A stretch of DNA of 52,579 nt from a virus. Positions 1 through 52,579 of this stretch are shown piece after piece; position 1 is the stretch's first letter; every line of letters starts with the position of its first letter. Position numbers and translations under genes: made by a program. The stretch is taken from the IMG/VR virus record IMGVR_UViG_3300009786_000016, positions 1 to 52,579 of that record; one strand, written 5' to 3'. A model generated the notes under the pieces. That model did not search any database and was not told the origin of the DNA. It saw only the letters and a list, made by a program, of their open reading frames with translations.

Positions 1-48
1 CTGTGGTACCAGAATGGCTATCAACTCTACCTACAGCTCAGAGCTTAG
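1..48 (+). CDS. 3' end of an upstream gene (partial)
   Basis: Frame 1 is open from the first base to a TAG at 46-48 and would encode a C-terminal tail containing WYQNGYQ. A YQNGG motif also occurs in the virion protein that runs off the right end of the window, so this may be the tail of that gene or of a relative. The next gene has an ATG two bases after this stop, which is normal operon spacing for this phage. The fragment is too short to be sure it is coding. Confidence 0.3.
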   Translation: MWYQNGYQLYLQLRA

Positions 49-50
49 AA

Positions 51-1412
51 ATGGGAGTTACACCTGTTGCTAGTTCAAATAGTAGCTGGAGAGCAGAGAA
101 AAAGTATAGAGCCAAAAGAGGTGCGACAAGAAAAGCAGAAATAGATAAGGCGACTGCTGTACGACACGCAGAACGCATTAGGATGGTACACGATGCTAAA
201 AGGAGACCTAATCCGCAGGGAATGATGAGTCTACGTCAAATGGCTGAATCACCAAGAGGTAGTGAGGCTAAACAATTAAGCACATTATTAGAGACTAGTA
301 CTCTCGATGATTTAAAAATGTCTCATCCAGTTGCATATGAGACTATGAAGAAGAGATATGGGTTTGGTTTTGAGTCTTCATCCTTTAAACAGAATGAGGC
401 TATGGATAGAGCTGAGCAGAAAACGGCAGATAAGGTCAAAGCTACAGCCAAGCACGGTAAAGAATATAACGATTTAATAAGTAGAGCTAAGGAAGTTAGT
501 GCTCAAGGTGAAGAGTTACGAGGAGAACAAGCCTTCGAAGAGCAGATGCAGACAGAAAAAGATATGATGAAGAAAGCTCAGTGGACATCAAATCTAGGCT
601 TACCGGGATGGGAGAATGACCAGCCTCGTAAAATAGCTAATCAGATGATTGCAGGAATGATGTCTAATAACGGTGTTGAGCAGAAATGGGTTGATGGTGA
701 ATATGACGATGCTCAAAAGGAACAATTCCAATATGATAAAAATGACCTTACTGGGAATTTCCAATCCTATGTAGATAGTGTTCTTACTACAGGTGGTACT
801 AATATGAAAGACCGTACCGATGAGAGTAGGAAAGGGAATAGGGCTTTCAGAACTTCAACAGGTCATCTTACAGGATATTACAAATCTGGACCACAACCAA
901 CACAGGGTGAAAGACAAATAACCACTGAAGAGATGAAAGAACGAGCTCAGAATCTTAGAGCCCTAGTTCACTCATCTGTTGACATAAAAGGTATCTATAA
1001 TGTAGATAACAATCCAACTGGGGTTTCTCCAGAGCAACTTTCAGAAATGAATGCTGTTATTGATGATGGTCTACAATGGAATTTACAAGGTCGTGAAACT
1101 GCATCAGAAGGAGAGTATCGCAAAAGTCAAGGTGATTTGACTGCCGCTGAAGTAAATTATGAAGCTAAACAAAAGATAGAAAAAGCTAAAAAAGACAATG
1201 AGATAGCGGCGGCGGCAAGGCAAGCGGCTATAGACAATATGCAGACACCTGAAGAGAAAAAAGGTGAAAGCGTAAGGAGTAGGCTGAAAAGTGCGGCTGG
1301 CTCTTTATTGTTTGGTCAGAGAGGTGGTTCTGTCGGATTTCAAGAGGGTGGTAATGTATCACTTAATAATTCAAGAAGATTATATAATGTAGCACGGAGG
1401 AAGTATGCCTGA
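51..1412 (+). CDS. Putative internal virion protein, 453 aa
   Basis: No family recognised. The frame is open from base 3 through a GTG, but ATG 51 is preferred because it directly follows the stop of the frame-1 fragment. The product is very hydrophilic, rich in K, E, Q and A, and mostly helical by eye. It ends with a glycine-rich segment (GQRGGSVGFQEGG) and a basic tail. The same RGG-V...EGG pattern occurs in the protein at 51276, so the two probably share a partner or an ejection role. It overlaps the next gene by 8 bases and lies just upstream of two large putative ejection proteins. A structural, internal virion role is inferred from position and composition only. Confidence 0.6.
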   Translation: MGVTPVASSNSSWRAEKKYRAKRGATRKAEIDKATAVRHAERIRMVHDAKRRPNPQGMMSLRQMAESPRGSEAKQLSTLLETSTLDDLKMSHPVAYETMKKRYGFGFESSSFKQNEAMDRAEQKTADKVKATAKHGKEYNDLISRAKEVSAQGEELRGEQAFEEQMQTEKDMMKKAQWTSNLGLPGWENDQPRKIANQMIAGMMSNNGVEQKWVDGEYDDAQKEQFQYDKNDLTGNFQSYVDSVLTTGGTNMKDRTDESRKGNRAFRTSTGHLTGYYKSGPQPTQGERQITTEEMKERAQNLRALVHSSVDIKGIYNVDNNPTGVSPEQLSEMNAVIDDGLQWNLQGRETASEGEYRKSQGDLTAAEVNYEAKQKIEKAKKDNEIAAAARQAAIDNMQTPEEKKGESVRSRLKSAAGSLLFGQRGGSVGFQEGGNVSLNNSRRLYNVARRKYA

Positions 1413-3351
1413 GATAGCTAGGCTCAATCTAACTGGTCCAGCCTATGACCCAATGAAGGGTCGTGACCAAGAATCTATGTCCGACAAGATACGGAAGAAC
1501 AGTCAGGCTGTAATGGCACAGGCTCTAGCCGCTTATCAGATTCAAGGGGCAAGACATAAAGAAGAACAATATCAAGTTATGCAAAGAACAGACGAGTTCC
1601 TTGCCCATAACGGGAAAGACTTCTTTAATAATCGGGCAGATGTTACTAATCCAGATACTTGGGCATTTACAGACCCCAATAAACGTGCAGATATGTTATC
1701 TAAGTGGAAATCGCAAGTAGGTGGTAACTACGCAGGGTTTAGTAAGGCATATGAGATGGCAAAGCAGAATGAGATGGACTCTATGGCTAAGAATATGCTT
1801 AGAGGTAGAGCCGGCTATAGGACTGATAAAGAATTTGCTAGAAATTTTGCAGGAGATTTTGATAAACTCACTGATAAGCAGAAGACAACTGTGATGGAAA
1901 ATGTAAGTCCTGATGTTTATACTCAGCTTATGACTATCTATACTAAAGGTGGCGGTGGTGCTCAAGGTTCAGATGAAGTAGAAGGTATCTTCGGTTTTCA
2001 TCTAGAGAATGACATAGCTGATATGTTAGTTGAGAACTTTGATATAGAACGTGAAGATGTTACGGGATGGATGAAAGCAGAGACTTTTATTCCAGAACAC
2101 TGGAGAGATGGCTATAGAGCCGCCAGAAATCAGGACTTATCTGAATTCTCCGATGATGAGGACTGGAATTACAAGCAACATTGGGCTCAGATTCCTGCAC
2201 TTGCCGCAGAAGCATTTATAATAGGTAAGGGTGGTATGAAATTATGGAGTAAGGTATTTAAGGGTAGCGTAGATGATGTTGTTAAAGAGGGGAGTAAAGG
2301 TAAAGGTGGTGCTGGTAAAGGTGGCACTTCTGCCGAAATAAAAGCCAAAGCAATGGGTAAGTCCGAGATAAAGACAGCCCAAGGTCAGATTGATGCGTAC
2401 AAAGATGAAATGAAAATCTCTGACTTTTCTAAGCACGGGAAGAGTAAGTGGTTTAAGGCAAAGGCTCCTGACCCTAAACAATATGATGATGTAGGAAAAT
2501 GGGCTAAGGACTTTAAAGACTGGAAGGTAGCTAATGGTTTACCAAAGAATGTGCCAGCGAAGATTGACCCGACTAAGACAACGGCAGGTAAGAAAATTGA
2601 AAAGAAGAAAGCTGAGGCTAAGAAGACAGAAACTAAACCACCTAAAGACCCCAAAGGTGGTGGAGGAAGTCAAAGTGGTGGAGGTCAGCCCGGTGGAACT
2701 CCAGTAGCTAATGAATCTGCGGCTACCTTAAATTTAGGTGGAGCCTCTAAGGTATTACCTAAGTCTCAGATATCTGCGGCAGAGAAAGAAATTGCTTCAA
2801 AGCTTTCTTCAGGGAATATAGATGCTGGTGAAGCAAAAGCTATGAGAGATGCCCTAAAGAAAGTAGCAGAATCTGGAGATGAGATAACAGATGCCGCACT
2901 TAAAAAACAATTACTAAAAGCTGGTAAACAGAGTAAGGGTCTCTTGAATAGGATAGCGAGAGGTAGCTTAAAATTTGCAGTTATTCCAATGGCGGCAACA
3001 TCAGCAGGAGCGTTTGCTTTCCAAGGTGTTGGCTCAGCCCTCGGTGGAGATACAGCAGGAGAAGTAGCAGGTGTAGTCGGTGGAAGTGCTTCAGGTATAG
3101 CCGCTTATGGTGCTACTGATATGCTTAAAAGAGCATATAATAAGCACGGTTCAGCTTGGATAATGAAGAAAATTGTATCAAAAGGTGGACCAGCACTAGC
3201 GGCAAGAATGGCGGCTAAGGGTCTTTTAGGCGGTGCTTCTGGAATGATGAGTGGCGGTTTAGGGATGGCTTTGTTTGCTGGTTTTATGGCTACCGATATA
3301 CACAGTATATATCAAATATTACAACAGGCAGAAGACGCAGGAGAACTTTAG
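1405..3351 (+). CDS. Putative membrane-active internal virion protein, 648 aa
   Basis: The ATG at 1405 has a clear GGAGG upstream, inside the end of the previous gene. The N-terminal half is soluble and helical. The middle (about 310-430) is low-complexity and rich in K, G, P and A. The C-terminal 130 residues are G/A-rich and hydrophobic, with two or three stretches that could insert in a membrane (near 530-580 and 610-640). This architecture resembles ejected internal head proteins of podoviruses, which help form the conduit for DNA, although I see no specific family match. The stop is followed at once by the start of the giant gene, so the two are probably co-translated and co-packaged. 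Confidence 0.6.
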   Translation: MPEIARLNLTGPAYDPMKGRDQESMSDKIRKNSQAVMAQALAAYQIQGARHKEEQYQVMQRTDEFLAHNGKDFFNNRADVTNPDTWAFTDPNKRADMLSKWKSQVGGNYAGFSKAYEMAKQNEMDSMAKNMLRGRAGYRTDKEFARNFAGDFDKLTDKQKTTVMENVSPDVYTQLMTIYTKGGGGAQGSDEVEGIFGFHLENDIADMLVENFDIEREDVTGWMKAETFIPEHWRDGYRAARNQDLSEFSDDEDWNYKQHWAQIPALAAEAFIIGKGGMKLWSKVFKGSVDDVVKEGSKGKGGAGKGGTSAEIKAKAMGKSEIKTAQGQIDAYKDEMKISDFSKHGKSKWFKAKAPDPKQYDDVGKWAKDFKDWKVANGLPKNVPAKIDPTKTTAGKKIEKKKAEAKKTETKPPKDPKGGGGSQSGGGQPGGTPVANESAATLNLGGASKVLPKSQISAAEKEIASKLSSGNIDAGEAKAMRDALKKVAESGDEITDAALKKQLLKAGKQSKGLLNRIARGSLKFAVIPMAATSAGAFAFQGVGSALGGDTAGEVAGVVGGSASGIAAYGATDMLKRAYNKHGSAWIMKKIVSKGGPALAARMAAKGLLGGASGMMSGGLGMALFAGFMATDIHSIYQILQQAEDAGEL

Positions 3352-6300
3352 ATGGCATTAATCCCACCTGAAGGATGGGAACCCAAAGGAGACCAGAAGT
3401 CTATAAGGGATGCTGTTTTCAAATATCGTACGAATCCAGAGTTGTTCGATGAGGATTCTGTTGATGACTTAGAAACTAACGCATCTCATTTTAGGATACC
3501 CTTTGCTCGTAGTGAAGAGCATCAGGATGCCGCAATATTCCGCTTTATTAAACAAGCCGCACAGGGTTGGTCTGAAGGCTTTACAACACTCCCCCCAGAA
3601 AAACTAGGATTCGGTTCTGAACCAAAAACAACAGGTGAAGGAATTGCTAGAAACCTAGGACACCTTGCTGGTTTTATAGGCTATCTACCGGGTAGAAGAT
3701 GGATGCCTGCACTTAAAGCTCTACAGGGTAGAAGCGTACCTATGGCTGTAGCTGGTGCTGTACAGAGGAGAGTAGTAAAGAAAGTCAATCCTATGCTTAA
3801 AGAGATGGGACCTTGGGCTTTAAAGGCGTCAAAAGGTAATCTATTAAGTGATATGGCATCTGGAGCATTCCATTTAGGTGTTGCTAGTGGCGTAAGTAGT
3901 TGGACTCACGGTGTAGATGAGATTATAAAAAGCTCTATGTATGGTGCTGGATTTGGAGCCGCCTTTAGAGGGATAGGAAATCTTCCCGGATTTGGGAACA
4001 AATTGAAAGCTGGTAGTCAGATAGATATGGCAACTGGGATGCCTGTATTAAAGACATTATCACCGGGACAAAAGGCAGACTTAGGTATAAGGACTATGGC
4101 TGGCTCAGTGTTCCAAGGATTGCCGTCTACATTACAGGGGGCTACTACAGAAGAGCAGGTATATAACTATATAATGGGTGGATATTTCGGGTTAAAAGAA
4201 CAGCCATTCCAAACTAGAAAAAGTAGAGAATTCCTTATTAAGTCGATGAAGGACAAGACGGGTCCTATACCTAAAGAGCACCCTGAGTATGAAGGGTTGA
4301 CTGAATTTATGAAAGAGATTGTCGACAGAGACCATATGGAGTTCTTTGGTCCCGAAGAAAGTCGGAATATGACATATGATTTATTGTCTGGTGGTCGCTT
4401 AGATATTGAAGATATTGAAAAACTCGCAGAGAATAATGATGTTGACCTTGAAGGCATTAAGGTAGACCCAGTTACTGGTGAGAAATATGATGCCATAACT
4501 AGAGACACTATTCAGAAATACAGAGATGACCTTGTGGAGAAAGGGGCTTATGAGGATATGGGCGAACTAGATTCTCACATCGCCAAGATAGAAGACTTAG
4601 CTAAATCTGGACAACCCTTGGTTAGTTTTGTACAGACGCATTTAAAAGGTAATTGGGAAAAAGAAGACCATCCTGAAATTGCAATGATGAAGATAGCGGC
4701 TGATGTAAATCAAGTATGGAAAGGATTGCATTACACAGCTAAAGACGGATACTCAAGACCTAAGAAGAATGCAAATAAAGAGATGGAAGAGTATTTTGCA
4801 GAGACTCACGGAACAACTTTAAACGAAGAGCAGTCCGGTTGGTGGAGAGCTTTTTATGAACAGAATCGTCGTAAGAAGCCTGTGCAACTACTTACTATGG
4901 AAGATGGTGTTATCAAGTTTATGGATGGTCCAACTAACGCACTCGGCAATAGAAAGGATTTACACTTTGAACCACCACTTATTGAAGGGCTTTTTAAGAG
5001 AGAAAGAGCAGAGACTGGTAATAAACTAGACGAACCTTTCTATACCTACCTTGACCATATGATATTTAAGGGCAGGGAGTATGAGCTTTTTAAAGCCCCT
5101 AAAGACTTAGCTAGGGATATGTTCCAAGCTGAACGAAATAAAGAAGAGAATTCTGACTTTACTAACTATGAATTACGCCAGTATTTAGAGAAGAAAGCTA
5201 AAGGCATAATAGATAAGTCTATTGGGCAAAGTATTCAAGAGTTAAATAGTCACGGTTATTATTACCTAGGTGGTAAAGGCGATGCAAAAAGGATGTATTT
5301 TGTTAAGTACCATCCTAAGCTTAAGAACAATGACCCTTTCTTTAAGAATACTAAAAAACTTATTAAGGAAGCTTATGGTAAACTTCCTAAAGACCACCCT
5401 AACTATATGACTGGTGAACAGTGGGATAAGTATTATAAAAGCGGGAAACAAAGATTCTTAAAGTCTCTAGCTCTAGGTGCTAAAGACGGAGAACGTATCT
5501 ATGATAAAAGTATGCTTTCAAATTACCTGTATGATATTACCTTTAATGGATTTGAAATAAAGCCTAATAACGCACAGGATTTATATAGCTCTACTTCTCT
5601 AAGTGAAGGTTTCCAGAAGGTTATTGGTAGTGGATATATAAATAATGCTAAGGGATATAATAAGAGAGCCCAGATTTGGTTTAACACAGGGTTAAGTGCA
5701 ACTCCAGAGTATATTTCTGAAAGAGTTCTAGACACTGACGGTAGGGCGTTCAATGTTCGGATATTTTCAGAAGCAAAGACTCCGCAAGACGCAGATGGGC
5801 GTGTTGAAGTTGGAAGGCTACTTAACTCTGAACAAGCAGAAAGTACCGATGGTGGTTTAATCGGTAGAAGTGATGTCGTAGATAGCCTAAATAGTGATAA
5901 AGGACTACCTACCTCAGGTGGTGTCAATAAATCTTTTATCGTGTCTCCTGACCCCAAGGATGGGGCTCTATTGGGTAAGTATATGATTCATACGGCAAGT
6001 CCAGAGCTTGAAAAGTGGATGCACGAAGAAAATGTACATATTTTAGCACCTGAGAGTGGTATAAAACAACTAGGAGAAAGAGTCCCAGAGTCTTTAAAAT
6101 ATGACGAAAGTACAGATACTTGGGATATGCCTCTGAAAGATTATAAGGTGCCTATATATGCTTTTAGAACTATTATGTCTGAAAAGACTAGTGAAAAGTA
6201 TATCAAGCCCCAGAATTTACCGAAGCAGATGTATAGTACATTAAGTGCCTTTGGTTCTGTTGATGGTTCCTCTGATGTTATTAAAGCTATGTATGCAGAT

Positions 6301-9300
6301 TTATCTCGGTCTGCAATGTTGGGAACACCTGAAGCTAATGAATTAATTAGGAAGTGGGAGAAGTCACCTAAGAACGAGACGGCAGAGGCATTATCTGAGA
6401 AATTAGATGAGATTCCAATTCCTAAATTGATGTCTCTTCTTAGAGACCCAAATGGGGTAAACTTAGCAACTAAACTATATAAAAAGTTGTTACGACACAA
6501 TGACGATATGTTAGCTGGTCTAGCAGAAGAAGGTGAGATTAGCAAGGACCAGTACGCTAAAGAAAGTAAGGTTAATCAAGAGTTCTCAACAGCATTAGAT
6601 AGACTTCTTCAGTTATATCCAGAAGGGAATATTGGAGCTTACTTACATAAGTTCTCTAGAGATTACCGAATGGTAGCTATTAGGAACTTCATTGTTAATA
6701 GACTTACAAGACCTAAGATTGATAATAGTGCTGTTTCTAGAATGAGACCTATGGACCCAGCTTGGTTAGTTAAGGACGAGCACGGTCAGTATAAGTATCC
6801 AATGGGTGAGCTAGAGGTCAGGGATGATATATTTTTCTTAGACAATGGTATGAAGCAGAAGATAATAAGAGACCCTGTATTAATTAAAGGTAGAGAGAGA
6901 CTTGGGCATATCTGGGAAGACTTAAAGGGTGGCAAGTATGAGAAGAATAAAGACTACGTAGAAGAGATATTTAACTCAGCCGTTATGCGTGTGCCTATGG
7001 ATAGTATGAGTGGTACAAATATATTAAAGTTTAAAGGTTTTACTGGTGTAAAAGGATATGGTGTCTTACTCCACTCTAGAGCTATGAGAGCCTTAGGTGG
7101 TGCAGACCTTGATGGAGACAAAGCTTTTATATTCTTTGGTGGTGAAGGTGGACTAAAGAAAGAGTATAAGGATATGTATGGCTCACAGAGAGAAGAATTC
7201 ACCGCAATAGGTCGTGATGCGATAGGTAACAAAGTACATCTTGAAACCCACAATAAGAATGAGAAAGATTTATTAGAACCGGGCTCTCTAAGAGAGCAGT
7301 TTATTAAGAACGACCCAGAGATTAAAGCAGAAGGTAATACCCCCTATTCATATTATGACCCATACTGGCGTCACTTTATGAGTGAAGGAGCCGCTACTGG
7401 TCGTGATGTCCTAGGACTTGCTGTTACACAGAGAAGTGCTATTATAGGTGCTTATAATGCTATACGTGGCTATACCGGTAAAGAGTCTGCTGAATTTATG
7501 GTTACTCTAACAAACTCAGATGGGATTGAACTAAAGAATAAAAAAGGTGGTATTAGGAAAGCGACTGCTTGGTTGAAGGATGGAGTTTTCAGTATGCCTT
7601 TTGCTGATAAAAATGGCAATATTATGAGGGTGGAGTTCAAAACAAAGACTGATGCAAAATCATTAAGAGCCTTTAGACAAAGAGCTAGGACACTGATAGC
7701 TCTAGGCTCTGACCCTATGGATGAAGCTGGGTTACAGGACCCAATGACATTCTCTAAGAAGCTTATGGACCCCTTGTTTGAATATACAGTTAGGAGTCAG
7801 AAAGGTCAGGTAAGTAAAGTAGATAAGTGGTGGACTACTGCTTTAAGGTCAGGAGACCCAAAGGCACAGCACTTAGTTGGTCGTGGATTACAAAGACTTT
7901 TTGCTAAAGTTAACAGTGTAGTGTATAGTAAGAATTATCAAGAGAATAGAAGGTGGTCTTTTGCAGAGATACAAGCCGCTACACACTCATTGGACTTTCT
8001 ACCAGAACAGTCTCGTAATACACTACTACCTATGTTAAGTAAAGATATTGCTGGACTTAACTGGACTGATAATATGTTTAGAAGGGTTGACTTCCCTATG
8101 CTAAAAGCTCTTTATCTAGAACATCAAGATACAGCAAAGAAAGAAGATTGGATGAAAGAAGTCTTAGATAGGAAGACCCTTGGTACTCCTATGGGTAAAT
8201 TAATCGAAATGATTATGGAAAGGAAATTATATACCCCAGATGGTGCGGAAAAGTTAAGCAGAGATAAAGAAGGGTTTGAGAAACTAATAGATGAAAAGTA
8301 TGGTAAAGCTAAGGGTGCGGATGGAAAATACTATGACCTATATACTGTTGGAGAAATACCTTGGGGATTTAGACCAAGGAAGACAGGTAATCCTGACTAT
8401 AGGCGTGCATTTATTGAGCATTTAGTATTGAAAGCAGAAGACTATATTGTGAATGACTTGTCAGATATGGTCACACTTAAAAGAATTACTGAAATTATTA
8501 AGAAGAATAAACTCTCGAACTCTGAAGTTTCAGAGCTCCATAAAATGTCTGAGTATATAAAAGACCTCCATTATATGAAATCTAGTATAAGGAAGTCGAA
8601 TGAAGGAGAAACGAAAGACTTCGCTTGGAGAGAAGAAGCTCCCGAAGGCATTAAAATCGAAGATTTTGCAGACTCTAATATGGCTCAAGATAAAAGTTCT
8701 GTTAAAGCTGACCAAATTATTATAGACCAGCAGATTAGAGAGTATAAGAAAGATATGTCTGCGGCGAAAGAGGAACTATTTGACACTTTCTTACTTGGAA
8801 CCTTTCAACGTGGTAATACTAATAAGGTACAGGAGCTTAGGTCCCAGAGATACCTTGCTCCACAAGAACAGGAGATATTAGAGCTTCTAGAGAAGCAGTC
8901 TAAAAATACAGCTCTGTCTAGAGTAGCTCTAAATAGTCCTAGCGTTGCGGATATTAACATTCGCAGGTTCTTTGAAGAATACAACAACCTATTTAAAAAA
9001 GTAGGTGGAGATGGAAAGGTTGATTTAGATGCCCTTAGTGATGGTATAGTAGCTAAAGAAAAGGTTGTTAATCTTAAAGATGGTGATGGTAAGAGATGGG
9101 AAGGTCAGATTATAGAAGAAGCTGACTTAAGTTCGAAAGACAATAAATATCTAGATGAAGTTGAACCATTTAGGGGACTGACTAAGGGGGCTATAAAAGA
9201 CCCAGAGTTAAAGGAAATTTACTTAGATTTAAAAGCACATCTTGAAACTACGCTACATAATTCTGATGCTAAGAATATTAACTTCTTGTTTAGAGGTATT

Positions 9301-12150
9301 ATTGGTAAGAATATGAATAAGGGGGATAAGCAAGACTGGAAAGTATTCAGGAACTATCTTGATGAGCTTAATACTCCAACATTTTGGCGTAAATCTTGGG
9401 ACTTTATACTAGGTAAGAAGACTATTCCAGAGATACAGAGGGTTTATTATGCTAGTTTCCCAGCTACAATAGATAGAAACCTTCAGAAATCCCCAGCTAT
9501 GAGACAACTGAAAGATACTATCGGACCTTATGAAGACAGGTTAGGTAATACTATTATGGGTAAGATTAAAACGCCTGTAAGTCCTATAGCCGAGATACAA
9601 CAGTTCTCTGGTAAATCTACAGAAATTTCTATGGCACAGATAGAGCAGGAAAAGGGAAAACTGAAAGAAGCACTAGCACCATATGTTAGTGCTCTCCCTG
9701 AAGGCGATGCGTTTTTTGATATGGCTATTGCTATTAGAGAACGTGGAATGATTCAAAGAGTATTGAGACAGAAGACTAAAAACCCATTACTTACACACGA
9801 TGAGATGGTATATGAACAGCCTTGGAAAGAGATAAGAGAAGCTTTCTATAAAATGCGTGATAAAAATTTTAAGGTTGTAGTAGGTGGTAAGGTTAACTTA
9901 CTAACTGGTGGTGAGGTTATAACAAATATTAATAAGATTATCACTAAGCAGAACGAGGTTACACATAGATGGTTAGTTGGGAATCCCAAATCTATAGATA
10001 AGTGGCTTAGTATAGCTAGAGAAGGTGGGGATAAAGAGACTTGGAAAGGTTTAGATAAGCTAAGGATGGATTGGTTTAAGTATAATGAGGAGCTCATTAG
10101 GACTGGTAAGCCATTACCTATTGAAGAGTTAGGAATAGATGGGGTAAGGCAAATTGGTAAAAGGATTATAGGCAGTTTTATACCTGAACCAATGAGAAAA
10201 TCTGGCGAATTACAGAAGCTTATTGATAAGATAGAGATTACATCAAATGATATGACTGGAGAGCTTCCATTTGAGACCTATTTCCCGCATATAAACTTCG
10301 ATAGAAATATTGCTACTGCAAATTTAGACAAAGCTATAGAGACTATCACTAAGCAGTATAAGAATGGTGAAATAGAACTAGAGGAACGTGATAGAACATT
10401 GAAGCGTTTAATGACGCACTATCGTCAGGTTACTGGTGATTGGTTAGCTAAAGACGAGATGAGTGAGAACTTCGATGCTATGCAAGAGGTTCTTCAGGCT
10501 ACTGCTGAAGGGAGAAAGAAAAAAGCTCAGAATATTCTTTCTGGTGGATTAAAGAAAGTAGGTAACCAGTTTTCAAGAAAGGCACATCTTGGTGGATGGG
10601 ATAGAAGTCCTGAAGCATACGATAATTATATGAAACAAATCCTAGATTCTTTTTATAAGCAGTCTATGCAGATACAGAATAGAATTGTTATACAGGAATT
10701 TGGTAAAAGATTTATCAAATCAAGTGGTGATGCTAAGTTGACTAACTCTTGGCAGAACTTCTTTAAGCTTTACGCTCAAAGTGCTATGGGTTATCCATCA
10801 CATATACCTGAGACAGTAATGAATGACTCTAATATGAAGCTTAAAATGACCCCATATAAGTGGTTTGCCGATAGTCAGACAAAGAAACGTGTTGATTTTA
10901 TCAGGAAAAAGCTTGGTATAGGGCGTAAAATGCTCAAAAAATGGGGCTTAGACAAGAAAACCATTGATGAGTTGAGTGGTGTATCTTATGGTACGTTGAA
11001 TAATTGGTCTGCTATGGAAGCTAAATACCAATTAGCATCTCTACTAGCTCACCCTAAAAGCTCTATTGCTAACCTGTATGGTGGTACTGTACATACAGTT
11101 ATAAACTCTGGTTACCAGAACTGGAGAAACGCTAGAAGTTTTGAATATTTAAAGACCCATATTAATCCAGAATGGAAAGGGATGGAAGACGTAGAGAGAT
11201 GGTTACAGAATTTAGGTGTTACTGAAGAATTTTTAATCTATGAAGCCGGGCTTAATCCTAATATTAAATCACAAAGATATGAGAACTTTGTTAAAGATGT
11301 AGCTAAAAAACTAAAGAAAGACCCTAGTATGGCTGATAAGACATTGCTAGAGTTAAAAAGAAAGCATAAGCTTACTGAAACTATGTGGAATGCCGCCGCA
11401 TCCTTTATGCGTGTACCTGAAAGAGTGTTACGTAGAGACGCTTTTATGTCTCACTACTTACAGGCTAGGGAAAAGTTTGGTAATGCAATAAAAGATTATG
11501 ACCACCCTTTCTTAATAGAGATGGCTAAGAAGGGTGTTAAAGCAACGCAGTTTTTGTATAGTGCTCCGTATAGACCGATGTGGACTAATTCAGCTCTGGG
11601 TAGGGTGTTTAGTAGATTTCAGTTATGGAGTTGGAATAGTGTTAGATTTAGAAATGACACTATAAGAGAAGTACAGCTCAGGGGCGTAATGCCGGGTACT
11701 GAGGCTTTCGATAGGATGGTAAGGTTAGCTCAAGCTGATGCGTTTATGTTGGCTATGAGTAACTTATTTCTATATAGCCTCTTTGAAAGTGCCTTGCCAG
11801 CACCGTATAATTGGTTCCAAGATACTGCTGATTGGCTAATGGGTGATGATACAGATAAAGAGAGAGCTTTCTATGGCTCTGTTTTAGGACCAGCACAGAT
11901 GATTGCTCCACCATCAATGAGATTAGTAAGTCCTATGTTTAAGTGGTTATTACACGGCGATTCTGAACGTCTTACTGATTACTATCTATGGACAATGTTG
12001 CCTTTTGGAAGAATTATTAGAGATATATGGGGTCCGGGCGGGGCTCTTGAGAATCCTTACTATGCTGTGACGAAGGTATCTGGAATACCTATCTCTCAAA
12101 TAGGTAAAACCTTAGCAGATGAGTCTGCTTACAACCCTAGAGGATACTAA
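3352..12150 (+). CDS. Giant virion protein with two-barrel RNA polymerase-like core, 2932 aa
   Basis: Seen: a DLDGDK loop at residues 1252-1257, preceded by R1213-V-P1215, a glycine-rich turn and LLH1241. RNA polymerase beta-prime has RAP...G...LH...NADFDGDQ with almost the same spacing (P to first D 33 residues there, 37 here). In multisubunit and single-chain two-barrel polymerases the three Asp residues bind catalytic Mg2+. About 350 residues upstream is a second barrel-like segment: TDGG 832-835, K860, GALLGK876 and SGIK905QLG, resembling the Lys-bearing first barrel of single-chain enzymes such as YonO, crAss-phage virion RNAP and eukaryotic RdRPs. The remaining ~1650 C-terminal residues are unassigned, with one hydrophobic helix near 2796-2816. 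ATG 3352 directly follows the previous stop, with GGAG upstream. The position among ejected virion proteins suggests packaging and injection. Gene reality is certain; polymerase activity is inference. Confidence 0.75.
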   Translation: MALIPPEGWEPKGDQKSIRDAVFKYRTNPELFDEDSVDDLETNASHFRIPFARSEEHQDAAIFRFIKQAAQGWSEGFTTLPPEKLGFGSEPKTTGEGIARNLGHLAGFIGYLPGRRWMPALKALQGRSVPMAVAGAVQRRVVKKVNPMLKEMGPWALKASKGNLLSDMASGAFHLGVASGVSSWTHGVDEIIKSSMYGAGFGAAFRGIGNLPGFGNKLKAGSQIDMATGMPVLKTLSPGQKADLGIRTMAGSVFQGLPSTLQGATTEEQVYNYIMGGYFGLKEQPFQTRKSREFLIKSMKDKTGPIPKEHPEYEGLTEFMKEIVDRDHMEFFGPEESRNMTYDLLSGGRLDIEDIEKLAENNDVDLEGIKVDPVTGEKYDAITRDTIQKYRDDLVEKGAYEDMGELDSHIAKIEDLAKSGQPLVSFVQTHLKGNWEKEDHPEIAMMKIAADVNQVWKGLHYTAKDGYSRPKKNANKEMEEYFAETHGTTLNEEQSGWWRAFYEQNRRKKPVQLLTMEDGVIKFMDGPTNALGNRKDLHFEPPLIEGLFKRERAETGNKLDEPFYTYLDHMIFKGREYELFKAPKDLARDMFQAERNKEENSDFTNYELRQYLEKKAKGIIDKSIGQSIQELNSHGYYYLGGKGDAKRMYFVKYHPKLKNNDPFFKNTKKLIKEAYGKLPKDHPNYMTGEQWDKYYKSGKQRFLKSLALGAKDGERIYDKSMLSNYLYDITFNGFEIKPNNAQDLYSSTSLSEGFQKVIGSGYINNAKGYNKRAQIWFNTGLSATPEYISERVLDTDGRAFNVRIFSEAKTPQDADGRVEVGRLLNSEQAESTDGGLIGRSDVVDSLNSDKGLPTSGGVNKSFIVSPDPKDGALLGKYMIHTASPELEKWMHEENVHILAPESGIKQLGERVPESLKYDESTDTWDMPLKDYKVPIYAFRTIMSEKTSEKYIKPQNLPKQMYSTLSAFGSVDGSSDVIKAMYADLSRSAMLGTPEANELIRKWEKSPKNETAEALSEKLDEIPIPKLMSLLRDPNGVNLATKLYKKLLRHNDDMLAGLAEEGEISKDQYAKESKVNQEFSTALDRLLQLYPEGNIGAYLHKFSRDYRMVAIRNFIVNRLTRPKIDNSAVSRMRPMDPAWLVKDEHGQYKYPMGELEVRDDIFFLDNGMKQKIIRDPVLIKGRERLGHIWEDLKGGKYEKNKDYVEEIFNSAVMRVPMDSMSGTNILKFKGFTGVKGYGVLLHSRAMRALGGADLDGDKAFIFFGGEGGLKKEYKDMYGSQREEFTAIGRDAIGNKVHLETHNKNEKDLLEPGSLREQFIKNDPEIKAEGNTPYSYYDPYWRHFMSEGAATGRDVLGLAVTQRSAIIGAYNAIRGYTGKESAEFMVTLTNSDGIELKNKKGGIRKATAWLKDGVFSMPFADKNGNIMRVEFKTKTDAKSLRAFRQRARTLIALGSDPMDEAGLQDPMTFSKKLMDPLFEYTVRSQKGQVSKVDKWWTTALRSGDPKAQHLVGRGLQRLFAKVNSVVYSKNYQENRRWSFAEIQAATHSLDFLPEQSRNTLLPMLSKDIAGLNWTDNMFRRVDFPMLKALYLEHQDTAKKEDWMKEVLDRKTLGTPMGKLIEMIMERKLYTPDGAEKLSRDKEGFEKLIDEKYGKAKGADGKYYDLYTVGEIPWGFRPRKTGNPDYRRAFIEHLVLKAEDYIVNDLSDMVTLKRITEIIKKNKLSNSEVSELHKMSEYIKDLHYMKSSIRKSNEGETKDFAWREEAPEGIKIEDFADSNMAQDKSSVKADQIIIDQQIREYKKDMSAAKEELFDTFLLGTFQRGNTNKVQELRSQRYLAPQEQEILELLEKQSKNTALSRVALNSPSVADINIRRFFEEYNNLFKKVGGDGKVDLDALSDGIVAKEKVVNLKDGDGKRWEGQIIEEADLSSKDNKYLDEVEPFRGLTKGAIKDPELKEIYLDLKAHLETTLHNSDAKNINFLFRGIIGKNMNKGDKQDWKVFRNYLDELNTPTFWRKSWDFILGKKTIPEIQRVYYASFPATIDRNLQKSPAMRQLKDTIGPYEDRLGNTIMGKIKTPVSPIAEIQQFSGKSTEISMAQIEQEKGKLKEALAPYVSALPEGDAFFDMAIAIRERGMIQRVLRQKTKNPLLTHDEMVYEQPWKEIREAFYKMRDKNFKVVVGGKVNLLTGGEVITNINKIITKQNEVTHRWLVGNPKSIDKWLSIAREGGDKETWKGLDKLRMDWFKYNEELIRTGKPLPIEELGIDGVRQIGKRIIGSFIPEPMRKSGELQKLIDKIEITSNDMTGELPFETYFPHINFDRNIATANLDKAIETITKQYKNGEIELEERDRTLKRLMTHYRQVTGDWLAKDEMSENFDAMQEVLQATAEGRKKKAQNILSGGLKKVGNQFSRKAHLGGWDRSPEAYDNYMKQILDSFYKQSMQIQNRIVIQEFGKRFIKSSGDAKLTNSWQNFFKLYAQSAMGYPSHIPETVMNDSNMKLKMTPYKWFADSQTKKRVDFIRKKLGIGRKMLKKWGLDKKTIDELSGVSYGTLNNWSAMEAKYQLASLLAHPKSSIANLYGGTVHTVINSGYQNWRNARSFEYLKTHINPEWKGMEDVERWLQNLGVTEEFLIYEAGLNPNIKSQRYENFVKDVAKKLKKDPSMADKTLLELKRKHKLTETMWNAAASFMRVPERVLRRDAFMSHYLQAREKFGNAIKDYDHPFLIEMAKKGVKATQFLYSAPYRPMWTNSALGRVFSRFQLWSWNSVRFRNDTIREVQLRGVMPGTEAFDRMVRLAQADAFMLAMSNLFLYSLFESALPAPYNWFQDTADWLMGDDTDKERAFYGSVLGPAQMIAPPSMRLVSPMFKWLLHGDSERLTDYYLWTMLPFGRIIRDIWGPGGALENPYYAVTKVSGIPISQIGKTLADESAYNPRGY

Positions 12151-12151
12151 T

Positions 12152-12469
12152 GTGGATGAAGCTCCAAAGACTGCAAGAAGTTATCGTGGTACTGTTGTTG
12201 ATGATAATGCTATTGTTTCTATTAACCTCAAGTGGCTCGGACAGTTACTGGTACTTGTGGGTATGCTCGTGTATGGTTATTGGCGTATCGAGAGTAGACT
12301 TGGAAGCCTTGAGGAAGCGATGCTTACGGCAGATGTTAAGATTGGGGACCTCCTTGGTAAACATATCGTGGAAGAGACTCTACAGCGAGAGCAGTTAGAA
12401 GAAAAAGTAAACTTCTATGAAAAAGAGTTTAACATTAACCCACTTAGTTGGGGTCGTAAAAAGAAGTAA
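12152..12469 (+). CDS. Small single-span membrane protein with coiled coil, 105 aa
   Basis: The GTG at 12152 is preferred: it lies two bases after the giant gene's stop and has AGAGGA at good distance. An in-frame ATG at 12119 lacks a ribosome site and would overlap the giant gene. The product has a soluble start, one hydrophobic helix (LGQLLVLVGMLVYGYW) and then a charged coiled coil (about 55-90) with a basic tail. This layout matches many small phage holin-like or virion-associated membrane proteins, including the 106-residue protein at 44490. No family assigned. Confidence 0.6.
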   Translation: MDEAPKTARSYRGTVVDDNAIVSINLKWLGQLLVLVGMLVYGYWRIESRLGSLEEAMLTADVKIGDLLGKHIVEETLQREQLEEKVNFYEKEFNINPLSWGRKKK

Positions 12470-12573
12470 ATGTGCGAATTATACTACATTGCGTTACGCA
12501 GTGTGAAAAATAAGGATTTAGTATGAAAAACAGTTACAAATTATCAGGGTGTACCCATAATGCCTATGCCTAA
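12470..12573 (+). other. Two overlapping micro-ORFs with a hairpin
   Basis: An 18-codon frame (12470-12526) begins immediately after the preceding TAA. It ends in an ATGA overlap with a second frame of 16 residues (12523-12573) that has AAGGA upstream. The second frame runs 14 bases into the zinc-ribbon gene. A 7-bp hairpin with a TTA loop lies at 12487-12503. This could be a leader controlling translation of the downstream small gene, or chance. Confidence 0.25.
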
Positions 12574-12748
12574 CCACTGTATAGATTGTGATAAGCCAGT
12601 CCAGAATACTGATACGTGGTTATGTGACCATTGCCAGAACAACGAAGACCAAAAGAAGATGGCAAAGACTAGCAATATAGGCGTTCCAATGGATGTTTTA
12701 GACAGAGATAGGGAAAGAAGGATAAATGACGAAAGCGAAGATACTTAG
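12560..12748 (+). CDS. Small zinc-ribbon protein, 62 aa
   Basis: The N-terminal half has two CxxC knuckles (CIDC and CDHC) about 16 residues apart, the pattern of a minimal zinc ribbon. The C-terminal half is charged and probably disordered. A second ATG two codons downstream is an equally possible start, since no strong ribosome site is visible for either. It overlaps the following gene by 23 bases. Function unknown. Confidence 0.5.
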   Translation: MPMPNHCIDCDKPVQNTDTWLCDHCQNNEDQKKMAKTSNIGVPMDVLDRDRERRINDESEDT

Positions 12749-14414
12749 TAAAGCCGCAAGCGTAGTTGGTAAGTCTCCTTTAGCGAAAAGAGTCTTAAAC
12801 GCTAGTAAGGTAGCTACTGATGCAGTACAGGATATGTTTTATGCTAATAGGCATAAAATGACTGTTGAGCAATATGCTCTCCAAAGACAAACTCTTGAGG
12901 CAGAAGCGACGGAAATAGCCCTAAAAAGAACTGTAGGAGCAGGTCTTAGCCCTAGGTGGTCTCAAATTTATAGGGATACGGGTCGTATACAAGGCAAGAG
13001 CCAAGATATGGCTGATAATTTTATTACAACTGTAAAGGGAGCCACTAACGAGGCAGATATAAGTAGAGCTGTAAAGGTTCTTAAGACTGAAGAAAGAATG
13101 GGTCTCTTGGAGGATGTTAGCAGAGGAAACTGGGGCTCTGAGCGTGTTAAGAAGAATATAAAATATTACGATATACAAGGCTCTAGAGTTAATCAAAGTC
13201 AGCATCCTGAGCTATTCGACCACGCAATGGAAAGACAGGGTTTTGGATTAGATGCACTCGGTAATAGGATTGGTCCTGTTAATGAGGCTACTGGTCAGAT
13301 GCTTAAGCCCGTCTTAATGAGACCAAAGAGAAGTGGTGGAAGCTCTCCCCATTGGGATATGTCTAAAGACGAGAATCTAAATATGGTTCAATATATGCTA
13401 CATCAAGGCAAAAAGAATAAGATGGATTTGGAGGATATGTTACCTTGGTTTGGGGATGACTATGCAAATGTTATAATAGGTAGAATTGCTAAGCAGAATA
13501 ATATAACCAAAGAGGCGGCTAGGGGCTTGCTTTTGCAGAACGGTGGCTTACCTCAGGCACAAATAAAGAATGGTAGCTTATTTATCGACCAAGTTGTAAT
13601 GGCTAAGACTGATTTTACTATGGGTTTTGCTCCTGTGAGCCTAAGAATACGACCTCATAATAGTAATATTGAAATGATGATGCACGATGTTTGGGACAAT
13701 GGTTCTCCCGGAAGCCCATTATGGAAGTTATGGACTGCTGATTATAAAAATTTAATGATGTCCCATTCTAATGTTTATAATAGAACAGGTAGTGTAAAGA
13801 ATTTAAGAGACACTAAGTTTTGGAAAAATGTAGAAGAAAATGTTGGTAGAGCTTTAGTTAATCCAGACAAGAAAACACTAGCTGGTAGACAGATTTTAGA
13901 GAGTATGAATATCCACCATAATGGAGGCAAGAAGGCTACTGCTGATGAGCTGTTAGCTAGACTTGAAACTCATATGGATTACCAAGTTGGCTTTGGTAAG
14001 AGGAACCCTATTAAAGTTATGGACGAAGTTCAAAGAGCTTTATCTGGTAAGAAGCCTGATACTAAGTTTATAGAAAATTTATATAATAGTGGACAATTAG
14101 AAATAGATGTAGATGCCGCTAGACACCTAGCGAGACTGCGTAAAAACTCTAGTGTTAATTATAAACCAAGGAAAGAGACCCACGAGTCTTTTTCAGACTT
14201 GCCTTATGGTGATAAACTTAAGCAATCCCTAAGTAAGAAAGATGTGAATTGGGTAGAAAAACTAATAACCCATATAAATAAAGTAGGAAATGAGAAAATT
14301 ACAGACGAAGCCATACAAAGTTTTATTGATAAAAGACTTACACCAACTCTTTTCTATGGTAGTGTAGGTGGTTTGGGTGGCTATGGACTCTATAAATCAG
14401 CCCAAGATGACTAA
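12726..14414 (+). CDS. Hypothetical late protein, 562 aa
   Basis: This is the last plus-strand gene before the convergent boundary. The product has a basic, helical N-terminus, a mixed central part and a C-terminal GGLGGYGLY stretch followed by an acidic end. There is no recognised motif, no signal peptide and no strong membrane helix. Its place after the ejection-protein group suggests a virion-associated role, but that is positional inference only. The ribosome site is GGAAAGAAGG, shortly before ATG 12726. Confidence 0.55.
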   Translation: MTKAKILSKAASVVGKSPLAKRVLNASKVATDAVQDMFYANRHKMTVEQYALQRQTLEAEATEIALKRTVGAGLSPRWSQIYRDTGRIQGKSQDMADNFITTVKGATNEADISRAVKVLKTEERMGLLEDVSRGNWGSERVKKNIKYYDIQGSRVNQSQHPELFDHAMERQGFGLDALGNRIGPVNEATGQMLKPVLMRPKRSGGSSPHWDMSKDENLNMVQYMLHQGKKNKMDLEDMLPWFGDDYANVIIGRIAKQNNITKEAARGLLLQNGGLPQAQIKNGSLFIDQVVMAKTDFTMGFAPVSLRIRPHNSNIEMMMHDVWDNGSPGSPLWKLWTADYKNLMMSHSNVYNRTGSVKNLRDTKFWKNVEENVGRALVNPDKKTLAGRQILESMNIHHNGGKKATADELLARLETHMDYQVGFGKRNPIKVMDEVQRALSGKKPDTKFIENLYNSGQLEIDVDAARHLARLRKNSSVNYKPRKETHESFSDLPYGDKLKQSLSKKDVNWVEKLITHINKVGNEKITDEAIQSFIDKRLTPTLFYGSVGGLGGYGLYKSAQDD

Positions 14415-14501
14415 GGGGAACCTCCTTCCTCACATAGTCACCCATAGTCACCCTCTTAGTCAATCAGTCGCTTCCTTTAGATGAATCATTTTAAAAAGTT
14501 T

Positions 14502-14537
14502 GAAGAAGTGCCGGTAAAAAGTTACCGACACTTCGTC
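14502..14537. terminator. Hairpin between convergent operons
   Basis: GAAGTG-C-CGGTA, a short A-rich loop, then TACCG-A-CACTTC form an 11-bp stem with one internal mismatch. On the minus strand the stem is followed by a T-rich run (complement of TTAAAAAGTTT), as expected for an intrinsic terminator of the leftward operon. On the plus strand the T-run is weak. It sits in the 146-base gap between two convergent gene ends. Confidence 0.6.
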
Positions 14538-14560
14538 TTACTGTAATACCTGACACTACG

Positions 14561-14782
14561 CTATGGCAATATAGATATCGCAGGTACTACTAGATTATTA
14601 AAATAAGAGCATCCGGTATTCACGGTACACCGTTTCCCTTCCTTTCTCTTATCCATCCACTGACATAGCAATGGTTTCTTGCCGTCTTTACGTCTTATAG
14701 TTATCATAGCACCACTACAATTACCATTAGACCAATTAGCACAATGATTTCTTGCTTTGTTCAGATTAGTCTGTTTGTTCAT
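14561..14782 (-). CDS. Cysteine-rich small phage protein, 73 aa
   Basis: This is the last gene of the leftward operon. It contains five cysteines in a spaced pattern (C-x8-C, C, C-x5-C followed by SYFNN) and a short hydrophobic end. Small cysteine-rich proteins ending in C-x-YF and a V-P tail are common in phage early regions, probably as metal-binding domains, but their function is unknown to me. It overlaps the gene before it by 17 bases. Confidence 0.5.
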   Translation of the reverse strand: MNKQTNLNKARNHCANWSNGNCSGAMITIRRKDGKKPLLCQWMDKRKEGKRCTVNTGCSYFNNLVVPAISILP

Positions 14783-14942
14783 AATGCCTCCATCTTATAA
14801 GATAATACTGTTCATCATTCATTTCCCCACTATTTATAAAGTTGTGGGCTTGTTCTAAGGCTGATGGCAGGTCTGCTTCTCTGGAAGCCAACCATCCATA
14901 ATTTGTCAACCTATTCTCATAGATATCCTTTATTTCAAGCAT
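14766..14942 (-). CDS. Hypothetical small protein, 58 aa
   Basis: The frame is open from 15002, but that start would sit inside the preceding gene. The ATG at 14942 lies just after that gene's stop and has AAGGA about ten bases upstream, so it is preferred. The product is acidic and aromatic-rich with no recognised motif. Confidence 0.4.
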   Translation of the reverse strand: MLEIKDIYENRLTNYGWLASREADLPSALEQAHNFINSGEMNDEQYYLIRWRHYEQTD

Positions 14943-14959
14943 AGTGCCATCATCCTTAT

Positions 14960-15379
14960 TTATTTGACTACTATCAATGTCTTTTCGTCTTCTGCGTCCC
15001 ACTTGGATGTTACCTTTATATCAGTAATTAATTTATCAATTTCTGTACAAATGTCCAACTGATTATCTGCGTGTTGATTATTGTAGAGACAATGTAGTCC
15101 TGACAGGATAAAAGATATTGATTTTGGCTTGATTTTAAGGTTGTTTCCCTCGCCTGAAGGAACCAACTTAGCATCGGTTTCTCTTTTATTGTCCAACTCA
15201 AGAAGAGTGGCGGCTAAATAAACAGCCAAGTCAGCAGATTCCTCTATAGACTCTTTTAGATTATTTCTACCGTTCTCTCCCTGAATTGGAATATCCTGTC
15301 CATACTTGCTCTGTCCTAAGTCTAATCTAGACCGCAACAGAGCAAGCACTTTATCATTTGTTGTTACGAGGTTCGCCAA
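14960..15379 (-). CDS. MazG-like all-alpha NTP pyrophosphohydrolase, putative, 139 aa
   Basis: The first 65 residues follow the pattern of phage MazG-like proteins: a helix with QSKYG, then GRNN, then ESIEESADLAVYLAATLLEL, the ExxE...D metal-binding helix. Such enzymes hydrolyse (d)NTPs or alarmone-like nucleotides and are frequent in phage replication regions. The second half is a separate short helical region I do not recognise. The start overlaps the previous gene by 16 bases. The family call is moderate, because only one metal helix is convincing. Confidence 0.5.
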   Translation of the reverse strand: MANLVTTNDKVLALLRSRLDLGQSKYGQDIPIQGENGRNNLKESIEESADLAVYLAATLLELDNKRETDAKLVPSGEGNNLKIKPKSISFILSGLHCLYNNQHADNQLDICTEIDKLITDIKVTSKWDAEDEKTLIVVK

Positions 15380-15624
15380 ATCCTCGTACCTACAATACTG
15401 TTCTCAACCCTTTTCCGCAAGACAAATTTTCTGTCCATCTTTTTACCTAGGCGAGCAGTAGCTTGTGAAAGGTTTACTGATTTATGCCTTAATGTAGGAA
15501 TAAATACAGATTGATTGGGGTTAAGCATTGATATAAAAGCATACTTGCTCTTATATGTAGCACTTCTTCCGCCTGTACTAACAGGTGGAATAGGTACTCC
15601 TTCATCAAAAGTATAGTTACTCAT
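15364..15624 (-). CDS. Small basic phage protein, 86 aa
   Basis: The product has a G-V-P-I-P-P start, KYxFxxMLNPNQSVFIP, an ATARLGKKM helix, a RKFVLRKR strand and a terminal GTRIWR. This layout is widespread in small phage proteins of unknown function that look like compact DNA-binding folds. The 1-base gap from the HNH gene upstream indicates one transcript. Confidence 0.5.
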   Translation of the reverse strand: MSNYTFDEGVPIPPVSTGGRSATYKSKYAFISMLNPNQSVFIPTLRHKSVNLSQATARLGKKMDRKFVLRKRVENSIVGTRIWRTS

Positions 15625-15625
15625 C

Positions 15626-16063
15626 TTAGTAACGTCCTCCTTTAGCGAGCTTCTTCATTACATACATACTAAGTTCAGCGGGAAGCTCTTGTATTAGCTG
15701 GATAAGTATGTTAAAGTCCTCTTCATCTAGTGGACCTTTGCGTGTGTTGCAAGTCTTGCATATTAGTTGCAGATTCTCTGCAATAGTATCCCCACCCTTA
15801 CTTAGTGGTACTATGTGGTCACAAGCGATAGTTCTAAATGTTAATACTTTTTCACAGTATTTACACTTCTGTCCATACATCTCATAGAACATCTCTCTTA
15901 TTTGTCCACTACTTATTTCAAAAGTTACGTCATATTCTAGGCTTCTTCTCTTTAGACTGCCTCTTAAACTGCTCATTTTCGAAGATAATTTCTTGTATGA
16001 TTGTTTCCAGAATGTCCTATGAATAGGAACCAGCTTATCTTTAAAGTCCGTTTTTGATAGCAT
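15626..16063 (-). CDS. HNH endonuclease, 145 aa
   Basis: A classical HNH fold: C67xxC70, CDH (H83) IVPLSKGG, N97LQLIC102xxC105N and RKG. The four Cys would bind structural zinc, while H83 and N97 belong to the beta-beta-alpha-metal nuclease site. The preceding 60 residues are basic and could contact DNA. Free-standing HNH genes in phages act as homing nucleases or in DNA processing. This one is embedded tightly in the operon, overlapping its upstream neighbour by 23 bases, and no intron is visible around it. Confidence 0.85.
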   Translation of the reverse strand: MLSKTDFKDKLVPIHRTFWKQSYKKLSSKMSSLRGSLKRRSLEYDVTFEISSGQIREMFYEMYGQKCKYCEKVLTFRTIACDHIVPLSKGGDTIAENLQLICKTCNTRKGPLDEEDFNILIQLIQELPAELSMYVMKKLAKGGRY

Positions 16064-16250
16064 CTCGTTTCATTATCCTTTGGTATAAGCCAGACTTACG
16101 CATTTTATTAAGTCTTAATTTTGTTTTTAATTGGGATAGTCTCTTAATTGCAGATGCACCTAAGCCACGTTCCTTAATTAATTTTTCGTAAAGGTTTATA
16201 GAACCTTGTAAGCTTATCTTTTCGTCAAACCCATTATTATATTTTCTCAT
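16041..16250 (-). CDS. Hypothetical basic helical protein, 69 aa
   Basis: Lys/Arg-rich and helical, with no recognised family. Its ATG lies inside the last codons of the preceding 58-residue gene (14-base overlap), indicating coupled translation. Confidence 0.4.
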   Translation of the reverse strand: MRKYNNGFDEKISLQGSINLYEKLIKERGLGASAIKRLSQLKTKLRLNKMRKSGLYQRIMKRDAIKNGL

Positions 16251-16413
16251 TTTTTAACTCCTTTCGAATATCGTCCAATACTCCCATTATCTGTTTCTTA
16301 TTTTCCTTAACTACAACCTTTAGTATATCAACAGCTATCTGCGGTATTGCAGAGTCATAGTTTAGTTGATACCCCTTATACTTATTAAGGGTTTGTATTA
16401 TTTTATGATACAT
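16237..16413 (-). CDS. Hypothetical small protein, 58 aa
   Basis: A short gene supported by a strong AAAAGGAG six bases before ATG 16413 and by the overlap of its end with the next start. The product has a basic N-terminus and a C-terminal helix (VDILKVVVKENKKQIMGVL) that could form a coiled coil. Function unknown. Confidence 0.5.
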   Translation of the reverse strand: MYHKIIQTLNKYKGYQLNYDSAIPQIAVDILKVVVKENKKQIMGVLDDIRKELKNEKI

Positions 16414-16472
16414 ACTTGTCTCCTTTTACCAATGCAACGAGGGAGTCACGGATGACCCCCTCTGCATAGTAG

Positions 16473-16682
16473 CTACGCTAATGTATACTCAGCGTACTTG
16501 TTGCCCGTGTGACTTTTAACTCGTTTGGTCTCAATATCGTTTCCCTCTGTTCGCAGTACGTTAATTACTGCGGCTAGTCGAAAACAACCACACCGATTTA
16601 AAGCCATCATAGGCGTAACAGGGATACCCTGTTTTAGCAAGTCTAAGATTATTAGCTTTTGGCTAGTATTACGTCTTGGCAT
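16473..16682 (-). CDS. Helix-turn-helix DNA-binding protein, 69 aa
   Basis: ATG 16682 has AGAGAGGA at the right distance; the longer frame from 16730 does not. The product reads SQKLIILDLLKQG, TPMMALNRCGCFRLAAVINVL, then a basic wing ending GNKYAEYTL. This is the winged HTH pattern common in phage early regions. It is likely a small transcription or replication regulator. Confidence 0.65.
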   Translation of the reverse strand: MPRRNTSQKLIILDLLKQGIPVTPMMALNRCGCFRLAAVINVLRTEGNDIETKRVKSHTGNKYAEYTLA

Positions 16683-16885
16683 AAATTCCTCTCTGAAATT
16701 ACAGGGTGAATGTGAATCCCGAATTTCCATATTGTGAATACAATATCTATTGACTTTGTTCTGTGCATTATTCCACTATCTAGCATCGTATTAGTTTTCA
16801 TTATCACTCCACCTATTTGGAAAAACTTTAATAGAGTTATGTATATTCCTTTTGGCACTATAAAAATGTCAAGGAAATTACTCAC
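16652..16885 (-). CDS. Hypothetical protein, 77 aa (GTG start)
   Basis: GTG 16885 has an excellent AAGGAGG and overlaps the preceding stop as TAGTG. An internal ATG at 16801 also has AGGTGGAG, so a 49-residue form is possible. The N-terminal 30 residues are hydrophobic. The 3' end overlaps the HTH gene by 31 bases. It is unclear whether the long form, the short form or both are made. Confidence 0.4.
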   Translation of the reverse strand: MSNFLDIFIVPKGIYITLLKFFQIGGVIMKTNTMLDSGIMHRTKSIDIVFTIWKFGIHIHPVISERNLCQDVILAKS

Positions 16886-17421
16886 TATGACCTCCTTATT
16901 CTTTTTACTTTGGAGATAGAAAATCCCGGAATCTTTGCCCCTTGTACGAGCACCTCACGAGCTTTCTTTTTGTCTATAGCATCTGTCATTACAACCTTTT
17001 TAAAGTCATCAGGGATTTCATCTTCGTTCATTATTACGACAGGACCCCAAGTTTCGTACAATTTGTACCTTGCAGTGTCTGTCTCATAGACTCCATTTTC
17101 GTCTCCTAGTTCTTCAACAACCATTGGAATCAATGTATTATTAAAGTATCCTTTGAGACTTTGGACAGCCTTCCTTCTTACCTTCAGCCTTAATTCTTCA
17201 CTTTTTATAGCTTCGATTTCAGCGTCAATAAGATGTTCTCGTCTACTTAACTCAAGCATAAAGTGGTCGATACCATCAACCTTTTTCCTTATTGTTTGCT
17301 TTACAGTTTCCATAGCACTCACCACTTCCGTGATGTCAGAATCATCAGTAGAATATTCAGCCTGTATTTCAAGGTCTATGTATTCTCCTAATAAGTCTTT
17401 AGTTGTCTTTTTAACAACCAT
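16885..17421 (-). CDS. Siphovirus Gp157-like protein, 178 aa
   Basis: The first 100 residues are a long helical coiled coil ending in EELRLKVRRKAVQSLKGYF. A beta-rich end follows, with YETDTARYKLYET, IPDDF, IDKKKAREVL, a short glycine turn and ISKVKRIR. This is the layout of the phage Gp157 family, often encoded next to recombination and SSB genes and proposed to be accessory to phage DNA protection or recombination. The context here fits. The stop overlaps the next start as TAGTG. Confidence 0.7.
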   Translation of the reverse strand: MVVKKTTKDLLGEYIDLEIQAEYSTDDSDITEVVSAMETVKQTIRKKVDGIDHFMLELSRREHLIDAEIEAIKSEELRLKVRRKAVQSLKGYFNNTLIPMVVEELGDENGVYETDTARYKLYETWGPVVIMNEDEIPDDFKKVVMTDAIDKKKAREVLVQGAKIPGFSISKVKRIRRS

Positions 17422-17583
17422 CTAAGTGTCCTCCATCATTATGTCGTGCTTTGGTTTGGAATTTTGTTTCCTTACCTCTGTTTCGATAATGTACTCTACC
17501 TGTTTCTTTAGTGACCGTTTATCTTTTCTTGCCATTTCAGACAACAGGATTTTTGTTTTAGGGCTAACCTCAGCCTTAAGCAT
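17422..17583 (-). CDS. Arc-like ribbon-helix-helix protein, putative, 53 aa
   Basis: The gene begins inside the last codons of the primase-helicase gene (8-base overlap) and ends immediately before the Gp157-like start. The pattern is a short strand (AEVSPKT), helix 1 (ILLSEMARKD), a turn (KRSLK) and helix 2 (QVEYIIETEV), then a charged tail. This matches Arc/MetJ-type ribbon-helix-helix repressors, whose dimers bind operators through the N-terminal strand. It could autoregulate the replication operon. Confidence 0.5.
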   Translation of the reverse strand: MLKAEVSPKTKILLSEMARKDKRSLKKQVEYIIETEVRKQNSKPKHDIMMEDT

Positions 17584-19435
17584 ATGTGTCTTTACCACTC
17601 TGTACTCCTTTTACTGGTAATCTGAATGAAGGTGTCCATTCAAGGTCTACCTCAAATAAATCACCATCACTGTTTTTGAATAACTGTACTGTTTTATCTT
17701 TACTGTCTTGACGACCATTAATACCGATTACTTTCCTTGATGCGTTTTCAATAGCACCACTGCCCTTTCCTGCGTAAATGTCGAGTACTTCGTTTCGACT
17801 GTATTCACGTGAAATTTGAGAAATCTGTATAATGATAACATCACTATTAACAGCAAGATTCGATAGATAGTGTGAAATGTAACGAATCTGTTCATACTCG
17901 CCTCTAATATTTCTTGGAGTTTGCAATAGGTCAATGTAATCGACAATAATGATTGCTGGGTCTAGTTCCTTGATTTTCTTATTAATCATAGTTACTTCTC
18001 CAGCTACTGTCTGAATTACAATGTTACTAACATACTCTTTGAATGTTTTCCCAACATATTGATGGTTCTTAGTGACTTCTTCCTTACTCAGTCCACTTGC
18101 TATCTGTAGATTACGCCTGTGCATATACCAACCACTTAATTCTAAAGATAAGAATAGTGTAGGTAATTGCCACTCAGGTCTAATACAATCATTAGCAAAG
18201 TCATACCCTAAAGCTATATTTTGTGCAAGCGTCGTTTTATTAGAACCAGTAGGTCCAAATATCGTGACTAGCTCACCCGGATATATAGCACAATCCTTAT
18301 CCTTTAGACCGAACATCTTTGCTAGGTCCAGCATCCTACCTGAATAATCAGTTTCTAATCTTTCAGACAGGTCTTTTTGTAACTCGTCAGCATTCTTTAC
18401 ATCGACTAAATAGTCTTTGTTCTTGTAATAAATGCACCTAGGGTCACATACAGGTACTAATATCTCATCTTGACAGCCATACTTATATCCTCCATTATAA
18501 CTTCCTTCGACTTTATCAATTATAATTTGTGGATTCAGTTGGTTGTTGTTCCAATGTAGTAGCGACGCTTTAGCCGCTTCACTAGGGATACCGTGTCTAC
18601 GCATATGTGATGCAATACGTAAAACAGTATTATTCCTAGTCCCAGAGACAGGTCCCCTTTTATAAAGAGTTTGTATACAGGGCACTATGTTTCTTGGCTC
18701 TGATACCTTTGACATCTCTTTAACTTCAGGAACGTCCTTATTAATGTGTTTCTCTAAGGATTGGTCTCCCCATAAGTCTGAATGTCCATAACTTAGTCTT
18801 CTACTACTAGCAATTTCGTGTATCTTTGCTACAGTTGATGACTGTACTTCTTCCAAACTTAATGGTACTTTGAATAACTGCGATTTGATGTTTAATGTAT
18901 GCGGAAGGCGTATTAATGCTGTTCGAGTATAGACGGATGGGTCTATATCGCAGACTTCTTTTAGCATAGTCACCATTGTCTGTTTTACGACAAATGGTAG
19001 GTCAGGGCTCTCTTGAAAGCCAAAAGACTCATTACTTATATCTACGTGGTATCCATTACCAGAGAAATAAGTCTGAAAGTTCCCTTCCCTTAAACTTAAC
19101 TCATTAATTAAGTGGTAGACTAATGCTTGTACTTGTCTAAGAGTATGCTCATCAGTATTCTGTCCTTTATCAATGTCAATAGGAATATCAGTGATACCTC
19201 TTGTCCCCAAGAAATTCTTTATAGTACCATTCTTTTTGATAAAGTTTAAAGCTTCTGCGTCATAAGTGTAGACGCTTTTATAGACAGCTTGATTTGCTCC
19301 CTGTTCATAGACCAAGTCCCATAAATCATCTATGAGTACGAGAGCCCCCCGTCTAGAGGGGCTCCCGACTGCGACTTCTACGTAATCCAGACTAAAACCT
19401 TGTAGGTTCGCCAGCAACGGTATTAGAAACACCAT
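17576..19435 (-). CDS. Primase-helicase (AEP primase plus DnaB-like helicase), 619 aa
   Basis: Residues ~50-200 carry archaeo-eukaryotic primase motifs: IDID (D87, D89) for metals, SGNGYH130, and RLPHTLNIK near 176-184. A primase C-terminal-type region follows (~250-335), with C321, C330 and C334. A RecA-fold helicase of DnaB/gp4 type comes next: Walker A GPTGSNKTT (394-402), Walker B IIIVDYIDLL (495-504) and an IIIQISQISR sensor (535-543). It should unwind the fork and prime synthesis. The assigned ATG lacks a good ribosome site and overlaps the SSB-like gene by 44 bases. The true start may be a non-ATG codon just downstream, near a GC-rich hairpin at 19342-19364. Confidence 0.85.
   Translation of the reverse strand: MVFLIPLLANLQGFSLDYVEVAVGSPSRRGALVLIDDLWDLVYEQGANQAVYKSVYTYDAEALNFIKKNGTIKNFLGTRGITDIPIDIDKGQNTDEHTLRQVQALVYHLINELSLREGNFQTYFSGNGYHVDISNESFGFQESPDLPFVVKQTMVTMLKEVCDIDPSVYTRTALIRLPHTLNIKSQLFKVPLSLEEVQSSTVAKIHEIASSRRLSYGHSDLWGDQSLEKHINKDVPEVKEMSKVSEPRNIVPCIQTLYKRGPVSGTRNNTVLRIASHMRRHGIPSEAAKASLLHWNNNQLNPQIIIDKVEGSYNGGYKYGCQDEILVPVCDPRCIYYKNKDYLVDVKNADELQKDLSERLETDYSGRMLDLAKMFGLKDKDCAIYPGELVTIFGPTGSNKTTLAQNIALGYDFANDCIRPEWQLPTLFLSLELSGWYMHRRNLQIASGLSKEEVTKNHQYVGKTFKEYVSNIVIQTVAGEVTMINKKIKELDPAIIIVDYIDLLQTPRNIRGEYEQIRYISHYLSNLAVNSDVIIIQISQISREYSRNEVLDIYAGKGSGAIENASRKVIGINGRQDSKDKTVQLFKNSDGDLFEVDLEWTPSFRLPVKGVQSGKDTYA
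19342..19364 (-). promoter_or_regulatory. GC-rich hairpin at the 5' end of the primase-helicase gene
   Basis: GAGCCCC and GGGGCTC pair perfectly around a nine-base loop. It follows the stop of the SSB-like gene and lies within the first ~30 codons of the annotated primase. It could attenuate transcription or mask a start. If primase translation starts further downstream, the hairpin is intergenic. Confidence 0.35.
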
Positions 19436-20018
19436 TACTAACTGGTCGAATTGCAGACATATCGGCTTCTTTAATAAGATTCTTGCCTTTAAGAAATTCT
19501 ACATAACTTTGTAGCTCTTCTTTGGCTTTAGTCTCATTCTTTACCAGTCTTGGGTACACAGTTGTATATGACTTAGAAGGGTCTTTACGACCGGGTTCTT
19601 TGTATACATAACCATATGCGTCAAAACGTGGTACTAATGGGTTACCAGCGTGATGTTGCTCTAAGTATAACACTAGGTTATCTATAGAAGCACCATCGGC
19701 ATCTACCCAATTACCCTGTACATCAGGACCTCCTTGAAAGCCCACTACATCAAAAAGCCAATAAAGTCTTTTCAATAAAGTACAAGTTTTGATGTTACCG
19801 TTGCTCTCCTTATCATAGGAGCCTGCAATCTTCATTTCCACAGGATACTGTGAACCTTCAATTTGCAGGGTGATACTAATAAAGACATCAGCCCAATCGA
19901 ACATATCGGCTTTGTCTTCATAGCCCATTACAGCTACGGGTAGAAAACCCAAGAACTTACTTCCACCATCGGAAGCTTTGTCTAGGTCTTCTGGACGAAA
20001 ACGCATTGTATTACTCAT
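19392..20018 (-). CDS. Putative single-stranded DNA-binding protein, 208 aa
   Basis: The protein is beta-rich in its first two thirds, consistent with an OB-like fold, with a helical tail (about 165-190). It sits directly between a Sak4-like ATPase and the primase-helicase, where phages commonly encode an SSB-like partner. The call rests on that context and on composition, not on a motif. AGAGGAG precedes the ATG. Confidence 0.45.
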   Translation of the reverse strand: MSNTMRFRPEDLDKASDGGSKFLGFLPVAVMGYEDKADMFDWADVFISITLQIEGSQYPVEMKIAGSYDKESNGNIKTCTLLKRLYWLFDVVGFQGGPDVQGNWVDADGASIDNLVLYLEQHHAGNPLVPRFDAYGYVYKEPGRKDPSKSYTTVYPRLVKNETKAKEELQSYVEFLKGKNLIKEADMSAIRPVSNGVSNTVAGEPTRF

Positions 20019-20022
20019 AGCG

Positions 20023-20895
20023 TTATTTCTCCTCTTTGTAGTTTAGGATTTCATCACGTACTACGTTAAAGTCAAACAGTAACTTCTTTTGATTCAGAGG
20101 CTTGAGTCGAGACCCAATTACTCTTTCATCATATGCTTCAAAAGAAACATAGTAGTTACCATCGTCCTTACTCGCAGTGGCATAACCTATTACATCTGCT
20201 TTGGCGGCAAGTGAATACCCAAGTCCTCTCGGGAGCTCAGGTCCAAGTTGTGCCTTACCATCTGTAACAACTGTTGATTTTGCGTGTGAAAGCAATACTA
20301 GATTGCCTCCTTTTTGTTTAATCAGCATTTGGAATCGTTTAATTACATCAATGTTCTTACGTCTGGCTTTTCCCCAGTCGGCTCCCCATTGACCCTCTCC
20401 CATTGCTGATATTCCCAGTTCCTCACAAACAGTGTATTCTATCCATTCGTTTACTTGACCTATCGTATCAATTACAATAGTGTCATATGGTAGACTATCC
20501 CACTCGTCAGCGAGCCAATTAAACACTTCGATTAACGAATATGCTTCTATTGGTTCACCCTTGTTCCCCCCAGCACGTGCTTTAAAACCACGTTCTAATG
20601 GAGGAACAATTTCGTTTTGTGCCTTACCACCCTTAGTTACCTGTTTCTTGTCTTTAAGAACAGGTCTTGTAGGGGGGTTTAAGGAAGCGATAGTTACTGC
20701 GTTTACTCCATCTACGAAATCAGACCCTAAGTCTGTATCTAATAGTAGGACGCCATCGTTTCCTTGTTCAGACCAGCCAGAAGCGGCTGTTGTTTTACCT
20801 GTTTTAGGCTGACCGATGAGTAGCCACGTTAGACCGGCGGGCATTGCCTTCCAGTCTGTCGAAACTTTCCTCACGGCTATCTTTGGTGATTGCAT
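20023..20895 (-). CDS. Sak4-like RecA-fold ATPase (AAA_24), 290 aa
   Basis: Walker A GQPKTGKTT (28-36), Walker B YDTIVIDT (D143) and a polar LLSHAKS sensor (201-207) place it in the AAA_24/Sak4 group of phage single-strand annealing or RecA-like recombination ATPases. The second ATG (20895) is preferred: it has AAAGGAG six bases upstream, while the ATG at 20901 abuts the ribosome site. The gene start lies inside the end of the E1-like gene (92-base overlap), so the recombination and ubiquitin-like modules share one transcript. It probably works with the SSB-like protein downstream. Confidence 0.8.
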   Translation of the reverse strand: MQSPKIAVRKVSTDWKAMPAGLTWLLIGQPKTGKTTAASGWSEQGNDGVLLLDTDLGSDFVDGVNAVTIASLNPPTRPVLKDKKQVTKGGKAQNEIVPPLERGFKARAGGNKGEPIEAYSLIEVFNWLADEWDSLPYDTIVIDTIGQVNEWIEYTVCEELGISAMGEGQWGADWGKARRKNIDVIKRFQMLIKQKGGNLVLLSHAKSTVVTDGKAQLGPELPRGLGYSLAAKADVIGYATASKDDGNYYVSFEAYDERVIGSRLKPLNQKKLLFDFNVVRDEILNYKEEK

Positions 20896-21592
20896 TTGCA
20901 TCTCCTTTAGGTTTTGGTACTATTAATGTCCCATATTCGACCATATTAGGGCTCAGGCTAGACCAAATATAGTCATAATAGGCTAATTTAGCAATCATAT
21001 TGTATACTTGAGCTGACCCAAGTGACACTATATGTTGCGTTGCAAATACTGTATGTTTCATCGAACAAGGTGCTTCTTCTACTGCACTTGTAGGAATCCA
21101 TTCCTTTAGGTAATTGTCAGTATGTCTCGTTACTGTAGACATTTCTACTGTAGTTGCACCCATTCTTAAGTCAATAAAGAAATGACCAGTGCCTTTGGTA
21201 CGAGAAAGACCGTCCTTCCACATATCATACACCATTCTTCTAGATTCCATATCATCTGTACAGACTATCATTTTTGGCAGTACTACTGAATTATATTGGA
21301 AATTGTTTTCTGCTCTAAATTGTTGCCAATCTTCAGAATATTCCCTATGTAAATCGTCTGCCGCTTCCTTCTTTAACTTACCTGATTGATACAAAGGATA
21401 AGCTGTTGAGCTGAAATTATGGTCTTCAACTCTATCACTATCCCATCCCCAAATTGACTGCCATCCCATAACAGTTAAATTTTGGAGAAGAAATGAACCA
21501 ATCCCACCTAATCCTACTATACCTATCTCTGTTAATTTTGGAATAGGTATTAAATCCTTATTTCTAAGGAATCTTGTGCTTATTGCATCCAT
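20804..21592 (-). CDS. ThiF/E1-like adenylyltransferase, 262 aa
   Basis: Rossmann nucleotide site IGIVGLGGIGS (23-33), acidic D51xD53, E56DHN59F, GKLKK (71-75), TDD114MESR118 and a candidate catalytic C176 in EAPCSMKHT. This order matches E1/MoeB/ThiF enzymes, which adenylate the C-terminal glycine of a ubiquitin-like protein and usually pass it to a cysteine. The arginine normally following the conserved Asn (NxxRQ) is absent here (NFSST), as in my recollection of some phage ThiF-like proteins with N-x-S-Q. AAAGGAG precedes ATG 21592. The same operon holds a Ubl, an E2-like enzyme and a JAB peptidase. The ~40-residue C-terminal tail is basic and may be disordered. Confidence 0.85.
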   Translation of the reverse strand: MDAISTRFLRNKDLIPIPKLTEIGIVGLGGIGSFLLQNLTVMGWQSIWGWDSDRVEDHNFSSTAYPLYQSGKLKKEAADDLHREYSEDWQQFRAENNFQYNSVVLPKMIVCTDDMESRRMVYDMWKDGLSRTKGTGHFFIDLRMGATTVEMSTVTRHTDNYLKEWIPTSAVEEAPCSMKHTVFATQHIVSLGSAQVYNMIAKLAYYDYIWSSLSPNMVEYGTLIVPKPKGDANAITKDSREESFDRLEGNARRSNVATHRSA

Positions 21593-22017
21593 TTAACGAA
21601 CTCCTTTAACATAATATGTGCTTCAGCACTGTTGCCGAACATAGCTATGTCTTTAATCTTAGTTGCTTCTTCACGTATTTTCTGAACTTTCTCATCTGCT
21701 TCGTTGCGTAAAGTGGAATTTATATAAGATGACTTACGTAAATATGATTCCCAGCCAATAAAGAAACTCTCAATGTTTATATTAGGCATATAAGAATGAC
21801 TATACTGTGGTCCACTTGACTTTAGATTATTTCTTATTAATTTTTCCATTTGACTCTGATTAATTAGCTTTATTTTCCCATCGTCTAGTCCTTCTAAACA
21901 GATTGCTTTCTCGTTCTTTGGCTCCTTTACCTTGTTCCATATATCGTTCTCTTTCCTGAGAGTTATCTCGTCAATCCTATTGCAGAAATACTTCTTTTGT
22001 GGTACTGTCATACCCAT
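21580..22017 (-). CDS. Hypothetical helical protein coupled to the E1-like gene, 145 aa
   Basis: No recognised motif. Mostly helical, charged, with a possible coiled coil near 105-130 and a C-terminal HIMLKEFVKWM helix. Its end overlaps the E1-like start by 13 bases, and it lies between the JAB and E1 genes. It is therefore a candidate accessory component of the conjugation pathway (adaptor, target or E3-like factor). That role is inference from position only. Confidence 0.5.
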   Translation of the reverse strand: MGMTVPQKKYFCNRIDEITLRKENDIWNKVKEPKNEKAICLEGLDDGKIKLINQSQMEKLIRNNLKSSGPQYSHSYMPNINIESFFIGWESYLRKSSYINSTLRNEADEKVQKIREEATKIKDIAMFGNSAEAHIMLKEFVKWMQ

Positions 22018-22321
22018 ACTACACTCCTTATTTATTAAGTTATGAGACTAGGGGACAAACCGGGAGAATTAACTCCCGAAAAGTGCACTCGATAGCATTG
22101 CTCTCTGGCTCTTTTTAACAAGATGTCCCCATTATAGTCTCGATCGGGTCAGTGGTCAGGCATATAATCTGAAACCACCAACTTTTCTCACACCAGTATT
22201 ACAATCAAGACAAGACTTTCACTTGCCACGACTCCGCTTCCTCCCAGATTCAGAGTCCATACAGGGTTGGTGTATGTGCTTGTTTCTTGCATACTTAATT
22301 ATAATACCTATGGTGTGATAG
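22018..22321 (-). other. Gap inside the ubiquitin-like operon
   Basis: About 300 bases separate the 145-residue gene from the end of the -1 frame extension of JAB. It contains the folded element at 22044-22141. A doubtful 34-codon frame at 22188-22292 (minus) has a hydrophobic end but no convincing ribosome site. Nothing else is seen. Confidence 0.4.
22044..22141 (-). ncRNA. Predicted structured RNA element
   Basis: GAGACTA and GGGGACA at one end pair with TGTCCCC and TAGTCTC at the other (14 bp, interrupted by a four-base bulge). They enclose a perfect hairpin CGGGAG-AATTAA-CTCCCG. The 7-bp closing stem plus inner arm is superficially tRNA-like, but there is no standard anticodon or T arm. 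It could be a leader of the 145-residue/E1 genes, a processing site or a stand-alone RNA. Confidence 0.4.
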
Positions 22322-22531
22322 TTATCCGTAATAGCCTGATGCGTAAAGATGCGGGTCTACGTCTGGGCAATTACTACGAATTTTATCAATGAACTCGTGT
22401 TCAGTGATTACTTCTTCCTCTAGCTCTTCGAAGATAGCTTCAGCATTGACCAGTTGTGCTGTCAAACTTTCGTCCCAGCACTCATTGTTATCTTCGAAGG
22501 GAGTGCTATCGCTACGTTCTGGTCGTCCTGC
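22322..22531 (-). CDS. -1 frame extension of the JAB gene (69 codons)
   Basis: Starting at an A AAA AAG heptamer (22537-22531) that lies in the exact phase needed for -1 slippage from the JAB frame, the -1 frame stays open for 69 codons and then stops at TAA. The residues look coding: acidic and helical (LVNAEAIFEELEEEVI), ending DPHLYASGYYG. The fused product would be 294 residues. No independent ribosome site is evident; a TTG overlapping the zero-frame stop is the only local start. The explanation could be programmed frameshifting or a homopolymer sequence error. Confidence 0.55.
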   Translation of the reverse strand, partial: AGRPERSDSTPFEDNNECWDESLTAQLVNAEAIFEELEEEVITEHEFIDKIRSNCPDVDPHLYASGYYG

Positions 22532-23205
22532 TTTTTTGGCAAATCAGGTGTGTCGTCATAGTAACCATTGTAATATCCACCGTGTACATAACCGGGAGAT
22601 TGATTGGGAATCAAATGAAGTTGACCATTCCCTCTAACATAGTTAGTTTTAACCACCTTTTGTGCTTTTTCTATCTTCTTTGCTTCAGCGACCCACTCTT
22701 TAGGTACATCCATTTTATAATCTGACTCTACGTCACCTTCTATAAAATTAGGAAACCCAAAATGGTCTCTGTAACTAACACCTGTACAGAAAGGGTCTTT
22801 TGCTGACGCTACTACTGTCGTGAAAAAGAGTCCTTCTGGTGGTGCTTGGTCAAGAGCTGTTGATTCATCAGTTCCACTGAAAAATGCTCCCATTGTATGG
22901 TGTGAATGTATTAACCCAAGATATGCGTCCTTTAAATGTGCATTCATCTTGTATATCTGGGGCAATATCTTGCCTAATTTCTCACCATCTACTTCTGTAG
23001 CAGTTCCATCACCTAAGTCCATAGCAACAAAATGTGCTAATGAAACTTTAGATGGGAAACCGTTCTTTTCACGTTTTATGACTTGATACCAAGCAGGTCC
23101 CGACCACTCGGTATTTTTAAAACGAGTCAATAGAAAGTTGATTTTCTCCACTATCTTGTTCGGCAAGTTCACCGTAAGCGTTGGTTCTTCTTTTACGATA
23201 CTCAT
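22462..23205 (-). CDS. JAB/MPN metallopeptidase (deubiquitinase-like), 247 aa
   Basis: The JAMM zinc site is complete: E33 in TEWSG, then H100-S-H102, S110 and D113 in HSHHTMGAFFSGTD, the H-x-H-x7-S-x2-D pattern. Such enzymes cleave isopeptide bonds after a Ubl C-terminal glycine or trim a Ubl precursor. A G/Y-rich linker (GGYYNGYYDD, about 209-218) precedes the A AAA AAG slippery site at codons 224-225, after which the zero frame gives only 22 more residues. The start has AAAGGAG and lies 89 bases inside the end of the E2-like gene. The expected role is recycling or editing of Ubl conjugates made by the neighbouring E1 and E2 proteins. Confidence 0.88.
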   Translation of the reverse strand: MSIVKEEPTLTVNLPNKIVEKINFLLTRFKNTEWSGPAWYQVIKREKNGFPSKVSLAHFVAMDLGDGTATEVDGEKLGKILPQIYKMNAHLKDAYLGLIHSHHTMGAFFSGTDESTALDQAPPEGLFFTTVVASAKDPFCTGVSYRDHFGFPNFIEGDVESDYKMDVPKEWVAEAKKIEKAQKVVKTNYVRGNGQLHLIPNQSPGYVHGGYYNGYYDDTPDLPKKQDDQNVAIALPSKITMSAGTKV

Positions 23206-24757
23206 TCGTTACTCCTTTATAGAGAGTTGTTAGGTCACTTTTTAATATCCTAGTTACTTCACAATACATTTTGTTGAAGTACTTCTCCATTATATCTGTG
23301 ACAGTTATGGGTAATAATGCTCTATGTATCTGCATCATTATTCCCCGAAGTTGTTCCCCATAAATCTCTCTTTTATTTATGGAAGTGTCTTGTTGTCCCT
23401 GTATTGTTAACCATTCAGCCAACATTTGTTTTGGGTCGAAAGGAAGTACACTTGCGTGAGTTGTCTCCATATTACCATACTCTCGTATAGCGTGAAGAAA
23501 ACATAGCAATCTATAAGCATTTGTCCTAAATGGTTGAGATGCTATTACAGACCTTTCAATGTATGCCCCAAGAACTTGATTAACATCGCTGTTACTCATA
23601 AATACGTTAGCTCTTGGTACCTTATCCCCTAGCTTTGTATGAGCTATTAGACCCTTAGATTTCAAAACCTGTTGTAAATCAGCATACCTTGACCGTGTAT
23701 GGTTAAAGTTCCCTAATCTATAGGTTATGTCTTCTAATACAGGAGGAATAGTAAAACAAATGTCTTGTCTACTAGAAAACAGTCCTTTTCTCCTGAAACC
23801 TGTCAATACTTCTTCAGCCACTGGATAAATGCCAATTTTTAGCGTATCTAGTGATTTGTCAAGCATTGTGTTGAGTAAAAGCCTGTATACTCTAGCCATT
23901 TTATCACAAAATCCTTTCAGAATCCTTACATCACCATCTTGTGTATCAATGGTATGGGTTAATGACTTTTTATAACCGAGATGTGCTATGAAAGCAGTCT
24001 CCCAGTCTATTTTCATACCACTAAGTATGTCTTTATTATCATCATACCAATCTGTGAAATCCCTGTAATGATTGCCTGTATTCCCTTGTCCCCTACTATG
24101 GTTGTCATAATTTATAGCTTCAGCTAATTTCCTTATCACATAGTAATCTTTAAAGAAACGAATACCGTGATGATGTTGTCCTTCTTCTTGCCAATCTCTG
24201 TGATAATAGTTAATGTCCCAATAACAATCAACTCTCGTCCAATTATTAAGAAATGACTGTGATACATTTACTAATGCTGGGATATTACTATCTGCTATTG
24301 TAGCAGACCAAGGTGCTGAAAATTGTCCCAAACAAGGTACACCATCAGGTGAAATGTGTGGGTGTAAACTTAAGGGTAAATTATTCAAATTTGAGGTTCT
24401 GTAAGGACCCGCCGGAGGTTGGTCATCACTTAGTCCCGTAGTCAAAGTTTCTCTTAAGTCGTACCAATTTTGATAACTACTGTCCCTATCTGGGATTAAT
24501 CGAACTCTACTAGGTTCAAACAAACTAAACTGTAAGGAATGTGCTTGTAAAGTCATAGGACTTCTAGCTCTTAGCTTGGGTACTCCTACCCTTGCCTTGA
24601 AACTCTTATTAACCCTATCTGGACTATGAAACTCGATTCCTTTATCAATCCAAGTAGAAAGTCTTTGGTTAGCCACAGCTCGACTAGTAGATATTTGGTT
24701 CTCTTTACTGTTTAATCGTATCCATCGTATGATTAATGCTCCTAATGATTTCTCCAT
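23117..24757 (-). CDS. E2-like (UBC-fold) conjugating protein with long C-terminal extension, 546 aa
   Basis: Residues 132-151 read HPHISPDG...C142L...W150S. The H-P-x-I start, Cys ten residues after His and Trp eight after Cys are the same spacing as the ubiquitin E2 signature HPNI...ICL...W. C142 is thus the predicted thioester cysteine; the usual Asn is His134 here. The E2-like region spans about 60-210, and the remaining ~330 residues (no RING or HECT signature seen) are unassigned. ATG 24757 is chosen for AAGGAG upstream; an in-frame ATG at 24814 would add a Gly/Pro-rich stretch with no ribosome site. It lies between the Ubl and JAB genes. Confidence 0.75.
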   Translation of the reverse strand: MEKSLGALIIRWIRLNSKENQISTSRAVANQRLSTWIDKGIEFHSPDRVNKSFKARVGVPKLRARSPMTLQAHSLQFSLFEPSRVRLIPDRDSSYQNWYDLRETLTTGLSDDQPPAGPYRTSNLNNLPLSLHPHISPDGVPCLGQFSAPWSATIADSNIPALVNVSQSFLNNWTRVDCYWDINYYHRDWQEEGQHHHGIRFFKDYYVIRKLAEAINYDNHSRGQGNTGNHYRDFTDWYDDNKDILSGMKIDWETAFIAHLGYKKSLTHTIDTQDGDVRILKGFCDKMARVYRLLLNTMLDKSLDTLKIGIYPVAEEVLTGFRRKGLFSSRQDICFTIPPVLEDITYRLGNFNHTRSRYADLQQVLKSKGLIAHTKLGDKVPRANVFMSNSDVNQVLGAYIERSVIASQPFRTNAYRLLCFLHAIREYGNMETTHASVLPFDPKQMLAEWLTIQGQQDTSINKREIYGEQLRGIMMQIHRALLPITVTDIMEKYFNKMYCEVTRILKSDLTTLYKGVTNEYRKRRTNAYGELAEQDSGENQLSIDSF

Positions 24758-24782
24758 TATTCTTGTTCTCCTTAATGAGAAT

Positions 24783-24805
24783 GGGGGCGGCTCTCCACCA
24801 CCCCC
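24783..24805 (-). promoter_or_regulatory. GC hairpin between the Ubl and E2-like genes
   Basis: In the minus-strand RNA, GGGGGUGG pairs fully with CCGCCCCC (one G-U pair) around a seven-base loop. In the plus-strand RNA the same position would be a C-A mismatch, so the fold suits the operon transcript. It lies just after the Ubl stop and before the E2 ribosome site. It may lower read-through or set Ubl:E2 stoichiometry. Confidence 0.45.
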
Positions 24806-24823
24806 AAACATCAATTTGTGGGC

Positions 24824-25024
24824 TCAGCCTGAAGTGACCTTGCTCGTAGTAAAAGAAACGAAATCTTCGTCTCTTAACTCTGAGTCAAGTGCAACTTTGT
24901 CTGAGTTCACAGTTATGGTAGCATTGTCCACTGAAATGCCTAACTGTTCAGCTATACTTGCTGGGCTGTTAGCATCTACAGTTTTGACAGTGCCGCCGAA
25001 GGTTTGTACTAGTACTTTAGCCAT
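24824..25024 (-). CDS. Ubiquitin-like beta-grasp protein (ThiS/MoaD/Ubl type), 66 aa
   Basis: The small protein follows the beta-grasp order: strands KVLVQTF and TVKTVDA, a helix (SIAEQLG), strand ATITVNS, then DKVALDSELRDEDFVSFTTSKVTSG. The L-x-D-E-D-F-V-x-F step matches the L-x-D-G-D-x-V of ThiS/MoaD proteins. The C-terminus is Ser-Gly rather than Gly-Gly but still offers a terminal Gly carboxylate for E1 adenylation, with no tail to trim. It is the first gene of the Ubl-E2-JAB-x-E1 order. Length and pattern are typical of the family. Confidence 0.75.
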   Translation of the reverse strand: MAKVLVQTFGGTVKTVDANSPASIAEQLGISVDNATITVNSDKVALDSELRDEDFVSFTTSKVTSG

Positions 25025-25053
25025 CTGGTCTGTTCCTTAACTGTTCGTGGTTA

Positions 25054-25440
25054 TTAAGAGCTTTTTCTTGGGCGTCCACGTTTGGGCTTTTTCTCTAGTT
25101 CCCCGAGTCTAGCCACTACCGCCTCAAAATCAAGCATTAATTCGTTAAAGCTTGTATTCATTGAGTCTATGGCAGTTTTACTCTGCCTGTCTTCATAGAA
25201 TAGCTTGTTTACTTGTTTCATTAAACTGAATGTCTTCTGTGATGTCCAAGTAGAAAAGTTTTCAGTTTTCCATCGTTCACCTGAAGCAGTTACAGGTTCC
25301 CAACACTTGTTACTTGCTGGGGGATTTGACTGTGGTGATGGGTATTTGCTTCCTTTATTACTGTACGTTTTATAGTTACGTGAACTCTGTCCAAATATCA
25401 TACGATATAGTGGACGTAACATTGATTTGATTTTTCTCAC
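25054..25440 (-). CDS. Hypothetical protein with C-terminal AT-hook-like motif, 128 aa
   Basis: A basic N-terminus, a low-complexity S/P/N segment (about 25-45), a helical region near 70-115 and a terminal KRGRPRK. The GRP core flanked by basic residues is the AT-hook signature that binds the minor groove of A+T-rich DNA. It sits immediately upstream of the Ubl gene in the operon. It could be a nucleoid-type DNA binder or a conjugation target rich in lysine; this is inference. Confidence 0.5.
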   Translation of the reverse strand: MRKIKSMLRPLYRMIFGQSSRNYKTYSNKGSKYPSPQSNPPASNKCWEPVTASGERWKTENFSTWTSQKTFSLMKQVNKLFYEDRQSKTAIDSMNTSFNELMLDFEAVVARLGELEKKPKRGRPRKSS

Positions 25441-25454
25441 AATGTCTCCTTGTT

Positions 25455-25688
25455 TTATGGTTCTGGGTTATACTCTGGCTCGAAACGGTGACCTAGTACA
25501 TCAGGGTCTTCGGTGTGATTACAATCTAGGCATAAAATGCCAAGTTCGGAGTTTGCCGCCATACACTCTTCTAGCTGTGAGGCATAAGCATACTCTTCGA
25601 ACACTGTGTTATAAGAATCACATTCCGCACACTGCAACTGTGCTGGGTCACCGCCTATGGGAACCGAGTTTTTTATGAAATCAGGCAT
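25455..25688 (-). CDS. Zinc-ribbon-like small protein, 77 aa
   Basis: Two CxxC knuckles, CAEC (20-23) and CLDC (53-56), frame an acidic segment and are followed by an acidic, proline-containing tail. This is the pattern of a small zinc ribbon. It overlaps the membrane-protein gene upstream by 8 bases. Function unknown. Confidence 0.5.
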   Translation of the reverse strand: MPDFIKNSVPIGGDPAQLQCAECDSYNTVFEEYAYASQLEECMAANSELGILCLDCNHTEDPDVLGHRFEPEYNPEP

Positions 25689-25878
25689 CTCTATTCTTGT
25701 TTAAGAACAATGCCTTTTCACGCCAATAATCAACGTCTGCTGATAATTGCTCTACCTTCTTGAGATGGTACTGAAGAAAGGTTACAAACATAACCATTCC
25801 TATCATCAGTAAAAGGTAAGAGACTAACAACATCATATCAATTAGGTCTTTATGCTCAATAAAATTGATAATATCCAA
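25681..25878 (-). CDS. Small single-span membrane protein, 65 aa (TTG start)
   Basis: The TTG at 25878 has GGAG seven bases upstream and lies three bases after the preceding stop. The product has one long hydrophobic helix (about 14-37, MMLLVSYLLLMIGMVMFVTF) followed by a charged coiled coil. Early-region membrane peptides of this kind may alter host envelope functions or superinfection; no family recognised. Confidence 0.5.
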   Translation of the reverse strand: MDIINFIEHKDLIDMMLLVSYLLLMIGMVMFVTFLQYHLKKVEQLSADVDYWREKALFLNKNRDA

Positions 25879-25880
25879 GG

Positions 25881-26045
25881 CTACTCTCCTTCGTCACTAC
25901 TTTGTTTAGAGTTGAGTTCATCGAGCTTGTCTTCTGCCACTCGTATCGCACTCTGTAACTCCTGAATTGTCATCTCCATTGCTTCCTTTATAGAAATGTC
26001 TAAAATGTCACAGGCATATGTGACCACGCCCTTGACGGCACCCAC
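25881..26045 (-). CDS. Hypothetical small protein, 54 aa (GTG start)
   Basis: The GTG overlaps the preceding stop as TAGTG. The first 20 residues are mildly hydrophobic, and the rest is an acidic amphipathic helix (IQELQSAIRVAEDKLDELN) that looks coiled-coil. The frame is open further upstream in the -1 phase of the previous gene, so a frameshifted fusion cannot be excluded. I see no classical slippery heptamer there. Confidence 0.4.
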   Translation of the reverse strand: MGAVKGVVTYACDILDISIKEAMEMTIQELQSAIRVAEDKLDELNSKQSSDEGE

Positions 26046-26170
26046 TAGGATGCCATCCCAAGCTGTAGAAGTCTTAGCCTTCTGTAAGCCATTGCTTCTG
26101 TACTCGCTCTAACAGTGAGCAAGCTTCCACGTACTATGAAATACCACTTTGGTTTCTCTGATTTAGTCAT
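26045..26170 (-). CDS. Hypothetical small basic protein, 41 aa
   Basis: A very strong AAAGGAGG precedes ATG 26170. The peptide (KPKWYFIVRG..., then STEAMAYRRLRLL) is basic, with a strand-then-helix look. It is the first gene after a ~980-base gene-free stretch and so may be the first cistron of a leftward transcript. Function unknown. Confidence 0.45.
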   Translation of the reverse strand: MTKSEKPKWYFIVRGSLLTVRASTEAMAYRRLRLLQLGMAS

Positions 26171-27149
26171 CTCTGACCTCCTTTACAGGGTTATGGATTA
26201 AATGATTAGGAGTATAGAAGATTGTACCTGAGACAGTGCTGACTATTGTCAGTGTCCACTTACCTTCTGATTCGTTGTCTTATGTTTGGTTTACTGCTCT
26301 TTCGAGTCACGTATACATCTACCCTTCTACCATTACTGGCATACGACCCAAGACTCAAAGCTGTTAACTCCATTGTCTATAAGATACCATCCCCATTCAC
26401 ATAGGGTTAGGCTCTTAGGTCTCAACTGGCAAGTAGATTACTAGAAGATGTTGACTAGTTCTCCTTCTACTTTATGATGTTCCGACTATACAGACTTGTT
26501 TCTGTATTTAAACGAACGTACTATCAATCCTTGACGGTTACCCTACGACAATTATAGCCGTTTAGAGTAGTGGACACCGAGTTGTCTCCCGACATTCACT
26601 TCATCCACTTGATAGTCTATAGCCACCCGCCTGCTGTTGGCTTAAGGTGTAACTCTATAGATATACTACGCCATAATACTTTGACCGCTAAGTCGTAGTC
26701 TTATGACTCCTAAATGTTAGAACGATAGTCGAGCACTCACTTGCCCAGCGTCCTATTTACAATAAATCTTTACGTACTGAATGACTAACAGTTATATCGC
26801 CATTAGGGCAATGCTGTTAGCCATACAGAATTAGTGCTAGGATATCTCTACCCTTTTACACAACTGAGAGTGACTCACCTGTGCAGGTTACGAACCATTC
26901 ACTAAAGTTAGTCGACTGTTCGTTACTACATACGCTTAAGTTTAAATATGGGATATGTTCATTGCGTACTCCACTTAATAGATACAGCCGACATAAGTCT
27001 TCTAATAACCGCTTCCTTTACGTAGGTTTGATAAAATATAAGCTATAGCGATGCCTGTGTGTGGCTGGCACCCAGAATGGGTACCAACGCACAGGTTTGA
27101 GCGATATCAGATGTCGTGCCAATAGGCACCTGATATCTAGCTACCGAGT
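26171..27149. other. ~980-base gene-free region
   Basis: All six frames are densely broken by stops, and no tRNA or rRNA is visible. It lies between the first leftward gene (27150-27512) and the next (26170). Two strong hairpins occupy its high-coordinate end (27054-27137). The remainder shows no obvious long repeat by eye. Candidate roles are leader RNA, replication origin or a decayed gene; nothing in the sequence decides between them. Confidence 0.5.
27054..27137 (-). ncRNA. Double-hairpin structured element
   Basis: Hairpin 1 (27054-27095): CCTGTG/CACAGG outside, ACCCA-GAA-TGGGT inside. Hairpin 2 (27103-27137): GATATCAG/CTGATATC with an inner GTGCC-AATA-GGCAC and a five-base bulge on one side. 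Both follow the end of the 120-residue gene in the leftward direction. They may terminate or process its transcript, or form a small RNA. No U-run follows, so a simple intrinsic terminator is unlikely. Confidence 0.45.
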
Positions 27150-27512
27150 TCAGTCGGAGACGGAACTGTCAGCAACTTCCATAGACAAATCGGCAACGAT
27201 TGGTTTATAGAAGTATGCCTTGGCAGACGGAAGACCGAGTTCTTTGTTCGGCTCTAACTCCATCGTCTTGGAAAGACGATAGTCAGTTTGAGCTACGAAA
27301 CAAAGTTCGGGCTTTTGTGCACCAAGGTTGCTTACAGCGTTGGCTTCGAGTAGAACAGGCAGGGTACTATCAGTATCACTAGTAGTGATGCGGATATTGT
27401 CACTGGGAATCCAGCGACCATTCCTGTCTGTTTCGTGCTCGAAGACACCGTTTATAACTGAACCACGATAGGTATTCGATACACGTATCGATATAGTCTT
27501 CGTTTTAGCCAT
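27150..27512 (-). CDS. Hypothetical early protein, 120 aa
   Basis: The first leftward gene from the divergence point, isolated by gene-free DNA on both sides. The protein is predicted beta-rich and polar, with no Cys cluster, HTH or membrane segment. The ribosome site is weak (GAAGGA about ten bases upstream). Its isolated, promoter-proximal position would suit an early-expressed host-takeover or virion-associated protein, but this is only inference. Confidence 0.5.
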   Translation of the reverse strand: MAKTKTISIRVSNTYRGSVINGVFEHETDRNGRWIPSDNIRITTSDTDSTLPVLLEANAVSNLGAQKPELCFVAQTDYRLSKTMELEPNKELGLPSAKAYFYKPIVADLSMEVADSSVSD

Positions 27513-27981
27513 AGCGTAAACTGTCCTTCGTTTAGGTTATTGATAATGCGTTCCAAGTTATAACTCGGATACACAGTAGCCAGCAGGGGCACTGCACCAG
27601 TAACAGTGCGTTAAGGAGCGTAGCGACTGCTTTACTCCCGTAGGGACGGGCGGGTTGTGTAGCTTGAGAGCTTTCTCAACCCGGCATCGACCCCTAGGGG
27701 GTAAAAACGCACGGGTACGGTGCAATGTATATCCCGTACTCCCACTCTACAGCAATTTTCTAATGTTTTTGGATTTGCTCCTTGGAATCGGTTAGTGCTA
27801 CTACCCATTTACAAGGTATCCCTTCAAAAGCCTGTTATTACTTATTTTAAAGTTGTGAACCTAAAGTAAATGATAGCCCTTGTATATTCGATTTATTTGT
27901 TTTACATTTTTAGTAATATTTGGTTGTTATAGTACCCTTACACCATTAAGTGTACTTAACTATTTATTAAGGGGTAGTTTC
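27513..27981. other. Divergent intergenic region
   Basis: About 470 bases separate the leftward early genes from the rightward late genes, so promoters in both directions are expected here. The segment 27589-27702 is GC-rich and highly foldable, in contrast to the A+T-rich rest. I see only weak sigma70-like hexamers (for example TTGTAT, 17 bases, TACATT at 27880-27908), and I do not assign a promoter with confidence. Confidence 0.45.
27589..27702. ncRNA. Predicted structured RNA with competing stems
   Basis: Consecutive stems: GCACTG/CAGTGC (27589-27609); GGAG/CTCC (27615-27638); CCCGT-AGGG-ACGGG (27637-27650); CGGGTTG/CAACCCG (27651-27683); ACCCC-TAG-GGGGT (27690-27702). Inside the fourth, TTGAGA/TCTCAA (27664-27679) shares the CAA with the outer stem, so the two are mutually exclusive. 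This density of stems in otherwise A+T-rich DNA suggests a functional RNA or a regulatory/origin element. The strand is not determined. Confidence 0.45.
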
Positions 27982-28626
27982 GTGTTAGACAAATACTTAA
28001 ATAGTGATGGTGAGTTAGATTACCAGAAGCTGTGGTCAGAAGTAGGTGCCATAGGTGGCTTTGGGTACCAGCAGAGACGAGAATTGTTATATAAGGAGGT
28101 CGTAAATGCCTACAATACTAAGAAACGCAATCAGGATATTCCAGCTAGGGATAGACCTGAGTATATTGAAGTTAAGGATAGCCCTCATAAGGGTTTTTTG
28201 TTTTCTGGAGGACGTCTTCCAACTGAAGAACAGGTCGTTCTGGAAGTAAACCATCAGGGCAACCGTTCTTTTGTTATGTCTGAAGATGAATACTGTATAT
28301 ATGACGCTTTTGATTCTGATTACCTAGTAGAGGTGAAGGTGAGAAAGAAGTGGTATCCCGATTGTCTTGTACAGTATGACAAGTATGACCTAAATTTAAA
28401 AGAATCGGAGCAAGATGGTAAGGAATTCCTTTATATAGTCTCCGTAGGTGTGGATATATATGTATTTAACATTACTAAACTGAATGCAGAGAAGTACAAT
28501 TTCAAGTGGGATTGGAGAGAAATGCCAAAGAACACTGATTTTGGTGGTTCTGATGATAAAATTGTAAAATTTGTTGGATTTATAGACGTTACTAAGGCAA
28601 GTGTACACTATAACTATCAAACATAA
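27982..28626 (+). CDS. Putative PD-(D/E)XK nuclease-fold protein, 214 aa
   Basis: GTG 27982 has AAGGGG upstream and is preferred over an upstream TTG at 27880, which would add a hydrophobic leader in the intergenic region. The second half contains D111-x-D113-x3-E117-V-K119 and, after a short strand, QYDKY (K134). This D...ExK order on beta strands resembles the PD-(D/E)XK nuclease core. It overlaps the next gene, a putative small terminase, by 26 bases, so a DNA-processing role linked to packaging or early DNA turnover is plausible. The family call is tentative. Confidence 0.5.
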   Translation: MLDKYLNSDGELDYQKLWSEVGAIGGFGYQQRRELLYKEVVNAYNTKKRNQDIPARDRPEYIEVKDSPHKGFLFSGGRLPTEEQVVLEVNHQGNRSFVMSEDEYCIYDAFDSDYLVEVKVRKKWYPDCLVQYDKYDLNLKESEQDGKEFLYIVSVGVDIYVFNITKLNAEKYNFKWDWREMPKNTDFGGSDDKIVKFVGFIDVTKASVHYNYQT

Positions 28627-29398
28627 CGATATTGGGGCGGTTGAATACCCCATATACTATTCTCAAGAAGCCATTGACAAGGATATCGACTTTGATTACT
28701 GGCAGGACGCAGAAGAGGGGCAATATGCCCTAACGGATGATGGATATGTTGCAAAGATTATTAAGAAAAAGGTCTATACAGATGATATTGGGCGTGAGTC
28801 TTATTATTATAGAATGCCATTTGGGTATATTATGTGGAATCCTAAATATCCTGACAAGAAGTTCTGTGCAGGGGGACGTTCCGCTAATAATACATTTACT
28901 GGCAAGAAGTGGCTGGATGTAGCAGTAAATACAGAGCCATATAAGGCTTTAGCTATGTGGGCGGCACTCACGGAAGACAGAGATATAGCTATAGACCAAG
29001 TATTTGGTCCAGTTTCTACTGGGAAACGCCGTAAGTTAAGACGGCATATGAGAACAGAGAGTTTTAAGACTATGAAAAGAGACGAAGCACAGAAACTTTT
29101 AACCGATAGAATGATGGATGCCAATTTTTTCATTGATTTAATGAATGAAGGCATTGATATGGCTAAGGAAAAGAAAGATGTTAACTCAATCAGGGGTTTT
29201 GTTAATGATGGTATGGAGATTCACGGTATGAAAGACAAAGATACTGTGGTTACTACCGAGCGATTAGAGGCTGTACAGACCCGTAAACTGATTGATAACA
29301 TAAATCAAGAAGAAGAAAAGCTGATTGCGACCCGTAAGGTGGAGCAACCAGTAAAGGAGACAAGGGATGATGTGGATAAAAACTCTACTGGAGCCTGA
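28601..29398 (+). CDS. Putative small terminase subunit, 265 aa
   Basis: The gene lies upstream of the large terminase, separated only by micro-genes. The GTG start overlaps the previous gene by 26 bases. The N-terminal half is beta-rich. The C-terminal half is helical: RDEAQKLLTDRM, a repeat-like INEG/VNDG region, and ETRKLIDNINQEEEKL-type coiled coil. A DNA-recognition subunit (TerS) is the best guess from position and a helical oligomerisation-like tail. No HTH motif is convincing, so function stays provisional. Confidence 0.5.
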   Translation: MYTITIKHNDIGAVEYPIYYSQEAIDKDIDFDYWQDAEEGQYALTDDGYVAKIIKKKVYTDDIGRESYYYRMPFGYIMWNPKYPDKKFCAGGRSANNTFTGKKWLDVAVNTEPYKALAMWAALTEDRDIAIDQVFGPVSTGKRRKLRRHMRTESFKTMKRDEAQKLLTDRMMDANFFIDLMNEGIDMAKEKKDVNSIRGFVNDGMEIHGMKDKDTVVTTERLEAVQTRKLIDNINQEEEKLIATRKVEQPVKETRDDVDKNSTGA

Positions 29399-29498
29399 AC
29401 ACTTCCCAGCTTGGGAAGTATACTTACTATTTATGCTATTATTCTTTATTAGCATAACAGTTAGATTAGCTAGGATAGAAAGGAAGTTAGATAAATGA
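29367..29498 (+). CDS. Small membrane protein, 43 aa
   Basis: A tiny gene starting inside the end of the previous one (32-base overlap), with AAAGGAG upstream. It encodes one hydrophobic span (VYLLFMLLFFISITV) followed by a basic helix. It overlaps the next micro-gene as ATGA. A holin- or spanin-like accessory role is possible, but the lysis genes lie 15 kb away. Confidence 0.45.
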   Translation: MMWIKTLLEPEHFPAWEVYLLFMLLFFISITVRLARIERKLDK

Positions 29499-29587
29499 TT
29501 GAACTATGTTTATTAGCCGTAGCGGTACTCGTTATTATAAATAGTGAACTCTGGGTAAAGGGGTTTTGGGACAAGAATGAAGAGTGA
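29495..29587 (+). CDS. Micro-protein with membrane segment, 30 aa
   Basis: The ATGA overlap with the preceding gene implies translational coupling. The first 17 residues are hydrophobic (LCLLAVAVLVII); the rest is charged. The stop lies inside the start of the next gene. Coding status is supported by the tight overlaps only. Confidence 0.35.
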   Translation: MIELCLLAVAVLVIINSELWVKGFWDKNEE

Positions 29588-29759
29588 TTTAAGTAGAACT
29601 CCCCAAAATCAGCAAGTACCTTGGAGACAGGCTAGGAAAATCCTGTTCCCATATGCTGACCCTGTTGAGAAGGATAAGCAATGGATTACCGATAGAGACG
29701 ACTTATTCAAATTAAACGGAAAGGACTGGATGGTGAAGTTATGGAACAAGTTCTGGTAG
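29577..29759 (+). CDS. Hypothetical small protein, 60 aa
   Basis: A hydrophilic, Trp- and Lys-rich peptide whose ATG lies in the end of the 30-residue gene and whose end overlaps the terminase start by 19 bases. This arrangement links its translation to TerL. No family recognised. Confidence 0.5.
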   Translation: MKSDLSRTPQNQQVPWRQARKILFPYADPVEKDKQWITDRDDLFKLNGKDWMVKLWNKFW

Positions 29760-31249
29760 TTGACGACTACGAACAACGGTACGCCGCAAAGAAAGCACTA
29801 AGGAAACTTCGTGACAATATAGGTCTTTTCGGCAAGACTATGTTCCCTACTGCCATAAACAAGGCAGTTCCCCCATTTCACCACGATATATATAAAAATT
29901 TATCAGACGGTCTTGTTAAGAGGCTTCTTATAGCCGCCCCTCGTGGAACGGCTAAAAGCACAGTGACCTCCTTGATACTGCCCCTTCATCGAGCCGCTTT
30001 CAAGCCGTCTGATAAAGACCTTTTTATAGTTATTATATCTGAGAGTCAAAGCCAGAGTATAAACTTCTTATCCCGTATTAAGCATCACTTAGTTAATTCT
30101 AAGAATTTTATAGAAATGTTTGGCGATATGGGACCAAACACTGCAAAAAGGTGGACTAACAATGACATTGTACTCGCTAATGGAACGAGGATTATTGCTG
30201 TTGGTACTGGTCAGCGTGTTCGTGGGTTTATTGAGGGTGATACTCGTCCTAATCTCATTATTGTAGATGACTATGAATCAGAGCTAAACGCCGCTACACC
30301 TGAAGCTAGGGCTAAGAACAGGAAATGGATAACAGAAGCAGTCATACCATCTCTTTCTGACGAAGGTAGGATTGTAATGATTGGTACAGTTATATCAGAA
30401 GACTGTTTCCTATATTGGGCTAAGGACTCTCCGGCTTGGAAAGTCTTATGGTTTGCTATAACGAATGACGATGGCGACAGTATATGGGTTGAAAGATTCC
30501 CTATGAGTCGTATTCACGCTATAAAAGCAGAGTTTGAGTCGGTAGGAAACCTAAATGGATTTTATCAGGAGTATATGAATGAAGCACAATCACCGGACAA
30601 TGCACCGTTTAAGCCAGAGTATATTAGATTACACCACTACCATTATAAACGTATTAATGGGCAAAATTGTCTCGTTAGGGTTATTGATGGTTCGGAAGAG
30701 CAAAAACCTGTGGAAGTCTATTGTGGCATTGACCCTGCTAGTAGTCTATCTGCTCGGTCGGACTTTTTTGTTATTGCTACTATTGCTCTTGACAATGCTG
30801 GGAATAAGTATATTGTGGATATATTCAGGGATAAAATCAATCCTGCATTCCAACCTGATAAAATTATCGAGATATATAAAAGGTATCGTCCGAAGAGGAT
30901 GAAAATTGAAACAACTGGGTATCAGGAAGCGTTACGTGCTAGTGTAAGGAAGATTATGATGGAAAAAGGAATGTATATACCCGGATTAGAGAAAGGGATT
31001 AAACCTAGGTCTAGAAAGAGTGAGAGGCTGATGAGCCTTGTAGCTCCTTTAGCTAGGGGGGAGTTCTTTTTTAGAAGCCAAGATTTAGTTCCACAGCAAG
31101 AGTTTCTATCTTATCCAAAAGGAAAGCACGATGATTGCCTAGATGCTATATATTATGCACTAGATGGAGCTAAACAATGTCGTGTAAAAGATTTTAACCC
31201 AGATATGCCAAAAAAGAAGAGAAAAGTTCTTGACTGGCTCACACAATAA
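29741..31249 (+). CDS. terL: Terminase large subunit, 502 aa
   Basis: The DNA-packaging motor. ATPase: Walker A APRGTAKST (66-74, K72) and Walker B LIIVDDYE (172-179, D176/D177), with a coupling region near GTVISED. The C-terminal RNase H-like nuclease shows CGIDPASS (first Asp, about 330) and KHDDCLDAIYYAL (about 468-480). The length is normal for the family. It is followed after 16 bases by the portal gene, the usual packaging order. Confidence 0.95.
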   Translation: MEQVLVVDDYEQRYAAKKALRKLRDNIGLFGKTMFPTAINKAVPPFHHDIYKNLSDGLVKRLLIAAPRGTAKSTVTSLILPLHRAAFKPSDKDLFIVIISESQSQSINFLSRIKHHLVNSKNFIEMFGDMGPNTAKRWTNNDIVLANGTRIIAVGTGQRVRGFIEGDTRPNLIIVDDYESELNAATPEARAKNRKWITEAVIPSLSDEGRIVMIGTVISEDCFLYWAKDSPAWKVLWFAITNDDGDSIWVERFPMSRIHAIKAEFESVGNLNGFYQEYMNEAQSPDNAPFKPEYIRLHHYHYKRINGQNCLVRVIDGSEEQKPVEVYCGIDPASSLSARSDFFVIATIALDNAGNKYIVDIFRDKINPAFQPDKIIEIYKRYRPKRMKIETTGYQEALRASVRKIMMEKGMYIPGLEKGIKPRSRKSERLMSLVAPLARGEFFFRSQDLVPQQEFLSYPKGKHDDCLDAIYYALDGAKQCRVKDFNPDMPKKKRKVLDWLTQ

Positions 31250-31265
31250 GCTGTAAGTTCCGAAG

Positions 31266-33413
31266 ATGGCGTACGTAGAGAAAGAAACAGATGTTTCTCC
31301 TACAATGGTTGAGGACACCCAGAAGATTTGGAAGTCCTATTCAGAAAAACGAGATACTTGGGCACAACACGCTCAGGAAGATTCCGAGTTTCGATTGGGG
31401 AGACAGTGGACAGCAGAACAAACAAGAATCCTACTTGAGAGGGGTCAAGCACCTCTTGTAGTTAACCGTATCCACCCTGCTGTAGAAGCCGCAAAGGCTA
31501 TGCTAACAACAGGGAGACCCCAATTCCGAGTATCCCCCAGAGAAGACAGTGACAACCAAGTTGCACAAGTCTTTAATGGACTACTGGAATATATGTGGTA
31601 CATCTCCGACGGGACTCAGGCACTCCGCAACTGCATAGATGACTACTATACTATGGGTATGGGGACTATGATGGTTTATATTGACCCCTTGAAAGATTAT
31701 GGTAGAGGAGAGGTCTGCGTAAGAGATGTAGACCCATTAGATGTTTATATAGACCCTAACTCTAGGGACCGCTTATGTGATGACGCAGAGAACATTGTTA
31801 TCTCTAGGCTCTTCACTAAAGAACAAGCAATGTCTATGTATCCTATGTATGAGGATGCAATCAAAAATGCCCAGAGCGATTTACATACAGATAGACCAAC
31901 AACATCAAGAGTTGATACTAAAGGGGTAATATTCCCTGAAGATACAGCTACTAAAACTGATGCAAGTTGGGGCGAGAACTCCGAATATATCAGAGGTTAC
32001 GAGCGTTACTACAAGATATGGGTTAAGAGATTTCACGTAAAAAATAATTTAGATGGTAAGGAAGAAGTCCTTTTAGCTGAGGATATGCCAGAATTCCTAG
32101 AAAGACCTGCTATTAGTGTAAATGGTCAGATAATCTCTGACCCGAAGAAAGCTAGTGGTATTATACAACAGGTACAGGAAGAATGGCAAAAAGCGGCACA
32201 AGAAGCCCAGATGCAAGAGCAGGACGCTCCTCCACCGCCAGTAATAGAAAAACTGACATATCAGGATTTAGTAGAACAAGATATTATCGAGACCGTGTCG
32301 GTACCTGTACAACGGATAAAGATGTGTGTAATAATGGGTGATTCCTACTTATACTCTCGTATCCTTCCTATTGACCATTATCCCATCGTGTTCTTTATGA
32401 ACATTCACAATCGAACGCCCTACCCAGTGAGCGACGTACGAATGGTCAAAGATATGCAGGAATATATAAACAAGACACGGTCTCTGATAATAGCACACGC
32501 TACTACTAGCACAAATACAAAGATTTTAATACCGTCTGGTTCGGTAGATATGCAAGATTTTGAACAAAGATGGGCACAACCCGGTGTTGCCATTGAGGTA
32601 GATATGGATAATGGGGCTCCACAGCCAATACAACCAACTCCATTGCCTAATTCTTTGTATCAAAATGAGCAAATGGCTAAGCAGGATATTGACCATCAAC
32701 TAGGATTGTATGAAATGATGCAAGGTAATTCACAAGCCGCACCAGATACATATAAAGCTACAGTCGCACTTGATGAATTTGGTCAACGAAAGATAAAGTC
32801 CAAGTTACAGGATATAGAGACGGGGCTAGTTAGAATGGCTAAATGTGCTATTCCGCTTATGCAACAACTATATCAAGCCGAGAAGGTTGTTAGACTAGTA
32901 CAACCTAATAATTCGTTAAGTGAATACGCTATCAACAAGAAAATGTACGACGACAAGACAGGCGTTACAAATGTAATGAACGACATATCAAGAGGTACTT
33001 ATGATGTTGTTGTTGTTACTGGTAGTACGCTACCGACTAACAGATTTGCTCAACTAGAAATGTATATGGATGCTTATGAAAAAGGTATTATTGACAAAAC
33101 TGAAGTTCTTAAAAAGACAGAAGTCTTCGATGTGGAAGGTGTTCTTCAAAGGACAGACACTGTGGGACAGCTTCAGGCTCAAACTAAACAAATGGAAGAG
33201 CAGATTAAAGAATTAGAAGGCGATTTGCAGACAAGAGAACGTGAAAACTATCACTTGAAACAGAAAGCTGAATTAGAAAAATTCAAAGCAGACCTCGACA
33301 AAACTTCAACCCAGTCTAAAATGTCTGGCAAGTTGTTCGAGAAACGCCTTGATGATGCACTAGGACAAGTAAAGGCGGGGGTCAAAGAAGAGGCTTCCCG
33401 TGAGTCCAATTAA
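31266..33413 (+). CDS. Portal protein, P22-like, 715 aa
   Basis: The ring at the capsid vertex through which DNA passes. The length (~715), the N-terminal pattern (W...R..D..F..G.QW......R......P..V.N.I...V......), DVDPLDVYIDP and the C-terminal coiled coil (about 620-680) match the P22-type portal family of short-tailed phages. An acidic, Q/P-rich insertion lies around 300-330. The position between TerL and scaffold/capsid fits. Confidence 0.92.
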   Translation: MAYVEKETDVSPTMVEDTQKIWKSYSEKRDTWAQHAQEDSEFRLGRQWTAEQTRILLERGQAPLVVNRIHPAVEAAKAMLTTGRPQFRVSPREDSDNQVAQVFNGLLEYMWYISDGTQALRNCIDDYYTMGMGTMMVYIDPLKDYGRGEVCVRDVDPLDVYIDPNSRDRLCDDAENIVISRLFTKEQAMSMYPMYEDAIKNAQSDLHTDRPTTSRVDTKGVIFPEDTATKTDASWGENSEYIRGYERYYKIWVKRFHVKNNLDGKEEVLLAEDMPEFLERPAISVNGQIISDPKKASGIIQQVQEEWQKAAQEAQMQEQDAPPPPVIEKLTYQDLVEQDIIETVSVPVQRIKMCVIMGDSYLYSRILPIDHYPIVFFMNIHNRTPYPVSDVRMVKDMQEYINKTRSLIIAHATTSTNTKILIPSGSVDMQDFEQRWAQPGVAIEVDMDNGAPQPIQPTPLPNSLYQNEQMAKQDIDHQLGLYEMMQGNSQAAPDTYKATVALDEFGQRKIKSKLQDIETGLVRMAKCAIPLMQQLYQAEKVVRLVQPNNSLSEYAINKKMYDDKTGVTNVMNDISRGTYDVVVVTGSTLPTNRFAQLEMYMDAYEKGIIDKTEVLKKTEVFDVEGVLQRTDTVGQLQAQTKQMEEQIKELEGDLQTRERENYHLKQKAELEKFKADLDKTSTQSKMSGKLFEKRLDDALGQVKAGVKEEASRESN

Positions 33414-33463
33414 CAACCTTTACCCATTGTGCGAATGGTAAGGACAAAAAAAGGAACTCGAAG

Positions 33464-34402
33464 ATGGTAGAGCCAGAAGTTACCCCGAATCCAGCAGAAA
33501 TGCCGGTTGCGGATATTTCAGCACCCGAAGAGTTAACTCCTGATGACATTTTTAGTCAGGATAATCAAGTTGGCGATTTTTTTAGAGCTCAGTTGGCAGA
33601 CGAACCGGAACAGAAACCCGGACCTCAGACTCAACAAGTAGCAACAGAAGAAGCCCAGCCTGATAATGATACCGTGAGGTATCAATACTGGCAATCTGAA
33701 GCAGATAAGGCTCGTAATGAGAATGAGCAGTTAAAGGCTCAAATTCAACAAGCCCCTCAGCAACAGGTTGCGTCTGTACAAGAAGCACAGACAGATGACA
33801 TAGAAGGATTTCCCCCTCCACCTGAGAAGCCTCGTCAACCGACAGGGTTTAACAGAGAAGAGGCTTGGTCCGATTCTGGCAGTAATTCAGCCCGACACCT
33901 TAATGATGTTGATGCTTGGCGTGATAATATGGACGAATATAACCGACTCCATAATGATTACAATGCCGCAGTGATGAATGAGGAAAGGGCTAAAATGCGA
34001 GATGAAAGAGAGAATATTCTTCGTCAGCAATCAGAGAAAGAACAGTATGAGAGTAATATGAGTGGTGTACGAGATACTTTGACGCAAAAATATCAGGCAT
34101 CTCCAGAAGAGATAACTGATTTTGTTAGGGTTATGGAGTCACCAGATAGTGTTAATCTCGACAATCTTTTTCAGCTATACCGTTTGAAAAATGGTGGGCA
34201 ACCAACTCAGGGACAACCTGTAGAGAGAGCGAATAGTCAAACTCCGTCAACGGATAACTTTGACCAAATGAAACGTGCTCAACAGGTACCGTCTCCAATG
34301 GGGGTATTGCCCAGTAGTAATAAGAACGCTGTAGGGAGACCTGAAGACAATGTTATGGACTCTATGCTTACAGATTACAATAATCGAAACCCTTGGACGT
34401 AG
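33464..34402 (+). CDS. Scaffolding protein, putative, 312 aa
   Basis: Acidic, Q/P-rich and low-complexity, with helical coiled-coil stretches (about 65-100 and 150-210) and no fixed domain, directly between portal and major capsid protein. These are the usual features of a head scaffold. The 50-base gap before it contains a small bulged hairpin (33420-33441, loop GTGCG) and a strong AAAAAAAGGAA ribosome site. Confidence 0.75.
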   Translation: MVEPEVTPNPAEMPVADISAPEELTPDDIFSQDNQVGDFFRAQLADEPEQKPGPQTQQVATEEAQPDNDTVRYQYWQSEADKARNENEQLKAQIQQAPQQQVASVQEAQTDDIEGFPPPPEKPRQPTGFNREEAWSDSGSNSARHLNDVDAWRDNMDEYNRLHNDYNAAVMNEERAKMRDERENILRQQSEKEQYESNMSGVRDTLTQKYQASPEEITDFVRVMESPDSVNLDNLFQLYRLKNGGQPTQGQPVERANSQTPSTDNFDQMKRAQQVPSPMGVLPSSNKNAVGRPEDNVMDSMLTDYNNRNPWT

Positions 34403-34416
34403 AGGAGTAAATAGCT

Positions 34417-35745
34417 ATGGCAAATGCTTATAGTTTAAGCACAGGAAATGCTAAAGGGTCTTTAGACCAAGTTAGTATTAACGACTCCCGCCGAATTTTT
34501 AATTTTGGTGAGAGAGTATCCGAGTTAGCTCCACAGCAAAGTCCGTTTTTCGTTTATCTGTCAAAAGTTGCGAAGACAGCTACTGACGACCCAGTATTCA
34601 AGTTCCTTGAACAGCGTCATCAATGGCAACGTCGTAACTTTAGCCTTAAAACCGCTATAGCAAGTAACATTGCTAAGGGTGCTGATACAGCATCTCTTAA
34701 AGTGGTTTGTGGGTACGACAAATACGGAGTAGAATCCGCAACAGGTAAGAACGCCGCACCTCAGTATTTTGTAATAGGTCAAGTAATTCGCCTAGCTGGT
34801 AAAGCTATGCGTATTAAGACTGTTGATTCCGTCGGTGACGGCGAATCAGCTACATATGCCGCAGGTACAGCCGCTACTTTTTCCGAGATTACTTGTACCT
34901 GTCTTGAAGCATCTGGGGCTATTGCCGCAGATAAATTAGGACAAGTTATTGGTAGTGCTTGGGCTGAAGGTAGCCTCGACCCTGATGGATGGAAAGACGA
35001 GCTTTACTCAAGAGAAGGATACTGTCAGATTTTTAAGACAGGAATCCAGCTCTTTAGTGGAACTGCTTTGGCAACACGTTATCGTGGCAGACCTGACGAG
35101 TACCGTCGGGTGTGGTCAGATAAGTTAATGGAACACAAAATGGACATCGAGCACGCTATGCTTTACGGTGTTGGGGCTTCTGATGAAGCCGCCGCCGCCG
35201 GTCCAGTTCGTTATAGTTGGGGTATTGTACCCTATACTGAACAGTATGGTAATATTTTTAATTACACATATGCTAGTTCTGACTATGACAGCTTTATTGA
35301 TTCAATGGAGACTTTTTTCGCTCCAGAATCTGGTAATAGCGGCGACAAGTTAGTTCTTTGCTCACGTAAAGTACTTGCTTGGTTGAACAAATTGGGAACA
35401 GGTTCGTTTTTGAACAACACCGTTGGGACTGCACAGTTCAAAATGGATGTTCAAAACATTCAAGGTTCTTTCGGACATATGGTCACGAGAGTAAACACCT
35501 TGTTTGGTAACCTGCACTTTGTTGCAGAACCTCTGTTTCGTAACCAAGACGAGAATATGGCAGTTGCTATTGATTTAGCAAATGTTAAGTATCGTCCATT
35601 ATCTGGCAATGGTGTCTCAAGAGACACTCACATTGTCACTAACGTCCAGAATAACAATGTTGATGGACGGAAAGATATGATTCTAACCGAAGCCGGTTTA
35701 GAAATCAGTCTTCCTGAAACTCACGCTGTTATGAAGTGGACGTAG
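34417..35745 (+). CDS. Major capsid protein, SU10/DUF5309-like, 442 aa
   Basis: The head shell subunit (HK97-type fold expected). It is placed right after the scaffold. The C-terminal segments GxLHFVAEPLFRNQ, a DLANVKYRPL step and ending LPETHAVMKWT resemble the SU10-like capsid family (DUF5309). An insertion near 90-170 rich in A, G, T may be a surface domain. A strong hairpin follows the stop, as is common for highly expressed capsid genes. Confidence 0.88.
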   Translation: MANAYSLSTGNAKGSLDQVSINDSRRIFNFGERVSELAPQQSPFFVYLSKVAKTATDDPVFKFLEQRHQWQRRNFSLKTAIASNIAKGADTASLKVVCGYDKYGVESATGKNAAPQYFVIGQVIRLAGKAMRIKTVDSVGDGESATYAAGTAATFSEITCTCLEASGAIAADKLGQVIGSAWAEGSLDPDGWKDELYSREGYCQIFKTGIQLFSGTALATRYRGRPDEYRRVWSDKLMEHKMDIEHAMLYGVGASDEAAAAGPVRYSWGIVPYTEQYGNIFNYTYASSDYDSFIDSMETFFAPESGNSGDKLVLCSRKVLAWLNKLGTGSFLNNTVGTAQFKMDVQNIQGSFGHMVTRVNTLFGNLHFVAEPLFRNQDENMAVAIDLANVKYRPLSGNGVSRDTHIVTNVQNNNVDGRKDMILTEAGLEISLPETHAVMKWT

Positions 35746-35759
35746 GATACGTAAACGAT

Positions 35760-35788
35760 TTATGGGGGGCTTTTTTAGCCCCCCATAA
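35760..35788 (+). terminator. Strong hairpin after the capsid gene
   Basis: TTATGGGGGGCT and AGCCCCCCATAA form a perfect 12-bp stem with a short T loop, 15 bases past the capsid stop. No U-run follows, so it may act as a partial terminator or as a 3' mRNA stabiliser that raises capsid output relative to the downstream genes. Confidence 0.6.
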
Positions 35789-35800
35789 TGGTAACTAACT

Positions 35801-37321
35801 ATGTCATTTACGACTAAAATAAAAAGATATGTAGGTCAGACTGACACCCTAGCTTCAGGTAGTGTTGATACAGCCTTAACTCAGGCAGTGGATTACACTC
35901 TTAGTGTAGTTAAGTCTGCATCTCCACAGAATTTACCATTATTTGGTAGAAAGGTTATAGTAGGTGGAGCTTTGACATCTGGATATATTAATGGTATTTC
36001 TATATTAACTGCTGGTAGTGGCTATTCTAATTCGTCTACTATTATTTTTTCTGGAGGAGGTGGTACTGGGGCAACAGGATTTTTAACTGTTTCCTATGCG
36101 AATGGTAGTGTTATCACTAGTGTTGGGCTTGGTTCATCAGTTGGTAGTCCTTCAACTAAAACTGGTTCTAATTATACAAGTATTCCTACAGTAACAGTGG
36201 GGAATGCAGGTGGTGGTAGTGGAGCTACTTTTGCTGTAACTGCTGTTATAAAAGATGGAATGGACTTAGGTGCATTAAATATTTTCGAGATACTAAAGGT
36301 AGAAAGAAATGGCTATATAGCCGAACCATCTTCAGCCGATAATAAGCATAAAGTATCTGATACGTCTAGTATCTATAGGGCTTTAGCTATAAGCCCTGTT
36401 TATATAACAGACTTTGAAGGGGTCTTACGGATTTATCCAGATTCAAGTAGTTCCGAACAAGCGATTATATATTGTATATCATCAGGAGATGGTAAAACTA
36501 TTAATGATACAAGTGAGACTATAGTAGATAATGATTTAGTATTCGGCACAACTACTTCTACTGGAGAAGAGAACTTCCCATCAGGGTGGAAAGAACTTGT
36601 CGTTTTACACGCATCTGAGCTATGTCTTATTGAAAAGTTAGGGGATATGACTCTACAATTACCTACTGACTTAGACGATACCACTGTCTTCGATAAGATA
36701 GGTGATGTTGACCTTAGTATTACGGGTCTTACACAGGGATTGCCAACTAATTTTAGTCAAACTATTACAATGCCAACTTTTACCACTGTTACTTTTCCAT
36801 CTAATGAGATAGGGGACCCATTGAGCAAGGCACAGGCTATGATAGATGAGTCAAGTATGGGTGGTGGTGAAGAAAATCAGAGTGCCCAATATTGGTTACT
36901 AGACGAAGATGAGGATATGGTTGGTTCAACACTTTCTGTAGCCGCACAAGAATTAAACAGGGCTAACACTATTCTTTCTGAACACCAGTCTCAATTAGGT
37001 AATAAGGTACAGGTATTTAATAATGAAATGACAAGATATACTTCTGAGATACAGAAGGAAGCTCAAAGAATTGGTCTAGATATATCAGAGTATCAGGCAG
37101 AGTTACAAGACGCATTGCAGAAAAAACAAAATATTTTACAAGAATACTCAACAAATCTTGGTAAAAAGATGAGTTCTTATACTACTCTTATACAGAAGAT
37201 ATCTACTGATTATCAATGGCTTACTCAACAGTTACAAGTAATAACCGGTAAGAAACAAGAGTTCATACAATCTTTTAAGGCATCAATGACACCCGAGAAT
37301 CCTCAGGAGAAGACCATATGA
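35801..37321 (+). CDS. Neck/head-completion or fibre-adaptor protein, 506 aa
   Basis: Three parts are visible. The first is an N-terminal head-tail connector-like region. The second, residues ~60-150, is an inserted glycine-rich beta repeat (two copies of GSGY/GSNY...I/TV...GGG-GATF/GF), like domains found in tail-fibre and decoration proteins. The third is a C-terminal coiled coil (about 380-495, Q- and E-rich heptads). It follows the capsid gene, where podoviruses encode connector proteins. The call is positional; no specific family was matched. Confidence 0.55.
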   Translation: MSFTTKIKRYVGQTDTLASGSVDTALTQAVDYTLSVVKSASPQNLPLFGRKVIVGGALTSGYINGISILTAGSGYSNSSTIIFSGGGGTGATGFLTVSYANGSVITSVGLGSSVGSPSTKTGSNYTSIPTVTVGNAGGGSGATFAVTAVIKDGMDLGALNIFEILKVERNGYIAEPSSADNKHKVSDTSSIYRALAISPVYITDFEGVLRIYPDSSSSEQAIIYCISSGDGKTINDTSETIVDNDLVFGTTTSTGEENFPSGWKELVVLHASELCLIEKLGDMTLQLPTDLDDTTVFDKIGDVDLSITGLTQGLPTNFSQTITMPTFTTVTFPSNEIGDPLSKAQAMIDESSMGGGEENQSAQYWLLDEDEDMVGSTLSVAAQELNRANTILSEHQSQLGNKVQVFNNEMTRYTSEIQKEAQRIGLDISEYQAELQDALQKKQNILQEYSTNLGKKMSSYTTLIQKISTDYQWLTQQLQVITGKKQEFIQSFKASMTPENPQEKTI

Positions 37322-37581
37322 AATTACAAGAAATGGTAGAACGGGTACAACAACATCATCCAGATATGGGAGTTACTGAGATAGTTAAGTCTTTAAACGA
37401 CGCTATGAACGATATGGGGTTTAAAACAGATATTGTTGAATCTGCTGACCAGTTTGAAACTATCGTAAACCAAAGAGTATATAAATTAAAGAAGCATATC
37501 ATAAAGATAAAAGCCGTAGATTACGATGGTAAAACGATTAAAAAACTACTTGGTAGACCGCTTGAAAGGGATTTAACATAG
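37318..37581 (+). CDS. Hypothetical small virion-module protein, 87 aa
   Basis: ATG overlaps the preceding stop as ATGA. Helical N-terminus, basic C-terminus (YKLKKHIIKIKAV, KKLLGRPLER). The stop overlaps the next GTG as TAGTG. It is probably a connector accessory or assembly factor; no family recognised. Confidence 0.55.
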   Translation: MKLQEMVERVQQHHPDMGVTEIVKSLNDAMNDMGFKTDIVESADQFETIVNQRVYKLKKHIIKIKAVDYDGKTIKKLLGRPLERDLT

Positions 37582-38051
37582 TGGAAAAGCAATCTTTAAG
37601 TATTAGCCAATGGTTATGGTGGGTCGAGAGAGACTCTGTTATGATAGGATATTATGACTCTTCTCTTGATAAAGTAACATCTCCGTCAGTAGCTAAGACG
37701 ATAACCTTATTCTATATACAACGACCTGATAAATTTTTAATAACAGGCGAGAATCCAGAACGAGATGGTTTTTCTGCTGAAGATACATATCTAGATGTTG
37801 CCCTAAGTAATACAACTCCTCCAGCAATGTTAGAAGCTAATATGCTGAGTCAAGAGGCTGAGATACCAGAACAATTTCACGAAGCCCTAGTCTCTAGGGT
37901 TATAGCTAATGGATATGAGAGACGGGTAGAAACAATTCAATTAGCATCTTACTTCTTACAAAAATATGAAATTGGTGTAAAAGAATGTAAAAAGTATGCT
38001 TATCGAGGAAGAGATGGTTCTCCAATCGCAATCAGAACACAGGATTTCTAA
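37581..38051 (+). CDS. Putative head-tail adaptor/tail completion protein, 156 aa
   Basis: GTG start in a TAGTG overlap. The protein has an aromatic, beta-rich first half (SQWLWWVERDSVMIGYYD) and a helical C-terminus (EQFHEALVSRVIANGYERR...ASYFLQKYE). Proteins of this size and fold look, in this position, are often neck or adaptor proteins in podoviruses. Inference from context. Confidence 0.5.
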   Translation: MEKQSLSISQWLWWVERDSVMIGYYDSSLDKVTSPSVAKTITLFYIQRPDKFLITGENPERDGFSAEDTYLDVALSNTTPPAMLEANMLSQEAEIPEQFHEALVSRVIANGYERRVETIQLASYFLQKYEIGVKECKKYAYRGRDGSPIAIRTQDF

Positions 38052-38266
38052 TGGCTCTAGGTGACGGAATAGGAAATCTTAACTTTGATAAGGTACAGTG
38101 GTACTTTAATCAGCTTGGAGTAGCTTTTGATAACACCTTAGTAATGTTATTTACTAAGATTCCAAAAGGGGTTCCAGTAAGTTCAGTAAGAGTGAAATTC
38201 CCGACTGCGGTTGTTATGAGTCAGGTTACACCGCCAACAGCACCAACATATACAAGGGTACCATAA
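38051..38266 (+). CDS. Hypothetical small tail-region protein, 71 aa
   Basis: Start overlaps the preceding stop (TAATG), and its stop overlaps the next start in the same way. The N-terminal half is helical/aromatic; the C-terminus is Pro/Thr-rich. No family recognised. Confidence 0.55.
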   Translation: MALGDGIGNLNFDKVQWYFNQLGVAFDNTLVMLFTKIPKGVPVSSVRVKFPTAVVMSQVTPPTAPTYTRVP

Positions 38267-38613
38267 TGGCAGGAACATTAAGTAGTCCGAATAAGATAAA
38301 GGACGTATATACAAAGTTAGTCTGGTTTAATACAGCAGACAGCAAATTTTACAGGGACAATGGAACCGCAGACGTAGAAGTACCTGTCGGTTCTTCACTT
38401 GTCACTGGCAATCTTTTGAAGCATCAAACCTCTGGAACTGTAAGTTCTGGTGATTTGTTTCAGATATTAAATAACAGCACAGAAGTGTTCTCTGTAGACT
38501 ATCAGGGAGCAGTGCATCTTAAACCAATGACCTCAGCACCAACGAATAATGCCGAAGGAACTATTTATTATAATAGTTCAAATGACACTTTGATGGTCTC
38601 TGTGGAAGAATAG
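38266..38613 (+). CDS. Small tail-fibre-like protein, 115 aa
   Basis: Beta-rich. It contains FNTADSKFYRDNG, a strand-turn pattern, and EGTIYYNSSNDTLMVSVEE at the end, both typical of short trimeric fibre or tip domains. It immediately precedes the fibre gene and may be its adaptor or chaperone-like partner. Confidence 0.5.
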   Translation: MAGTLSSPNKIKDVYTKLVWFNTADSKFYRDNGTADVEVPVGSSLVTGNLLKHQTSGTVSSGDLFQILNNSTEVFSVDYQGAVHLKPMTSAPTNNAEGTIYYNSSNDTLMVSVEE

Positions 38614-38625
38614 GAGAATAAGGCT

Positions 38626-40002
38626 ATGGCAAAAGTCTGGAAAAAACTCCAGAGAGCAGATAGTGACTATACAGGCAATGTTACCGGAAAGGTAGACAAT
38701 GTAGCTGTAGCCACTATTAAATCTGGGGCATCGGCTGGAACAACAGCAAAAGTCGTTACCGATGCGGCATTTACAGGTAACGTATTAAAAGCCGCAAATG
38801 CGGCTGACGCATTAAAAAACTCAGAAGTAGATGCGGCTCACGTAGGATTAGGAAATGTTAGCAATACAAGTGATGCTAACAAACCTGTATCAACAGCACA
38901 AGCAACATCAATAGGTCTAAAAGCATCTATAGCAAGCCCCACATTCACGGGAACTGTAGGCGGGGTAACTAAAAGTCACGTTGGACTCGGAAGTGTAGAT
39001 AACACTGCCGATTCGGCTAAACCAGTTTCATCTGCTCAGGCTACCTCTATTGCGACTAAGGCACCAACAGCGAGCCCTACCTTTACCGGTACTGTCGGTG
39101 GTGTTACCAAAAGTCACGTAGGACTTGGTAGTGTTGATAATACCGCAGATAGTTCTAAACCGGTATCTAGTGCACAAGCAACATCTATCGCTTTAAAAGC
39201 TAGTATCGCATCTCCAACATTTACTGGTACAGTAGCAGGTGTAAGCAAGACACACGTTGGACTTGCGAATGTAGATAATACTTCAGATGCCGCTAAGCCT
39301 GTTTCTACGGCATCGGCAACATCTATCGCATTAAAAGCATCTATAGCTAGTCCCACTTTCACGGGTACAGTAGCTGGAGTTAGTGCAACTCACGTAGGAC
39401 TTGGCAGTGTAAGTAACATTACTACTACGGCTATGAGGGAAGGCGTAACTAAGGGTAATGTCGGATTAGGCAGTGTTGATAATACATCAGATGCAGGGAA
39501 ACCCGTATCAACAGCACAAGCAACATCTATCGCTACAAAAGCTCCAACTGCATCCCCTACCTTCACTGGTACGGTTGCTGGTGTAAGTGCGACTCACGTT
39601 GGATTAGGTAGTGTAAGTAACATTAGTACTGCAACTATGAGAGCTGGAGTGACTAAAGCTAATGTTGGTCTTACCAACGTAGCTGATGCTTCTATAGCAA
39701 CTATTATGAGTAATAATCTCACAGGTACGTTTGCCGGCTCAACTCTAGCGGAGACTAAAGCCGCCGCAGTATCAACTGCTACTACTAACATTGTTGGTGC
39801 TTCACCGGGTGTTCTAGATACGCTTACAAAAATATCAAGTTCACTTGCTAACAATGCTACTCTATCGAGTACATTAGTAACCTCTATTGCGACAAAAGGG
39901 ATTAAACCGTTAACTATAGCTAACCCAGCAACAGCTCCTACGGACGATGTTGGTGTACAGGGTATATATAGTGGGCAACTCTATGTAATACAGGACATCT
40001 AA
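38626..40002 (+). CDS. Tail fibre protein A with tandem repeats, 458 aa
   Basis: The N-terminal ~45 residues ([31 protein letters not shown]) are nearly identical to the start of the fibre at 40957, implying a shared attachment module. Then come 5-6 repeats of ~45-50 residues carrying HVGLGSVDNT, KPVS-A-ATSI and PTFTGTV motifs, typical of phage fibre shafts. The C-terminal ~90 residues are A/T/S-rich and end with GIYSGQLYVIQDI. The repeats are very similar in protein but use different synonymous codons. Confidence 0.85.
   Translation: MAKVWKKLQRADSDYTGNVTGKVDNVAVATIKSGASAGTTAKVVTDAAFTGNVLKAANAADALKNSEVDAAHVGLGNVSNTSDANKPVSTAQATSIGLKASIASPTFTGTVGGVTKSHVGLGSVDNTADSAKPVSSAQATSIATKAPTASPTFTGTVGGVTKSHVGLGSVDNTADSSKPVSSAQATSIALKASIASPTFTGTVAGVSKTHVGLANVDNTSDAAKPVSTASATSIALKASIASPTFTGTVAGVSATHVGLGSVSNITTTAMREGVTKGNVGLGSVDNTSDAGKPVSTAQATSIATKAPTASPTFTGTVAGVSATHVGLGSVSNISTATMRAGVTKANVGLTNVADASIATIMSNNLTGTFAGSTLAETKAAAVSTATTNIVGASPGVLDTLTKISSSLANNATLSSTLVTSIATKGIKPLTIANPATAPTDDVGVQGIYSGQLYVIQDI
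38839..39690 (+). repeat. Tandem fibre-shaft repeats within the CDS
   Basis: At least five copies of a ~140-base unit encoding (H)VGLGxVxNTxD...KPVS...ATSI...ASPTFTGTV(A/G)GV. Adjacent copies often encode the same residues with different codons: in two neighbouring SHVGLGSVDNTAD units, 7 of 13 codons differ while the protein is unchanged. Boundaries are approximate. Confidence 0.8.
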
Positions 40003-40529
40003 TGGCTAAGTCTATTCAGCAATTTAAACTAAAAAACCTATCCAATGGTGTCCCTGTTAGTGGACACCTAGGGGTAGGTGTAAAGCTTTTTGGAGCTGAG
40101 TATGACTATTCATCTTTGAAAGATAGTCTCCTAGAAAAGGGGTATGTCCCAGATGAGTATGATTATATTGCTTCAAATGCTGAGGGAACAGTTAAATACG
40201 GTAGCCGTAGAGTTTGGCTTATGCAAAACGATATGGGGATGGACCAAGAGACTGAGGTAGCTTGTGAAGTTTGGACAGACGCAGAATGGGAAAAGGAACA
40301 ATGTTCTAAATTAGATGTGGATGACTATATGTCTGTATGGGACTCTAGTAAAAAAGAGATAACCTCTCCTAAGAGTTCAGTACATACAATAAGCGATTTA
40401 GAATTGGACCTAAAACCATTCATTGACTATCATAAGATGAACGCTGACATAGCGGGTTATGATTATGCTTTTAAGGTTAAACAGCCAGATGGTACTACAA
40501 AAGTAGTAGATGCTGGCAAATCCGGATGA
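40002..40529 (+). CDS. Hypothetical tail-region protein, 175 aa
   Basis: Start overlaps the fibre A stop (TAATG), suggesting coupled production. The protein is acidic, with mixed beta/alpha character and many aromatic residues (Y, W). It could be a fibre chaperone or assembly factor, as is common next to fibre genes. No motif recognised. Confidence 0.5.
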   Translation: MAKSIQQFKLKNLSNGVPVSGHLGVGVKLFGAEYDYSSLKDSLLEKGYVPDEYDYIASNAEGTVKYGSRRVWLMQNDMGMDQETEVACEVWTDAEWEKEQCSKLDVDDYMSVWDSSKKEITSPKSSVHTISDLELDLKPFIDYHKMNADIAGYDYAFKVKQPDGTTKVVDAGKSG

Positions 40530-40780
40530 CTTTCTGGCAGGATGTCGAGGCAAAATTAAAAATTGACAGAAATAAACCTGATATAGAGAATGAAATAGTC
40601 ATTGATTTACAGAAACAACTGTCTCGGTTAACCTATAGTGATGTAGAGTATCTCTATACGACACTACTTGATAAACAGTTCAGGGGGAGAGAGATAGAGG
40701 AGGCAACTGCTCTATTATTAAAATTAAGGTTCATTAAGAACCAGTTAAAGGAGGAAGGTAGTGAAGTTAAAACAGGTTAA
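40526..40780 (+). CDS. Hypothetical small protein, 84 aa
   Basis: ATGA overlap with the preceding gene. Mostly helical and charged, with Leu heptads near 25-75 that suggest a coiled coil. Lies between the two fibre genes; possible fibre-assembly factor. Confidence 0.5.
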   Translation: MTFWQDVEAKLKIDRNKPDIENEIVIDLQKQLSRLTYSDVEYLYTTLLDKQFRGREIEEATALLLKLRFIKNQLKEEGSEVKTG

Positions 40781-40964
40781 ATGCACAACACAAGAATTGC
40801 AGGCAGTTTGCAATTTACTAGAAAAAGTTAATGTCGGGGTAAAGGATGGAATGTGGGTTTATGAAATGTACAAGAAATTCGATAAGGCTTTTATTGAAGC
40901 GGCTGAAGCAGACCCTGAGTGGGTTGAAACAGAAGAAGAATCTATAGTAGCCCAAGATGGCTAA
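40761..40964 (+). CDS. Hypothetical small protein, 67 aa (GTG start)
   Basis: GTG 40761 has AAAGGAGGAAGG directly upstream, one of the strongest ribosome sites in the region. Helical, acidic C-terminus. Overlaps the following fibre start by 8 bases. Function unknown. Confidence 0.5.
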   Translation: MKLKQVKCTTQELQAVCNLLEKVNVGVKDGMWVYEMYKKFDKAFIEAAEADPEWVETEEESIVAQDG

Positions 40965-42738
40965 AGTTTGGAAACAATTACAACGAGCTGATTCAGCTTT
41001 TGCTGGGAACGTCACAGGTACTGTTGATGGCGTTGCAGTAGCCACAATTAAATCTGGTGCGGCTAAAGGTACCACATCTAATCAGGATTCTACTTCTACT
41101 ATAAGAAGTGGAACTACCGCCGCTAATGTAGGGTTAGGGAATGTCCCTAATTACTCTGCGGCTACAATGAGAGCTGGAGTGTCTGCAAGTGATGTAGGAT
41201 TAGGAAACGTACCTAACTATTCTGCCGCCACAATGCGTGGTGGAGTAACATCTTCGGATGTAGGTCTTGGCAATGTGGCTAACGAATCACGTGCTACTAT
41301 TCTTGCTGGTACTTTTACTGGTGATGTAACAGGTACTGTTAATGGGGCAAGTGCCGCAACTATAAAGTCAGGTGCCGCTTCTGGAACATCAGCTAAATCT
41401 GCTGTAGATGGTAACGCATCCATTACTATGGTTGGTGGTACACTAAGTATTGGTACCACAGTTGGTGGTGTGTATCCTTTTGCCGTATCAAGCAGTGGAG
41501 CACTGGCTATTGCCGGAGATGAATTTACTGTTGCCGCTACTGGAGAAGTAAGCTCTAAGGGTAGTTTTACTATTAATCAAGACGCAAGTGGAGATTCTGA
41601 GATAATACTGGCGGGCGACAGTACTGGTACTGCTAGAGTAGAAGTTAATGGAGCTAACCCACAATTTGACTTAGGGGGGACTAGTCCACTAGGTTCGTCA
41701 ACTATGTATATAAGAAGAGGTGGTACAGGAAACTCAGGCAGAATCTTGTTTATTACAGGTTCAACTACTACAACCTATGTAGGCTCTGCTAATCAACCGA
41801 TTGCTTATAACGACCAGTTTGGAATCCATCACGCCCATATGTACGACAACACCTCACCGTATTTCGAAAGAGATTTTTCATTGGATGCTTCTGGTAGAAT
41901 GGGTTTCTGGGCTAATGATAAGACTGCATTTAATGGAGTTATTATAGGTTCTGATGGTACTAATAAAGGTTTATATGTAAAGAATGGCGGGATAGGCGTT
42001 GGTTTTAAAAACACTACCGATGGGACATTACAAACTTCAGGCAATATTACGGTTGGTGGTATCCTTAACAGTAATGATACAGATGCGTATGATAAGATTA
42101 GAGTCTGGGAAAACAGTAATTATACAATAGGGATGAAATCAGCTTGTACCTTTGGTTCCCTCAATGATTACGCAATGACCTTTACTATGAATAATGATGG
42201 TGACAGAGGATTCTTATGGAGAGACGTAAGTGATAGTGCTTCTGATGGTGCTATGTCTCTTACTACAGGGGGGTCATTAGCAGTAAAGAAAGGTATAAAC
42301 GTAGGAGTAAAACAAAACCCTCTTATAGGGGGGTGGCATTCAAATGACAAAATATTTGTTACTCCAGCAGATTTTATAGTAAATGATGATAACAGTTATT
42401 ACAATGTAGCACTAGTAGATAATGGTGGTGAATTAAAGCCTATGACATCAGCATTAGAGGCTTATGTTAATATTCCAATCCCAGAGGGATATAAAGCAGT
42501 AACATTCAGGCTTAATGGTACAGGTAGTGTAAGTATTGGTGCTTATTATAGTGATGTAACTACAGCTACAGCTACATCCTGTCAACCACCAACTACTGTT
42601 TATACAAACAACGACTACACGTTTTATTCTTCAGCAGTAGCGTACACTTCCTCAGGTAGATATATAATTTTAAGATGGGCACCATCCTCTACTTCTCATA
42701 GATTGTATGGTGGCTACATAACAATAGAACCAACATAG
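40957..42738 (+). CDS. Tail fibre protein B, 593 aa
   Basis: The N-terminus ([31 protein letters not shown]) matches fibre A. A few [15 protein letters not shown]-type repeats follow, then a long beta-rich body and a C-terminal lectin/knob-like region (from about 480; aromatic, ends [11 protein letters not shown]). Fibre B has far fewer shaft repeats than A and a quite different tip. The two may be alternative or branched receptor-binding proteins sharing one attachment site. Confidence 0.8.
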
Positions 42739-42746
42739 GTATAGAT

Positions 42747-44240
42747 GTGTCTAAAGAAAAATTATCTAATAATTCATTAGTAAACTTAACATCGAAGCCA
42801 ACTTCATATAAGACGCAATCAAAGCTTGCACACCTTTATAATGAGAGCGATGTTCAGATTACTAGCACACAAGACCCTATAACGCACAATCTTATTAATG
42901 TAATAGAAGAACTTAGAGCAGACTTCAATAAACTTCACGATGATGTACAGCACGTTTATAGAATGTTGTATAATGCTTTTGGTACTGCTGAATCTGAAAA
43001 ATGGGATTCAGTAGGAGCTACAGGAGCTACTGGAGCTCAAGGGGCTACTGGAGCTAAAGGTTCTACGGGTAGTGCCGGAGCTACAGGTGGAACAGGAGGA
43101 ACTGGTCCAACTGGTAGCACAGGTCCAACAGGTCCTACAGGACCAACAGGGTCAACGGGACCAGAAGGTTTAGTTTGGAGAGGTACTTATAGTGGTTCTA
43201 CTGCCTATACAGTAGATGATTCAGTTTATTATAGCGGCTCTTCTTATATTTGTATTAAAAACAGTACTGGTAATGCACCCACAAATGATACTTACTTCAC
43301 TGAACTAAGTGTTAAAGGTGATACTGGTTCGACTGGTTCATCAGGAGCTACAGGAGCAACTGGTCCAGCAGGTTCGAATGGTAATAATGGAGCAACAGGT
43401 GCTCAAGGAGCTAAAGGGAATACTGGAGCCACAGGAAGTGCTGGGGCAAAAGGGAATACTGGAAATGCAGGTTCTAATGGTACAGATGGCTCAAATGGAA
43501 GTAATGGTTCTGCTGGTGCTAAGGGTGATACTGGTTCTACAGGTCCTACGGGAGCACAGGGAGCTACAGGAGCCGTAGGAGCTAAAGGAAATATTGGTAA
43601 TACAGGTAGTGCTGGAGCGACAGGAGCAAATAGTACGGTCGCAGGACCTACTGGTGCAACTGGAGCTCAAGGAGCGACAGGTGCTCAAGGAGCAACAGGT
43701 AGTGCAGGAGCTAAAGGAAACACAGGAGCCCAAGGGGCAACTGGAGCCACAGGAGCCAATAGTACAGTAGCAGGACCTACAGGAGCTACAGGCAGTGCTG
43801 GAGCAAAAGGCGACACAGGTTCAGCTGGAAGTGCTGGAGCTAAGGGCAATAAAGGGGATACTGGAAGTACTGGTTCTCAAGGTGCTACTGGTGCGAATAG
43901 CACGGTTGCGGGACCTACGGGAGCAACGGGTGCAAATAGTACTGTTGCTGGACCCACAGGGGCTACAGGTTCTCAAGGTGCAACTGGAGCGGCTGGTGCG
44001 AAAGGGAATACAGGTTCAGCGGGGGCAACAGGAAGTACTGGTCCACAAGGTTCAATAGGTGCTACTGGAAGTGCGGGAGCAACAGGAGCCGCAGGTCCTA
44101 CAGGTGCTACAGGTGCAACAGGTGCAACGGGTGCAGATGGTTCAGGTACCCTAGATACAACTGCAACATTCTTGACAAGTACTAAAGGTGCTACAAAGAC
44201 AATTACAGTTGTAGACGGTATCATAACACAGATTAAATAG
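42747..44240 (+). CDS. Collagen-like fibre protein with embedded carbohydrate-binding-like module, 497 aa
   Basis: GTG start. The first ~90 residues are a helical head. Two long blocks of Gly-X-Thr/Gly-X-Y triplets follow ([23 protein letters not shown]), with four or five [13 protein letters not shown] units. Between the blocks (about 143-190) is a compact aromatic module, [19 protein letters not shown]...SYICI...NAPTND..F, resembling the CBM5/12-type modules that bind polysaccharides. A short beta end follows. It is probably a surface-exposed, trimeric fibre. Confidence 0.8.
43018..44143 (+). repeat. Collagen-like triplet repeats within the CDS
   Basis: Nine-base periodicity encoding Gly-X-Y, interrupted at about 43165-43325 by the aromatic module. 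Gly codons are mainly GGA and GGT and Thr codons vary (ACA, ACT, ACG), so the DNA repeat is looser than the protein repeat. Confidence 0.85.
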
Positions 44241-44287
44241 ATTACGTGATTGTAATCACTAAAAAGTATGATTAAACAAGGATTAGT

Positions 44288-44455
44288 ATGACAAAATCTG
44301 AACTAGAGATTGAGATAAAGCATTGGAAAGATGAGGTTGAGAAATCTCTAAAATTTGTTGAGGGGAAAAGTTATGATATTATAGCTATAAAAGAAGCTAT
44401 GGCTATTCTATTAGAACTTGTTGGTAGACCTAATCCACCAAATGAAGATGAGTAA
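44288..44455 (+). CDS. Hypothetical small protein, 55 aa
   Basis: AAGGA precedes ATG 44288. Acidic helix-turn-helix-like hairpin with Leu/Ile heptads (coiled coil likely), ending RPNPPNEDE. First gene after the fibre block and before the lysis genes. No family recognised. Confidence 0.5.
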   Translation: MTKSELEIEIKHWKDEVEKSLKFVEGKSYDIIAIKEAMAILLELVGRPNPPNEDE

Positions 44456-44489
44456 TAATTCAGGAACAATAATTAGCGGAATATGAAGA

Positions 44490-44810
44490 ATGGATTTTAT
44501 TGCGGTATACGGCGAAGCTGGAATGATAGGCGTCGTGGGAGCAATGTTTGTTTATCTGGTGGTACAGATGTCGAACAAAGCTTCTGCTCAACAGGAAACA
44601 TTAGAAGATTTAAAAATAGAGAACAAGGGTCAATCGGAAACTCTTGAGAATATGGAAGGTATGATAATTAAATTGATTGGCAGGTGGAATGCCAGTGATG
44701 ATAAATTAGACAGGAAGTTTGATGCCTTAAATAAAGAAATAAACGATTTAGACAACCAAGTATCTGAAATAAAAGGTAGTCTAAGCAGAGTTAACGGGAA
44801 AAATCATTAA
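44490..44810 (+). CDS. Holin-like membrane protein, 106 aa
   Basis: One N-terminal hydrophobic helix (about 9-28, GMIGVVGAMFVYLVVQM) followed by a long charged coiled coil (about 35-100). The layout matches a class of small phage holin-like proteins that precede the endolysin. It stands three genes upstream of the lysozyme. Confidence 0.55.
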   Translation: MDFIAVYGEAGMIGVVGAMFVYLVVQMSNKASAQQETLEDLKIENKGQSETLENMEGMIIKLIGRWNASDDKLDRKFDALNKEINDLDNQVSEIKGSLSRVNGKNH

Positions 44811-44811
44811 T

Positions 44812-44958
44812 ATGGATAGTTTAAAAGTAAGTGCAATCAGTACAAGTCTAGGAGCAGTATACTACACCGAAGTTATTTCTGGGGTATTAATGTGTATAAT
44901 GTTTGTAGCACAGATTTATTACTTATATTTGAAAACAAAAAAGATAAAGGAGTCTTAA
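44812..44958 (+). CDS. Small membrane protein, holin candidate, 48 aa
   Basis: A short gene encoding one hydrophobic span (about 18-40, VISGVLMCIMFVAQIYYLYL) with a basic C-terminus (KTKKIKES). The stop codon is followed immediately by the next ATG. Its position in the lysis cluster suggests a second holin or antiholin partner. Confidence 0.5.
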   Translation: MDSLKVSAISTSLGAVYYTEVISGVLMCIMFVAQIYYLYLKTKKIKES

Positions 44959-45186
44959 ATGGACTTTAAGAAAATGCTGATGGATATGGCACAAGCTCAG
45001 GCTGATAAGATGCAGGATGAAGCAATGGGCTTTATTGCATCTGATGAGTTTGCTGATGCGATAGCCACCAAGATAAACGAAAAGATTAATATCCCTTTCG
45101 TCTCTGAAGAGAAAGAGCAACTACTCTTTGAGAAGGTTGTGGACGTAGTAACTGACCTAATGGAAGGTGTCTTTAAAGGCAAGTAA
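44959..45186 (+). CDS. Hypothetical lysis-region protein, 75 aa
   Basis: Strong AAAGGAG before ATG 44959. Helical and charged with no membrane span. The stop overlaps the endolysin start (TAATG). It may tune endolysin translation; function unknown. Confidence 0.5.
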   Translation: MDFKKMLMDMAQAQADKMQDEAMGFIASDEFADAIATKINEKINIPFVSEEKEQLLFEKVVDVVTDLMEGVFKGK

Positions 45187-45662
45187 TGGGCTTTACTGAA
45201 TGCTGTGGAGTCGTTTTAGACCACGAAGGTGGATATGTAAATGACAAAGATGACCCCGGTGGTGAAACTAAGTTTGGTATAACCAAACGTCAATATCCTG
45301 AACTAAATATTAAGGAGTTGACTATTGGTGAAGCAATGGACATCTATAAGAGAGATTACTGGAATAAAGGTAAGGTCTCTAGTGTCCCTAGTGGGTTACA
45401 ACTTATTTATTTCGATATGGTTGTAAATGTAGGCAAAAGTAGAGCTGTGAAAATTCTACAATCTGCCTTGAATGGTAAAGGTATTCCTACAACTGTTGAT
45501 GGAGGAATAGGACCGAATACAATAAGGAATCTAAAGAAGTCTAATCTTGAACCAGAGAGACTACGTAGTTACCGAATTAAATATTATGCTGATTTGGTTT
45601 CTCGTAAGCCTACTCTAGAGAAATATTGGTACGGATGGTACAGAAGAGCAAAAAAAACATAG
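45186..45662 (+). CDS. Endolysin, GH108-type lysozyme, 158 aa
   Basis: The N-terminal motif HE14GGYVNDKDDPGGETKFGIT is the signature of glycoside hydrolase family 108, whose Glu cleaves peptidoglycan glycan strands. The C-terminal ~70 residues (VDGGIGPNTI...YYADL...W..GW..R) match the small peptidoglycan-binding domain usually joined to it. No signal peptide, so a holin is needed for export, and holin-like genes lie upstream. Confidence 0.93.
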   Translation: MGFTECCGVVLDHEGGYVNDKDDPGGETKFGITKRQYPELNIKELTIGEAMDIYKRDYWNKGKVSSVPSGLQLIYFDMVVNVGKSRAVKILQSALNGKGIPTTVDGGIGPNTIRNLKKSNLEPERLRSYRIKYYADLVSRKPTLEKYWYGWYRRAKKT

Positions 45663-45967
45663 TGTACGATACAGTTGATTTCAACTTAGCGAGTGGAAAG
45701 GATATCTTCAATAAGCTTGCTTTCAAAGGGACAAAGAGATGGAGGAAGGAGGCTCCAGAATTGTGCCCATACTGCTGTGGAGATGAGATTCAAGGAGTAG
45801 AGATACTTGGAGCTAAAGACGGACCCTTATTTTGGGAATGCAGTATGTGTGCTGAGAGAATGTTAAGATACACTCAGACAACAACAATCAAGTACTTAGA
45901 AAAAACCGTCGACTTATACGTCGACCTTGAAGGGCTGGCAAATATATGGGAACAATTACCGAATTAG
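45662..45967 (+). CDS. Zinc-ribbon protein, 101 aa (GTG start)
   Basis: GTG 45662 overlaps the endolysin stop as TAGTG and is preferred over an upstream in-frame ATG at 45626 that lies well inside the endolysin. CPYCC and CSMC form two knuckles about 25 residues apart. The remainder is beta-rich, ending in an acidic helix. Similar small ribbons often sit next to packaging or lysis genes; function unknown. Confidence 0.55.
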   Translation: MYDTVDFNLASGKDIFNKLAFKGTKRWRKEAPELCPYCCGDEIQGVEILGAKDGPLFWECSMCAERMLRYTQTTTIKYLEKTVDLYVDLEGLANIWEQLPN

Positions 45968-46740
45968 ATAAAGGCGTAGTTAGGCGTGGAATCATTACAC
46001 CAGATAAGCATTTTCCGTTACACGACGCACCTGCAATAAATGTTGTACTAAAAGCTATTAAGATTATTAAACCCGATTTCTATGTCGACCTCGGGGACAC
46101 CGGTGAATTTAGTTCAGTTTCACATCACCAGTGGAAGAATAAGACTAAACCACCTCTGGAGTATGTACTCCCAAGGGTTTATGAAGATATTAAGGCTGTT
46201 AATGAGGGGATGGACTTAATTGATGATGCACTTAATGCCGTAAAAGTAAAGGATAGATATTTCTGTGAAGGAAACCACGACCAATGGCTTAACTACTTTG
46301 CTAATGATAATCCATATCTCCAAGGACTTAATGTGGAAGATGCTCTTCTTCTTAAGCAGAGGGGTTATGAGTATTATCCTAATGGGAAATATCTTAAGAT
46401 AGGCGACTTATGGTTTTATCACGGAAATCATTACGGAGGTATGTATCACGCAAGGAACCACTTATTAAAGCTTGGTGTGAACATAATGTACGGGCATTGG
46501 CACGATTTACAGCAATCAAGTGTTACCCATATGGATGGACCGAAGTCAGCTTGGTCTTTGGGATGCTTAAAAGATATGAGTGATGAGAAAAATGAATGGC
46601 TTAAAAATAGGAAGACTAATTGGGCACACGCTTTTGCAGTCGTTGATTACTATACAGATGACAGGTTCACAGTACACATTGTTAATATTATTGATGGTGT
46701 TACTAGCTTATGGGGCGAGGTTTTAAACGGGAATAAATAA
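45946..46740 (+). CDS. Calcineurin-like metallophosphoesterase, 264 aa
   Basis: All dimetal motifs are present in order: D20-x-H22, D48LGD51, GNH111D112, H159 and H162 in YHGNH, and GH184WH186. It should hydrolyse phosphomono- or diesters, and the natural substrate cannot be read from the sequence. It is encoded among lysis and tail genes, so it is made late. Possible roles are DNA-end processing, nucleotide-signal degradation or a virion-carried enzyme. Confidence 0.88.
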   Translation: MGTITELDKGVVRRGIITPDKHFPLHDAPAINVVLKAIKIIKPDFYVDLGDTGEFSSVSHHQWKNKTKPPLEYVLPRVYEDIKAVNEGMDLIDDALNAVKVKDRYFCEGNHDQWLNYFANDNPYLQGLNVEDALLLKQRGYEYYPNGKYLKIGDLWFYHGNHYGGMYHARNHLLKLGVNIMYGHWHDLQQSSVTHMDGPKSAWSLGCLKDMSDEKNEWLKNRKTNWAHAFAVVDYYTDDRFTVHIVNIIDGVTSLWGEVLNGNK

Positions 46741-47021
46741 TGCCTAAACAGAATTTTGAAATAAAAACCTTTACTAAGGGTATCGTAAGTAATCCTAGTG
46801 ATGCTTTAGATATCCCAGATGATGCGGCTACTTACAGTCTAAATGTAGACCCACTAACAGAGGGTTCTATAGGAGGGATACCAGACGATGCCGCTTTAAA
46901 AGTATCTGGATTTACTGTTAATGTAAGTAGTATCACTTATTCCCAAGGTGATTCAACTTTTACTGCGGTTGGAACCCCGGGTGTAGGTGAACAGTATGAC
47001 CCACCAGACGAGTCAGGATAA
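46740..47021 (+). CDS. Small tail-associated protein, 93 aa
   Basis: Start overlaps the preceding stop (TAATG). The N-terminal pattern F-T-K-G-I-V-S-N-P-x-D-x-x-D-I-P-D-D-A-A-x-Y-S-x-N is one I associate with the start of large podoviral tail proteins. Here it is followed after 3 bases by a separate 1312-residue gene. The large protein may have been split, or the small one may be an independent partner. Confidence 0.5.
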   Translation: MPKQNFEIKTFTKGIVSNPSDALDIPDDAATYSLNVDPLTEGSIGGIPDDAALKVSGFTVNVSSITYSQGDSTFTAVGTPGVGEQYDPPDESG

Positions 47022-47024
47022 ATA

Positions 47025-50000
47025 ATGGCGAATTGGAATAAAAGCTATTTTGAAATCTCTGGTACCTTTACTGGTGCGGGAGATTCTGATTATGAAATCT
47101 ATATTAACAATCTCGATACCCTAGTTTGGAGGTATAAAGTAAACGGAGTTTGGTCTAGCACATCTGTACATAATCTCACTGGGGCTGGATATTCCCCGCA
47201 AGCGTCAACTATAACTCACACTGCTTCTGGTGCTTCAAATCCTACACTAGTTACTGGGATGCCGTTTACTGGAGCCGCTATCCCCGTTGGTGCAAGAGTT
47301 GGAGTTGTTACTGATACAACACATTTTGAAATGACTGATGCGGATGGAATTGCTATTGTACCAACTGGTACAAAGTCTGGTCAAACATTAGAAGTCACAC
47401 CCGGACACTACACGACGGCAAATTGGGCTGTGGCTACTACTATACCACTTGGTGGTACAGGTGTCAAAGTTAAGTTTACTAGACCTACTAAATCTTATTA
47501 TAATACCGGAGATAAATGGAGCTGGACTCAGTATGCAGTATTGCAATTAAACCCATCAACAGATTCTGGTTATAATACTTTAGAGATAATTGAACGGAGC
47601 GATAAGAAAGACTTAATAGCTATAAGCGACACTACTGGTAAGGTTGCTCTTATAGAAGATTTTGAAAATACTCCTACCGTTACCCAAACAAATTTAGGAT
47701 TAGGTGCTCTTCCAGCTATTGATACCTGTCATAGAAATAAAGAGATATACGTTGCGGCTGGTAGAACGAAATCTCCAAGATTTATTGGATATACTAAGAA
47801 TCTTGGATTCGATGGACTTGGAGACACATTTGCACTTATAGAAGACAAAGCATACGAACAAATAGATTCAGAATCATTTGATGCTAAGGCAATGAATGAC
47901 TTTGTATTCCTTAGAGGTGACGCCTCTACACAGGGGGCTGGCAATATAGTAGTTGGGATTATATACGGTGAGTCAAAGCTATATATTTGGAACAAGGATG
48001 ATTCAAAAGTTTATATATTTACTTTAGGTCAACCAGCTATTCGTATTAGACCAGACGCTAGTGTTAGCACAGGAACAGGCACTTCGAATGTTATTAATGG
48101 TGTTGCTGTTATGACAGAATCACAACAAGAGGGTTATTGTAATACAATAGAGTGTTGGAGTATCCCATTTTCTGGGGCTGGAGTAGGTCAAGGTGCTAAC
48201 CTTGATAGGAGAGTAAATATAAAAGCACCAACCAACAATACAAATGTATCATTATTCACAGACTTTCTTATCGTGAGTACAAATTTTGACCGGGAAACGG
48301 TTGGTAATAAATATCATATAATTTTTGCTTCACAAATGTCTGGGATAGAGGAAATTAACAATACTTGTTTATTTAAATCTCTAAATTTTGATGAAATCGA
48401 TAGCATTACAACCTATGACAATATCTCTCCGGGTTTAGATTATACTAGTGAAAATGCCTATGGCGGTCATCGTTTTGTTAGCAGGAGGGTTAAGCAAAAT
48501 TTTGAATGGGAGGGTTATGAACAAGAAGAAGACGGCGTCCCCGAGGTTTCTGCTGAGAGGAAGAATACCACCAGACAATTTGTAACTGCTACGAACGGTT
48601 CATTGGCACATATTAGTGCAATACAGGATATTTCTTTAGACTTTTCTGGATACTCCAGTAATGGCGAAAACCCTATGTTTCATTTCACAGCTAAGATAGC
48701 CGCACATACGGACTACGAAGAAACAGGTGACTTATCGGAATGGTATGATGATGCAGACATAGTCGAGAACGATTATGACCTAAGTGTAAATTGGTGGCAA
48801 GGTCCGTTTTGGCAAGACAGTGCTGGTAAGATTCTTGCGGTATCTTGGACAACATTTCAAATAAGTGCACTTGCTACATCAGTAACAAAAGGTCCTAAAC
48901 TTTTTCATTTTATGGACTGGGTTAATGACTCTATGTTTCAAACACATTATGAGATGGATAGTGGCGGTGGTGCCGCCCAACATTTTACGTGGTTCCTTGA
49001 TGCTTTCAGTGAAAGATTGGTTGACAATATTGATTTTCCACCTAATAATAGACCAAATTTTTGTAAAGACGCAGGAAGTGGTATGAAACACAATTTTATT
49101 GGAGATATAGATACAAATGGTTTAAGGTATGGATTTATAACTCCTAGACCATATGCTGTAGGTGGAGTTTATTCAAGAATATATACATTTAATACACCAT
49201 ATTCTACAGGCGGTGACGAACTTTGGGATGCTGAGGGAGGTTGGATTTATCCCAATATTTCCGGCACTATGTATACAAGAGCTAATGCTATTAACGGAGA
49301 ATGGGCTAGCGTATCTCAGCCTCCTTTTGTAATATCTAGGTTAGAGTGTTCTGATTCAGAAGATTCGAAAAGATCGCAACTTGGTGATACTGATTATGGT
49401 ATGACAATAAGTAGTGGTTATCCTAGCTCTACACATCGTCAATTAGTAATGCAAGGACCGGACGAAGGTCAGACTAGTGGAAATACACCTCGTATCAGTG
49501 AAGTCCAAATGCACGCAACTAATAATACTACACTGACTAACTTATTAGGCAATAGTGGTGGGTGGGTTACCTTTGGTAATGTAACTCAACATACTGTAGA
49601 TGCTTGGGAAGGTGGAGCAACTAAGAAAAGTTTTTATAGAATGGCTATAGTATATGACGGCTACCAAGAGAGTACTCTTCTATCTGTAACTAAATCATTT
49701 AGTCAGACGGCTGATTTTGAATATGCTCTAAAATTTACAATCACCATTGATGGAGCTTGGATACCGCCGGATAGAGTTGCTAGTATTGTAATATATAGAG
49801 CTGATGACCCAATAGAACTATCAGTAAGTCCTGCTGGATTATATCGCTTTATCGAAGAGATTCCATTAGTTTCGTTTAGTCAAGATAGTTCTGCTAATTT
49901 TACATATACTGTATACGATACTGGAACATCTGCTGGTTCTTATGGTGCTATAAATGGTATAGCTGAGACTCTTAGTAACTTACATATGAAGTACTCTGTT

Positions 50001-50963
50001 TGTGCTTCTGTAAATGGATATATGTTTATAGGTAATTGCGAACACTCTAAGTTCGATTCTGCTGAGAACTTTATTTTTAGGTCTCAAGCCGGTAAGTTTA
50101 GTATTTTTGATTGGTCTAAAGATTTTACACCAGTAGATTTTATTCCTAAAGCAATAGCTGGATTTATGGGTAAACTATATGTATTTGGTTCTAATAAGAC
50201 TGCCATTATTAATCCTGAAACACTTATTGTCGAAGACGAGATAAACGGAGTAGGTTGCGTAGGACCGAAGGCTATACAAAATACACCTAGCGGGCTATAT
50301 TGGTTTGACCAAAATAATATTTATATGGCTTCTCCGCAGATAAGAAAAATAGGAACTCCTATTTTAAAACAAGAGACTAAGGGTTGGGCTGTATTATCAG
50401 ATAACGTAAAAGCTTCGGCTGTTTCTGGGTATGATTCGAATAGACATTGCTACTTAATATATTTTAAAGATGGTTCGGATAATCGAGTATGGAGTTATTA
50501 CATTGCCACTAGTAGATGGGATTTATGGGAAACAGATTTTAGAGTATACGATACTGTACAAGGTAGCGATGGACATTGTATTTTATTAATGGAGAATGGT
50601 AGGATATCTAAACATCTAGGTGGTTCTAATAAGAGGGATTGGGAATTCCAAAGTAAAAAGTTATCCTTTGGACAGGGTACTGTAAGGAAAAAATTTAAGT
50701 CTATCAAGGTAGATTCTACTTCTAAGAGTAAGACTGGACTAAGTTACAAGACTAATGATAATAACTCATCTTGGCAAACTGGGACAGATATAAGCTCAAG
50801 GTATTTTGGAACTTCTACTGGAGGTAATGCTCTAAAAGTAGCTAGTTCAGATTCAACACTTAGGTGGATTCAAGTAAAAATAACAGGTGATAATGACCAG
50901 AGCAATAGTAATGTGTTAGCAAAAAGTCTTGGATTAGTTTATAAACCAAAGAGTCCTAGATAA
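47025..50963 (+). CDS. Very large tail (nozzle-like) protein, 1312 aa
   Basis: Beta-rich throughout, with Ig-like/lectin-like N-terminal segments (first ~170 residues), a propeller-like middle (repeating strands such as KLYIWNKDDSKVYIF) and a C-terminal domain with LYVFGSNKTAIINP, SGLYWFDQNNIYMASPQ and RVWSYYIATSRWDLWE. These last motifs recur in large tail-nozzle proteins of short-tailed phages. It is probably the tail tube end/needle base of the virion. No enzyme motif seen. Confidence 0.65.
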   Translation: MANWNKSYFEISGTFTGAGDSDYEIYINNLDTLVWRYKVNGVWSSTSVHNLTGAGYSPQASTITHTASGASNPTLVTGMPFTGAAIPVGARVGVVTDTTHFEMTDADGIAIVPTGTKSGQTLEVTPGHYTTANWAVATTIPLGGTGVKVKFTRPTKSYYNTGDKWSWTQYAVLQLNPSTDSGYNTLEIIERSDKKDLIAISDTTGKVALIEDFENTPTVTQTNLGLGALPAIDTCHRNKEIYVAAGRTKSPRFIGYTKNLGFDGLGDTFALIEDKAYEQIDSESFDAKAMNDFVFLRGDASTQGAGNIVVGIIYGESKLYIWNKDDSKVYIFTLGQPAIRIRPDASVSTGTGTSNVINGVAVMTESQQEGYCNTIECWSIPFSGAGVGQGANLDRRVNIKAPTNNTNVSLFTDFLIVSTNFDRETVGNKYHIIFASQMSGIEEINNTCLFKSLNFDEIDSITTYDNISPGLDYTSENAYGGHRFVSRRVKQNFEWEGYEQEEDGVPEVSAERKNTTRQFVTATNGSLAHISAIQDISLDFSGYSSNGENPMFHFTAKIAAHTDYEETGDLSEWYDDADIVENDYDLSVNWWQGPFWQDSAGKILAVSWTTFQISALATSVTKGPKLFHFMDWVNDSMFQTHYEMDSGGGAAQHFTWFLDAFSERLVDNIDFPPNNRPNFCKDAGSGMKHNFIGDIDTNGLRYGFITPRPYAVGGVYSRIYTFNTPYSTGGDELWDAEGGWIYPNISGTMYTRANAINGEWASVSQPPFVISRLECSDSEDSKRSQLGDTDYGMTISSGYPSSTHRQLVMQGPDEGQTSGNTPRISEVQMHATNNTTLTNLLGNSGGWVTFGNVTQHTVDAWEGGATKKSFYRMAIVYDGYQESTLLSVTKSFSQTADFEYALKFTITIDGAWIPPDRVASIVIYRADDPIELSVSPAGLYRFIEEIPLVSFSQDSSANFTYTVYDTGTSAGSYGAINGIAETLSNLHMKYSVCASVNGYMFIGNCEHSKFDSAENFIFRSQAGKFSIFDWSKDFTPVDFIPKAIAGFMGKLYVFGSNKTAIINPETLIVEDEINGVGCVGPKAIQNTPSGLYWFDQNNIYMASPQIRKIGTPILKQETKGWAVLSDNVKASAVSGYDSNRHCYLIYFKDGSDNRVWSYYIATSRWDLWETDFRVYDTVQGSDGHCILLMENGRISKHLGGSNKRDWEFQSKKLSFGQGTVRKKFKSIKVDSTSKSKTGLSYKTNDNNSSWQTGTDISSRYFGTSTGGNALKVASSDSTLRWIQVKITGDNDQSNSNVLAKSLGLVYKPKSPR

Positions 50964-51262
50964 TGCCAGAAAAAGTACAGAATAGAAAAGTAACAAGAAG
51001 TGTAGGTTCGAGGATGAATCCGTATTCTGAGGATGGAACTAACCGAGAATCTGCTGATTTACAAAAGACTGTTGAAGCTATTGCTGATAAGGTGGATACT
51101 GCTGTAGGTGCTGTAGAAGAACGACAAAGTGCTGGAAGTCTAGGTTCTATGAGGTTTGTAAAAGATAAAAAAGATTGGTACTTAGAATTTAAAACAGAAG
51201 ATGGGTGGGTCCGTAGTGATAACTCATCATCAAGTGGGTTTATATTAAGAGACAAGAAATGA
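50963..51262 (+). CDS. Hypothetical virion-module protein, 99 aa
   Basis: TAATG overlap with the large tail gene. Polar, with a helical middle (SADLQKTVEAIADKVDTAV) and a beta-type end (MRFVKDKKDWYLEFKTEDGWV). It may cap or link tail components. No family recognised. Confidence 0.55.
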   Translation: MPEKVQNRKVTRSVGSRMNPYSEDGTNRESADLQKTVEAIADKVDTAVGAVEERQSAGSLGSMRFVKDKKDWYLEFKTEDGWVRSDNSSSSGFILRDKK

Positions 51263-51275
51263 TAAAGGTGACAAT

Positions 51276-52579
51276 ATGAGTTGGTTAAGTAAAAAAGTCG
51301 GCGGTTGGTGGGATAAAGCATCTGGTGCAAATCAGAAGTATGACCCAAATCAATTAGGGAATGAGTACGATACTTCTATGCAAGGGGTTAATGCAGGCTA
51401 TGATAAGATAAGCGAGTATGCAGAGGGTATGATGGACCCAAATTCTCAGCAGAATCAGAATCAGCGTTCTATGATGAATCAACAAGGTGCAGATGCGGCG
51501 GCTCAATCATCACGGATGGCTGGTAGAAATGCGGCTATGGCTGGAGGAGCTCCAGCAGGTGCTCTTGCGGCTCAAACAGCGTCTACTGCGAATCAATCCT
51601 TAGCTGGCTCTAATAACGCCTTTAATCAGTACTTACAGGGGGCACAGGGACAAGGTGCCAGTATGCTTTCTGGTGTCCTAGCAAACCAAGGGCAGATGCA
51701 GAATCAGAAATTTCAAATGGTAAATAACCAAAGACAGGCTAATGCTCAGGCAGATACTCAAGGGGCACAGTTTGGTGCTAATCTACTAGGTAGTGCTATT
51801 GGTATGATACCGGGACTTGGTCAAAGAGGTGGTGAAGTTGGTACTGATATTCAAGAAGGTGGAATGGCTTATGATAATATGGACCACCATATAGCTTATG
51901 ATGGCTACCAGAATGGTGGCTCAGTAGGGGCGGATGGCAAACAACATTACTTTCTTGGTGGCTTAGCGGCTTCTATTGGTATGGGGGCTTTAAAAAAAGG
52001 GTATGACTCTTTAGAAGGAGGCAACTTTGGCGATAAAGTTGACAATATTAAAGGGAGCCTTGGTAAACTTGGTGAGGGTATTCAAGAAGGCGTATCAGAA
52101 ATGAAACAGCAAGCAGGTGATACTGACTACCATAAGGATGAAAGTGCGGCTAGAGATGCGGGTGCAATGGAGTATAGTCAATCCGAAGAAGGACTGAAAC
52201 AAATTGGGGATTGGGAAAATTTAGGCACAAGCAACAAAGAGTTTAATGCGGCTAATAAAAATATGACAGAACTACTTGATGATGGGACTCAGAACCCCCA
52301 GTGGCAATCAAGAGAACAAGTTGGGAAAGCTAGAATCTCACAAGGTATGAATGAGTATCGTGACAATTACGATATAGAAGGTGGAAAGCACAGAGTAGGT
52401 GCTACAAGAGCTGGTTTAGAAGATTTTAGGAACAGTGACACTACTAAAATGGTTGGTAAAGGTATAGCAGGAACCTATGGACTAGCAAAAGAAGGAGTAG
52501 GCGTTGCTAAAGATGCGATAGTTGGCGGTACTGGTCTATTAGCAGGAGCTATAGGTACAGGTGCAGGTGCTGTAGGCAA
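51276..52579 (+). CDS. Internal virion protein, partial (at least 434 aa, runs off the window)
   Basis: AAAGGTG precedes ATG 51276; no stop before the window ends. The first 180 residues are Q-, N-, A- and G-rich and helical (MAGRNAAMAGGAPAGALAAQT). Then GQRGGEVGTDIQEGG and YQNGGSV motifs, a soluble middle and Gly/Ala-rich hydrophobic stretches at the end. This composition is typical of ejected internal proteins of podoviruses. The RGG-V...EGG motif is shared with the gene at 51-1412. Confidence 0.7.
   Translation, partial: MSWLSKKVGGWWDKASGANQKYDPNQLGNEYDTSMQGVNAGYDKISEYAEGMMDPNSQQNQNQRSMMNQQGADAAAQSSRMAGRNAAMAGGAPAGALAAQTASTANQSLAGSNNAFNQYLQGAQGQGASMLSGVLANQGQMQNQKFQMVNNQRQANAQADTQGAQFGANLLGSAIGMIPGLGQRGGEVGTDIQEGGMAYDNMDHHIAYDGYQNGGSVGADGKQHYFLGGLAASIGMGALKKGYDSLEGGNFGDKVDNIKGSLGKLGEGIQEGVSEMKQQAGDTDYHKDESAARDAGAMEYSQSEEGLKQIGDWENLGTSNKEFNAANKNMTELLDDGTQNPQWQSREQVGKARISQGMNEYRDNYDIEGGKHRVGATRAGLEDFRNSDTTKMVGKGIAGTYGLAKEGVGVAKDAIVGGTGLLAGAIGTGAGAVG

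Follow-up and report, generated by a model that had tools for sequence, protein, structure and literature searches.

Layout of the locus and its neighbours

The window analysed here is a 52,579-nt stretch of viral DNA (IMGVR_UViG_3300009786_000016). It carries a cassette of five genes on its minus strand, for a ubiquitin-like protein (Ubl), an E2-like protein, a JAB peptidase, a helical protein and an E1 (Table 1). All five open reading frames (ORFs) lie on one strand, where and in the order that the initial annotation had placed them. Its description of the genes as mostly overlapping holds only in part: the E2-like and JAB genes overlap by 89 nt, the helical and E1 genes by 13 nt and the E1 and Sak4-like genes by 98 nt, but gaps of 66 nt and 444 nt follow the Ubl and JAB genes, respectively. 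For the E2-like gene, the ATG start given in Table 1 is more likely than a TTG at 24814 that would lengthen the ORF. The cassette was also said to run into replication genes, and it does adjoin those for Sak4, a 208-aa ssb-like protein and a DnaB-type primase-helicase. Family searches with the 208-aa protein gave no match, and its ssb-like nature follows the initial annotation. A terminase, a portal and a major head protein are encoded on the same contig. Judged from operon position, the cassette may be expressed early.

Table 1. Features of the cassette and of the operon genes that follow it, in window coordinates.
Feature	Position	Strand	Details
Ubl	24824..25024	-	66 aa, ends ...KVTSG
E2-like conjugating enzyme (putative)	23117..24757	-	546 aa from ATG at 24757
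JAB/JAMM metallopeptidase	22462..23205	-	Prok-JAB above gathering cut-off
Small ORF	22322..22465	-	47 codons, TTG start; overlaps JAB stop
Structured non-coding RNA stretch	22030..22315	-	between small ORF and helical gene
Helical accessory protein	21580..22017	-	145 aa; homologues in 60 loci
E1, minimal ThiF/UBA5-type activating enzyme (predicted)	20804..21592	-	262 aa; ThiF 5e-8
Sak4-like ssDNA-annealing ATPase	20023..20901	-	next operon gene; phrog_124, 7e-25
ssb-like gene	19392..20018	-	conserved, 208 aa; position kept
DnaB-type primase-helicase	17576..19435	-	DnaB_C 1e-14, PriCT_1; phrog_19, 8e-28

The order Ubl-E2-JAB-(helical)-E1-Sak4-ssbL-primase is kept among marine relatives, and Sak4 directly follows E1 in almost all marine cassettes that extend far enough. 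Both the order of the genes and the catalytic residues are conserved across about 150 related loci. Since the ThiF and Prok-JAB matches also pass curated cut-offs, the locus stands above chance. An origin by chance or artefact was ruled out, the catalytic residues being invariant though the median identity of the E2-like protein is only 17%.

The gap between the JAB and helical genes contains a conserved small ORF and a strongly structured RNA. The ORF has a homologue in L006 (and L007), ending ...PDIDPHLFVSGYYGYF. The RNA stretch has a minimum free energy of -93.2 kcal/mol (z = -4.97) that was equalled by none of 200 shuffles, and it has no match in Rfam. The helical protein is missing from many loci. 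Its N terminus reads MT(V/I)PQKKYF and its C terminus T-x-IKD...MFG; 18 positions are invariant in 23 homologues, and searches against Pfam and the PDB returned no match.

The putative modifier and its candidate enzymes

The Ubl of the window is a single beta-grasp domain without a precursor tail. SG closes this domain in all 42 unique marine homologues, with no loss of the terminal Gly among these close relatives, and is followed by a variable tail of 0-19 residues, so that in sequence the marine proteins resemble Ubl precursors. The AlphaFold2 (AF2) model (pLDDT 87.7) is arranged strand-strand-helix-strand-strand and has TtuB, ubiquitin, SUMO and NEDD8 as its best Foldseek matches; the ThiS and TGS families were matched by 10 and 9 of 31 Ubl members, respectively, and tblastn against GenBank phages gave nothing useful. 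As modelled, the protein has the ubiquitin/TtuB fold and a C-terminal Gly that could be exposed.

The JAB protein passes the curated Prok-JAB cut-off of Pfam (7.5e-6). Its JAMM isopeptidase motif (E...HxH-x7-S-x2-D) is complete, as first annotated, with a zinc site formed by E33 and H100-S-H102-x7-S110-x2-D113. The pattern H[ST]H-x7-S-x2-D is present in 100 of 106 homologues, the remaining six being truncated or interrupted genes. On these motifs, the enzyme is predicted to trim and deconjugate the Ubl. The E1 likewise passes the curated cut-off, for ThiF, and consists of a single ThiF domain, with neither an inactive adenylation domain nor a separate Cys domain. It keeps a GxGGIGS motif and the residues G27, G29-G30, D51, D53, N59, K74, D113, R118 and C176, the last being the catalytic Cys named in the initial annotation and retained in 102/102 sequences. 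The closest solved relative is UBA5 (PDB, 2.5e-10). The protein carries the ATP-binding adenylation residues and the putative thioester Cys of an activating enzyme.

The E2-like protein combines an N-terminal part of ~185 aa, containing HPHIS-x5-PCLG with Cys142, and a fast-evolving helical C-terminal domain of ~340 aa. Only H132, P133, H134, C142 and G144 are fully invariant among 47 homologues, and C142 is the residue that had been proposed as the active-site Cys. The H-to-C spacing of 10 residues equals that of the UBC HPN...C of eukaryotic E2s, and no conserved E/H/H lies downstream of Cys142. In the divergent loci L206 and L211 the motif reads HPYIAS...CLSSF and is still UBC-like. The AF2 model (pLDDT 87, pTM 0.80) predicts an order of helix, beta-sheet, active-site loop and helices that fits UBC, and hhalign aligned the active site with that of UBC at a score of 25.5 (shuffles 11.9 ± 2.5, maximum 20.7, n = 150). 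Whole-chain Foldseek of the model against the PDB and BFVD gave no significant match, the sole E2 in the best 50 being ASFV I215L (rank 9, E = 1.7). Pfam E2 families were absent from the matches listed for the 47 members, the profile of the crAss-like homologues matched the marine E2 profile only and not UBC directly, and tblastn against GenBank phages again returned nothing useful. Sequence and model together give a UBC/E2 fold good but not decisive support. Over 44 loci, median pairwise identity was 47% for E1, 41% for the Ubl, 39% for JAB, 27% for the E2 domain and 12% for the E2 helical half, the fastest-evolving of all cassette parts.

Distribution and core status of the cassette

Core status was assessed on contigs picked by their primase-helicase, independently of the cassette, and genes were counted where the contig reaches far enough. 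E1 was present in 50/50 and JAB in 36/36 of these contigs. The E2-like protein and Ubl were found in all of them, two very divergent lineages being judged by eye. L206 and L211 initially seemed to lack both genes, and reading of their ORFs gave Ubls ending TGG-KKQ and TGG-VINK. These counts argue against optional accessory cargo, which was ruled out, and bear out the initial view that the phage carries a Ubl/E2/JAB/E1 pathway belonging to the core of its replication operon.

The crAss-like and Flavobacterium (Fpv) phages have a homologous Ubl-E2-JAB-E1 cassette in their replication region. Their Ubls have SG in 28/28 cases and long tails in nearly all, and the crAss-like cassette adjoins helicase and primase genes. 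In cultured gut crAss-like phages such as crAss001 and DAC15 the cassette genes bear the annotations 'thiamine biosynthesis protein', 'metalloprotease' and 'hypothetical'. A scan of 84,980 bacterial genomes with JAB yielded zero relatives, and an E1 scan yielded two phage-like MAG contigs as well as three remote ThiF proteins that have no cassette around them. One of the MAG contigs carries a full crAss-type cassette and the other an E1 with a crAss-type neighbour, and both are therefore probably binned phage. A plasmid scan found one remote ThiF. On these scans, a bacterial origin in known genomes was rejected. Searches of open-licence papers turned up no account of a phage cassette of this kind, which may have been published elsewhere.

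Possible function and comparison with known systems

With a probability of roughly two in three, we propose that the cassette is a complete, phage-owned cascade of Ubl conjugation and deconjugation working during phage DNA replication. The analysis shows the sequences, motifs, conservation, gene order and core status along with the predicted Ubl fold; each catalytic step, and what the helical domain does, is inferred. JAB would process the Ubl precursor by cutting behind its conserved SG, the Ubl of the window being already encoded in mature form. E1 would adenylate the C-terminal Gly, hold the Ubl on Cys176 and hand it to Cys142 of E2, whose fast-evolving helical domain would most likely select the target, the job of an E3. 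Target proteins would then receive the Ubl, and JAB would take it off again. Because the cassette is fixed to Sak4, ssb-like and primase-helicase genes in marine phages and, in their crAss-like counterparts, to genes for helicase and primase, phage or host replication and recombination proteins are tentatively the likeliest targets. It is also possible, at somewhat less than even odds, that the cascade is autonomous and obligatory for replication in at least two large phage lineages (uncultured marine; crAss-like/Flavobacterium), where it would tag replisome or host proteins.

Bacterial Ubl systems act mostly as anti-phage defence; in contrast, the whole cascade is here phage-owned and seemingly never lost. 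That defensive role does lend some weight to counter-defence or host takeover, in which the cascade would tag host proteins (RNA polymerase, nucleases, defence proteins) or JAB would strip host Bil/CBASS-type conjugates, and the rapid divergence of the E2 helical half is what an arms race or host-specific targeting would produce. However, counter-defence genes are usually patchy, whereas this set keeps its place in the replication operon and was absent from none of the contigs counted, and a decoy or stripper needs no Ubl, E2 or E1. We therefore consider counter-defence or host takeover unlikely, including the countering of host Ubl-based defence that was raised in the initial annotation. Doubts about the 546-aa protein lead to a reading that we find distinctly improbable, namely that its HPH and Cys belong to another fold or nucleophile (for example a condensing enzyme or scaffold) and that E1 and JAB alone handle the Ubl. 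The Pfam and whole-chain Foldseek results would allow this, but the hhalign score lies above 150/150 shuffles, the modelled secondary-structure order fits UBC and L206/L211 keep the motif. A sulfur-carrier system of the ThiS/MoaD/TtuB/CysO style, serving tRNA or cofactor modification with JAB removing C-terminal extensions, would account for TtuB as top structural match, for ThiS and TGS as top sequence families and for a ThiF-type E1, and JAB is also found within sulfur-carrier operons (Iyer 2006). Against it, the E2-like protein with its invariant HPH and Cys is never missing, the Ubl terminus is SG and not GG, and rhodanese, cysteine synthase, sulfurtransferase and tRNA-thiolation genes are absent among the operon genes scanned, which makes such a system very improbable.

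Taken together, the data point to protein tagging by the cascade as a hitherto unrecognised core element in the multiplication of these marine and crAss-like phages. Should the cascade indeed tag replisome or host proteins during replication, Ubl signalling in DNA replication, known in eukaryotes from PCNA, would have a phage counterpart. As crAss001 and DAC15 carry the homologous cassette, its function is open to direct test in cultured phages of Bacteroides and Flavobacterium. Moreover, the tiny E1-E2-Ubl-JAMM set should be useful for work on the origin of ubiquitin chemistry, and a widespread misannotation is corrected.

Among known systems, phage lambda also encodes a Ubl and JAB pair, in its tail assembly proteins I and K, but these are tail-assembly genes of another locus and role, without E1 or E2 (PMC1779556). 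The present cassette differs from Bil, Iyer class 6d and PRTRC by the defining features tested. BilABCD has two consecutive beta-grasp domains in BilA, inactive and active adenylation domains with a ~80-aa Cys domain in BilD, and a CEHH motif (Cys138, Glu144, His146, His151) in the E2 BilB (PMC11354881). The phage set shares the four functions, a JAB/JAMM peptidase, predicted JAB processing of a Ubl precursor and the lack of a separate E3 gene. However, its single-domain Ubl ending in SG, its short E1 without the additional BilD domains and its E2 with an upstream HPH and no CEHH speak against identity with Bil, to which the initial annotation had likened it; the E1 of the window had no BilD match at E ≤ 0.1, and the cassette is phage-borne, core and inside a replication operon.

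Class 6d has been recorded for bacteria, not phages (PMC1779556). It shares with the phage cassette a small Ubl that stands alone and keeps its C-terminal Gly, as well as separate E2, JAB and E1 genes. An extra helical gene also belongs to class 6d, and a helical protein accompanies the phage cassette in 60 loci but is missing from many. Membership was nevertheless ruled out: the phage JAB has just 32 residues before the JAMM E33 and no JAB-N domain (conserved Arg, Trp), and class 6d E2s lack the upstream His and absolutely conserve a downstream one, where the phage E2 has an invariant upstream HPH and no invariant His downstream. The PRTRC (ParB-related, ThiF-related) cassette is carried by mobile elements and, like the phage set, has genes for JAB, an E2-like protein, a Ubl and ThiF. 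Weak matches to PRTRC_A (0.0077) and PRTRC_ThiF (0.0009) fall far below curated cut-offs (15.8 vs 101.8 bits and 18.6 vs 144.75 bits), the E2-like protein has no Prok-E2_D match and no ParB-like gene was seen in the cassette, which rules out membership here as well. UFM1 ends VG-SC, a single Gly with a very short propeptide, and UBA5 has its catalytic Cys inside the adenylation domain. The eukaryotic UFM1 pathway (UBA5, UFC1, UFM1, UFSP) shares a minimal E1, for which UBA5 is the best PDB match, and a Ubl with a single C-terminal Gly. The phage set differs in using a JAMM enzyme where UFM1 has a cysteine protease, in the large helical domain of its E2 and in a Ubl and E2 without sequence link to UFM1 or UFC1, and we regard the likeness as analogy, not membership.

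The cassette within the phage genome

The phage-encoded Ubl pathway is real, conserved and core. The window is one IMG/VR virus record, with terminase, portal and major head protein genes on its plus-strand side and a replication operon on the minus strand. ORFs were recovered at the positions which the initial annotation had assigned to the cassette genes, and the ThiF and Prok-JAB matches both passed the Pfam curated cut-offs. Its description of the genes as mostly overlapping survives as three overlaps, but 444 nt separate JAB from the helical gene. In this spacer lie a conserved short ORF and a stretch of structured RNA.

The ORF encodes a small unannotated protein with homologues in the related loci L006 and L007 (motif PDxDPHL...SGYYG), whilst the RNA is very stable and has no Rfam match. 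In relatives, the JAB-helical slot is occupied by different structured RNAs. One recurrent motif (GAAGCCAGTAnnTAATAAAACCGnnTACGTG...AAAGCCGGA, ~80-97 nt) shows compensatory changes at 7/15 predicted pairs across 7 sequences and matches no Rfam family at the thresholds applied; a second element (GGGCACGGTTGCTCTGA...ACACCAACGCCGTGCCC) lies immediately after JAB in another subgroup. Upstream of Ubl are three small genes, each keeping its position in >40 loci. Two giant genes elsewhere in the window have no PHROG match.

Features of the window and of related loci (L numbers are handles for loci gathered by searches; Fpv, Flavobacterium phages)
Feature	Position	Strand	Remark
Giant gene	3352-12150	plus	2932 aa
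E1	20804-21592	minus	ThiF, 5e-8
Helical gene	21580-22017	minus
Structured RNA	22030-22315	minus	z = -4.97
Small ORF	22322-22465	minus	47 codons, overlaps JAB stop
JAB	22462-23205	minus	Prok-JAB, 7.5e-6
E2-like	23117-24757	minus
Ubl	24824-25024	minus
Three small genes	25054-25878	minus	128 aa; 77 aa, zinc-ribbon-like; 65 aa, membrane-like
Giant gene	47025-50963	plus	1312 aa
Sak4, ssb-like, DnaB-type primase-helicase		minus	in this order after E1
GAAGCCAGTAnnTAATAAAACCGnnTACGTG motif	L006:3838-3932, L007:7455-7546, L015, L030, L036, L040, L041:16261-16342
GGGCACGGTTGCTCTGA element	L018:3171-3262, L022, L026, L028, L030:4268-4356, L041, L024
Interrupted JAB	L001:5722-8014 (Fpv20), L127:5591-7909, L134:5125-7488
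crAss Ubl with extension	L002:4296-4973

Conservation and distribution

IMG/VR was searched with JAB and E1 alignments, and the best 80 of 289 (JAB) and best 80 of 142 (E1) confirmed relatives were taken. Among these the order Ubl, E2, JAB, (helical), E1 was invariant, with all five genes in 42 loci and four, without the helical gene, in 34; the remainder are chiefly partial contigs or crAss-like and Flavobacterium phages. Sak4, ssb-like and primase-helicase genes continue downstream in nearly all marine loci of sufficient length. To avoid selecting loci by the cassette, a second sample was chosen via the primase-helicase (best 80 of 510 relatives). Where contigs extended far enough upstream, profiles placed E1 (50/50) and JAB (36/36) in every one, and E2 (25/27) and Ubl (18/19) in nearly all. 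These counts are not fully independent, since the sample includes near-duplicate contigs and loci that occur in the earlier sets. Judged by eye, the profile exceptions (L206, L211) do have a Ubl, divergent and with TGG-KKQ or TGG-VINK at its end, together with an E2-like protein that carries HPYIAS...CLSSF. Across this sample the cassette shows the pattern of a core function rather than that of optional cargo.

Significant tblastn matches to E1 and JAB were also found in crAss-like and Flavobacterium psychrophilum phages, in genes that carry the labels thiamine biosynthesis, metalloprotease or hypothetical. Directly upstream of JAB these phages encode two further proteins: one has a conserved HSH...C-x-G region, and the other, which is beta-grasp-like, has an invariant SG (28/28), followed in nearly all by a long extension. 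The crAss E2-like profile scored 29.0 against the marine E2 domain (shuffles 11.5 +/- 2.1, maximum 15.8), with active sites in register, but gave no direct match to UBC, and the E2 assignment here is therefore tentative. In the crAss Ubls the extension after SG carries a conserved motif, GLQ..C...(F/Y)GKNFTQC.T..L, which resembles a HeH/SAP-type helix-extension-helix but has no Pfam match. Bacterial genomes scanned for JAB and E1 yielded essentially nothing beyond remote ThiF proteins and two short, phage-like MAG contigs, one with a crAss-type cassette (L213, Clostridium MAG) and one with its E1 and neighbour (L212, Spirochaetia MAG); both are probably phage contigs binned with bacteria.

The component proteins

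The Ubl model (AlphaFold, 31-member alignment, pLDDT 87.7) shows a beta-grasp fold whose C-terminal tail is flexible, and its best PDB matches by Foldseek were TtuB, ubiquitin, SUMO and NEDD8. Only L50, S65 and G66 are invariant (31 non-redundant members). SG occurs in all 42 unique sequences, followed by 0 to 19 unconserved residues, most commonly one; the window Ubl stops exactly at Gly. As a sequence pattern, SG with a variable tail is the signature of a putative modifier precursor, whose terminal Gly a peptidase would expose.

The N-terminal domain of the 546-aa protein is very probably an E2. H132, P133, H134, C142 and G144 are its only invariant positions (47 homologues), and the H-to-C spacing of 10 residues is that of UBC enzymes. 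Aligned at the active site with two UBC sequences (UBE2D2, UBE2I), the domain profile scored 25.5 (150 shuffles 11.9 +/- 2.5, maximum 20.7). In the model (pLDDT 87, pTM 0.80) a helix leads into a beta-sheet, the active-site loop and more helices, and a large helical half follows. Against the assignment, no Pfam E2 family was among those listed for the 47 members, and whole-chain Foldseek gave no significant match, the sole E2 among its top 50 being ASFV I215L.

In E1 the adenylation residues and C176 are kept throughout the non-redundant set (102/102), which also covers crAss and Fpv sequences. Among solved structures the best match to this enzyme is UBA5 (2.5e-10), a minimal E1 with the catalytic Cys inside the adenylation domain. 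JAB keeps HxH-x7-S-x2-D in 100/106, the others being truncated or interrupted genes. In L001, L127 and L134 it is broken exactly at the JAMM motif by ~1.0-1.2 kb, intron- or homing-element-like but with no Rfam group I/II match; in a close relative (L128, Fpv3) JAB is intact.

Proposed mechanism and known systems

We infer each chemical step of the following cascade. JAB would trim Ubl, the Gly would be activated by E1 and then carried on C176, and Ubl would pass to C142 of E2, whose helical domain may pick the target; JAB could also reverse the tagging. Median pairwise identity is 47% for E1, 41% for Ubl, 27% for the E2 domain and 12% for the E2 helical half, by far the fastest-evolving part, a divergence that would fit target recognition. 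Because the cassette is co-transcribed with Sak4, ssb-like and primase genes, replication/recombination proteins are suggested as targets (probability about 0.4); the main rival explanation, host takeover or counter-defence, seems to us unlikely.

A search of the open-licence literature, main crAss-phage papers included, found no description of such a phage cassette. Compared with Bil, class 6d and PRTRC as defined in PMC11354881 and PMC1779556, the phage cassette departs from each of the three in at least one defining feature.
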